A DNA stretch of 38,570 nt from assembly GCA_025060245.1 (NCBI GenBank), contig JANXCP010000010.1, positions 1-38,570 on the forward strand, in the 5' to 3' direction. This document shows, piece by piece, positions 1 to 38,570 of the stretch. The translations under genes were made by a program, and so were the position numbers. Position 1 is the stretch's first letter, and each line of letters opens with the position of its first letter. The notes under the pieces were generated by a model, which had not been told where the DNA came from, searched no databases, and saw only the letters and a program-made list of their open reading frames with translations. Source of the DNA: Thermoanaerobaculum sp. GTDB lineage: Bacteria > Acidobacteriota > Thermoanaerobaculia > Thermoanaerobaculales > Thermoanaerobaculaceae.

Positions 1-485
1 TTCTCTTCGGGCACCTTTTGGGTGGGCGGCGTGGGTGCCAATTCCTGCACCAGCGCTTGCGGGGTAGGAGGAGCAGCTGGACGGGAATCCCGCTCTCGCC
101 GTTCCAGCCAGAGGACCAGGGTCAGGGCAACCGCCACCAAAAGGAAGCCCACCAGCCAACGGGCCCATGGCCGCACCGGCGTTTCCCTTGCCGCGACCAC
201 AGGAAAGGGGTGGCTGGAAGCTTCCCACCTACGCCAAAGATGGTCAAAGGTCTCCAACCACGGCCCAGGTTCTTCTCCCACCAATTGGAGGTATTGGCGC
301 AGAAACATTCGCGAGAAAACCGCGGCCGGCAGGCGGTTGAACGCCCCGGCTTCTAAAGCTTGCAAGGTGAGGAGAGAAATCTTGGTCTTGGTGGAAATAA
401 ATTCCAGCGTGATCCCCCGAGCTTCTCGAGTATTTCGCAAGCGTTCACCAAACTCCTCGGGCGTGGCAGCGCGAGGATCACTCAT
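1..485 (-). CDS. RodZ-like helix-turn-helix membrane protein, partial (C-terminus beyond left edge)
   Basis: Reading leftwards from ATG at 485, the frame stays open to the window edge (161 codons). The first ~70 residues look like the HTH_25 domain of RodZ: GERLRNTREARGITLEFIS, then KTKISLLTLQALEAGAF, then an FSRMFLRQYLQLVG segment. A basic, Trp-rich stretch follows, then one membrane helix at about residues 103-125 (WLVGFLLVAVALTLVLWL) and a Pro-rich periplasmic part. RodZ links MreB to the cell-shape machinery, and related proteins with this layout occur widely. The gene lies 26 bases downstream of the HEAT-like gene on the same strand, so the two are probably co-transcribed. Without the C-terminal half I cannot tell true RodZ from another HTH_25 protein. 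Confidence 0.8.
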   Translation of the reverse strand, partial: MSDPRAATPEEFGERLRNTREARGITLEFISTKTKISLLTLQALEAGAFNRLPAAVFSRMFLRQYLQLVGEEPGPWLETFDHLWRRWEASSHPFPVVAARETPVRPWARWLVGFLLVAVALTLVLWLERRERDSRPAAPPTPQALVQELAPTPPTQKVPEE

Positions 486-511
486 AGGGGGAAGTTTACG
501 GTGATTTGTCG

Positions 512-1225
512 CTAGTGCAAGTACCGAGGCTCGCCTGGCTTACGCAGTTGCCGCACCCAAAGGGCTTGGCTGGCCAAACGGCGCACCGTTTGTGGATAGT
601 CAGCGTTCCTCTCCAAACCCTCCAGTTCCTCGTCGGTGAGGCTCACCAGCATCGCCATCGCCAGCGGCGGGGGCAGCGAGGGGTTGGCCAATAACGCCAT
701 ACGAACCGCGGGGACAGTTCCCCACCGGTTATGGCGCAGGACTTGCCCGAGCACCTTGGCTGAACTGCTTTCCGCCGCCAAACGCACGCAATGCGATTCT
801 TGCAGTTTGGGGTTGTCCAAAAGCGCACCCACCACACGGGGGTCTTCCTCTTGGAGCAGGCATAGGATCACCGAAGGGGGAGCCTTCCGCGCCAAGGAGA
901 CTTTTTCACCCACCGTCAGTGCCGGTAGACGTTCTAGCAGCTTATTTTGCGCTTGCTGGCGAACAGGCATGGCCGCCCGTGGGTCGGCCGCCACTGCCAA
1001 GAGATCATTCCAACCCAAAAGAGGTAAGGCACGAGCGGCGAAAGTCCGCGGGCATGCGGGGTGTCGCACCAAGGCCAAGACGATGCGCTGCCGGCTCAGC
1101 ACCCACGGGCTCGCCGCCAACGTCTCCACAAAAGCCGTGGAACAGAAAGGTGAACGGAGGGCGCGGACGATTTCCAGCTCATCCCGCAGCTCTCCGGAAT
1201 CCAGGGCCTCCAGCAGCTCCTTCAC
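512..1225 (-). CDS. HEAT-like repeat protein of unknown function
   Basis: 237 residues from a GTG start at 1225, with G-rich bases (GGGGTGGGG) about 9 bases upstream acting as a weak ribosome site. The frame is open further upstream, but that part is antisense to the solute-binding protein gene and looks non-coding. The protein is made of Leu/Ala-rich helical units of about 20-25 residues. Each has a turn such as DPRVVGALLDNPKL or VRMALLANPSL, typical of HEAT or leucine-rich-variant repeats that act as binding scaffolds. There is no signal peptide or membrane segment, so it should be cytoplasmic. It precedes the RodZ-like gene on the same strand, suggesting a joint but unknown role. Confidence 0.7.
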   Translation of the reverse strand: MKELLEALDSGELRDELEIVRALRSPFCSTAFVETLAASPWVLSRQRIVLALVRHPACPRTFAARALPLLGWNDLLAVAADPRAAMPVRQQAQNKLLERLPALTVGEKVSLARKAPPSVILCLLQEEDPRVVGALLDNPKLQESHCVRLAAESSSAKVLGQVLRHNRWGTVPAVRMALLANPSLPPPLAMAMLVSLTDEELEGLERNADYPQTVRRLASQALWVRQLRKPGEPRYLH

Positions 1226-1292
1226 GGCGTCGCCCCACCCCCATGGTACCGCCCCACGTTCAGCTTTGCTAGACTCTTTTGCGAGGCAAGGG

Positions 1293-2501
1293 ATGAGACG
1301 GCGATCAGCGAACAGAGGCGGGCTTTTTGGCCCAAGAGGAGTAAGGGCCGCTATGGGTTTGTTGCTTTTGGTCAGCTTGGCCTGTTCCGCGCCTCGTGAA
1401 CCAGTTTCCCTTTCCCTCTTGACCGCCTTGTCCGGTAGCGACGCCGCGGCACTCCAGGAACACCTCAACGCCATTGCTGCTACCGTGGAGCCAGTCACCG
1501 TCCGGCTCCACACAGTGCCCCTGCGGGCTTTGGAGGACACGGTTTTGGCCTTTAACCCGCATACGGCAGGAGGGCGCTGGGATCTCGCGGTGGTTCCTAC
1601 CTCATGGATCCACCGGCTCCACCAACGCCAGGCCATCCTGGAAGTACCCAACCATCACGTGCTGTCCCTGCAGCAGACGGTGATGCCGCTGGCCCTTCTC
1701 GCCACGTCGGTGCAAGGTCAAGTCATGGGTTACCCATTATCCGCGAACGTGGAAGCGCTGGTGTTGAACCCGCACCTTTTTCCCCACGTCCCCACGTCCC
1801 TGGCAGCGCTGACTCGCACCCCTCTGCCCCCGGGCGTCCTCCCCTTGGGTGTTAACTTACGGGACCCTGCCCAAGTCTTACCTCTCTTGGCCTCTTGGGA
1901 AACCTTGCCCCCCGATGCCACACCGCCGGCGCTGGCCCAGCTGCTCCGACGGTTTTTGCTGGCGCTGCAGCCCGCCACCGCCCAAAGGGACCTGTTCAAC
2001 CTCTGGATGACTTCCACTGCACCGGCGGTGCAGGCTCAGCTGTTTGCTGAGGGGCGTTTGGCTGCACTGGTGAGCGGCCCGCAAGTCCTGGGACTTTTAG
2101 AAACGCTGCAAAAACCCTTGGTGGTGACGCCGTTGCCTGCGGTTTGCGAGGGTTGTTCCCCACCCAAACCCTGGGCGCGGGTCACCGCTGTGGTGGTCAG
2201 CAACGTGTGTCCCTACCCGGATCTGGCGCAGCAATTAGCCCTTGAGCTCACAACCCTGGAGCGGAATGTACAGCTCAATTTGGCCATGAACCTTTTGCCC
2301 GTGGCCGGGGGTGCGGACGAAAGCCAAATCTTGGCCAAAAGCCCAGCCTTATTTGGGTTCCAACGGGCTCTGGCGTCAGCACGGGTTTTAAAGGCAGCAG
2401 AACTGAGTGAAACCTGGAATGCCTGGGAAAAAGCCTTAGCCCTCGTCATGCAGGAGCCACAACAAGAGCGTGCCGGTTCCGGACAACGAGGTGAGTTGTG
2501 A
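1293..2501 (+). CDS. Periplasmic extracellular solute-binding protein (maltose-type fold)
   Basis: 402 residues. I chose ATG 1293 because GAGG lies 6 bases upstream and the resulting N-terminus is Arg-rich, followed by the hydrophobic stretch GLLLLVSLAC, as an export signal needs. An alternative ATG at 1353 also has AGGAG/AAGGG upstream but would leave an uncharged signal. Cys31 could be lipidated, although the lipobox is imperfect. The body resembles family 1/8 ABC binding proteins: a WDLAVVPTSW segment, GYPLSANVEALVLNP, and a late AEGRLAALVSGPQVL region like the NGPW segment of maltose-binding proteins. No permease or ATPase gene adjoins. Instead its end overlaps the HD-GYP receptor gene by 4 bases, suggesting it senses a ligand for that protein. 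Confidence 0.78.
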   Translation: MRRRSANRGGLFGPRGVRAAMGLLLLVSLACSAPREPVSLSLLTALSGSDAAALQEHLNAIAATVEPVTVRLHTVPLRALEDTVLAFNPHTAGGRWDLAVVPTSWIHRLHQRQAILEVPNHHVLSLQQTVMPLALLATSVQGQVMGYPLSANVEALVLNPHLFPHVPTSLAALTRTPLPPGVLPLGVNLRDPAQVLPLLASWETLPPDATPPALAQLLRRFLLALQPATAQRDLFNLWMTSTAPAVQAQLFAEGRLAALVSGPQVLGLLETLQKPLVVTPLPAVCEGCSPPKPWARVTAVVVSNVCPYPDLAQQLALELTTLERNVQLNLAMNLLPVAGGADESQILAKSPALFGFQRALASARVLKAAELSETWNAWEKALALVMQEPQQERAGSGQRGEL

Positions 2502-4150
2502 GAACCTTTCGCTCCTCTATTCTCTACCAGCTCACCTTTTCCCACGGCCTGGTGGCGTTGATCCTCTCTCTGGCGCTGGGTGTTGTGGCCACCTCCATCG
2601 TCTGGGTACGCACCCGAGCCGTCGAAGGACAGCTACTGGATAGCTCGTTCGCCCTCATTTCAGACCAGCTCACCGCTCAGGTCCGGCGCCTGGAAGAAAC
2701 CAGGGATGGGGTGGCGCGGGTGCTGGCGTCCCGCCCGCTGGCCTATACCACGAACGATTTGATCTGGCTCCATGAAATCGTCGGTTACACGGACGTTGAC
2801 CGCATTGAGGTCTTCTCGGACTTGCGCAAGCTCATTGAGGCGTACGCGCTCCTGCCAGGGGGAAGCCCCGAGGCGGCGACGCAGTGGCTTCCCAGTAATC
2901 CCCAGGTGGCTGCCCTTCTGCAGGCGGGCCAACCGGTGACTTGGGTGCAGCTCCGGGAAAAGGGCCTTACCACCCTTAAAGCAGGGGTGCAGGTGTTCAA
3001 GGGCGGGTCGGTCCGTTGGTACGTGGTGGTCACCCTGGCCCTCCAGCCCTCCTTGCTCACCTCCGTCCTGCCCACCGGCATGACAGGTGTCCTCTTCGTT
3101 GGGGATCGACCCATCCACCAGGGCCAGCAGGCCGGCGGCGGGCGGATGGCCGCTGACTTTCTCGCGTTGGCCAGGCGGGAGACGGTGATGCGCTTGGACG
3201 ACGACACTTCAATCGGGCTTGAGCTCACCGCACCACCCCACCTGATCCACGAGGCCTTAGCCCCAATGCTCCAGGCCGGTTTCCTCTTGGTTTTGGTATC
3301 TCAACTGTTGGCCCTGCTGCTCGGCCATCACTTCGCCCGAAGGTTGTTGAGCCCTTTGCACGATCTCTTGGAAGGGACCGCGGCCATGGCCCGTGGGCAT
3401 TTGACCGTCCGTTTGCCCGTGCGACGGCAGGATGAGCTAGGGGAGCTGACCCGCGAGTTCAACCGGATGGCCGACGAGATTCGCACCACCTATTTGGGGG
3501 TGATCGCCACGCTGGCGGAAGTGGTGGAAGCGAAGTCCCACTACACGCGGGAGCACATTGAACGTGTGGAACGCCTCACCATGGCCACCGCGCAGGTCCT
3601 GGAGGAACGGGGATGGGCCAGGTGGTCGTCTCATCAAAAATTTATCCTTTCGGTGGCGGCCATCCTCCACGATGTGGGCAAGATCCAAATTGGCAACGAC
3701 ATTCTCAACAAGCCCGGACCTCTTTCGGGGAGCGAGCGCGAGGAGATCCTCTCTCACCCGGAAGTGGGGGCAACCATCGTGGAGCGCATGGGCAAGCTGG
3801 AGCGAGCAGCGGAGATCATCCGCGCCTGTCATGAACACTACGACGGGAGCGGATACCCACGGGGGCTCAAGGGCGAGGAAATACCTTTGGAAGCACGGAT
3901 CATCTTGGCTGTGGATGCGTTTGACGCCATGACCCAGGCGCGTCCCTATTCCAAGGCTCGGGCTTTGGAGGATGCCATCGCTGAACTACGGGCGGAGGCT
4001 GGCCGGCAATTTGACCCCGTGGTGGTGGAAGCCCTGATTGAGGTGGTACGGCGAGGGCAGCAGGGTGAAGCGGTGGGTACCAGAGACTCTTCAGGGTTCT
4101 ACCGCTCCCTGGCCGGCCACTCCGGTGAGGTCGCCGCCACCCCCTCCTAG
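2498..4150 (+). CDS. Membrane HAMP/HD-GYP protein, probable cyclic-di-GMP phosphodiesterase
   Basis: 550 residues from GTG 2498, with GAGGT 5 bases upstream inside the preceding gene. Order of parts: cytoplasmic tail, membrane helix at ~18-37, periplasmic sensor at ~38-255, second helix at ~257-278, HAMP at ~279-332, HD-GYP from ~337. Metal-site motifs are present: E-A-K-S-H-Y-T-R-E-H near 344-353, HD at 391-392 followed by VGK, HP at 420-421, HE at 445-446, DGSGYP at 449-454, and D473. The family hydrolyses cyclic-di-GMP. The first His of the usual HHE triplet is Cys444 here. Coupling with a binding-protein gene suggests that ligand state in the periplasm controls second-messenger breakdown. 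It converges with the mutase gene. Confidence 0.9.
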   Translation: MRTFRSSILYQLTFSHGLVALILSLALGVVATSIVWVRTRAVEGQLLDSSFALISDQLTAQVRRLEETRDGVARVLASRPLAYTTNDLIWLHEIVGYTDVDRIEVFSDLRKLIEAYALLPGGSPEAATQWLPSNPQVAALLQAGQPVTWVQLREKGLTTLKAGVQVFKGGSVRWYVVVTLALQPSLLTSVLPTGMTGVLFVGDRPIHQGQQAGGGRMAADFLALARRETVMRLDDDTSIGLELTAPPHLIHEALAPMLQAGFLLVLVSQLLALLLGHHFARRLLSPLHDLLEGTAAMARGHLTVRLPVRRQDELGELTREFNRMADEIRTTYLGVIATLAEVVEAKSHYTREHIERVERLTMATAQVLEERGWARWSSHQKFILSVAAILHDVGKIQIGNDILNKPGPLSGSEREEILSHPEVGATIVERMGKLERAAEIIRACHEHYDGSGYPRGLKGEEIPLEARIILAVDAFDAMTQARPYSKARALEDAIAELRAEAGRQFDPVVVEALIEVVRRGQQGEAVGTRDSSGFYRSLAGHSGEVAATPS

Positions 4151-5505
4151 CTGTCCCGTCCCACGCGGCGGATGACCTCCACCACCCCCTCCTGTGCTTC
4201 CGCCAACTTTTTTGGGTCCCTTGCCTCCATCACCAGGCGTAGGAGGGGCTCGGTGTTGGAGGGGCGCACGTTGAACCACCAGTCGTCAAACTCCACCGTG
4301 ATCCCGTCCAGAAAATCTACCTTCCCTGAAGCAAAGGTCTGCGCCAGGGCGGCAATCACCTCGTCCTTGTTGGCCACATGGAAGTTCACCTCGCCCGTGC
4401 GGGCGTAGCGGCGAAAGGGGGCGACCAAAGCGGACAAGGGTTGCTGCTCGCGCCGGAGGACGTTGAGCACCTCAATCATGGTAATGATGGCCGAATCGGC
4501 GTAAAAGTTTTCCCGGTAATAGAAGTGGCCTGCCAGCTCGCCGCCAAAGGGACTGCTCAGTTGGCGCATGGTAGCCTTCATGAAGGAATGACCCACGCGC
4601 TCGCGCACCGGGACACCCCCCGCTGCCAGGATGGCCTCCCGCGTAGCCCAAGAGGAACGCACGTCGTAAACGATTTTGGCGCCGGGGAAACGCTCCAAAA
4701 TAGGTCCCGCCAACAGCGCTGTGACGAGGTCTGCCCCCACCACAACGCCCTGCTCATCCACCATAATGGCGCGGTCGGCGTCCCCGTCAAAGGCCACACC
4801 GAAATGGCAACCCTGTTCAACCACAGCCTGTTTCAGGAAGCGCAGATTTTCCTCCTTCAACGGGTTGGCTTCGTGGTTGGGGAATGAGCCGTCCAGGCCA
4901 AAAAACAGCGGCACCAAATCCAAATTAAGCTTTTGAAAAATTGGTTCGTAAAGGGTGGCCATGCCGTTGGCCACATCCACAGCCACCTTCAGCCGGGGTG
5001 CGGAAAGACGGAGAAAGCCCAACACGTGAGTTTCGTAGGCTGGCCACACTTCCCGGGTCTGGTAGGCCCCGCGAGGACTCGGAGGGGCGGGTTGCCCACG
5101 ACGCACCAAAAGCTCCAGCTTGCCAATTCCGGTTTCAGAACTTACGGGGATGGCGTGCCTGCGAGAAAACTTGAAGCCGTTGTACTGGGCTGGGTTATGG
5201 GAAGCGGTCACCTGCGCCCCGGCGGAGGCGCCCAAAAAGCACACGGCAAAGTAGTTCATGGGCGTGGTGGCCAGGCCTATGTCCCAAACTTCCAGGCCAG
5301 CGGTGCGCAGGCCTTGCTGGAACGCATCGGCCAACGCCGGGGACGTGGCCCGCATATCTCGGCTCACCACCACTGCCTGCACCGTCGCCAAATCTTCGGG
5401 CTCAAGGATTTGCGGAAAAAAATAGCCGATAGCGTAAGCTGACCTTTCGTCCAGCTCCTCCGGCACAACCCCGCGAACATCGTACGCCTTGAAAATGCCT
5501 CCCAT
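4147..5505 (-). CDS. Phosphomannomutase/phosphoglucomutase (alpha-D-phosphohexomutase)
   Basis: 452 residues from ATG 5505, which has GGAGG 8 bases upstream; upstream in-frame codons are ignored for that reason. The four expected sites are visible: the phosphoserine loop VTASHNP with Ser102, the Mg2+ loop FDGDADR, the sugar-recognition loop GGELAGH, and the phosphate-binding RPSNTEPLLR near the C-terminus. Length and order fit AlgC/ManB enzymes, which interconvert hexose 1- and 6-phosphates for surface polysaccharide and glycan precursors in the cytoplasm. Substrate choice (mannose versus glucose) cannot be read from the sequence. The stop codon is shared head-on with the HD-GYP gene within the palindrome CTAG at 4147-4150. 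Confidence 0.93.
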   Translation of the reverse strand: MGGIFKAYDVRGVVPEELDERSAYAIGYFFPQILEPEDLATVQAVVVSRDMRATSPALADAFQQGLRTAGLEVWDIGLATTPMNYFAVCFLGASAGAQVTASHNPAQYNGFKFSRRHAIPVSSETGIGKLELLVRRGQPAPPSPRGAYQTREVWPAYETHVLGFLRLSAPRLKVAVDVANGMATLYEPIFQKLNLDLVPLFFGLDGSFPNHEANPLKEENLRFLKQAVVEQGCHFGVAFDGDADRAIMVDEQGVVVGADLVTALLAGPILERFPGAKIVYDVRSSWATREAILAAGGVPVRERVGHSFMKATMRQLSSPFGGELAGHFYYRENFYADSAIITMIEVLNVLRREQQPLSALVAPFRRYARTGEVNFHVANKDEVIAALAQTFASGKVDFLDGITVEFDDWWFNVRPSNTEPLLRLVMEARDPKKLAEAQEGVVEVIRRVGRDS

Positions 5506-5566
5506 TCCCCGATCCTCCCGGGATGAGTGTAGCCGGCGAGACTCCGCTGGCCAAGCCACCCACCAG

Positions 5567-5595
5567 GCGACATCGTGTTACAGAAAACTTATAAT
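5567..5595 (+). promoter_or_regulatory. Strong sigma-70-type promoter giving a leaderless transcript
   Basis: A perfect TATAAT lies at 5590-5595, with GCGACA (4 of 6 matches to TTGACA) at 5567-5572 and an ideal 17-base spacer. The GTG at 5602 is 6 bases beyond the -10 box, which is where transcription should start. The mRNA would therefore begin at or near its own start codon. Confidence 0.75.
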
Positions 5596-5601
5596 CACCC
5601 C

Positions 5602-6471
5602 GTGGTTGACGCCGCAAGCGGCACACGTTGGGCGTACCTCAATGGGTCTTTCGTACCCTTTGCCACCGCTTCTCTACCCCTGGAGGACCGCGGGTTGGAA
5701 TTTTCCGAATCCCTTTACGAGGTGGTGGCGGTGATCAGAGGCCAGCCTTTTCGCTTGGCCGACCACGTGGCGCGCATGGCGTGGGGTGCCGAACAGCTAG
5801 GCATGCCTGATGCGGTCCCTTCCCTCGCCACCTGGCAGGGTATCGTTACGGAACTGTGGTCCCGGGAACCCCACCCCACTGCCATCCTCTACGCCCAGCT
5901 CACCGGTGGTACTGCACCCCGCGAGCACCTCCCCGGCGAGACCCCGAAGCCAAATTTTTTCGCCTACCTTCGTTTTTTTTCCTTTCCCAGCCCTCAGATG
6001 TGCAGCCAGGGCGTTGCCGCCATTACCCTTCCCGACAACCGCTGGTACCGGCGCGATATCAAGACCACCATGTTGCTCCCCGCGGTGTTGGCCAAGCGCC
6101 AGGCGCGAAGGCAGCAGGCGGCAGAGGCCATTTTCCTTGGCCAAGAGGGCTTTGTTCATGAGGGTGCCTCCAGCAACGTGTGCGTGGTTCGGGGGGGAGT
6201 GGTGGCAAGTCCTCCGCCTTGCGAACGACTCCTGGAAGGTGTGACCTTGAAGGTCGTTGAGGAGTTGTGCCAAGAAATAGGAGTGCCTTTTCAACGTCGT
6301 TGGGTCACGCTGTCGGATTTGAAAAATGCCGACGAGGTGTTCATCACTTCCACCACCACCGCCCTCATGCCCATCGTGCGACTGGATGGACAACCTGTCC
6401 GGGGTGGCCAGCCTGGGCCCATCAGCTTACGTTTGGCCTACCACTTCCAGCGAATTTTCTTTGGGGAGTGA
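5602..6471 (+). CDS. Class IV aminotransferase, D-amino-acid transaminase type
   Basis: 289 residues when started at GTG 5602. A GTG nine codons upstream at 5575 would extend the frame, but it lies inside the promoter and would not be transcribed from it. The fold-type IV PLP enzyme signature is clear: WAYLNGSFVP at the N-terminus, LEDRGLEFSESLYEVV, and RRDIKTTMLLP with the Schiff-base Lys154. HEGASSNVCVV follows, then ITSTTTALMPIV at the phosphate cup. The DIKT…LLP…LAK pattern is closer to D-alanine transaminase (Dat) than to branched-chain transaminase. That would supply D-glutamate or D-alanine for peptidoglycan. Branched-chain or aminodeoxychorismate activity cannot be excluded. Confidence 0.88.
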   Translation: MVDAASGTRWAYLNGSFVPFATASLPLEDRGLEFSESLYEVVAVIRGQPFRLADHVARMAWGAEQLGMPDAVPSLATWQGIVTELWSREPHPTAILYAQLTGGTAPREHLPGETPKPNFFAYLRFFSFPSPQMCSQGVAAITLPDNRWYRRDIKTTMLLPAVLAKRQARRQQAAEAIFLGQEGFVHEGASSNVCVVRGGVVASPPPCERLLEGVTLKVVEELCQEIGVPFQRRWVTLSDLKNADEVFITSTTTALMPIVRLDGQPVRGGQPGPISLRLAYHFQRIFFGE

Positions 6472-6494
6472 CCGGTACCGAAGGCCCAACGGCC

Positions 6495-7253
6495 CTAGGC
6501 CCCCACCCCTCCATCAACCCGGATCACGGCGCCGGTGATGTAGGAGGCCTGGGGGGAAAGGAGAAACCGTACCACCGAAGCCACTTCTTCCGGCAAGCCA
6601 AAACGACCCAAGGGGATGGACTCCTCGGCCTTGCGTCGGCGGTGCGCGGGTAAAGACGCAGTTAGATCGGTGGAGATCCAGCCAGGGACCACGGCGTTGA
6701 CCGTGATTCCGTAGCGGCCCACTTCGCGGGCAAGCGCCTTGGTAAAAGCGATGAGGCCTCCCTTCGCCGCGGCGTAGTTGGTCTGTCCGTGTTGCCCCAC
6801 CACCCCAGACAGGGAAGAAATGTTCACCACACGCCCCTGCCCAGCGTGGAGCATGGAGCGCAGGATTGCCCGTGTGAGACGGTACGCGCCGGTGAGGTTC
6901 GTTTCCAGCACCTGACCCCACCGCGCCTCGTCCATCAGCAGCAAGGTTCCATCCGCCAACATGGCGGCGTTGTTCACCAGCCCGTAAATTGGGGTGGAAA
7001 GCCCTTCCACAAAGGCGTTGACCTGCTCAGGCCGACGCAGATCGCACTGGACTCCACGAGCCACGCCCCCCAATGCCCGGGCCTGGGTTTCCACTTCCTC
7101 CGCCGCTTGCCGGTGGCGGAGGTAGACGAAGTCCACCGCATAGCCGGCGCGCACCAGCTCCAGCACAATGGCGCGACCGATCCCGCGGGAACCCCCGGAA
7201 ACCACAACCCGCCTCAGCTGGCCGGATTCCCCCGGTAGCGAGGGTTCAAACAC
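6495..7253 (-). CDS. Short-chain dehydrogenase/reductase, FabG-like
   Basis: 252 residues from GTG 7253. It is a classical SDR: a GGSRGIG nucleotide motif near residue 20, NNAA near residue 94, a catalytic Ser in NISSLSG, and a YAAAK Tyr/Lys pair. A PGWISTDLT segment follows, then a C-terminal RVDGG typical of FabG. The usual reaction is NADPH-dependent 3-oxoacyl-ACP reduction in fatty-acid synthesis, but SDR substrates are hard to predict and no other fab gene is present. The start has no Shine-Dalgarno sequence and sits 8 bases after a promoter -10 box, so the mRNA is probably leaderless. It converges with the aminotransferase gene across a 23-base gap. Confidence 0.85.
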   Translation of the reverse strand: MFEPSLPGESGQLRRVVVSGGSRGIGRAIVLELVRAGYAVDFVYLRHRQAAEEVETQARALGGVARGVQCDLRRPEQVNAFVEGLSTPIYGLVNNAAMLADGTLLLMDEARWGQVLETNLTGAYRLTRAILRSMLHAGQGRVVNISSLSGVVGQHGQTNYAAAKGGLIAFTKALAREVGRYGITVNAVVPGWISTDLTASLPAHRRRKAEESIPLGRFGLPEEVASVVRFLLSPQASYITGAVIRVDGGVGA

Positions 7254-7261
7254 GGAGGGGT

Positions 7262-7290
7262 ATGCTAACGCGCTCTGTTGTTGGACTCAA
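7262..7290 (-). promoter_or_regulatory. Promoter in front of the SDR gene, leaderless type
   Basis: On the minus strand TTGAGT (7290-7285) is followed after exactly 17 bases by TAGCAT (7267-7262), with GTG 8 bases further at 7253. Nothing resembling a ribosome site lies between. The promoter fills the 43-base gap after the glycosyltransferase gene and would uncouple the SDR gene from it. Confidence 0.6.
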
Positions 7291-7296
7291 GCCGCC

Positions 7297-8064
7297 CTAG
7301 GCCTCTGTTTTTGAGCCGCTTTCTTCCCCTGGGGGCTCCACGGGAAGTTGATCTGCCAGACGCCGAAAGGGTGCGGGCCCGGGGTCAAAGCGAGCGACCC
7401 CTTCGTCCACCTTAAAGGGGACGGCGGAAAAGACGATGTGCACCGTGTCCGCCAGCGGCCGGAAATGGGACTTTTGCCCGTTATAGATCACCCGAATCGG
7501 CACGTGAGCGAACGAAACCCGCATTCGCCCAGCTCGCACCAAGATTTCCGTATCCACCGAATAACGCCGCCCAATGAGGTGCATGCGCCGCAGAACGCTG
7601 CTCCGCACGAGCCTAAAGCCACATTGGGAGTCCTCCAGCGGGAACCCTGTCATTAGGGTGAGAGCCTTCGTCCCAATGTAGTTGGTCCAAAAACGCTTTT
7701 TCGGGATCGCCTGGGGCTCGTAGAGGCGGTTTCCTACCACCAGGTCATGCTCTCCAGCCAGGGCCAAAAACTTCGGAATGTCGTCAGGGTCGTGTTGTCC
7801 GTCACCGTCTAGCATCAACACATGGCTCCAAGGGCCCGCTAACACCCACGGAAGTCCCTGTCGCACTGCACTTCCCTTCCCCTGGTTCTGGTTCAGCCGA
7901 AGCACATGCGCGCCAGCCCTCCGAGCGACGGCGGCCGTGGCGTCGGTTGAGCCATCGTCCACCACCAAGACCGTGGGGACGTGGCGAAGGACCCCTCGCA
8001 CCACCGCGCCAATGGTGGTCTCGCAACAAAATGCGGGAATTAACGCCGCCACCGCGATCGTCAC
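7297..8064 (-). CDS. Family 2 glycosyltransferase (polyprenyl-phosphate sugar transferase type)
   Basis: 255 residues from GTG 8064. N-terminal ALIPAF and VVDDGSTDAT, then LDGDGQHDPDDI, give the GT-A nucleotide-sugar fold with its metal-binding Asp motif. GNRL and SQCGFRLVR follow, the usual order in DPM1/dolichyl-phosphate-mannose-synthase-like enzymes and polyprenyl-phosphate glucosyltransferases. No membrane helix is obvious, so the product probably acts at the inner face of the membrane. The start overlaps the RlmL stop in a GTGA quartet, implying translational coupling. A TAGACT box 6 bases before the start could also give an independent leaderless transcript. The sugar and acceptor are unknown. 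Confidence 0.87.
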   Translation of the reverse strand: MTIAVAALIPAFCCETTIGAVVRGVLRHVPTVLVVDDGSTDATAAVARRAGAHVLRLNQNQGKGSAVRQGLPWVLAGPWSHVLMLDGDGQHDPDDIPKFLALAGEHDLVVGNRLYEPQAIPKKRFWTNYIGTKALTLMTGFPLEDSQCGFRLVRSSVLRRMHLIGRRYSVDTEILVRAGRMRVSFAHVPIRVIYNGQKSHFRPLADTVHIVFSAVPFKVDEGVARFDPGPAPFRRLADQLPVEPPGEESGSKTEA

Positions 8065-9233
8065 AGGGCAAGTCTATCAGAGGGCCTGGTAGCACGGCTT
8101 CGGCGAAAACTCCCCTCCACCACGGGATAACAACAGAACTGGCAGGGCAACGGACCGTTGAAAAGGGAAAACTTCCGCTGGGGCCGGAGACCCAGTTGGC
8201 GCGCCAGCCGCGGATTGCCCAAGAGCAGCCAAACCTCCGAACCCACGGCGGCATGCTTAAAGGTGTCCCCCAACTGACGGTAAAAATGCGAAAGCTGGGC
8301 CTCCTCCCCCACCCTTAAGCCGTATGGGGGGTTGCTGATCACCAGAGTTCCCGGCGCCAGAGGCGGCATCCGCCGCACATCCTGTTGGGAAAAACGGACT
8401 ACCTGTTGCACTCCTGCGGCCTTTGCCGCCCGCTGGGCCAAGGCGACAGCTTTGCTTGATACGTCAGAACCGGCAATGGGCTCAGACGGGGTGACGCGGC
8501 GGGCTCGTGCAGCTTGGCGAAGCTGGTCAAGCCACACTCGTTCCACGAAGGGCCACCGCTCAAAGGCAAAAGACCTCCGCCAACCGGGAGGAGTGCCAGA
8601 AGCCAGCAGCGCCGCCTCAATCACGATGGTGCCCGAGCCGCACATGGGATCCACGAAAGGTTTCGCCCCGTCATAACCGGCTAGGAGCAGAAGGGCTGCC
8701 GCCAGGTTTTCCGAGAGGGGAGCGGCCGCTTGCTTTTGGCGGTACCCACGGTGACTGAGCGGCTCGCCCGAGCTGTCAAGGAAAAGGCTGCAGCTATTTG
8801 GTTGTAAGTGCACCACCACGCGTAGGTCGGGGTCTTGCAAGTTCACCGAAGGGCGCTGTCCCCTTTTTTCTCGCAGACGGTCCACCAGGGCATCCTTTAC
8901 CACCAGGGCAGCGAAGTGGGTGTTCACGAAGGCCTCATGCCGGCCATTCACCTGCACTGCCACCGTGGCATCCCTCCGTAGGTACTCCTCCCAGGGCACC
9001 GAGCTAGCCAGCTGGTACAGATCCCCTCGGCTCAGGCAAGGACCCCCGCCCACCCGTACCAGAACTCGCGAGGCCGTACGCAACCAAAAATTGAGGTGCA
9101 CCAGCTGTGGAACAGAGGCGCAAAACTCCACCGCTCCCCCAACCGGTGTACCCACAACGCCGTAGGCCTCCAGCTCGCCAGCCAGGACGCCCTCAAGCCC
9201 GCGGGAACAGGTGGCCACACATGGCAGATCCAT
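8061..9233 (-). CDS. rlmL: THUMP-domain RNA N2-guanine methyltransferase, RlmL/Trm14 family
   Basis: 390 residues from ATG 9233. The frame also allows ATG 9251, six codons upstream, but the homologous core begins at CVATCSRGLEGVLAGEL, so the shorter form fits better. Residues ~1-160 form the THUMP RNA-binding region (LYQLASSVPWEEYL, VQVNGRHEAFVNTHFAALVVKDALVD). The rest is a Rossmann methyltransferase with DPMCGSGTIVIEAALLA for S-adenosylmethionine and the catalytic NPPYGLRVG near residue 310. The family makes m2G in 23S rRNA (RlmL, N-terminal half) or in tRNA (Trm14/TrmN), and the exact target is undecided. Neither start has a Shine-Dalgarno sequence. A CACAAT box 8 bases before 9233 could serve as the -10 element. 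Confidence 0.88.
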   Translation of the reverse strand: MDLPCVATCSRGLEGVLAGELEAYGVVGTPVGGAVEFCASVPQLVHLNFWLRTASRVLVRVGGGPCLSRGDLYQLASSVPWEEYLRRDATVAVQVNGRHEAFVNTHFAALVVKDALVDRLREKRGQRPSVNLQDPDLRVVVHLQPNSCSLFLDSSGEPLSHRGYRQKQAAAPLSENLAAALLLLAGYDGAKPFVDPMCGSGTIVIEAALLASGTPPGWRRSFAFERWPFVERVWLDQLRQAARARRVTPSEPIAGSDVSSKAVALAQRAAKAAGVQQVVRFSQQDVRRMPPLAPGTLVISNPPYGLRVGEEAQLSHFYRQLGDTFKHAAVGSEVWLLLGNPRLARQLGLRPQRKFSLFNGPLPCQFCCYPVVEGSFRRSRATRPSDRLAL

Positions 9234-9309
9234 ACGGTCGGATTGTGGCATGACAGGCCATCGTCAGGTTTGGCGAGAGGATGTTGCGATTCCATCTTGA
9301 TATGACACA

Positions 9310-9345
9310 CTTGTGGCAGTTCATTCACGTTCCTTTTACCACAAG
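9310..9345 (+). promoter_or_regulatory. Inverted repeat in the hemA upstream region
   Basis: CTTGTGG at 9310-9316 and CCACAAG at 9339-9345 are perfect 7-base inverted arms separated by 22 bases, about 50 bases before the hemA start. ACGTTCC also occurs twice, at 9327-9333 and 9359-9365, exactly 32 bases apart (three helical turns). I see no convincing sigma-70 promoter in this 145-base gap. These repeats are the only visible candidate control elements for the heme operon. Confidence 0.35.
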
Positions 9346-9396
9346 CTCTTTACACGTGACGTTCCCCGACCCATCATGCCAGCGGGAGGAGGACCG

Positions 9397-10656
9397 ATGG
9401 AAACCCTCTTCGCCCTGGGCACGAACCACCGCCTAGCAACGCTGGAGGAGGTAACCCGAGCCAGAATTCCTGAGGCGCTGCTTCCCCAAGCGTTGCACCG
9501 TATCGCCGAACGCCTCCGTGGGCGGGAGCTGGTGTACTTGGCCACCTGCCACAGGACCGAGTTTTACCTGGTCCACGATGGCGGCCTCTGCCCTGGGCGC
9601 TTGACTCAGGCCTTGCGGACCTCTTTGGCCGAATTGACCGACGGGCGAGGAACCCTTCCCGAGCCATCCCGCTGCCTCATGCTGCAGGCAGCCGACGCTG
9701 CCCAGCACCTGTTTCGGGTCAGCGCCGCATTGGATTCGCTCATGTTGGGGGAAAGCCAAATTCTAGGGCAGGTCAAGGAAGCCTACCGGCAGTCGGTGCA
9801 AGCAGGGCTGGTGGGTCCAAGATTGCACACGGTCTTTGCCCAGGCCTTCCGTGCGGCGAAACGAGTGCGGAGCGAGACCAAACTTTCCCAAGGACCCACC
9901 TCTCTGGTCTCCCTCGCTGCCCGCGTCTTGCGCCAACGTTTTGCAGAAGACCCCAGGCCTGTGGCCATCCTCGGCGCTGGCACCATGGCAGAAGCGGCGG
10001 CCGGGTTGGTACGGAAGCTGGCTCCTCAAAGGCCCGTTTGGCTGTTCAACCGCTCCCGAGAACGCGGGCATGCCCTCGCCCAACGGGTTGGGGCGCAGTT
10101 CGCGGATTTGGCTGCCTTTCCCCCGGCAGAAGGTCCTTTGTTTTCGGTCATCATCCTTGCCTTGGCCGTCAATGCCCCTTTCATACGCGAAGATCTGGCG
10201 GCCAAGCTGTCCCCCGTGCTGCTGTTAGATTTGGGACTTCCAGCCAACGTCAGTGCCCGTTGTGCCCACCTCCCCGGTGTGGAGCTGGTGGACCAGGTGA
10301 GCCTGCGGGAGGAATCAGAGGCCAATCGCCAAGCACGGTCAGCGGAGGTGGCCAAGGCGGAGGCCATCGTGGCCCAGCAGCTTGCCGAGCTTTCCTTGGA
10401 GTTGCTGGATCATCAGCTCTCCCCCATCGCCCGTACCCTTCGCGAAGCCTTTTTCCACTCGGCTCGCTGGGAGTTGCGCCAGGCATTTTCCAACGGGCAT
10501 GGGACCCTGCCCGCTGAGTTCTTGGATCAATTGGCGGATCGCTTGGCGCAAAAACTGGTACGTACCCCCCTGCGGGGTTTGCGCCAAGTGGCCTTCGCCC
10601 ACTCCCCCAAGACGCTGCAGACGTTCCTTGAGGCCTTGGACCGTGAGTACTCCTAA
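9397..10656 (+). CDS. hemA: Glutamyl-tRNA reductase
   Basis: 419 residues from ATG 9397, preceded by a strong GGAGGAGG with ~4 bases of spacing; the frame extends upstream to GTG 9313 but the family begins at LFALGTNHR. First enzyme of the C5 heme pathway: NADPH reduces glutamyl-tRNA to glutamate-1-semialdehyde. The nucleophilic Cys51 lies in LATCHRTEFY, followed by a substrate region with DSLMLGESQILGQVKEAY. A GAGTMAEAA nucleotide-binding turn comes next, then a long helical dimerisation tail. It heads the eight-gene heme operon and overlaps hemC by 14 bases. In many bacteria this step is the flux-controlling point, so signals in the gap upstream are of interest. Confidence 0.97.
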   Translation: METLFALGTNHRLATLEEVTRARIPEALLPQALHRIAERLRGRELVYLATCHRTEFYLVHDGGLCPGRLTQALRTSLAELTDGRGTLPEPSRCLMLQAADAAQHLFRVSAALDSLMLGESQILGQVKEAYRQSVQAGLVGPRLHTVFAQAFRAAKRVRSETKLSQGPTSLVSLAARVLRQRFAEDPRPVAILGAGTMAEAAAGLVRKLAPQRPVWLFNRSRERGHALAQRVGAQFADLAAFPPAEGPLFSVIILALAVNAPFIREDLAAKLSPVLLLDLGLPANVSARCAHLPGVELVDQVSLREESEANRQARSAEVAKAEAIVAQQLAELSLELLDHQLSPIARTLREAFFHSARWELRQAFSNGHGTLPAEFLDQLADRLAQKLVRTPLRGLRQVAFAHSPKTLQTFLEALDREYS

Positions 10657-11566
10657 GGCCTTGCGCATCGGCACCCGGGGCTCTGAGTTGGCCCTGTGGC
10701 AAGCGCAACGGGTAGCAGCGCTGCTGTCCCAGCGCTGCCAGCTGACCTGCCAGCTGGTGGTCGTGCACACCAGTGGCGACCGGGACCGCAGCCGTGCGCT
10801 GCACGAGCTTCCCGGCAGCGGCTTTTTCACCAAGGAACTGCAGGAGGCGTTACTGGAGGGGCAGGTGGATGCGGTGGTGCACTCTTTGAAAGACCTGCCC
10901 ACCCAAGAACCGGAGGGCCTCCTGGTGGGTGCGGTGTGCCTTCGGGAAGATCCTTCCGAGCTGCTCTTGGCGCGGCCCGAGGCCCTCGGGGAGGGTGCAC
11001 TGGGCCTGCGCGCCGGTGCGGTGGTCGGCACATCTTCCCTGCGCCGGCGAGCCCAGGTGCTGGCCCTGCAGCCGGACCTGCAGGTCAGACCACTCCGCGG
11101 GAACGTACCGACCCGCTTGCGCAAGCTGCGGGAAGGAGCGTACGACGCGGTGCTGTTAGCTTACGCCGGTGTGCACCGCTTGGGTCTGGATCTTTCCGGA
11201 CTGGCGGTGCGGAAGCTCCCGCCGGAGGTGCTGCTCCCTGCTCCCGGGCAAGGAGCCCTGGCGGTGGAAGTGCGCCAAGGGGACCGGGAGGCGCAACAGG
11301 CAATAGCCCAGATTCATGAACCCCTATTGGCTGAGGAAGTGGCGGCAGAGCGCCAGCTGCTGGTGGGCCTAGGCGGCGGTTGCCACCTTCCTTTGGGGGC
11401 CTACTGCCAAAGGCAGAACGGTTCCTTCCTCTTAAAGGCAGCCTACGGCATCTTGGACTCCTCCCTTGGCCTAGTGGAGCTCAAGAGGGCCAGGGCGCTG
11501 GCTCCCACGCCGCGGGAGGCAGCGTCCCAGGTGCTGCAGGCCTTTGTTGCGGGAGGAAGTGGGTGA
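10643..11566 (+). CDS. hemC: Porphobilinogen deaminase (hydroxymethylbilane synthase)
   Basis: 307 residues from GTG 10643, inside the end of hemA. It joins four porphobilinogens into hydroxymethylbilane. N-terminal RIGTRGSELALWQA, the catalytic Asp84 in SLKDLPT, the Arg-rich SSLRRRAQ and RGNVPTRLRKL substrate segments, and Cys247 in LGGGCHLPLGA are all present. Cys247 would anchor the dipyrromethane cofactor. Length matches the family (about 310). The start overlaps hemA by 14 bases and the stop overlaps hemD by 4, so translation should be coupled through the operon. Confidence 0.97.
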   Translation: MSTPKALRIGTRGSELALWQAQRVAALLSQRCQLTCQLVVVHTSGDRDRSRALHELPGSGFFTKELQEALLEGQVDAVVHSLKDLPTQEPEGLLVGAVCLREDPSELLLARPEALGEGALGLRAGAVVGTSSLRRRAQVLALQPDLQVRPLRGNVPTRLRKLREGAYDAVLLAYAGVHRLGLDLSGLAVRKLPPEVLLPAPGQGALAVEVRQGDREAQQAIAQIHEPLLAEEVAAERQLLVGLGGGCHLPLGAYCQRQNGSFLLKAAYGILDSSLGLVELKRARALAPTPREAASQVLQAFVAGGSG

Positions 11567-12285
11567 AGCCTTGGGTTGTCATCACCCGCGACGGCAGTGA
11601 TGTGCCGCCCTTATCGGAGCGACTATTGGCCCGGATAGAGCTGCTGCCGTACCCCGTATTGCAGTTGCGGCCGTTTTACGACCCCCGTGGTTGGGCGGAG
11701 CTCCTGGAGCACCAGGAGCACCTGGGCCTGATCCTGTTTACCAGCCGCCACGCCCCCGAACCCTTTCGCCAGCAGGCGCAGCATCACGGGCGGCTGGAAG
11801 CGTTGGCCTCCCTCCCCGTGGCTGCGGTTGGCGAGACCACTGCTGCTGCCTGTGTCAAGGCCGGGTTCCAGGTCATGCTTGTCGGCTCTGCCGGTGGGGT
11901 TGCCCTGGCGGAAATTATCGCCGCCCAGTTTCATTCTCCCACTGGGGTTGCCTTCCCCTGCGGGCGTGAACACCGCGAAGAAACGGTGGTGCACCTCCGG
12001 CAGGCAGGGTTCCAGGTACTGCCCTTGGTGGTTTACGCCATGGAACCCACACCGCTGGCGCAGTTACCCCCTCTTCCCGCATCTTCCCCGACAGCCGTGG
12101 TGGTGACCTCTCCTCGTACCGCACGCCTGTACTGGCAGGCCACGGCGGGAAGGTTTGCCCAGGTTACGCATTTCGCCTGGGGCTCCACCACCGCTGAGGA
12201 ATTGCGCCGGTTAGGATTGGAACCGCGCGTCCTGCTAAAACCCACAGCAGCAAGTTTGGAGGAGGCACTATGGCAGACCTTATAA
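11563..12285 (+). CDS. hemD: Uroporphyrinogen-III synthase
   Basis: 240 residues from GTG 11563, in a GTGA overlap with the hemC stop and with GGAGG 6 bases upstream. HemD closes hydroxymethylbilane with inversion of ring D to give uroporphyrinogen III. Sequence conservation in this family is low. Support comes from the two-lobed pattern (N-terminal WVVITRDG, ILFTSRHAPEPFR, VAAVGETTAAA; later CGREHREETVVHLRQAGF, VVTSPRTARLYW) and from its place between hemC and hemB. Its end overlaps hemB by 16 bases. Confidence 0.93.
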   Translation: MKPWVVITRDGSDVPPLSERLLARIELLPYPVLQLRPFYDPRGWAELLEHQEHLGLILFTSRHAPEPFRQQAQHHGRLEALASLPVAAVGETTAAACVKAGFQVMLVGSAGGVALAEIIAAQFHSPTGVAFPCGREHREETVVHLRQAGFQVLPLVVYAMEPTPLAQLPPLPASSPTAVVVTSPRTARLYWQATAGRFAQVTHFAWGSTTAEELRRLGLEPRVLLKPTAASLEEALWQTL

Positions 12286-13256
12286 ACCGTCCGCGTCGTT
12301 TACGCTTCCACCCTGGCCTGCGGGATTTGGTGGCGGAGGCCCGCCTCGATCCCCGGCTTTTCGTTATGCCCCATTTCGTCCTCCGAGACCCTCATCGGGT
12401 AGAGGACATCAACGCCATGCCGGGCATCCAGCGACAAGGCATTGAACCCTTGCTAAGGACGGTTGAGGCCGATCTCAAGCTGGGCATACGCTCGGTGCTG
12501 CTGTTTGGCGTACCCGGGGACGATGAGCCGAAATTCCCCGACGGGCGGGGGGCTTACGACGAGCGGGCGTTGATCCCCCAGGCGGTGCGGGCGTTGAAAC
12601 AGCAGTTTGGGCAAGACCTCGTGGTCATCACCGACGTGTGCCTCTGCGCCTACACCGACCACGGTCACTGCGGGGTCATTGAGCACGGAAAAGTGGTTAA
12701 CGACCCTTCTTTGGAGCACTTGGCGCGGATGGCGCTGGCCCACGCCCGTGCAGGTGCCGACGTGGTGGCTCCATCGGACATGATGGACGGACGGGTGGCG
12801 GCCATCCGAGAAGCGTTGGACGAGGAAGGGTACGTGGACACCCCCATCATGAGTTACTCGGTGAAGTACGCCTCGGCTTATTACGGGCCCTTCCGCGAAG
12901 CGGCGCACTCGGCACCGCAGTTTGGCGACCGCAAGTCCTACCAAATGGACGCCCGCAACCGTCGGGAGGCCGTGTTGGAGGCAGAGCTGGATGTGGCGGA
13001 GGGGGCGGATATCCTCATGGTCAAACCTGGCCTGGCTTATTTGGACGTGGTGCGGGAGCTCAAGGAACACTTCGTGCAGCCAGTGGCGGTGTACAACGTC
13101 TCGGGCGAGTACTCCATGGTGAAGGCGGCGGCGCAAAAGGGTTGGATTGACGAGCGCCTGGTGGTCCTGGAAAACCTCCACGCCTTCCGCCGGGCCGGGG
13201 CGGACATCATCATCACCTACCACGCCCGTGACGTCTTGGCTAACCGGTGGCTGTGA
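12270..13256 (+). CDS. hemB: Delta-aminolevulinic acid dehydratase (porphobilinogen synthase)
   Basis: 328 residues from ATG 12270, preceded by GGAGG inside hemD. It condenses two 5-aminolevulinates to porphobilinogen. The Schiff-base lysines are Lys199 (SVKYAS) and Lys252 (MVKPG). The CLCAYTDHGHCG segment supplies the Cys124/126/134 triad typical of zinc-dependent HemB rather than the Asp-rich magnesium-only form. Other family markers are PSDMMDGR and AYNVSGE-like VYNVSGEYSM. Length is standard. It overlaps hemD by 16 bases and precedes hemL by 7. Confidence 0.97.
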   Translation: MADLINRPRRLRFHPGLRDLVAEARLDPRLFVMPHFVLRDPHRVEDINAMPGIQRQGIEPLLRTVEADLKLGIRSVLLFGVPGDDEPKFPDGRGAYDERALIPQAVRALKQQFGQDLVVITDVCLCAYTDHGHCGVIEHGKVVNDPSLEHLARMALAHARAGADVVAPSDMMDGRVAAIREALDEEGYVDTPIMSYSVKYASAYYGPFREAAHSAPQFGDRKSYQMDARNRREAVLEAELDVAEGADILMVKPGLAYLDVVRELKEHFVQPVAVYNVSGEYSMVKAAAQKGWIDERLVVLENLHAFRRAGADIIITYHARDVLANRWL

Positions 13257-13263
13257 GGTACCC

Positions 13264-14547
13264 ATGCAGAGGGCAACATCGGAGGCGTTATACCAACGGG
13301 CCTGCCAGCTCCTTCCGGCAGGGGTCAACTCGCCGGTGAGGGCCTTTCGCGCTGTCGGTGGAACCCCGGTTTTTTACCGTTCGGCAAAGGGCAGCCGGTT
13401 TACCGATGTGGATGGCAACACCTTTGTGGACTACGTCATGTCCTGGGGTCCCCTCATCCTCGGCCACGCCCATCCAGAGGTAGTGGAAGCGGTGACCCGT
13501 GCCGCCGGCGATGGACTTTCCTTTGGCGCACCTTGTCCTGCCGAGGTGGCCCTGGCGGAGAAGGTGGTGGCCTGGTATCCCGGCTGTGAGCTGGTTCGTT
13601 TCGTTTCCTCGGGCACCGAGGCGGTGATGGCGACCATACGCCTGGCCCGGGGCTACACGGGCAAGCCGCGCATCCTCAAGTTTGAGGGGTGCTATCACGG
13701 CCACTGCGATGCCCTTCTGGTGAAGGCCGGCTCGGGCTTGGCCACCTTCGGGACCCCCTCCTCTGCCGGTGTACCGGGCCCCCTTGCCGAGCTCACGGTG
13801 GTCGTGCCCCTGGATGACGAGGCCTCCCTGGAGCAAGCCTTCCTAAAGCACGGCGAAGAGTTAGCCGCAGCCATCATTGAGCCCATCCCCGCCAATGCTG
13901 GCCTGTTGCTCCAGCGCCGTTCATTTCTTGAAAAACTTGCCAGCCTGTGTCGGAAGCACCAGGTTTTGTTGATCTTCGATGAGGTGATTTCCGGTTTTCG
14001 TGTGGCCAAGGGTGGTGCCGCGCAGCTTTTCGGTATCACGCCAGACCTCGTCACCTTTGGCAAGGTGATCGGCGGCGGAATGCCCGTGGGGGCGTTCGGC
14101 GGTCGGCGCGAGGTGATGGAACAGGTGGCACCGCTCGGTCCGGTCTATCAGGCGGGGACGCTGTCCGGCAACCCTGTGGCCATGGCCGCGGGATTAGCTA
14201 CCCTGCAGGTGTTGGAGCGGGAACGGGCCTGGGAACGCCTGGAGGTGGTAGGGGCCCAATGGGAACAGGCACTACGAGATGTCCTGCAGGGGCGAGGACA
14301 AGTGGTCCGGGTGGGTTCCATCTTTTGGTTGTACCTGGACCCTTCCCCGGCCCCTCGCCGGTTTGACGCCCTTGTCCCCCAGGCGGCGGAACGGTACAGA
14401 GGCCTTCACCGGGCCCTGCTGGAGCGCGGTGTGTACCTGGCCCCTTCGGCCTTTGAGGTGGGCTTTTTGTCCACCGCCCACAGCGCCGAGGATTTGTCCC
14501 TCACCGTGGAGGCCCTCGCGGAAGCCCTGCGGGAGGTGTTGTCTTGA
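13264..14547 (+). CDS. hemL: Glutamate-1-semialdehyde 2,1-aminomutase
   Basis: 427 residues from ATG 13264 with GAGGT 4 bases before it; the longer open frame starting in hemB is ignored. It is a PLP enzyme that turns glutamate-1-semialdehyde into 5-aminolevulinate, the product that feeds hemB. Seen: LPAGVNSPVRAF at the N-terminus, WGPLILGHAHPEV, SSGTEAVMATIRLAR, FEGCYHGH, IFDEVISGFR, and the PLP-binding Lys267 in VTFGKVIGGGMPVGA. These are the family hallmarks in order and at normal length. The stop overlaps the TTG start of hemE in a TTGA quartet. Confidence 0.97.
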   Translation: MQRATSEALYQRACQLLPAGVNSPVRAFRAVGGTPVFYRSAKGSRFTDVDGNTFVDYVMSWGPLILGHAHPEVVEAVTRAAGDGLSFGAPCPAEVALAEKVVAWYPGCELVRFVSSGTEAVMATIRLARGYTGKPRILKFEGCYHGHCDALLVKAGSGLATFGTPSSAGVPGPLAELTVVVPLDDEASLEQAFLKHGEELAAAIIEPIPANAGLLLQRRSFLEKLASLCRKHQVLLIFDEVISGFRVAKGGAAQLFGITPDLVTFGKVIGGGMPVGAFGGRREVMEQVAPLGPVYQAGTLSGNPVAMAAGLATLQVLERERAWERLEVVGAQWEQALRDVLQGRGQVVRVGSIFWLYLDPSPAPRRFDALVPQAAERYRGLHRALLERGVYLAPSAFEVGFLSTAHSAEDLSLTVEALAEALREVLS

Positions 14548-15557
14548 GCCGTTTCCTTGCGGCTTGCCGCGGCGAGGAGGTGGATCGCCCACCGGTGTGG
14601 ATCATGCGCCAAGCTGGCCGCTACTTGCCCGAGTACCGCCGATTGCGCCAGCAGGCCGGCTCTTTTTTCGCCCTGTGCACCAACCCGCACCTGGCGGCTG
14701 AGGCTACCTTGCAACCCTTGCGAAGGTTCCCACTGGATGCAGCCATTATCTTCTCCGACATTTTGCTCCCCTTGCAGGCGCTAGGCGTGGAGGTGGCGTT
14801 TTCGGAAAACGGAGGACCGCGGCTTCCGGCGCCGCTAACCACGCCCCAACAGTGGGCCCGCCTTGCCCCCTCCAATTCCTGGGATTCCCTTTCTTTCGTC
14901 GGTCAGGCGCTGGCCCAGGTGAGGCGCCACTTGCCTCCGGAGGTGGCCCTCATTGGCTTCTGCGGGGCTCCTTGGACCTTGGCCTGTTACCTCCTGGAGG
15001 GAAGGGGAAGCTCCGATTGGGCGCAAGCCCGCCGGGCCGCTTACCAGGCTCCGGAGGAGTTGGGCCGTCTCCTGCAGACCCTTGGACAGGCCATGGGGGA
15101 CTACTTGGTTTGGCAAGTGCGTGCTGGGGCGCAGGCGGTGCAGGTATTTGACTCCTGGGCGGGGGTCCTCCCCGCCGACCTTTACCAGGCCCTCGTCGTG
15201 CCGGCGCTCCAGCGGCTGCTGGAGCAACTGGAAGGGCTTGGGGTGCCGCGCATCCTCTACCTGGGGCAAGGCCAGCACCTCTTGGGGGCGGTGCGGCACC
15301 TCCCTTTGGAGGTGGTCAGCGTGGACTGGCGCACGCCGCTTGCCTACGCCGCCCAGGCGACCGGCAAAGGCGTGCAGGGAAACCTGGACCCCGCCGTCCT
15401 CTTTGCGCCCCCAGAGGAGGTCATCCACCGCACCAGGCAGATGCTCCGGTCTGCGCCACCGAGGGGGTATATCGCCAACTTGGGCCACGGCATTTGGCCC
15501 GAAACTCCAGTGGAGGGAGTGGAGGCCTTCCTGCATGCCGTGAGGGAGTCACCATGA
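14544..15557 (+). CDS. hemE: Uroporphyrinogen decarboxylase
   Basis: 337 residues from a rare TTG start at 14544, supported by GGGAGG just upstream and by the 4-base overlap with hemL. It removes four acetate carboxyls from uroporphyrinogen III to give coproporphyrinogen III. The signature PVWIMRQAGRYLPEY is near residue 20, with the catalytic Asp in IIFSDILLP. A GFCGAPWTLACYLLEG segment, VQVFDSWAG and a final NLGHGIWPETP loop follow. All match the family. It overlaps hemN by 4 bases. Confidence 0.97.
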   Translation: MSRFLAACRGEEVDRPPVWIMRQAGRYLPEYRRLRQQAGSFFALCTNPHLAAEATLQPLRRFPLDAAIIFSDILLPLQALGVEVAFSENGGPRLPAPLTTPQQWARLAPSNSWDSLSFVGQALAQVRRHLPPEVALIGFCGAPWTLACYLLEGRGSSDWAQARRAAYQAPEELGRLLQTLGQAMGDYLVWQVRAGAQAVQVFDSWAGVLPADLYQALVVPALQRLLEQLEGLGVPRILYLGQGQHLLGAVRHLPLEVVSVDWRTPLAYAAQATGKGVQGNLDPAVLFAPPEEVIHRTRQMLRSAPPRGYIANLGHGIWPETPVEGVEAFLHAVRESP

Positions 15558-16990
15558 AAGCATCTTCGGCACCGTTGCCATCCCGCCCCCAGCCTCTGCA
15601 CGAAGTGGTGGATTTTTCTGCCATCACACCGGAGTTGATCGCCAAGTACGATCGGCCCGGCCCGCGCTACACCTCCTACCCCACAGCCCCCCAGTTCACC
15701 CCGCAGTTCCAAGAAGCGGACTACCGGGAGGCACTTCGGCGGGCGGCGAAGAAAACCGCTGAACCGTTATCCCTGTACGTGCACATTCCCTTCTGTGAGG
15801 CCCGGTGCACCTACTGCGGGTGCAACGTGGTCATTTCCCCGCGGCGGGGCCCCGAAGAGGCCTACCTGGAAGCGGTGGAATGCGAGTTACAGTTGGTGGC
15901 CCAACTGCTAGGTTCGCGCCGGCAGCTGGCCCAGATGCATTGGGGTGGCGGAACTCCCACGTACCTCACGCCAACGCAGTGTGAGCGCCTGTTTTCGGCG
16001 ATTACCAAGCATTTCGTCCTGCTCCCCAATGCGGAAATTGCCGTGGAAGTGGACCCCTGCGTCACCAGTCTAGACCACCTCAAGGTGTTGCGGGAGTTGG
16101 GCTTCAACCGCCTTTCCATGGGTCTGCAAGATCTCCAGCCGCAGGTGCAGCAGGCGGTGCGGCGGGTGCAAAGCCTTGAGCTTACCAAGTCCCAGGTGGA
16201 AGCGGCGCGCCGTTTGGGCTTCACCTCGGTCAACTTAGACCTCATGTACGGGCTTCCTTACCAAACCCCAGAGAGCTTTGCCCACACCGCTGACACGGTG
16301 GTGCGGCAGCTTTCCCCGGATCGGCTGGCGGTATTCTCCTACGCCCACGTGCCGTGGATCAAGCCGCACCAGAAAGCGTTGGAGGTCATGCCCCTGCCTA
16401 AGGGGTATGGCAAGTTTGCCATCTTTGCCGCCGCCGCTCAGGTCTTTCTTGCCGCGGGTTATCGCTTTATCGGGATGGACCATTTTGCCAAACCGGAGGA
16501 TGAGCTCTCGCGGGCCCTGGACTCCGGAACCCTGCACCGGAACTTCATGGGCTACACCGTGTTCCCCGCCTCGGACCTCATCGGTGTTGGGCTTACCTCC
16601 ATTGGCGATGTGGGTGGCGCCTATGTACAGAACGAAAAAAACCTCGCCCGCTACCAGCGCACCGTAAAAGGCGGAAATTTGGCAGTGGAGCGCGGTCTCT
16701 GGCGCACCCCTGAGGATGAGCTGCGGGGAGCGGTCATCCGCCGGCTCATCTGTACCTTCGCCCTACCCTTTTCCTGGGTGCGCGAGCGGTTCGGCGTCGA
16801 CCCGAAAAGCTACTTCGCCCGGGAGTTGGCGGAGCTCCAGCCTTTCTTAGAGGACGGTCTGCTGACCGTGGACGACCAAGGAATTACCGTCCAACCCCAG
16901 GGGCGGTTCTTCATTCGCAACATCTGCATGCCCTTTGACACCTACTTGCGGGGTGAAAAGGGTAAGGTGATTTACTCGCGAACCGTATGA
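15554..16990 (+). CDS. hemN: Oxygen-independent coproporphyrinogen III dehydrogenase (radical SAM)
   Basis: 478 residues from ATG 15554, in an ATGA overlap with hemE. It converts coproporphyrinogen III to protoporphyrinogen IX without oxygen, using a [4Fe-4S] cluster and S-adenosylmethionine. The cluster motif FCEARCTYCGC gives Cys81, 85, 88 and the extra Cys90 typical of HemN. The N-terminal RYTSYPTAPQF and full length separate it from the shorter HemW-type relatives. WGGGTPTYL, NRLSMGLQDLQPQVQ and YGLPYQTPESF follow. Oxygen-independent chemistry here suggests growth at low oxygen. Confidence 0.96.
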   Translation: MKASSAPLPSRPQPLHEVVDFSAITPELIAKYDRPGPRYTSYPTAPQFTPQFQEADYREALRRAAKKTAEPLSLYVHIPFCEARCTYCGCNVVISPRRGPEEAYLEAVECELQLVAQLLGSRRQLAQMHWGGGTPTYLTPTQCERLFSAITKHFVLLPNAEIAVEVDPCVTSLDHLKVLRELGFNRLSMGLQDLQPQVQQAVRRVQSLELTKSQVEAARRLGFTSVNLDLMYGLPYQTPESFAHTADTVVRQLSPDRLAVFSYAHVPWIKPHQKALEVMPLPKGYGKFAIFAAAAQVFLAAGYRFIGMDHFAKPEDELSRALDSGTLHRNFMGYTVFPASDLIGVGLTSIGDVGGAYVQNEKNLARYQRTVKGGNLAVERGLWRTPEDELRGAVIRRLICTFALPFSWVRERFGVDPKSYFARELAELQPFLEDGLLTVDDQGITVQPQGRFFIRNICMPFDTYLRGEKGKVIYSRTV

Positions 16991-18360
16991 AAAATCCAGA
17001 AGCGACCTTCGACTGCATTGTCATTGGCGCCGGAATTTCCGGCTTAGCCCTTGGCTTTTTTGCCCGGCACAACGGCAGGAGTGTGGTGGTGCTGGAGGCC
17101 GGACCAGTGGCCGGCGGCAAGATCCGCACCCAATGGGAGGAGGGATTTTGCTGCGAATGGGGCCCCCAGGGCTTCTTGGACAACGTGCCGGAAACCCTAG
17201 AACTGGTGCGCCTCCTCGGTTTACAAGGCCGCCTGGTGCAGGCAAGTAACGCCGCGGCGGACCGCTTCATCCTGCGCAACGGAAAGCTCCGGGCCATTCC
17301 CTTATCACCGCTGAAGTTCTTCGTCTCCGACGTCCTCTCCTGGGCCGGAAGATTGCGGGTGTTGGCCGAGCCGTTCATGCCAAGGGCCAACGAAGAGGAC
17401 GAGTCGGTGTTGGCCTTTGCCCGCCGACGGATTGGCAAAGAAGCTGCGGATGTGCTCGTGGATGCCATGGTCACCGGGGTTTTTGCCGGCAGGGCGGAAG
17501 AGCTCTCGCTGGCTGCCACCTTCCCCAAAATGGCGCACATGGAGCGGACCTACGGATCCCTCACCAGAGCCATGTTTGCTCTGCGCAGGAAAGGGGGAGG
17601 CGGCCCGGCTGGACCGGGAGGGACCCTCACCACCTTCCAATCTGGCATGCAAGAGCTCACCGATGCCTTGGCCTGCTCCCTCGGCACAGCCCTTCGCCTC
17701 AACACCCGGGTGCGGGGGATCCAGTACCGTCAGGGGCCGCCGAGCAACTGGGTAGTGCACCTGGAGCAGGGTGAGACCCTCCTGGGTCGTCACCTGGTGG
17801 TCACCGTACCGCCGCGGGAAGCAGCCAACCTCCTCAAGGACTACCTCCCGCCCCTGGTTCTCGCGGATCTCCAGCAGATCCCGGTGCCGCCGGTGGTGGT
17901 CGTCATGACCGCCTACCGCCAATCCCAGCCTTTCGCCTTTCCCCTGTCCGGGTTTGGCTTTCTCGTGCCCTCGCGCGAGCCGCGGCAAATCCTCGGCACG
18001 CTCTTCTGCCATTCCATCTTCCCCAACCAGGCCCCTCCGGGGACCGTCCTGCTGCGCACCATTCTTGGGGGGGCAAGGCAACCGGAGGTGATCCACTTTG
18101 ACGACCATGAGCTCTTGCGGTTGGTGCGTAGGGAGCTGCACGCGATTCTGGGCGGCGATCCTGACCCGTGCCTGGTGCGGGTGTTCCGCCACCCCGAGGG
18201 AATCCCCCAGTACACCCTGGGACACCCGCAGCGTCTGCAAGCCTTGGATCAAGCTTTGGCGGCCCTGCCAGGGCTGCACTTGACAGGCAACGGGTACCGC
18301 GGTGTGGCGGTCAACGCCTGCATTGCGGAAGCAAAAAAGGTGGCGATGCTGTTAGCTTGA
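16987..18360 (+). CDS. hemY: Protoporphyrinogen oxidase, HemY/HemG-flavin type
   Basis: 457 residues from ATG 16987, overlapping hemN by 4 bases. A FAD-binding GAGISG (residues 14-19) with an acidic strand end LEAG (Glu37) and GGKIRT are at the N-terminus. WGPQGFLDN, LVDAMVTGVFAG and a C-terminal LTGNGYRGVAVNACIAEA are characteristic of six-electron oxidases of the HemY family. It would aromatise protoporphyrinogen IX to protoporphyrin IX. Some Gram-positive relatives instead act on coproporphyrinogen, but hemN upstream argues for the protoporphyrin route. No ferrochelatase gene follows. The last 9 bases overlap the end of the oppositely oriented Fur-family gene. Confidence 0.94.
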   Translation: MKNPEATFDCIVIGAGISGLALGFFARHNGRSVVVLEAGPVAGGKIRTQWEEGFCCEWGPQGFLDNVPETLELVRLLGLQGRLVQASNAAADRFILRNGKLRAIPLSPLKFFVSDVLSWAGRLRVLAEPFMPRANEEDESVLAFARRRIGKEAADVLVDAMVTGVFAGRAEELSLAATFPKMAHMERTYGSLTRAMFALRRKGGGGPAGPGGTLTTFQSGMQELTDALACSLGTALRLNTRVRGIQYRQGPPSNWVVHLEQGETLLGRHLVVTVPPREAANLLKDYLPPLVLADLQQIPVPPVVVVMTAYRQSQPFAFPLSGFGFLVPSREPRQILGTLFCHSIFPNQAPPGTVLLRTILGGARQPEVIHFDDHELLRLVRRELHAILGGDPDPCLVRVFRHPEGIPQYTLGHPQRLQALDQALAALPGLHLTGNGYRGVAVNACIAEAKKVAMLLA

Positions 18361-18843
18361 AAGTTTCCGTTGGCGCCGCGCCTCCCGCCAACCCCGCGCA
18401 CCCCCCTGGGAGGTGCGGCAACTGCCACAGATCCCCTCGACGAGCACTTCCACGCCGGTTACCTCAAAACCCAATTTTTCCTCCAGGTGAGGGTCCATCG
18501 CCACCCTCACCCCGTCCTCCACATCCACCATGACCCCGCAGCGGGTGCAAAACAGATGGTGGTGAGGGGTGATGGGTACGTCAAAGCGAGTTTTCCCATC
18601 GGGGCTGGCCACGGCACGCACCAGCCCTAGCTCCTCAAACACGTGCAAATTCTTATACACCGTGGCCAGAGAGAGCTCAGGCACATGGTCCTGGACTAAC
18701 TGCTCGTACAGCGCCTCCGCGGTAGGGTGATCACGGCGCCGCGCCAAGGCGCGGAAGATCATGATCCGCTGCGAGGTGATGGAATGGCCGTGGGCTTTGA
18801 GCTCCTTGACCATCCTTTCCACCAGCATGTCCTCAAGCGTCAC
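18352..18843 (-). CDS. Fur-family metalloregulator with PerR-like residues
   Basis: 163 residues from GTG 18843 (GAGGG 4 bases upstream); ATG 18828 is an alternative start. An N-terminal winged helix (SQRIMIFRAL, LATVYKNLHVFEELGLV) precedes the dimerisation domain. Two CxxC pairs, Cys99/Cys102 and Cys139/Cys142, form the structural zinc site. Regulatory-site candidates are His39, Asp88 in RFDVP, His94 and His96 in HHHLFC, and Asp107. The Asp at the last position is the PerR-type residue, where Fur usually has Glu. The product may therefore sense peroxide through iron-catalysed His oxidation, but Fur or Zur activity remains possible. It converges on hemY with a 9-base overlap. A basic tail of about 20 residues is unusual. 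Confidence 0.9.
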   Translation of the reverse strand: MTLEDMLVERMVKELKAHGHSITSQRIMIFRALARRRDHPTAEALYEQLVQDHVPELSLATVYKNLHVFEELGLVRAVASPDGKTRFDVPITPHHHLFCTRCGVMVDVEDGVRVAMDPHLEEKLGFEVTGVEVLVEGICGSCRTSQGGARGWREARRQRKLSS

Positions 18844-18901
18844 CGTGCCCTCACCTTCCCGAGTGTCAATTCTCCCCGAAAAACGAACGAAAACAAAGCG
18901 G

Positions 18902-19549
18902 CTATTCCCAAACAACTTCCCTTTCTGCATCTTCCCAAAAGGGCAGGACCAGAGCCGCCGCCACGATGGTATCCGGAGGCCAACCCAAAGCCTGAAGGAG
19001 CTGGGACTCCACATCATCGGGGTCAAAAGCCACGGTGCTGGCCGCCACCACCTCGCTCGGGGCGTTGCGAAAGTTGCGCGGGCAAGGGGGTAATTCGCTT
19101 GCACCCAGACGTGCCGGCAGACCGTAACTGCGGCAGGCCAGGGGCCTGGCCTGGTAGAGGGAGCACCCCCCAGTACTGGGCTCCAACAGCGGACAGGGAA
19201 GCTGGGCAAATCGTGCGAAGAACTCCTGGCGGGCAGCCTCATCCCCTGCCAGAGCACCTGACTGGAGGTCACCGGGAAAGCTGGAGCGCACCATCGCCCA
19301 CTGCGCCCTAGCCCTGGCCCAGACCTGTTGGGCCTGGTCAGGATGTTGCTGGACCAGCAAGCTCAGAGCCTTCCGCAGGCGCCAGGCATCGGCTCCAGAA
19401 ATCTCAAAAAGCCCGATGCAGCAGTCGGTACAGCCCAAACAGCAGGTCAACCAGGAACCGGCGCGCGCCGCCCCCCACGCCCACGCCTCGTCATAGCTGG
19501 CGAGCAGCTGCCGATCCAGGGCCGAAGGGTCCACTTTAGGAGGGGCCAT
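18902..19549 (-). CDS. YkgJ-type cysteine-cluster protein
   Basis: 215 residues from ATG 19549, with GAGGA about 10 bases upstream. The N-terminal cluster Cys36-Cys37-xx-Cys40-xx-Cys43-Cys44 and a later CSLYQARPLACRSYG segment are the signature of the UPF0153/YkgJ family, thought to bind zinc or an Fe-S cluster; the function is unknown. No membrane segment is seen. It overlaps the rarA stop by 14 bases on the same strand, so it belongs to that transcription unit. Confidence 0.85.
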   Translation of the reverse strand: MAPPKVDPSALDRQLLASYDEAWAWGAARAGSWLTCCLGCTDCCIGLFEISGADAWRLRKALSLLVQQHPDQAQQVWARARAQWAMVRSSFPGDLQSGALAGDEAARQEFFARFAQLPCPLLEPSTGGCSLYQARPLACRSYGLPARLGASELPPCPRNFRNAPSEVVAASTVAFDPDDVESQLLQALGWPPDTIVAAALVLPFWEDAEREVVWE

Positions 19550-20873
19550 CTTTTTTTGTCCTCTGCCGCGCCCTGCGCTGGGCAAGATCTTCTAGCCTTT
19601 GGCGGATCCGCTGCTCCCAACCTTCTTGCGTTGGCTGATAGAAGCGGCTCTGGGCCAGCTCCGGGGGGAGGCAGGGCATGTCTGCCACCTTTTCTTCCGT
19701 GTCATGGGCGTACACATAGCCTTCCCCGTAACCCAGCTGGGCCATGAGCGGGGTCACGGGGTTACGCAAGGCCAGGGGCACAGGGTACGGGGGCTGCTCC
19801 CGCACCACGCCCCGCGCCTTACCGTACCCCTCGTAGAGGGCATTGGACTTTGGTGCCAGGGCCAGGTACACCACCGCTTGGGCCAAGGCCAGGTCGCATT
19901 CGGGAAGGCCCAGGTGCTCCACTGCCAAAGCCGCTGCCGCTGCCTGCTCCAGCGCTCGCGGATCTGCCAGACCCACGTCTTCGCTGGCAATCCGCAGCAG
20001 CCTCCGGGCCAAGAAGCGGGGGTCCGCCCCCCCTTCCAACATGCGCGCCAGCCAGTACAGCGCCGCATCCGGATCCGAATTGCGCACGGATTTGTGCAGC
20101 GCCGAGATGAGGTTGTAATGCTCCTCCCCTTCCTTGTCGTAAAGGGCCAACCGTTGTTGGGCCACCTGCTCCACCAGCTCTGCACTCACCGTGCCTTTGC
20201 GCCCCGCCAGTTCGGCGGCCAGCTCCAACAGGGTCAAAGCCACCCGCGCATCGCCAGCCGCCAGGGAAACCATGCGGGCGATGGCCTCCGGATCCACCTG
20301 AAGCCCCCAGGCGCCCAGGCCCCGCTCCCGGTCCGCTAAGGCTCGTCGAACTAACTGCTCCACCGCTTCCGCCGAAAGGGGCTTGAGGACGTACACCTTC
20401 ACCCGGGAAAGGAGCGCTCGGTTCAGCTCAAAGGACGGGTTTTCGGTGGTGGCGCCGATGAGCACAATATCCCCCGTCTCCAGAAAGGGCAGAAAGGCAT
20501 CTTGCTGGGCCTTGTTGAAGCGGTGCACCTCGTCCACGAACAACACCGTGGTACGGCCCGTGGCCTGGCGCAGGCGCTTCGCCTCGTCCATCACCGCCTT
20601 GGCCTCCTTCACCCCGGAGAGCACCGCGGAAAAGCTGACAAACTGGGCATCCAGTTGGGCCGCGAGAAGGCGGGCAATGGTGGTCTTGCCGCACCCGGGT
20701 GGGCCCCAAAATACCAGGGAGGGCAACTCACCCCGCGCCAGCAGGCCTTGCAGCAGGTGCAAGACCTCCTCCTGCCCCACCACCTCGGCCAAGCTGCGTG
20801 GCCGCATGCGTTCGGCCAACGGTGTGCCGCGGGCATGGGCTGTGATCTCTGCGAACAGGTCGCCGCGGTTCAC
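19536..20873 (-). CDS. rarA: Replication-associated recombination AAA ATPase RarA/MgsA
   Basis: 445 residues from GTG 20873, in a GTGA overlap with the upstream aldolase-fold gene. Walker A FWGPPGCGKTT lies at about 55-65. Walker B LFVDEVHRFNKAQQDAFLP and sensor 1 IGATTENPSFELNRALLSR follow, and the C-terminal tetramerisation half contains HYNLISALHKSVRNSDPDAALYWLARML. All are diagnostic for RarA/MgsA/WRNIP1, a clamp-loader-like ATPase that acts at stalled replication forks. The length is normal. It is followed by the YkgJ-type gene. Confidence 0.96.
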   Translation of the reverse strand: MNRGDLFAEITAHARGTPLAERMRPRSLAEVVGQEEVLHLLQGLLARGELPSLVFWGPPGCGKTTIARLLAAQLDAQFVSFSAVLSGVKEAKAVMDEAKRLRQATGRTTVLFVDEVHRFNKAQQDAFLPFLETGDIVLIGATTENPSFELNRALLSRVKVYVLKPLSAEAVEQLVRRALADRERGLGAWGLQVDPEAIARMVSLAAGDARVALTLLELAAELAGRKGTVSAELVEQVAQQRLALYDKEGEEHYNLISALHKSVRNSDPDAALYWLARMLEGGADPRFLARRLLRIASEDVGLADPRALEQAAAAALAVEHLGLPECDLALAQAVVYLALAPKSNALYEGYGKARGVVREQPPYPVPLALRNPVTPLMAQLGYGEGYVYAHDTEEKVADMPCLPPELAQSRFYQPTQEGWEQRIRQRLEDLAQRRARQRTKKDGPS

Positions 20874-21424
20874 GGACTAGCCTTTCCGAGGACAAAGGCC
20901 AAAAGCTCAGCGGTTTCCAGCCGCCACAGGGCCTCGGCCACTGACCCACCCACCGCCACCACCCCGTGACGCGGCAACAGCACCAAGCAAGCCGTCCCCA
21001 CCGCCTCCGCCACCTCCGCCGCCAGGCTAGCAGAGCCGGGGGGGTGTTCCGGGACCGAAGCCACCTGTAGCCACTGGGCCTCGTAGAGCGCTTGCGGGTG
21101 CAGAGCGCAGCCAGAACGCATTGCCCGCAAGAGGTTTGGGGGATGGGCGTGGAGCACCGCCGCCACGTCCTGGTGCCGCTGGAGGATTTCCTGGTGCAGC
21201 AGGCCTTCTGAGGAAGCCTGGACTGGCAAGGCACCCACCAAAGGTACCCGCAGCAAATCCCCAGCCGTTAGGTACCCCTTACACCAACCCCGAGGGGTAA
21301 GGAGAAACCGTTCCGCGTCCAAACGCGCGGAAAAGTTCCCTTCCCCACCGCGGATGAGCCCGGTGCGGAAGAGCCTCTCCCCTGCCGCCACCAGTTCCGC
21401 CCGCAATCTAGCTTCGCGGTTCAT
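20870..21424 (-). CDS. Class II aldolase/adducin-fold protein
   Basis: 184 residues from ATG 21424, preceded by GGAAAGG. Zinc ligands of the fuculose-phosphate aldolase fold are visible: His92 and His94 in LHAHPPN and His153 in PRHGVVAVG. Glu73 in SSEGLLHQEI fits the catalytic acid, and GEGNFSARL gives the phosphate-binding turn. Relatives include L-fuculose- and L-ribulose-phosphate aldolases/epimerases and methylthioribulose-phosphate dehydratase (MtnB). No sugar or methionine-salvage gene adjoins, so the substrate is unknown. It sits between a zinc-ribbon membrane protein and rarA and overlaps both. Confidence 0.85.
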   Translation of the reverse strand: MNREARLRAELVAAGERLFRTGLIRGGEGNFSARLDAERFLLTPRGWCKGYLTAGDLLRVPLVGALPVQASSEGLLHQEILQRHQDVAAVLHAHPPNLLRAMRSGCALHPQALYEAQWLQVASVPEHPPGSASLAAEVAEAVGTACLVLLPRHGVVAVGGSVAEALWRLETAELLAFVLGKASP

Positions 21425-21641
21425 TACCGCCCTTTCCTTCACACCCTTCCCGGCACACCAGCTTGGCAAAGGGACCAAAGCCCCGCCACTTGAGTTGGGA
21501 GAAATTTCTTGCCACCCCACACCTTTGACAGAGACCCAGCTCCTTACCCAGGGCGCGGCTGATGCGGTGGTACTCGGCCTCCCGCCGCTTGCCGGCCACC
21601 ACCGCCAGCCGCCAAATCAGGTACAAGCCCACGAGGGCCAC
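21408..21641 (-). CDS. Small membrane-anchored zinc-ribbon-like protein
   Basis: 77 residues from GTG 21641. The stop codon of the TPR gene (TAG 21643-21641) shares one base with this start, and there is no Shine-Dalgarno sequence, so translation probably depends on termination-reinitiation. An N-terminal hydrophobic helix (ALVGLYLIWRLAVVAG) is followed by a basic linker, then CQRCG and CREGC, a possible four-Cys metal knuckle. The family is not recognised. It overlaps the aldolase-fold gene by 17 bases, and its tight packing in a five-gene unit supports it being real. Confidence 0.6.
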   Translation of the reverse strand: MALVGLYLIWRLAVVAGKRREAEYHRISRALGKELGLCQRCGVARNFSQLKWRGFGPFAKLVCREGCEGKGGNEPRS

Positions 21642-22261
21642 TAATTGGAGCGTGAGGCCAGACGTCGCGAAATCTCCTCTTCCAAACCGGAAAGATCCGG
21701 GATCTGGGGATTTTTCAGCGTCTTCAGCTTCGCCAGCTCGGCCTGCGCGCCAGCCGCATCGTTCAAATCAAACAGTCTCACCACCACCGCGTTGTAGCGC
21801 GACTGCCAATGCCCGGGGTGCATGTCCGCGGCCTTATCAAACAGCTCCAGGGCCTTTTGGAAGTTCCCCGTTTCGCGATAACACACCCCCAGATCCGTGA
21901 GCACATCGGGGGAGTCATCGCGAATCGCCCGGGCCCGTTCGTAAAACTCAATGGCCCGCAGGAAGTTGTTCAAGTCGTAAAGGAGGTTTCCCGCCTGAAC
22001 CAGGTGCTGGTAGTTGTTGGGGTCCTTGGCCAAAAGCGCCTCAACTGCTCGCAGTTGTTCCATCAGCTGCGGGTTCCCAGTGGCAGCCGTTCGGCCACCC
22101 TGGGGGGGTTGCTGGGGCATTCCAGAAAGCGGCGGAGCCCCTGGAACACCGGCGTGGGGATCGGCAAATCCGGGACGCCCCTGCCGCTCCCCCACCAGGT
22201 AGCCAGCAAAAAATCCCACAAGTAGACCGATGAGGATCCCCTTGCCCACTTGCCAGTACAT
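21641..22261 (-). CDS. Membrane-anchored TPR protein
   Basis: 206 residues from ATG 22261, with AAAGGGG 6 bases upstream. A membrane helix at residues ~7-25 (GILIGLLVGFFAGYLVG) is followed by a Pro/Gly-rich linker. At least two to three tetratricopeptide repeats come next at about 80-190 (LVQAGNLLYDLNNFLRAIEFYERAR, LTDLGVCYRETGNFQKALELFDKA). The protein should sit in the inner membrane and bind partners. Similar anchored TPR proteins occur in cytochrome or envelope assembly loci, but nothing here fixes the partner. Confidence 0.8.
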   Translation of the reverse strand: MYWQVGKGILIGLLVGFFAGYLVGERQGRPGFADPHAGVPGAPPLSGMPQQPPQGGRTAATGNPQLMEQLRAVEALLAKDPNNYQHLVQAGNLLYDLNNFLRAIEFYERARAIRDDSPDVLTDLGVCYRETGNFQKALELFDKAADMHPGHWQSRYNAVVVRLFDLNDAAGAQAELAKLKTLKNPQIPDLSGLEEEISRRLASRSN

Positions 22262-22282
22262 AGTAGCCCCTTTCCGCGAACC

Positions 22283-23008
22283 CTACCGCTTGGCCTCCCG
22301 CTGTGCCAGCCAGGTGCCCGACGTGGCCAAGCCGGCGGCCAGATTGGTCGCCTGCCAGGTCCCCTCCAGCCGGCGCTCCCCCCCTCGGACCTCCAGGCGG
22401 CCAGTATAAACTGCAACAAAGCCCAACTGGGAGTCAATGCGCTCCAAGCGCACCACGTTCCCTACCAAAGTCCCCCTAAGGGAACCCCGCCACCCCCCCA
22501 TGAGCTCGTACACGCCGCTCACCAAGGTGCCGAAAAGCCGTAAATCAAAGGTTCCCCGCAGTCCCCCCGGCTCAATGGTGACGTTCCACTTCCCCGAAAG
22601 GTCGTCGCTGACCACTTGCAGCGACTCCTCCAGTCGCTTCACCTCCGCCGTAAGTTGCTCAATCACTGCCCTTCGGGCTACAAGGGTCGCCCGCAATTGC
22701 TGGGCCCCACCCATGAGGGCCAGGACCTCCGCCTCGGCCCGCCGAAGGTCCGCCGAGCGGGCGTTCAGGGTGGCGGCGTCCTCGCTGTCCCGCTGGGCAC
22801 GCAGCAGGTCTTCCGACAGCCGGAGCATGCGGTCGCAGGCAAGGCGCATCTCCTCCTGGGCCCGTTCCAACTGGGAAAGCTCCGTAGCCAGGAGCCGTTT
22901 TTCCAAGTCCAGTTGCGTGCGAAACACATCCACCACTAGCGGATCAACGGGTTGTGCCAGCAAAGGCAAGGCAAAACAAAGCCCGAAAGGCCACATAAGC
23001 CGGACCAT
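22283..23008 (-). CDS. Secreted coiled-coil protein with C-terminal beta domain, unknown function
   Basis: 241 residues from ATG 23008 with AAGGGGG about 5 bases upstream. A signal peptide (MVRLMWPFGLCFALPLLAQ) is followed by a long heptad-rich helix at about 25-130 (LEKRLLATELSQLERAQEEMRLA and similar). A Gly-rich beta region then reads SGKWNVTIEP, GTFDLRLFGTLVSGVYEL and LEGTWQATNLA. The beta part resembles small lipocalin-like or avidin-like repeats in which GxW turns recur, but I do not recognise the family. It would act in the periplasm. It lies 21 bases upstream of the TPR gene, so the two may form one envelope unit. TATGCT at 23043-23038 is a possible -10 box. Confidence 0.72.
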   Translation of the reverse strand: MVRLMWPFGLCFALPLLAQPVDPLVVDVFRTQLDLEKRLLATELSQLERAQEEMRLACDRMLRLSEDLLRAQRDSEDAATLNARSADLRRAEAEVLALMGGAQQLRATLVARRAVIEQLTAEVKRLEESLQVVSDDLSGKWNVTIEPGGLRGTFDLRLFGTLVSGVYELMGGWRGSLRGTLVGNVVRLERIDSQLGFVAVYTGRLEVRGGERRLEGTWQATNLAAGLATSGTWLAQREAKR

Positions 23009-23057
23009 AATGCCCCCTTACTCGCCTCTTCTACGCTAGCATAGGCGCCGCTGCTGC

Positions 23058-23063
23058 TAAAGT
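23058..23063 (+). promoter_or_regulatory. TANNNT -10 box 6 bases before a start codon
   Basis: TAAAGT, then six bases (TTTCCC), then ATG 23070, with no ribosome site in between. The -35 region is not recognisable. It fits the leaderless pattern seen at several other starts in the window. Confidence 0.45.
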
Positions 23064-23069
23064 TTTCCC

Positions 23070-23483
23070 ATGGGCGAACGGGAACCTGCCATTCGCGTCA
23101 CCTTGCTTCCGCGCGACACCAACCCCCACGGGACGATCTTCGGTGGGGTCATCCTCTCGTACATTGACCAGGCGGGGGCAGTGGTGGCACACCAGCACGG
23201 TGCCTCGCGCGTGGTCACGGTGGCCATGGATAAGGTGGTATTTCACGCCCCAGTCTACGTCGGGGACCTGGTTTCCTTTTACGGCGAGCTGGTGAGGGTG
23301 GGCCGTACCTCCATTACGGTCAAGGTGACAGTGGAAGCGGCGCCTCCGGGGGCGGTAGGGAAGGAGCGGCGGGTGACCGAGGCCATCATCACCTACGTCA
23401 ACGTGGACCGCTTTGGCGTGCCAACCCCCATTGTTCCCTTGCGGCCTCAGGGCCCCGATGCTGCCCCGGAGGATTCCCCCTAA
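23070..23483 (+). CDS. Acyl-CoA thioesterase, hot-dog fold (YciA/BFIT type)
   Basis: 137 residues from ATG 23070. The motif RDTNPHGTIFGGVILSYID holds the Asn/His and catalytic Asp region typical of YciA-type thioesterases. MDKVVFHAPVYVGDLVSFYGELV and SITVKVTVEA complete the hot-dog domain. The enzyme hydrolyses acyl-CoA in the cytoplasm; chain-length preference cannot be read. The upstream TAAAGT box and lack of a Shine-Dalgarno sequence suggest a leaderless mRNA. Confidence 0.9.
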   Translation: MGEREPAIRVTLLPRDTNPHGTIFGGVILSYIDQAGAVVAHQHGASRVVTVAMDKVVFHAPVYVGDLVSFYGELVRVGRTSITVKVTVEAAPPGAVGKERRVTEAIITYVNVDRFGVPTPIVPLRPQGPDAAPEDSP

Positions 23484-23496
23484 AAGACCCCTCTGT

Positions 23497-23502
23497 TAGA
23501 CT
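23497..23502 (+). promoter_or_regulatory. TANNNT -10 box 6 bases before a start codon
   Basis: TAGACT is followed by six bases (TCCCGG) and GTG 23509. TTCCCC at 23474-23479, 17 bases upstream, is a weak -35 match (3 of 6). No Shine-Dalgarno sequence precedes the start. The identical TAGACT-N6-GTG arrangement occurs before the glycosyltransferase at 8064 on the other strand. Confidence 0.5.
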
Positions 23503-23508
23503 TCCCGG

Positions 23509-24018
23509 GTGACGTGGGGCTTCTTTTTCCTCGCGGCGCTCCTGGCGGGACTGATCTTAACTGTCGTTCTGGTCATTTTGGAAAGCCTTCCTAAGAGCTA
23601 TGCCGTGGCGCTGCCGCGAGCGGAACTACTCCGCCACCGGCGGCAGGTGCACGTGGCCCGTCTAGGCGTGGGGCTGGCCACCTTCGGCGCCGTGGGGTTG
23701 GCTCTGGTAGGGTGGGGAAGGTGGCCCTGGTACTGGGTGCTCCCCTCGGCCTCGGCGGTGGGTGTGCTCCTCTGGCTTGCCTGCCACTGGCTCATGCGGC
23801 TGCCCTGCCAACCTTCCGTGGCCCAGCAACGGGCCACGGTGATCAGGGAAATCCCCCCAGGCGGCTATGGTCAGGTTCGCTTGGAAGGGAACAGCACCTC
23901 CACTGTCTTGGCCGCTCAGGGGGAAGGCGGGGAAGGCATTCCTGCCGGAAGCGAGGTGGAGGTGGTGGACTGCCAGCGTTCGGTGGTGGTGGTGCGGAGG
24001 ATTATTCCCCAACCGTGA
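23509..24018 (+). CDS. Small membrane protein with NfeD-like C-terminal domain
   Basis: 169 residues from GTG 23509. Membrane helices are at about 4-24, 53-69 and 73-93. The cytoplasmic C-terminal domain (~108-169) contains RATVIREIPPGGYGQVRLEG, GIPAGSEVEVVDCQ and SVVVVRRI, which reads like the OB-fold domain of NfeD or YqiJ-type membrane proteins involved in membrane organisation. Assignment to that group is by pattern only. The gene overlaps maf in a GTGA quartet. Confidence 0.75.
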   Translation: MTWGFFFLAALLAGLILTVVLVILESLPKSYAVALPRAELLRHRRQVHVARLGVGLATFGAVGLALVGWGRWPWYWVLPSASAVGVLLWLACHWLMRLPCQPSVAQQRATVIREIPPGGYGQVRLEGNSTSTVLAAQGEGGEGIPAGSEVEVVDCQRSVVVVRRIIPQP

Positions 24019-24653
24019 ACCCGCTTCCCCTGGTCCTGGCTTCCTCCTCCCCCCGGCGGTACTCCCTGCTCCAGCGCTTGGGACTGGAGGTGAACGTCTT
24101 GCCTGCCCAGGTGGACGAAACACCCCATCCTGACGAACCCCCCCTCAACGTCCCCCTGCGTCTCGCCCGCGAAAAGGCCGCCCTGGTCCACGCCCGGAAC
24201 CCACACCTGCCGGTTCTAGCCGGGGACACGGTGGTGATCCTGGAGGGTCAGATCCTGGGCAAACCGCAGGACGTGGAAGAGGCGAGAAGAATGCTCGTGG
24301 CCCTGCGCGGGCGTACGCACCTGGTGGCGACGGCAGTGGCCCTCCGCTACCGCGAGCTCGTTGCAGATCACCTGGAGGTGGCGCAGGTGACCTTCACCCC
24401 CTTCCCCCCCAGCCTGCTGGAATGGTACTTGAGCGGCAAGGAGTGGCAGGATAAGGCGGGAGCCTATGCGGTCCAGGGGCAAGGGGCGGTGTTCGTGGCC
24501 TCGGTGGAGGGCAACGTTCAGGCGGTGGTGGGTTTGCCCTTGGCCTCTCTTCCCTTCCTCTTTTCCCGGGTGGGGTTGGAGCTCAAAGCCTGCGGATCTA
24601 CGTTGGCCCTCCTTCCTCGTAGTGAATCGCCTCGCCCAGCTCACGCAGGCTAA
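24015..24653 (+). CDS. maf: Maf-family nucleoside triphosphate pyrophosphatase
   Basis: 212 residues from GTG 24015, overlapping the preceding stop. N-terminal LVLASSSPRRYSLLQRLGL, then VDET, LAREKAA, VLAGDTVVILEGQILGKPQD and the catalytic-site KEWQDKAGAYAVQGQGAVFV are the Maf hallmarks. Maf proteins hydrolyse non-canonical or dTTP/UTP nucleotides and delay septation in some bacteria. WQDKAGAYAVQG resembles the dTTP/UTP-preferring YhdE-type subgroup. The C-terminal ~20 residues run past the usual family end and overlap the opposite gene by 56 bases. Confidence 0.93.
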   Translation: MNPLPLVLASSSPRRYSLLQRLGLEVNVLPAQVDETPHPDEPPLNVPLRLAREKAALVHARNPHLPVLAGDTVVILEGQILGKPQDVEEARRMLVALRGRTHLVATAVALRYRELVADHLEVAQVTFTPFPPSLLEWYLSGKEWQDKAGAYAVQGQGAVFVASVEGNVQAVVGLPLASLPFLFSRVGLELKACGSTLALLPRSESPRPAHAG

Positions 24654-24903
24654 AGTTGGCAAAGATGTGGTGGCCGTTGAAGTCTAACACCCGCACGTCT
24701 TCGCGCCCCACCAGATCCGCAGCCACCACCTCAAAGGGTGCCCCATAAAGCTGTCGGGTGCGCTCCAGCGGTACCTCATAGGCAAGGAACTTGCAAATTC
24801 CTTTGGCCTTGAGCTTTTCCACCAGGCGCGGATCAGTTACTGCCGGGAAGGTGGTCAAAATGAGGATGGGCCCAGATCCGGTAAAGATCAAATAGGCGCG
24901 CAT
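24598..24903 (-). CDS. Small conserved protein of unknown function
   Basis: 101 residues from ATG 24903, with GGAGGT about 4 bases upstream. The compact alpha/beta sequence includes AYLIFTGSGPILILTTF, VEKLKAKGICKFLAYEVPLE and VRVLDFNGHHIFANFSL, and lacks membrane helices or a signal peptide. I do not recognise the family. A good ribosome site, balanced composition and an inverted repeat directly upstream support it being expressed. Its 3' end is antisense to the last 56 bases of maf. Confidence 0.7.
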   Translation of the reverse strand: MRAYLIFTGSGPILILTTFPAVTDPRLVEKLKAKGICKFLAYEVPLERTRQLYGAPFEVVAADLVGREDVRVLDFNGHHIFANFSLRELGEAIHYEEGGPT

Positions 24904-24912
24904 GGGCACCTC

Positions 24913-24930
24913 CAAGAACGCATGTTCTTG
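24913..24930 (-). promoter_or_regulatory. Perfect inverted repeat just upstream of a ribosome site
   Basis: CAAGAAC (24913-24919) and GTTCTTG (24924-24930) are perfect 7-base arms around GCAT, ending just before the Shine-Dalgarno sequence of the 101-residue protein gene. A TTGACA -35-like hexamer lies at 24963-24958 on the same strand. It could be a repressor operator or an RNA hairpin that masks ribosome entry. Confidence 0.5.
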
Positions 24931-24953
24931 CAGTAGGTTCGCCCCAAAGAGAC

Positions 24954-24970
24954 CCTTTGTCAAGCAAAGG
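24954..24970 (-). other. Short inverted repeat between ogt and the small gene
   Basis: CCTTTG (24954-24959), TCAAG and CAAAGG (24965-24970) form a 6-base stem with a 5-base loop, 15 bases after the ogt stop on the minus strand. It has no following U-run, so it is a poor intrinsic terminator. It also spans the TTGACA hexamer. Confidence 0.35.
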
Positions 24971-24985
24971 TGAGGGTTTCCCGGC

Positions 24986-25486
24986 TCACCGTGGGTTCTC
25001 GTTATTGCGCCGCTCCAATGCTAAGAGATACTCCTTGACCGGCAAGCCCAGCGCGTAGCCCTTGAGCATGCCCCCTCGGCCCACCACGCGGTGGCAAGGG
25101 AGCAATATCGGTACCGGGTTGGCAGCGCAAGCCGCACCCACTGCCCGGGCCGCCTTGGGCTTGCCAAGAGCCTGCGCCAGCTCAGTGTAGGCGATGGTAG
25201 TCCCGTAGGGGATGCCTGGTAGGGCCTGCCAAACCTTCTGTTGAAAGGGCGTGCCGCCCAGCACCAAGGGGACGGAAAAAGCTTGCCGGCGTCCCCCCAG
25301 GTATTCAGCAAGTTCCTCAACCGCCGACAAGGCCCAAACCCAGGCCTGCCCGTCACCCTCCTCCACCCCCCAAGGCTGCGCGAGCCGCTGCACTGCCAGC
25401 ACCCCGTCCTGGTTGGCCGTAACCACGAAGAAACCGATCTCGGTGGCTAAAGAAGCGCGGGCCAGCTCTTGCCTAACAGCCCTCAT
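24986..25486 (-). CDS. ogt: Methylated-DNA--protein-cysteine methyltransferase (Ogt)
   Basis: 166 residues from ATG 25486, with GAAGGG about 9 bases upstream. The suicide repair protein moves an alkyl group from O6-alkylguanine or O4-alkylthymine in DNA to its own Cys131 in LLPCHRVVG. FQQKVWQALPGIPYGTTIAYTELA is the DNA-binding helix-turn-helix with the Arg/Tyr region, and AARAVGAACAANP gives the Arg finger. Length is typical of Ogt without an AraC domain. TATGCT at 25542-25537 on this strand could be its -10 box. Confidence 0.95.
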   Translation of the reverse strand: MRAVRQELARASLATEIGFFVVTANQDGVLAVQRLAQPWGVEEGDGQAWVWALSAVEELAEYLGGRRQAFSVPLVLGGTPFQQKVWQALPGIPYGTTIAYTELAQALGKPKAARAVGAACAANPVPILLPCHRVVGRGGMLKGYALGLPVKEYLLALERRNNENPR

Positions 25487-25535
25487 ACGGCAGGCCCTTC
25501 ACCCTCCCATGCCTTTCCCTCACCCTGCCCGTTCG

Positions 25536-25541
25536 TAGCAT
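25536..25541 (+). promoter_or_regulatory. Possible -10 box of the metal-export operon
   Basis: TAGCAT at 25536-25541 is followed by ACCCCCTCC. The same TAGCATACCCC(C)TCC string occupies the -10/start region of the SDR gene on the other strand (7267-7254). The -35 match is weak (TTTCCC, 16 bases upstream). The leader to 25667 would be about 120 bases. No CueR-, CsoR- or CopY-type operator is obvious in the 180-base gap. Confidence 0.3.
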
Positions 25542-25666
25542 ACCCCCTCCTTCCTTCACGTTCCTTTCTGGTGCAAAAAGCTTTGGGGAGGAGCCTCGCA
25601 AGCCCCATCCCGCCGGCGGCAGCTACCAGGATGTAACCAACCTCAACGAAAGGCAAAGTAACAGTC

Positions 25667-25990
25667 GTGGCGACCTCGGTCCTGCTGGCCTTATTTCTCC
25701 TGTTCCCCGGACCGGGAATTGGGGGTGATCTCTCCCACGCTTGCGGTGAAGGAGGCGGTTGTTGCTGTGGCTCACCCGCCGCTTGCCCCTGCACCGCCCA
25801 GCCAGCTCCTTTCCCGCAGGACCTGCCGACCCCAGGAGAAAAGCCGGCCCCATGCCCCACCGTGGCGCGTCAAGAGGCTGCCAGCTTGCCCTCCATGGCC
25901 GACGCACCCCGTGTTGACCACTACAGCGTGGAAGCAGGGCAAGAGTCGCCATCACCGCTCTACCTGCGCGGGTGCACCCTCCGCTGTTAG
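25667..25990 (+). CDS. Small Cys-rich secreted protein heading the metal-export locus
   Basis: 107 residues from GTG 25667, the only standard start after an in-frame stop at 25634; AAAGG lies 12 bases upstream, rather far. A hydrophobic stretch (VLLALFLLFPGPGIGG) could be a signal or anchor, though no basic residue precedes it. A cysteine cluster follows: Cys26, Cys32-33-34, Cys40 and Cys42, then Cys63. The protein ends with Cys103 and Cys107 at the very C-terminus. Nine cysteines and position 60 bases upstream of the outer-membrane factor suggest a soft-metal-binding periplasmic protein. I do not recognise the family, and the start is uncertain. Confidence 0.55.
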   Translation: MATSVLLALFLLFPGPGIGGDLSHACGEGGGCCCGSPAACPCTAQPAPFPQDLPTPGEKPAPCPTVARQEAASLPSMADAPRVDHYSVEAGQESPSPLYLRGCTLRC

Positions 25991-26050
25991 CCAACCTCCG
26001 CGTCTTTACCTCATTTGCTTGGACTCGTTTTCTTTCCATGCGGAGGTGGT

Positions 26051-27289
26051 ATGGTTCCAAGACCGTGTTTGATCGGTATTTTGTTGCCTTTGACCCTGGT
26101 AGCCCAAGAAATTTCCCCGCCCGACCTGTCAGCATTGGAGCGGGAAGCCCTGGCTGGCTATCCGGGCTTGGAAGAGCTGCGCTTTAAAGTTTTTGAGGCG
26201 GAACGCCTCCTGCCCGCTGCTGCCGCACTTCCCGACCCCATGGTGGAGCTAGACCTCACCCTGGCCCGTTTTCCCCGCTGGACGCTGGGAAAAGAGGAGA
26301 TGTCCATGGCCGGTTTCTCCCTCCAGCAGGCCTTGGGCAACGCAAAAACGCGCCACGCACGCCAGCTCGTAGCCAAAGCCACCGCTCAGGTGGCGAGGGC
26401 CGAGCTTGCTGCCCTGCGAGCTTTGGTGTTGCTGCGCCTGCGGCAAACCTACGCCCAGCTCTACCGCTTGGACCAGGAGCTGGCGATCCTGGAGGAGGCT
26501 TCAAAGCTTTTTTCAACTCTCGAGGGGGCAGCCCACGCCCGCTACATGGCGGGCCTTACCCATCAGGAATCAGTGATCCGGGTGTTGGTGCAAAGCGTGC
26601 GGCTTGCGGAACAGCGGGCGGATCTGCAGCGAGAGCGAAGGCAGGTGGCGGCAGCGCTTGACCGCTGGGTTGGGAAACGCCAGGGGTCCACCTTAGCGGT
26701 GGTGAGCCAACTTCCCAAGGTTGAGCTTGACCCAACTTGGTCTGAGCGGGCGTTGCACCAGGCCCCCACGGTGCAGGTGGCGGAAGCAGAAGTGGCCGCG
26801 GCCGCGGAGGAAGTGGGGCTGGCGGAAGCGGAACGAAGGCCTAACCTGTTTCTTTCCGGCGGCTTGGCCAGCCGTGGCAGCTTTGGCCCCGTGGCCCGTT
26901 TGGCACTGGGCCTGGAATGGCCGGCCTGGCGCCAACAGAAACAGGACCTGCAGCTGGTGGCCGCTCGCCTGCGCCTTAAGGCAGCGCAAGCGAAGCTACA
27001 GCGGGTGCGCGGCGAGGTAGAGGAAGAGGTACAACGCACTGCCGCCGCCTGGCAGGTGGCCCAGGCCCAAGAGGCGCGTTATCGCCACGAGCTCGTACCC
27101 CTGGCCGAGGCGGCGTTGGCAGCGGCCCAGACCGCTTTCACCGCGGGTCAGGTGGACTTCTCTGCGGTATTAGAAGATTTCAACCTTTGGCTGGAAGCCC
27201 GGGCGGGCTTGATCCGCAGACAAGCCGAACTTTTTGCCCTGTGGGCAGAAGCCCGCTACTTCAGCGGAGACCACGGAGGTGATGGATGA
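26051..27289 (+). CDS. TolC-like outer-membrane efflux protein (CusC/CzcC type)
   Basis: 412 residues from ATG 26051 with GGAGGT 3 bases before it; the signal peptide is MVPRPCLIGILLPLTLVAQ. Two outer-membrane efflux repeats are present: LQQALGNAKTRHARQLVAKATAQVARAELAA-type helices in the first half, and LALGLEWPAWRQQKQDLQLVAARL plus AALAAAQTAFTAGQVDFSAVLEDFNLW in the second. The product would be the trimeric exit duct for the RND pump. It overlaps cusB by 4 bases (ATGA), so the tripartite system is translated as a unit. It is slightly shorter than CusC (about 440 residues mature). Confidence 0.9.
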   Translation: MVPRPCLIGILLPLTLVAQEISPPDLSALEREALAGYPGLEELRFKVFEAERLLPAAAALPDPMVELDLTLARFPRWTLGKEEMSMAGFSLQQALGNAKTRHARQLVAKATAQVARAELAALRALVLLRLRQTYAQLYRLDQELAILEEASKLFSTLEGAAHARYMAGLTHQESVIRVLVQSVRLAEQRADLQRERRQVAAALDRWVGKRQGSTLAVVSQLPKVELDPTWSERALHQAPTVQVAEAEVAAAAEEVGLAEAERRPNLFLSGGLASRGSFGPVARLALGLEWPAWRQQKQDLQLVAARLRLKAAQAKLQRVRGEVEEEVQRTAAAWQVAQAQEARYRHELVPLAEAALAAAQTAFTAGQVDFSAVLEDFNLWLEARAGLIRRQAELFALWAEARYFSGDHGGDG

Positions 27290-28755
27290 GCAGGTCTTGG
27301 ACCAGAGTCCTGCTGCTGGCGCTGAGCCTTGCCCTTGCTGGCAGCGGGTGTGCACGGCCCAGAGGAACTGAAGCTCGCTACCACTGCCCTATGCACCCCA
27401 CCTACCTCAGCGAGAGGCCCGGTGACTGCCCCATCTGCGGGATGCGGCTGGTGCCCGTGGAACGAGCATCCCCAGCCACGCCGGCGACCCGTTACGTATG
27501 TCCGATGCACCCCGAGGTGGTGACGGCGCAGCCAGGCCGCTGTCCTCACTGTGGCATGAAGCTCCAGCCGCTGGCGCCGGCCCCTGCCCTACAAGCAAAG
27601 GAAAACCTTGTGGGCGGCGCCGACCAAAGCAAAGGGCGGATTGCCGACGGTGAGAAAGCTCCACCCGCCTCCCACCGGGGGGCCCCACCCCAGGAGCCCT
27701 CCCCCCAGGTTGCTCTCCACGGCTACGCGCCAGTGACGCTGGATCACCACACCGCTGTGCGCTCGGGGATCCAAACCACTGAGGCGGTCTGGGGATCCCT
27801 GGGCCACGCCATCCGGGCGGTGGGGGTGGTGGTCCCCGATGAGCGCCGGCTAGTGCACGTGCAAACCAAGGTTTCCGGTTGGATTGAAAGGCTGTACGCC
27901 AACGCCACCGGACAGTGGGTACGGCAAGGGGAACCCCTGCTGGAGCTGTACTCGCCCGAACTGTTAGCCGGTCAAGAGGAGTACCTGCGCGCCCAGGCCC
28001 TGGCGCAGCAGTTGGCCACTTCTCCCTGGGAAGAGAGCCGGCAAAGGGCAGTACAACTGGCAGAGGCAGCACGCAGGCGGCTGCTGCTCTTGGACGTGCC
28101 GGAGGAACTCCTTTCCCAATTGGACACCAGCCAGACCCCCTCGCGCACCGTCACGCTGATGGCACCTGCCACCGGCTACCTGCTGAACAAGAACGCCTTT
28201 TCTGGGCAAAGGGTAGAACCGGGAATGGAGCTCTATACCCTCGCCGATCTGTCCCAGGTGTGGGTGGAGGCGGAGTTTTACGAGCAGGAATTGGGCGGCA
28301 TGGGCCTCGGCCTTCCCGCCACGATCATCCTTCCCTATGCCCCCGGTCGGGTGCTTGCCGGTCGCCTGTCGTTTCTTTACCCAACGGTGGACCCGCAAAC
28401 CCGTACGGTGCGGGGCCGCCTGGAGGTGGCGAACCCCCACCTGGAGCTGAAGCCCGGAATGTTTGCCCATGTGGAACTGGCCGTGAACCCCCAAGAGGGG
28501 GTGTTGATCCCCGACACGGCGGTGGTGGATACAGGTGCCCGCCAGGTGGTGTTCGTGGAGGAGGAGCCCCGGGTCTTTGCCCCGCGCCAGGTCACCCTCC
28601 TGCGCCGATCCCAGGGAAAGGCGCTGATCGGCAAAGGGTTAGATCCCGGGGAACGAGTGGTCACCCGCGGCACCTTCCTCCTGGACTCGGAATCGCGCCT
28701 GCGCGCGGCCTTGGTCCAATCCCGAGGAGGCGGTCATGATCAGGCGCATCATTGA
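27286..28755 (+). CDS. cusB: Periplasmic adaptor of a metal RND efflux system, with two CPMHP metal-binding modules
   Basis: 489 residues from ATG 27286. A lipoprotein-like signal ends at Cys22 (LALAGSGC). Two heavy-metal-binding modules follow: YHCPMHP (32-38) with CPICGM (48-53), and YVCPMHP (70-76) with CPHCGM (86-91). After a flexible Pro-rich linker comes the membrane-fusion body: VSGWIERLYANATGQWVRQGEPLLELYSPEL (lipoyl/barrel start) and a helical hairpin around 215-275. VTLMAPATGYLLNKNAFSGQRVEPGMELYTLADLSQVWVEAEFYE and a C-terminal proximal domain complete it. It links the inner pump to the outer duct and hands over metal. E. coli CusB lacks such modules and relies on CusF. It overlaps cusA by 20 bases. 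Confidence 0.93.
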   Translation: MSRSWTRVLLLALSLALAGSGCARPRGTEARYHCPMHPTYLSERPGDCPICGMRLVPVERASPATPATRYVCPMHPEVVTAQPGRCPHCGMKLQPLAPAPALQAKENLVGGADQSKGRIADGEKAPPASHRGAPPQEPSPQVALHGYAPVTLDHHTAVRSGIQTTEAVWGSLGHAIRAVGVVVPDERRLVHVQTKVSGWIERLYANATGQWVRQGEPLLELYSPELLAGQEEYLRAQALAQQLATSPWEESRQRAVQLAEAARRRLLLLDVPEELLSQLDTSQTPSRTVTLMAPATGYLLNKNAFSGQRVEPGMELYTLADLSQVWVEAEFYEQELGGMGLGLPATIILPYAPGRVLAGRLSFLYPTVDPQTRTVRGRLEVANPHLELKPGMFAHVELAVNPQEGVLIPDTAVVDTGARQVVFVEEEPRVFAPRQVTLLRRSQGKALIGKGLDPGERVVTRGTFLLDSESRLRAALVQSRGGGHDQAHH

Positions 28756-31700
28756 GTTTTCTGGAAAAAACCCCCTGTTGATCCTACTCGGGGTGGGTGG
28801 CCTGTGCCTCGCGGCCTGGCAGACCCTGCACCGGATGCGGCTGGATGCCCTGCCCGACCTTTCTGACACGCAGGTGATCATCCTTTCCCGTTGGGACCGC
28901 TCCCCTGACCTCATTGAGGACCAGGTGACCTACCCCATCGTCACCGGGCTTTTAGGGGCGCCCAAGGTGAAGGCCATTCGCGGTTTTTCCGATTTTGGCT
29001 TCTCCTACGTCTACGTGATCTTCCAAGATGGCACCGACCTCTACTGGGCCCGTTCCCGGGTTTTGGAATACCTGTCCAAGATCCAGCCCCAATTGCCTGC
29101 GGGGGTCCGCACCGAGCTGGGCCCAGACGCCACCGGTTTGGGTTGGGTTTTTCAGTACGTCCTGGTGGACCGTTCCGGGACCCACTCCCTGGAGGAACTG
29201 CGGGCGTTCCAGGACTGGACCCTCCGCTATGCCCTGCAATCGGTTCCGGGTGTGGCGGAGGTGGCGTCCATCGGTGGGTTTGTAAAGCAGTATCAGATCA
29301 CCGTGGACCCCAACCGCTTGGCGGCCTACCGCATTTCCCTTCGAGAGGTGGTGGAGGCTATACGGCGGGCCAACAACGAGGTGGGTGGGCGTCTTTTGGA
29401 GTTGGCCGGCGCGGAGTACATGGTCCGGGGCAGGGGTTACGCCAGAAGCCTCGCTGATTTTGAGCAGATCGTTCTCAAGGTGAGTCCCGACGGGGTGCCG
29501 GTGCGCGTGGCCGACGTGGCGCGGGTGGAGCTGGGACCAGAAATGCGCCGCGGGGTGGCAGACCTGGATGGCCTCGGGGACCACGTGGGGGGGATCGTGG
29601 TGATGCGCCACGGGGAAAACGCCCTCAACGTCATCCAACGCGTCAAAGCAAAATTGGAGGAGTTGCAACCCTCCCTCCCCCCGGGGGTGGAGATCGTGCC
29701 CACCTACGACCGCAGCGATCTCATCCAGCGTGCCATTGCCACCCTTACCCGCGAATTGACCTGGGAGATGATCATCGTTGCCTCGGTGATCCTCTTGTTC
29801 CTGTGGCATGTCCCTTCCGCTTTGGTTCCCATCGTGACCATTCCCGTGTCCGTGTTGTTGGCCTTTATTCCCCTTGCCCTCCTGGGGATCACGGTGAACA
29901 TCATGTCCCTGGCGGGTATTGCCATCTCCATCGGTGTGTTGGTGGACGGGGCCATTGTGGAGGTGGAAAACGCGTACAACAAGATCTACCGCTGGATGGA
30001 GGCGGGGCGGCCAGGAGAGTTCTCGCAAGTGCGGTTGGCCGCCTTGCAGGAGGTGGGACCAGCCGTCTTTTTCTCCCTGTTGGTGGTGGCGGTCTCCTTC
30101 ATCCCCATCTTTGCCCTGGTGGAGCAGGAAGGCCGGCTGTTTAAGCCGCTGGCCTACTCCAAGAACCTCACCATGGCGTTGGCGGCCATCCTCGCCATCA
30201 CCCTAGACCCGGCGATGCGCATGCTGTTTGCCCGCATTGATCCCTTCTCGTTTCGCCCACGCTGGCTGGCCAGAGCAGCCACTGGGGTCTTCGTGGGGAC
30301 CTACTACGCAGAAGAGAAACACCCCATCAGTCGCGTGCTCATCTCCCTTTACGAGCCCGTTTGCCGCTGGGTGCTGCGCCACCCGCGCACGGTCGTGCTG
30401 GGGGCACTGCTGGTGGTGGCCGCAACCATCCCCTTCTACTTCCGCCTGGGGCGGGAATTCATGCCCCCCTTGGCGGAGGGGAGCATCCTCTACATGCCCA
30501 CCACCTTGCCAGGCATTTCCGTCACCGAAGCGCAAAGGCTTTTGGAAACGCAGGACCGAATCCTCAAGAGCTTTCCTGAAGTGGAAAGGGTGTTCGGGAA
30601 AGCTGGTCGCGCCGAGACTGCCACCGACCCTGCCCCGTTTTCCATGATGGAAACCACCGTCCTGCTGAAGCCGGAGGAGCAGTGGCGGAAAAAACCGCGC
30701 TGGTACTCCTCCTGGGCACCGGCCTGGCTGGCCTCGTTGTTTCGTCCTCTGTGGCCCGACCGCATCAGCTACGAGGAGCTGGTGGAGGAGATGGACCGCG
30801 CCATGCGCTTTGCCGGTGTGACCAACGCCTGGACCATGCCCATCAAGGCGCGCATTGACATGCTCTCCACCGGCGTGCGCACGCCCGTGGGGGTGAAGAT
30901 CCTCGGCCCCGAGGTGCAGGAAATTGAGCGCCTTGGTCTGCAGCTGGAGGCGTTGTTGGCGGAAATTCCTGGTACCCGCAGCGTTTTTGCCGAGCGAGTG
31001 GCCGGCGGCTACTACTTGGACATCGTTCCAGATCGGCAACTTCTGGCACGCTACGGGCTCTCGTTGGAGGACCTGCACACGGTCATTGCCACGGCCATCG
31101 GCGGAGAGCAGATTACCACCACCGTCCAAGGTCGCCAACGTTTCCCCGTCAACCTTCGCCTCCCCCGGGAGCTACGGGATGATCCGGAGGTGCTCTCCCG
31201 AATTCTGATTCCCACCCCTTTCGGCACCCAGATTCCCTTGGGTCAGGTGGCCAGTGTCCAGCTTGTGCTTGGACCCGCCATGATCCGCGACGAGAACGGC
31301 TTTTTGGCCGGCTACGTGTACGTGGACATTGCCGGGCGGGATGTGGGTTCTTACGTGGAAGAGGCAAAAAAGCTGGTCCGCCAAAGGCTTTTCCTTCCCA
31401 GCGGGTACTTTCTGCAGTGGTCGGGGCAGTACGAGAACATGTTGCGGGTGCGGGAAAGGATGCAGATCTTGGTGCCGCTGACGTTGGCCCTCATCTTCGT
31501 GTTGCTATACGCCAATACCCGCTCGGCGTTCAAGACCGGTCTCGTCTTGCTGGCTGTACCCTTTTCCGCCGTGGGGGCCATTTGGCTGTTTCACATCCTA
31601 GACTACAACGTTTCCATTGCCGCCTGGGTTGGGGTGATCGCCTTACTGGGTCTGGACGCGGAAACAGGAGTTTTCATGCTGCTGTTCTTGGACCTGTCCT

Positions 31701-31996
31701 GGGATGAGTTTAGGCGTCGAGGTTGGATTCGGGACGAGGCCAGCGCCGACGAGGCCATTATCCACGGTGCCGTGAAGCGCCTGCGGCCCAAGTTCATGAC
31801 GGTCATGGCGGCTTTCTCTGGCCTGCTGCCCATCATGTGGTCCACCTCTGCCGGAGCGGACGTCATGAAACGTATTGCCGCCCCCATGATCGGCGGTTTG
31901 GCCACCTCGTTCCTCCTGGAACTCCTGGTTTACCCAGCCGTGTATAAGCTGTGGAAGATGCGCACGGAGCTGGTCCACCCCGTCAGCGGGAGGTAA
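28736..31996 (+). CDS. cusA: Heavy-metal RND efflux pump, CusA type (probably Cu+/Ag+)
   Basis: 1086 residues from ATG 28736. The N-terminal PLLILLGVG helix and [13 protein letters not shown] are typical HME-RND. TM4 has [19 protein letters not shown] with Asp404 for proton relay. Methionines that line the metal path in CusA are matched: Met576 in REFMPPL, Met587 in YMPTT, Met701 in WTMPIK and Met709 in RIDMLSTG. Met-rich sites favour Cu+/Ag+ over Zn2+/Co2+ (CzcA). Twelve membrane helices and two large periplasmic loops are expected from the hydrophobic pattern. It is the inner-membrane pump of the tripartite complex and is followed 2 bases later by the copper ATPase gene. Confidence 0.95.
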
Positions 31997-31998
31997 CG

Positions 31999-34341
31999 GT
32001 GCAGAACCACAAGCCCTTGCAGCTTCCAACCTTAAGTGCAGAAGTGCGTGATCCGGTGTGCGGCATGTTGGTTAGGCCCCAAAGCACCCAGCACCGCTGG
32101 AACTACGAGGGAACCACTTATTACTTCTGCTGCCCGCACTGTCTATCCAAGTTCAGCGCCGATCCACAGCGTTACCTCCTCACCCCCCAAGCGCCGCCCG
32201 CTCCCCAGGAACTCCCCAAGGCCGCCCCGAGCCAGAGGGGGCAGGCCCTGGAGCACACCTGCCCCATGCACCCAGAGGCTCGCCAGCCTGGCCCCGGAAG
32301 CTGTCCGGCCTGCGGCATGGCGCTGGAGCCAGTGGAACTCGCCGTGGAGGCAGAGGAAAACCCGGAGCTGGCGGACCTTCGCCGGCGATTTTGGGTCAGT
32401 GCCGCCTTGACCCTCCCCCTCATGGCGCAAGCCATGGGGCCCAGCCACTGGGGGTGGCAGCTGCCCTGGAGTGGTTCCGCCTCCGCACTGCTGCAGCTGG
32501 TCTTGGCCGCCCCGACGGTGTTCTGGGCGGGCCAACCCTTGTTGCTGCGCGCCTGGCACTCAGTGCGGACACGCCGCTTCAACATGTTTACCCTCATTGG
32601 CTTGGGAGTGTGTGCGGCGTTTGGTTACAGCCTCCTGGCCACCCTGGCCCCCGGAGTTTTCCTGACGCCACAACACGAGAACCACACCGGGCCAGCCCTG
32701 TACTACGAGGCTGCGGCAGGCATCGTCACGTTGGTTTTATTGGGACAGGTGCTGGAGCTGGCAGCCCGCCGGCGCACCGGTCAAGCCTTACGCCGGCTGA
32801 TGCAGCTGGCCCCTCCCACCGCGTGGCGCCTGGCTGCGGATGGGACCGCCCAGGAAATTCCCCTGGCCGCCATACAGGTGGGGGATCAGCTGCAGGTGCG
32901 CCCCGGGGACCGTGTGCCGGTGGACGGGGTGGTCCTTGCAGGTGGTTCGGAGGTGGACGAGAGCATGCTTTCCGGCGAGAGCCTGCCGGTGGTGAAGAAA
33001 GCCGGCGACCGGGTATTCGCCGGTACCGTCAACGGCACCGGCGTCCTGGTCATCCAAGCCCACAAGGTGGGCTCGGAAACCGTCCTGGCGCACATCCTCC
33101 GGTCGGTGGCTCAGGCCCAACGCTCGCGGGCCCCCGTACAACGTTTGGCGGATCGGGTGGCGGCTGTGTTCGTCCCGGTGGTCATGGGCATTGCTGCCCT
33201 CACCTTCCTCTCGTGGTTCCTTTTTGGCCCTGAACCGAGGCTAACCCCCGCCCTGATGAACGCCGTGGCGGTGCTCATCATCGCCTGCCCTTGCGCCTTG
33301 GGTCTGGCAACGCCCATGAGCGTGACCGTGGCCATGGGACGAGGAGCCCAGGCGGGAGTGTTGTTCCGCCACGCGGAAGCCCTGGAGCTCTTGGCCAGGG
33401 TGGACACCCTCGTGGTGGATAAGACCGGAACCCTCACTGAAGGCAAACCCACTGTGTCAGCTGTTTGTTGGGCCCCCGGCTTGGAGGAGGCCAGCCTGTG
33501 GCAGTGGGCCGCCTCTTTGGAGCAAGCCTCGGAACACCCCTTGGCCCGGGCGTTCTTGGCGGAAGCCCGTAGGCGAGGAATCCGCTTGGCGACCTGCCAG
33601 CAATTTCAAGCTCACCCTGGGCAAGGGGTGGAAGGGATGGTAGGCGGTCGTCACGCCCTTCTGGGTACCCGGCAGTTCCTGGAGGCAAAAGGAGCGGGGC
33701 TGCCAGCAGCTGCCAACCCAACGGAGCTGGTCTCGGCGGTGTACCTCGCCATCGACGGTGTCTGGGCGGCCACCTTTAGCTATGCCGATCCCCTTCGCCC
33801 CACCGCCGCCCCGGCCATTGCACAGCTGCAACGCTTAAAAATCCGCCTGGTCATGGCCACGGGGGACCGGCAGCCGGCAGCCCAAGAAGTGGCGAAGGCT
33901 TTAGGGATCAAGGAGTTTGTGGCTGAAATCTCACCGCAAGGTAAGGTGGATCTGGTGGAGCAGCTCAAGCGAGAAGGGCGCACCGTGGCCATGGCTGGGG
34001 ATGGGATCAACGACGCCCCCGCTTTGGCCGCCGCCCACGTGGGGATTGCCATGGGCAGCGGTACCGATGTGGCCATGGAAACAGCACCGGTGATCCTCCT
34101 CAAGGGCGACCTGTCCGGTATCCTCCGTGCCCGTCAACTGGCTGTGGCTACTGTCCGTAACATCAAGCAGAACCTCTTTTGGGCTTTTCTCTACAACTCC
34201 CTAGGTGTACCCGTTGCCGCCGGTGTGCTCTACCCGTTCTTTGGGTGGCTCTTGAGCCCTGTGGTAGCCGCCGCCGCCATGAGCTTTTCCTCGCTGTCTG
34301 TGGTGGTCAACGCGTTGCGCTTGGCCCGCCTACGCCTGTGA
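31999..34341 (+). CDS. copA: P1B-1 Cu+-exporting ATPase with N-terminal YHS and CPMHP modules
   Basis: 780 residues from GTG 31999, with GGGAGGT 5 bases upstream, just after the cusA stop. The N-terminus carries a YHS domain (DPVCGM 18-23, FCCPHC 43-48) and a heavy-metal module (CPMHP 88-92, CPACGM 102-107) instead of CXXC ferredoxin-like domains. The ATPase core has SGES in the actuator, CPC 430-432 in helix 6, DKTGT at 474 (phosphorylated Asp), HP 513-514 and GDGIND 667-672. The Cu+ pairs YN (732-733) and MSFSS (761-765) are also present. It should move cytosolic Cu+ to the periplasm. Such YHS/CPMHP architecture is seen in SilP/CopA-like ATPases of efflux loci. Confidence 0.95.
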
Positions 34342-34411
34342 ACCCGAGCCTGCCCCGGGACTGCTGGATTAGTGGCTTGCCCCCCTGTGTTAGATGAGGC
34401 AAGGAGGGAGT

Positions 34412-34846
34412 ATGCAGCGCAACACGGTTTTGCTTGTGGTTTTCTCCCTTTTCCCCACCCTGGCCATCGCCGAGACAGCCGGAAAGGCGCAAACTGCCTG
34501 CCCTGTCTCGGGCAAGGCGATCAACAAGAAAGTGTTTGTGGACTTTCAAGGCCAACGGGTCTACTTCTGCTGTCCCCGCTGTCCCGACGCCTTCCGTCAA
34601 GATCCGGAACGGTACTTCGCGCAGTTTGACAGGGAGGGGATTGTCTTAGAAAACATCCAAAGCCACTGTCCCGTTTCCGGGGAACAGCTTGGTGAACACG
34701 GGGAGCCGGCGGTGATCCGTTTCAAAGGGCGCACGGTGAAGTTCTGCTGCCCGGCCTGCGAAAAGCCCTTCCGCGCGGAGCCTGAAAAGTACCTCAACGC
34801 CATGCCGGGAGAGCAGAGCAAAGGCGAAACCAAAGGCCGCGCTTAG
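34412..34846 (+). CDS. Periplasmic protein with two YHS-like metal-binding modules
   Basis: 144 residues from ATG 34412 (AAGGAGGG 4 bases upstream). The signal peptide is MQRNTVLLVVFSLFPTLAIA with a good cleavage site before Glu21. Two tandem modules follow: CPVSGKAINKK with YFCCPRC (Cys30, 53, 54, 57) and CPVSGEQLGEH with KFCCPACEKPF (Cys86, 112, 113, 116). Each ends in a D/EPE(R/K)Y helix like YHS/TRASH domains. It is a likely periplasmic metal carrier or buffer, taking the place of CusF, but no function is proven. It is 70 bases after the ATPase gene on the same strand. Confidence 0.8.
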   Translation: MQRNTVLLVVFSLFPTLAIAETAGKAQTACPVSGKAINKKVFVDFQGQRVYFCCPRCPDAFRQDPERYFAQFDREGIVLENIQSHCPVSGEQLGEHGEPAVIRFKGRTVKFCCPACEKPFRAEPEKYLNAMPGEQSKGETKGRA

Positions 34847-35060
34847 CGTGCACCGCCAGTTGGAACCGGCACCGGCTCGCGCAGAAAAAATCAAGGGTCG
34901 CGGAAACGCATTGCGGCTCGCGGACGTCTTGTGCCAGAACCAGGCCGATGGCCGTACCTGAGGGGAGTCCGGTCCATGCGGGATCGTAGGGCAGGCACCC
35001 TCGGCCTCTCCACGTGCCGTTCTGGACGCTGACGCCCCATGGCCCCCTGGCAGCGGCTTG

Positions 35061-35089
35061 CTCCCCTGCGGCAGCTCCGGCCAGGGGAG
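35061..35089 (+). other. Stem-loop with perfect 8-base arms
   Basis: CTCCCCTG (35061-35068) and CAGGGGAG (35082-35089) pair perfectly around a 13-base loop that can form an inner GG/CC pair. No T-run follows on either strand (downstream is ACAGTGGG), so it is not a standard intrinsic terminator. It may still mark the end of the metal operon or act as a protein-binding site 48 bases before the next start. Confidence 0.45.
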
Positions 35090-35124
35090 ACAGTGGGAAC
35101 AGCGGGGCAATGATCCCGATAGGG

Positions 35125-35130
35125 TAGGAT
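35125..35130 (+). promoter_or_regulatory. TANNNT -10 box 6 bases before a start codon
   Basis: TAGGAT, six bases (GCACCC), then ATG 35137. No Shine-Dalgarno sequence lies between, and the -35 region is not recognisable. It matches the leaderless pattern at 5590, 23058 and 23497. Confidence 0.45.
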
Positions 35131-35136
35131 GCACCC

Positions 35137-36678
35137 ATGCGCCGCCCGCTGGCAGTGGGAGGCTTGGCAGCCCTCGCCTTTTACGGCTGGGTATTAGCCC
35201 GACATGCCCAGGAGGTGGCGTCGGGGGCGGACAACAGCGGCTACATGAACGCTGCCCGCCTGTTCCTTGCCGGCAAGCTGCGGGAGGAACTGCGACTGCC
35301 CCCGGGGGTCACGCCGGAGCAGTTCCGCCCCTGGGTCTTTACGCCTTTGGGCTTCATCCCCACCCCGGACGGGCAGCAGCTCGTTCCCCTTTACCCACCT
35401 GGGCTCAGCCTGGCCCAGGCCGCGGCGGCCTCCCTGGTAGGCTCCGTGGAACAGGCTTCGCGTTGGGTGAACGTGGTTTTCGGCGTGCTCCTGTTGCCCC
35501 TCATGTACCGCACTGCCAGGGTGGTGGGTTTGAGCAGGGGGTACGCCCTTGGGGCCACGGTGCTCTTGGCCCTTGATCCGGTCACACTGCGTTTTTTCAC
35601 TTGGAACATGAGCGATGGCCCAGCCACCTTTTGGGTCACCGCTGCCATGTGCTTCGCCCTGAAAAGCCGAGGACGAACAAGCTACGCCACCCTGGCGGGT
35701 TTTGCCTTTTCCGTGGCGACGGCAATCCGTCCCACCAACTTCCTGTTGCTTCCCGCTTTGTTGTTCGCTTGCTTCAGGGCCCGACAAGGCTTGCCCGCCT
35801 TTGCCATCGGGGCCAGCCCCGTGCTTTTGTTGCTTTTCGCCTATAACCAACTGCAGTACGGCGCCTTTTGGCGCACCGGCTACGGTGCGGTGGCGCAGGA
35901 GTTCAAAGCACGCTACCTGCTTCCTACCCTTTGGCATTACCTGCTCTGGCTGGGGCGTTTTTTCTCACCGCTGGCCTTGTTGGCCCTGGCAGTCCACCTG
36001 CGGGCGGCGGCAAAAAGGTTCCAACCGCATCTGGTCCTCGCCCTGTGGTGGATGCCTTTTTTCGCCTTTTATGCCTTCTACAAGTACACCAACGACGCCT
36101 GGTGGTACCTGCGCTTTGTCCTGCCGGCTTTGCCCGCCCTCATCCTCGGCGCTTGCGCGGCGGTGCCAGACCTGACTCGCTCCTTGGCCCGTTGGTGGCA
36201 GCCGAAATGGGCGCGGGCTGTAGCTTGGCTCGTGGCAGCCATGGCTGGAGCCGCATCCCTTTGGTGGGTTTCCCGTCTCCGCGTGTTGGAGTTGACGCGG
36301 GACGAACTGATGTACCGGCAAGGGGTGCAATGGGTGGATAAGCACACCCCGGAGCGCTCCATGATCTTTGCCAGCCAGCTTTCCGGAAGCTTCTACTTCT
36401 ACACCCCGCGCGCCGTGCTACGTTACGACTTGACCACCCCCCAGGAGCTCATGGGTCTTCTGGGTTTGGCGGAACAAAAGGGCATCCCCGCTTATCTCGC
36501 CCTCTTTGACTTTGAAGCCCGGGTGTTTACCCGACGCAACCCGAACCTTACCGAGCCAAAGGGGAGCTGGGGCAGGATCGTGCTGCTGCAGTTCGTACCC
36601 AAGGCATCCCAAGAGGTGGGAAAAGTGCTGGCCTCACCACCGGTACGCCGTCCTTCCGTGATCCCCGACGGGAAATAA
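35137..36678 (+). CDS. Multispanning membrane protein, GT39/ArnT-like glycosyltransferase
   Basis: 513 residues from ATG 35137. The N-terminal helix is followed by GADNSGYMNAARLFLAGKL, where an acidic residue in the first periplasmic loop is typical of the GT-C fold (PMT/ArnT/GT39). About ten hydrophobic helices follow, with YPPGLSL, AIRPTNFLLLPALLF and a conserved-looking YLRFVLPALPALILG. A soluble C-terminal periplasmic domain (~390-513) includes WVDKHTPERSMIFAS. Such enzymes move sugars from polyprenyl-phosphate carriers to proteins or lipids in the periplasm. The substrate is unknown. A leaderless start is suggested by TAGGAT 6 bases upstream. It converges with ribBA across 2 bases. Confidence 0.78.
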   Translation: MRRPLAVGGLAALAFYGWVLARHAQEVASGADNSGYMNAARLFLAGKLREELRLPPGVTPEQFRPWVFTPLGFIPTPDGQQLVPLYPPGLSLAQAAAASLVGSVEQASRWVNVVFGVLLLPLMYRTARVVGLSRGYALGATVLLALDPVTLRFFTWNMSDGPATFWVTAAMCFALKSRGRTSYATLAGFAFSVATAIRPTNFLLLPALLFACFRARQGLPAFAIGASPVLLLLFAYNQLQYGAFWRTGYGAVAQEFKARYLLPTLWHYLLWLGRFFSPLALLALAVHLRAAAKRFQPHLVLALWWMPFFAFYAFYKYTNDAWWYLRFVLPALPALILGACAAVPDLTRSLARWWQPKWARAVAWLVAAMAGAASLWWVSRLRVLELTRDELMYRQGVQWVDKHTPERSMIFASQLSGSFYFYTPRAVLRYDLTTPQELMGLLGLAEQKGIPAYLALFDFEARVFTRRNPNLTEPKGSWGRIVLLQFVPKASQEVGKVLASPPVRRPSVIPDGK

Positions 36679-36680
36679 GC

Positions 36681-37904
36681 TCAGACCATCTTTAGGAGGT
36701 GGCCCAGCTTTTCCTTTTTTGCCCGCAGGTACCGCCGGGAGTACGGAGTGGGCGGTACCTCCAACGGAACGCGCTCCACGATTTCCAAGCCGTAGCCAGC
36801 CAAGGCCACGTACTTGGAAGGGTTGTTGGTCATCAGGCGCATCTTCCGCACTCCCAGTTCCCGCAAGATCTGCGCACCCACCCCGTAGTCCCTTTGATCG
36901 GCGCCAAAGCCCAGCTTGTGGTTGGCCTCCACCGTATCCAGTCCCTGATCCTGGAGTTGGTACGCCTTGAGCTTGTTGAAAAGCCCAATGCCGCGGCCCT
37001 CCTGCAACAGGTACAAGAGCACCCCTTTGCCTTCGCCGGCAATCTTCCCTAGCGCCGCCTCCAGCTGCGCTCCGCAGTCGCAGCGCGCCGAACCAAACAC
37101 ATCGCCGGTCAGGCACTGCGAGTGCACTCGCACCAAAACCGGATCTTCGGGTGTAACCTCCCCCATGACCAAGGCCACGTGCTCCTCCTGGGTCACGGTG
37201 CTGCGGAAAGCGTAAGCGCGAAACTCGCCAAAGCGGGTGGGCAGCTCCGGCGAAGCCACCAGCTCCACCAGGCGTTCCGAGCGCAAGCGGTAGGCGATGA
37301 GGTCGCGAACGGTGAGGATTTTCAGCCCGTGTTCCCGGGCCATTTGCGCCAAGCGCGGGAGCCGCGCCATGGAACCGTCATCGTCCATGATCTCGCAGAT
37401 CACGGCCGCTGGATACATCCCGGCAATGCGCGCCAGGTCCACGGAGGCTTCGGTATGTCCGGCCCGCTTTAGTACTCCTCCGGGTTGTGCCCGCAGAGGA
37501 AAGGTATGCCCGGGACGAATGAGATCCTCGGGGCGAGTGGCCGGGTCAATGAGCGCCTGTACGGTGGCCGCCCGATCGGCGGCGGAAATGCCGGTAGTTA
37601 CTTTACCCCGCGCCTCCACGGACACGCAAAAAGCAGTGCCGTGGGGGGAGGTGTTGTGCTGCACCATTGGGGGAAGTTGCAGTTGTTCACACCGTTCCGC
37701 GGTGAGGCTGACGCAAATGAGCCCCCGGGCGTAACGGGCCATGAAGTTGATCGCCTCGGCGGTTACTTTTTCCGCGGCAATGGCCAGATCCCCTTCATTT
37801 TCCCGTTCTTCATCGTCAACGATGATGACAAAGCGGCCGCGGCGAAACTCCTCCGCGGCCTCTTCCACCGTTGCCAAAACGTCCAAGTCCAGGGTACTGG
37901 TCAC
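36681..37904 (-). CDS. ribBA: Bifunctional 3,4-dihydroxy-2-butanone-4-phosphate synthase / GTP cyclohydrolase II
   Basis: 407 residues from GTG 37904, in a GTGA overlap with the upstream gene. Residues ~1-205 form the RibB half: acidic metal site [12 protein letters not shown] at 29-40, RPGHTFPL and [11 protein letters not shown]. Residues ~206-407 form the RibA half: zinc cysteines 264, 275 and 277 in [17 protein letters not shown], then [11 protein letters not shown] and LMTNNPSKY. The two halves supply both riboflavin precursors, from ribulose-5-phosphate and GTP, in the cytoplasm. No FMN riboswitch or other rib gene is seen nearby, and it seems to be co-transcribed with the secreted protein upstream. 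Confidence 0.97.
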
Positions 37905-38570
37905 TGCACCGTAATGGAAAGGGGGATGCGGGCTGCGCGCTCCACGTTGGCCCTGGCGTCCCGCAACCGCACCTCCAGCACGTAGTCACCGCTACGGCGG
38001 AATACCGAAAGCGGCAGCCCATTACCAAACATCCACAGATCCGCTGACACCTGGGATAGGATTACCGGCTGGTCAACGTTTTCGGTCAGTTTCCTTTCAT
38101 CTTTGTAGACGGCGAGGCTCACTCGGTAGTCCGCCTTCCCTGTTTCGTCCAGCGCGGGGTGGAGGATGTAACAGAAGTAAGCCAAGCTTTCCTTGTTGGT
38201 GTAGGTGTTGGAAACGCGCGGGATAACGTGCCAGCCACCAATGTTAAAGGGATCGCCCAAAGAAACCGAAGCCTCTTGGCGCACGTCCACGCCCCAGTAA
38301 AACGGCGAGATCACCACCCCTTCTTCCGGAACCGGGGCTAGCTCCACAGCAATTTCCCGTACCGCCAGTGGAGCCTTAGCGGCATCCAAGAGCGCCAGCT
38401 TCACCTTGAAAAGCCCGGCGTCCAAGGGGACGCTGAACTCGTAACCCCGACCACCCAAGACTGAAAGGGGTGTCACCGCTTTGGTAAAGGTACCCACTTC
38501 ACCCCCCTCCGCCCTCACCACTCGCCCGACCACCGTGGCGGCCGGCGCCACCGAATCCGGCAGCTGCACG
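37901..38570 (-). CDS. Beta-rich probably secreted protein, partial (N-terminus beyond right edge)
   Basis: The frame is open to the right edge (at least 222 residues). The GTG at 38569 is probably internal. The sequence alternates beta strands and turns ([38 protein letters not shown]). It ends with [29 protein letters not shown], the type of Ig-like C-terminal domain found in envelope proteins such as GWxTD or VWA-related proteins of Acidobacteria. That match is from memory of the pattern only. The stop overlaps the ribBA start by 4 bases (GTGA). Confidence 0.7.

Follow-up and report, generated by a model that had tools for sequence, protein, structure and literature searches.

A MalE-type solute-binding lipoprotein and a membrane HD-GYP receptor are encoded by a conserved, transporter-free gene pair in the acidobacterial family Thermoanaerobaculaceae, and we propose that the two genes probably constitute one sensory system in which the ligand of the solute-binding protein (SBP) gates signalling through the receptor. 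The window analysed here is the 38,570-nucleotide contig JANXCP010000010.1 (assembly GCA_025060245.1, Thermoanaerobaculum sp.), an entire contig (C11) of a 2.35-Mb genome in which only 1.3 kb of sequence is visible upstream of the pair. On its forward strand, the SBP gene (1293..2501) encodes a MalE/CUT1-type lipoprotein of 402 aa, the predicted ligand-sensing subunit, and the receptor gene (2498..4150) a membrane protein of 550 aa that carries HAMP and HD_5 domains in all nine aligned orthologues. The four shared bases, GTGA (2498..2501, forward strand), hold the stop of the former gene and the GTG start of the latter. The coordinates and the description that an earlier note gave for this overlapping pair were correct, and its observation that no permease or ABC ATPase lies nearby held for the seven neighbouring window genes scanned (positions 3 to 9251), none of which belongs to such a family.

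Conservation of the gene pair

A search of 59 genomes, comprising the window's own and its relatives (E≤0.001), returned SBP matches in 15, of which four were weak and partial and 11 strong (E 4.5e-39 or better), the latter all from Thermoanaerobaculaceae. The receptor gene is directly downstream of the SBP gene at each of these 11 orthologous loci, with the 4-base overlap in nine pairs (window included) and gaps of 3 and 62 bases in one pair each. The periplasmic domain of the receptor, used as a profile in an independent search of 148 genomes of the class (E≤1e-3), matched 12 genomes; 11 of these are exactly the SBP-bearing ones and the twelfth match was marginal and partial (9e-4). Across the phylum, the domain was detected in five of 396 sampled genomes, all of them Thermoanaerobaculaceae. 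Scanning the contig collection with the single SBP sequence gave no match, and scanning it with the SBP alignment gave eight loci, all on contigs already known from the genome search. No permease of the BPD_transp_1 family (PF00528) was found on the pair-bearing contig of any of the 11 genomes.

These results confirm the pairing as a real conserved unit without a transporter. The earlier note had asked for conserved adjacency of the two families across genomes, and this was observed at 11 of 11 loci within one family; neither of the outcomes that it had named as speaking against the idea occurred, since the pairing is conserved throughout and the close relatives of the SBP are unlinked to ABC permeases in all 11 cases. 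The linkage is nevertheless vertically inherited at one syntenic site in one family, which is weaker evidence than independent re-pairings. Relative to the window proteins, orthologues of the SBP are 25-50% identical versus 49-69% for those of the receptor, the SBP being the faster-evolving partner.

In relatives, where up to 8 kb of upstream sequence is visible, the pair is preceded by a HEAT-like and a RodZ-like gene. Downstream lies a convergent phosphomannomutase (PGM) gene, present in the window and in all eight relatives whose contig reaches that far. In two further genomes (G006 and G012) the contig breaks off within the receptor gene, whose 3′ part lies beside PGM on other contigs (L083, L084 and L085).

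Of the 17 genomes of the family, six have neither gene of the pair. The locus was identified in four of them (G007, G009, G010 and G013): PGM and the HEAT-like gene are neighbours there, in the same orientation, and only a short spacer occupies the site of the pair. A PGM tree restricted to rows longer than 250 residues resolved the four genomes as two separately well-supported lineages. One of these, G010 with G013, falls in genus g5, and the simplest reading is at least one joint loss of the pair, since these two genomes bear the same genus label as pair-bearing ones. For the other lineage the absence may be ancestral and the pair gained later. The choice between gain and loss leans partly on genus labels because the backbone of the PGM tree lacks resolution.

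Origin and ligand of the solute-binding protein

The SBP matches Pfam SBP_bac_8 (E 2.2e-14), and its best characterised PDB match by sequence is the Thermus maltotriose-binding protein 2gh9 (4.2e-11), which is also the best fold match of its structure model (E 5.7e-19). An N-terminal lipobox ends at Cys31, which is invariant in all 11 aligned orthologues. In fold and sequence the protein thus agrees with the SBPs of CUT1/MalE transporters, but not in the possession of a cognate permease. In addition to the lack of linkage in 11 of 11 genomes, a query with the window genome's own MalG/UgpE-like permease (E≤1e-5) matched a MalG-type permease in seven pair-bearing genomes and found none at this cut-off in G002 and G005 (both 96% complete), G003 (82%) and G012 (84%). 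More distant SBP homologues of the family (25-32% identity) have permease matches close by at four of four mapped loci (G000:C164, G008:C87, G011:C31 and G015:C56; those of G009, G010, G013 and G047 were left out of the mapping). Since these distant homologues lie near permeases and the pair's SBP does not, the latter appears to derive from a transport protein and to have since departed from transport.

An SBP profile also gave weak matches elsewhere in the phylum, in five of 396 genomes. These were rejected and judged to be transport proteins from the neighbouring open reading frames (ORFs). Read by eye, L088 has a MalE-like ORF among permease-like and amylase-like ORFs, and L087 and L089 have an ABC-ATPase-like ORF and amylase-like ORFs; the reading covered these three loci, with G359 left out and L086 (G279) unsettled.

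The MalE-like fold would also suit an SBP that serves, as an orphan component, a sugar ABC importer encoded elsewhere, in which case the receptor would sense a ligand of its own and the adjacency would be historical. On contig C164 the window genome does have a single pair of permeases of the glycerol-phosphate/glucose/maltose type, and dCache domains, the fold predicted below for the receptor's sensor, commonly bind ligands directly and may need no SBP. We nonetheless consider this explanation very improbable: the C164 permease pair has its own adjacent SBP (L002), sharing 25% identity with the SBP of the pair, four of the 11 pair-bearing genomes lack the MalG-type match, and neither gene of the pair occurs in a genome without the other.

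With respect to the ligand, the SBP family and the Thermus maltotriose-binding protein have a VPxxW stretch in common, which reads VPHDW in many members of the family. GPW, shared with MalE proteins, is kept in eight of the 11 SBPs and is replaced by GPQ or GPR in all three members of the window's genus; the PYF stretch of Escherichia coli MalE has no exact counterpart, a tyrosine occurring at that place only in L026 and L029. In MalE, the W and Y of these motifs stack on the sugar. The MalE-like pocket therefore looks eroded in the window's genus. By ancestry the ligand is likely to be a carbohydrate; maltose itself is not indicated.

A predicted tandem-CACHE sensor domain

The receptor consists, in order, of a long N-terminal helix, a periplasmic domain, a HAMP linker (residues 279-329; 3332..3484, forward strand; Pfam 1.6e-16) and the HD-GYP domain, with two transmembrane helices assigned from sequence and model. 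No histidine kinase domain was detected, HAMP and HD_5 being the strong domains in nine of nine orthologues. The periplasmic sensor domain (residues 38-255; 2609..3262, forward strand) matched no Pfam family and no PDB sequence apart from one chance match (E 1.6). Its model (mb582f2868053), with pLDDT blocks mostly of 75-94, is built from a long helix and, after it, two alpha/beta modules, and predicts a tandem CACHE (dCache) fold. Both structure models are of moderate confidence overall (mean pLDDT 70.9 and 66.6). In structural comparisons with VIA-align 2, the domain resembled KinD (4jgq; Z 14.6, 3.2 Å over 188 residues), the periplasmic domain of DvhD (9rc2; Z 12.5, 4.2 Å over 186 residues) and LuxQ (2hje; Z 12.4, 4.1 Å over 184 residues). 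These matches lie within about 2 Z of one another and therefore show a common fold, not a special kinship with LuxQ. The same list of matches includes entries 2hj9 and 1zhh, in which LuxQ is bound to the SBP LuxP.

We consider SBP-ligand-gated signalling likely, given that a tandem CACHE fold like that of LuxQ, the partner of an SBP, is predicted for the sensor domain. Under this mechanism, the lipoprotein would capture in the periplasm a ligand that is most likely a carbohydrate and, by analogy with LuxP on LuxQ and NspS on MbaA, would dock on the receptor's tandem-CACHE domain. Whether it is docked or not could then be relayed by way of the second transmembrane helix and HAMP to the HD-GYP domain, whose handling of cyclic-di-GMP (c-di-GMP) would change, either through hydrolysis at an altered metal site or through binding only. 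Conserved linkage, joint presence and absence, absence of a transporter, predicted folds and the retention of six of eight metal ligands are direct results of the analysis; ligand binding, docking, the direction of the effect and enzymatic activity are inferred.

The HD-GYP domain and its altered metal site

The output domain is matched by Pfam HD_5 at 1.3e-35 (residues 375-509; 3620..4024, forward strand) and was aligned with V-cGAP3, PA4781 and PmGH. Receptor residues were mapped to PmGH by alignment, with the metal ligands taken from PMC4159591. The HD motif is at residues 391-392 and GYP at 452-454. PmGH residues H189, H221, D222, H250, H277 and D305 are kept as H353, H391, D392, H420, H445 and D473, and these six of the eight PmGH metal ligands, together with G452-Y453-P454, are invariant in all nine full-length orthologues (alignment A2; L022 and L023, whose genes run off the contig, were omitted there and placed in A5 instead). 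The variable place of PmGH E185 is occupied by an aromatic residue in the receptor family (Tyr349 in the window protein), as PMC4159591 describes for the Y/F subfamily of HD-GYP proteins. Of the seven metal ligands common to HD-GYP subfamilies, the receptor has lost one. The first histidine of HHExxDGxGYP, corresponding to the PmGH ligand His276, is missing in 11 of 11 genomes; its place is taken by Cys444 (codon 3827..3829, forward strand) in the genus of the window and by Ala in the remaining genomes.

That HD-GYP proteins commonly carry this substitution was an idea we could reject for five surveyed genomes. These gave 33 HD_5 matches, of which 30 were read: the first histidine is absent from all three pair-linked domains, none of which has both residues, whereas HH is kept in 24 of the 27 others and the remaining three vary in other ways. 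The substitution therefore belongs to the pair receptor rather than to the HD-GYP proteins of the lineage generally.

The window genome contains 11 GGDEF and two PilZ matches, and we conclude from these that c-di-GMP signalling is present in the organism. The suggestion of the earlier note that the receptor controls c-di-GMP breakdown is, however, uncertain, because the first histidine is missing throughout the family and an alanine at this place inactivates PmGH: the H276A exchange essentially abolishes its hydrolysis, according to PMC4159591. Judging from the residues present, c-di-GMP hydrolysis may have been lost or weakened, or may be sustained by a different arrangement of the metals.

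The loss of this histidine in all 11 genomes, and its restriction to pair-linked domains in the survey, also favour a reading in which signals run from the inside out, with the HD-GYP domain binding c-di-GMP without hydrolysis and the occupied receptor capturing, releasing or reshaping the SBP. Such an arrangement is known from DvhD of Desulfovibrio vulgaris, a receptor with a dCache periplasmic domain that structurally resembles the one described here and with a cytoplasmic HD-GYP domain that, according to PMC13090378, binds c-di-GMP without hydrolysing it and controls a periplasmic protein, the dCache domain being modelled with the protease DvhG. Unlike the present receptor, DvhD has a protease as its partner, carries PAS in place of HAMP, and has lost HD as well as both histidines, as opposed to only the first histidine of HH. 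Against this reading, all nine full-length orthologues retain six of the eight PmGH metal ligands, the cysteine of the window's genus could still bind metal, and the ancestry of the SBP is that of a ligand sensor rather than an effector. On balance we regard an inside-out mechanism as unlikely; in the form in which intracellular c-di-GMP gates the lipoprotein through the dCache domain and so controls the capture of an extracellular ligand, with a non-hydrolysing HD-GYP domain, it is rather more doubtful.

A further alternative keeps the SBP as the external gate and assigns the HD-GYP domain another cyclic dinucleotide, such as 3′3′-cGAMP, as substrate. The best PDB sequence match of the domain is indeed the 3′3′-cGAMP-specific phosphodiesterase V-cGAP3 (9.1e-38) and the set of metal ligands is altered, but this match reflects general HD-GYP similarity and the 11 GGDEF matches point to c-di-GMP, making a different substrate quite improbable. 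The natural Cys or Ala at a catalytic histidine provides a test case for distinguishing an HD-GYP enzyme from a c-di-GMP-binding switch.

Relation to known signalling systems

The logic of the pair is already known from other bacteria. Its likeness to SBP-dependent sensor kinases, proposed in the earlier note, holds for LuxP-LuxQ of Vibrio, which combines an SBP with a tandem PDC/CACHE periplasmic domain, a fold that is predicted in our case. LuxQ is a histidine kinase and LuxP an SBP of the ribose-binding-protein type; the receptor described here differs from LuxQ in its HD-GYP output.

The further statement that no named system has this pairing needs correction, as NspS-MbaA of Vibrio cholerae and Sinorhizobium meliloti unites an SBP with a receptor of c-di-GMP turnover encoded by overlapping genes. 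It is a tested precedent for the proposed logic: according to PMC8967002 and PMC9993111, NspS carrying norspermidine binds MbaA and promotes synthesis, whereas MbaA on its own acts as a phosphodiesterase. The overlap between nspS and mbaA amounts to 3 bp in S. meliloti and 16 bp in V. cholerae. Both systems use a former transporter SBP without a transporter, whose gene lies directly upstream of, and overlaps, that of a c-di-GMP receptor in the inner membrane with a single periplasmic domain. In contrast to the MalE-like SBP of the present pair (SBP_bac_8), NspS is PotD-like and binds polyamines, and MbaA has a bifunctional GGDEF-EAL output where our receptor has HD-GYP alone. NspS-MbaA was moreover surveyed in Proteobacteria, whereas the present pair is from Acidobacteriota. 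Lacking a PotD-type SBP and a GGDEF-EAL output, the pair is therefore not filed as NspS-MbaA.

SBP-type ligand sensing is also wired to c-di-GMP turnover in CdgH and RmcA, but those are single fused chains with a different SBP family, unlike the separate lipoprotein found here; among domains of the periplasmic-binding-protein (PBP) clan, the review PMC8846402 notes only the SBP_bac_3 domain fused in RmcA as studied in c-di-GMP networks. PruR-DcpA is a further pair listed in the literature. In searches of an open-licence library, no returned title or abstract opening named an HD-GYP receptor with a separate SBP partner, and the combination of parts, a MalE-type SBP with HD-GYP, was not found described there.

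To our knowledge, few HD-GYP receptors have a known input signal. An SBP partner that is conserved and has no transporter offers a handle on this problem, in that the signal of the receptor would follow once the ligand of the SBP is found, and the pair would extend the principle of NspS-MbaA and LuxPQ to an HD-GYP output and a MalE-type sensor. Left out of the argument, because it would rest on synteny, is a possible link to exopolysaccharide through the neighbouring PGM and glycosyltransferase genes.

Genomic context of the pair

In genomes of the family that do not carry the pair, the phosphomannomutase gene (PGM) is followed by the HEAT-like and RodZ-like genes, all in the same direction, and the empty site falls at 3660-3790 in locus L077, 5740-5830 in L078, 6960-7110 in L079 and 4600-4720 in L080. 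Pair-bearing genomes have the pair between PGM and the HEAT-like and RodZ-like genes, in the opposite orientation. The HEAT-like gene of the window (512-1273, minus strand) encodes a 253-aa protein that was named by eye and is without a match in Pfam or NCBIfam. Its position adjoining the RodZ-like HTH gene is kept in relatives, where the protein also has weak similarity to a second gene close by, giving two matching places per locus.

In the pair-bearing relative G012, the PGM region and the receptor's periplasmic sensor domain each occur in two slightly differing copies (contigs C94, C152 and C312; loci L083, L022 and L084, respectively), which probably represent two strains within one assembly.

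Other HD_5 domains and gene clusters

Two further loci from the same surveyed genomes, L121 and L123, encode HD_5 domains with GERW or NERW where HHE is expected; these domains and the pair's receptor are both degenerate, but in different ways.

Elsewhere in the window, by eye, a long co-directional run of haem-biosynthesis-like genes spans 9313-18360, in the apparent order hemA, hemC, hemD, hemB, hemL, hemE, hemN and hemG. A heavy-metal efflux cluster at 26015-34341, also recognised by eye, comprises an outer-membrane factor, a membrane-fusion protein in which metal motifs of the YHCPMHP type recur, a CusA/CzcA-like RND pump and a copper-type P-type ATPase whose start is YHS-like.
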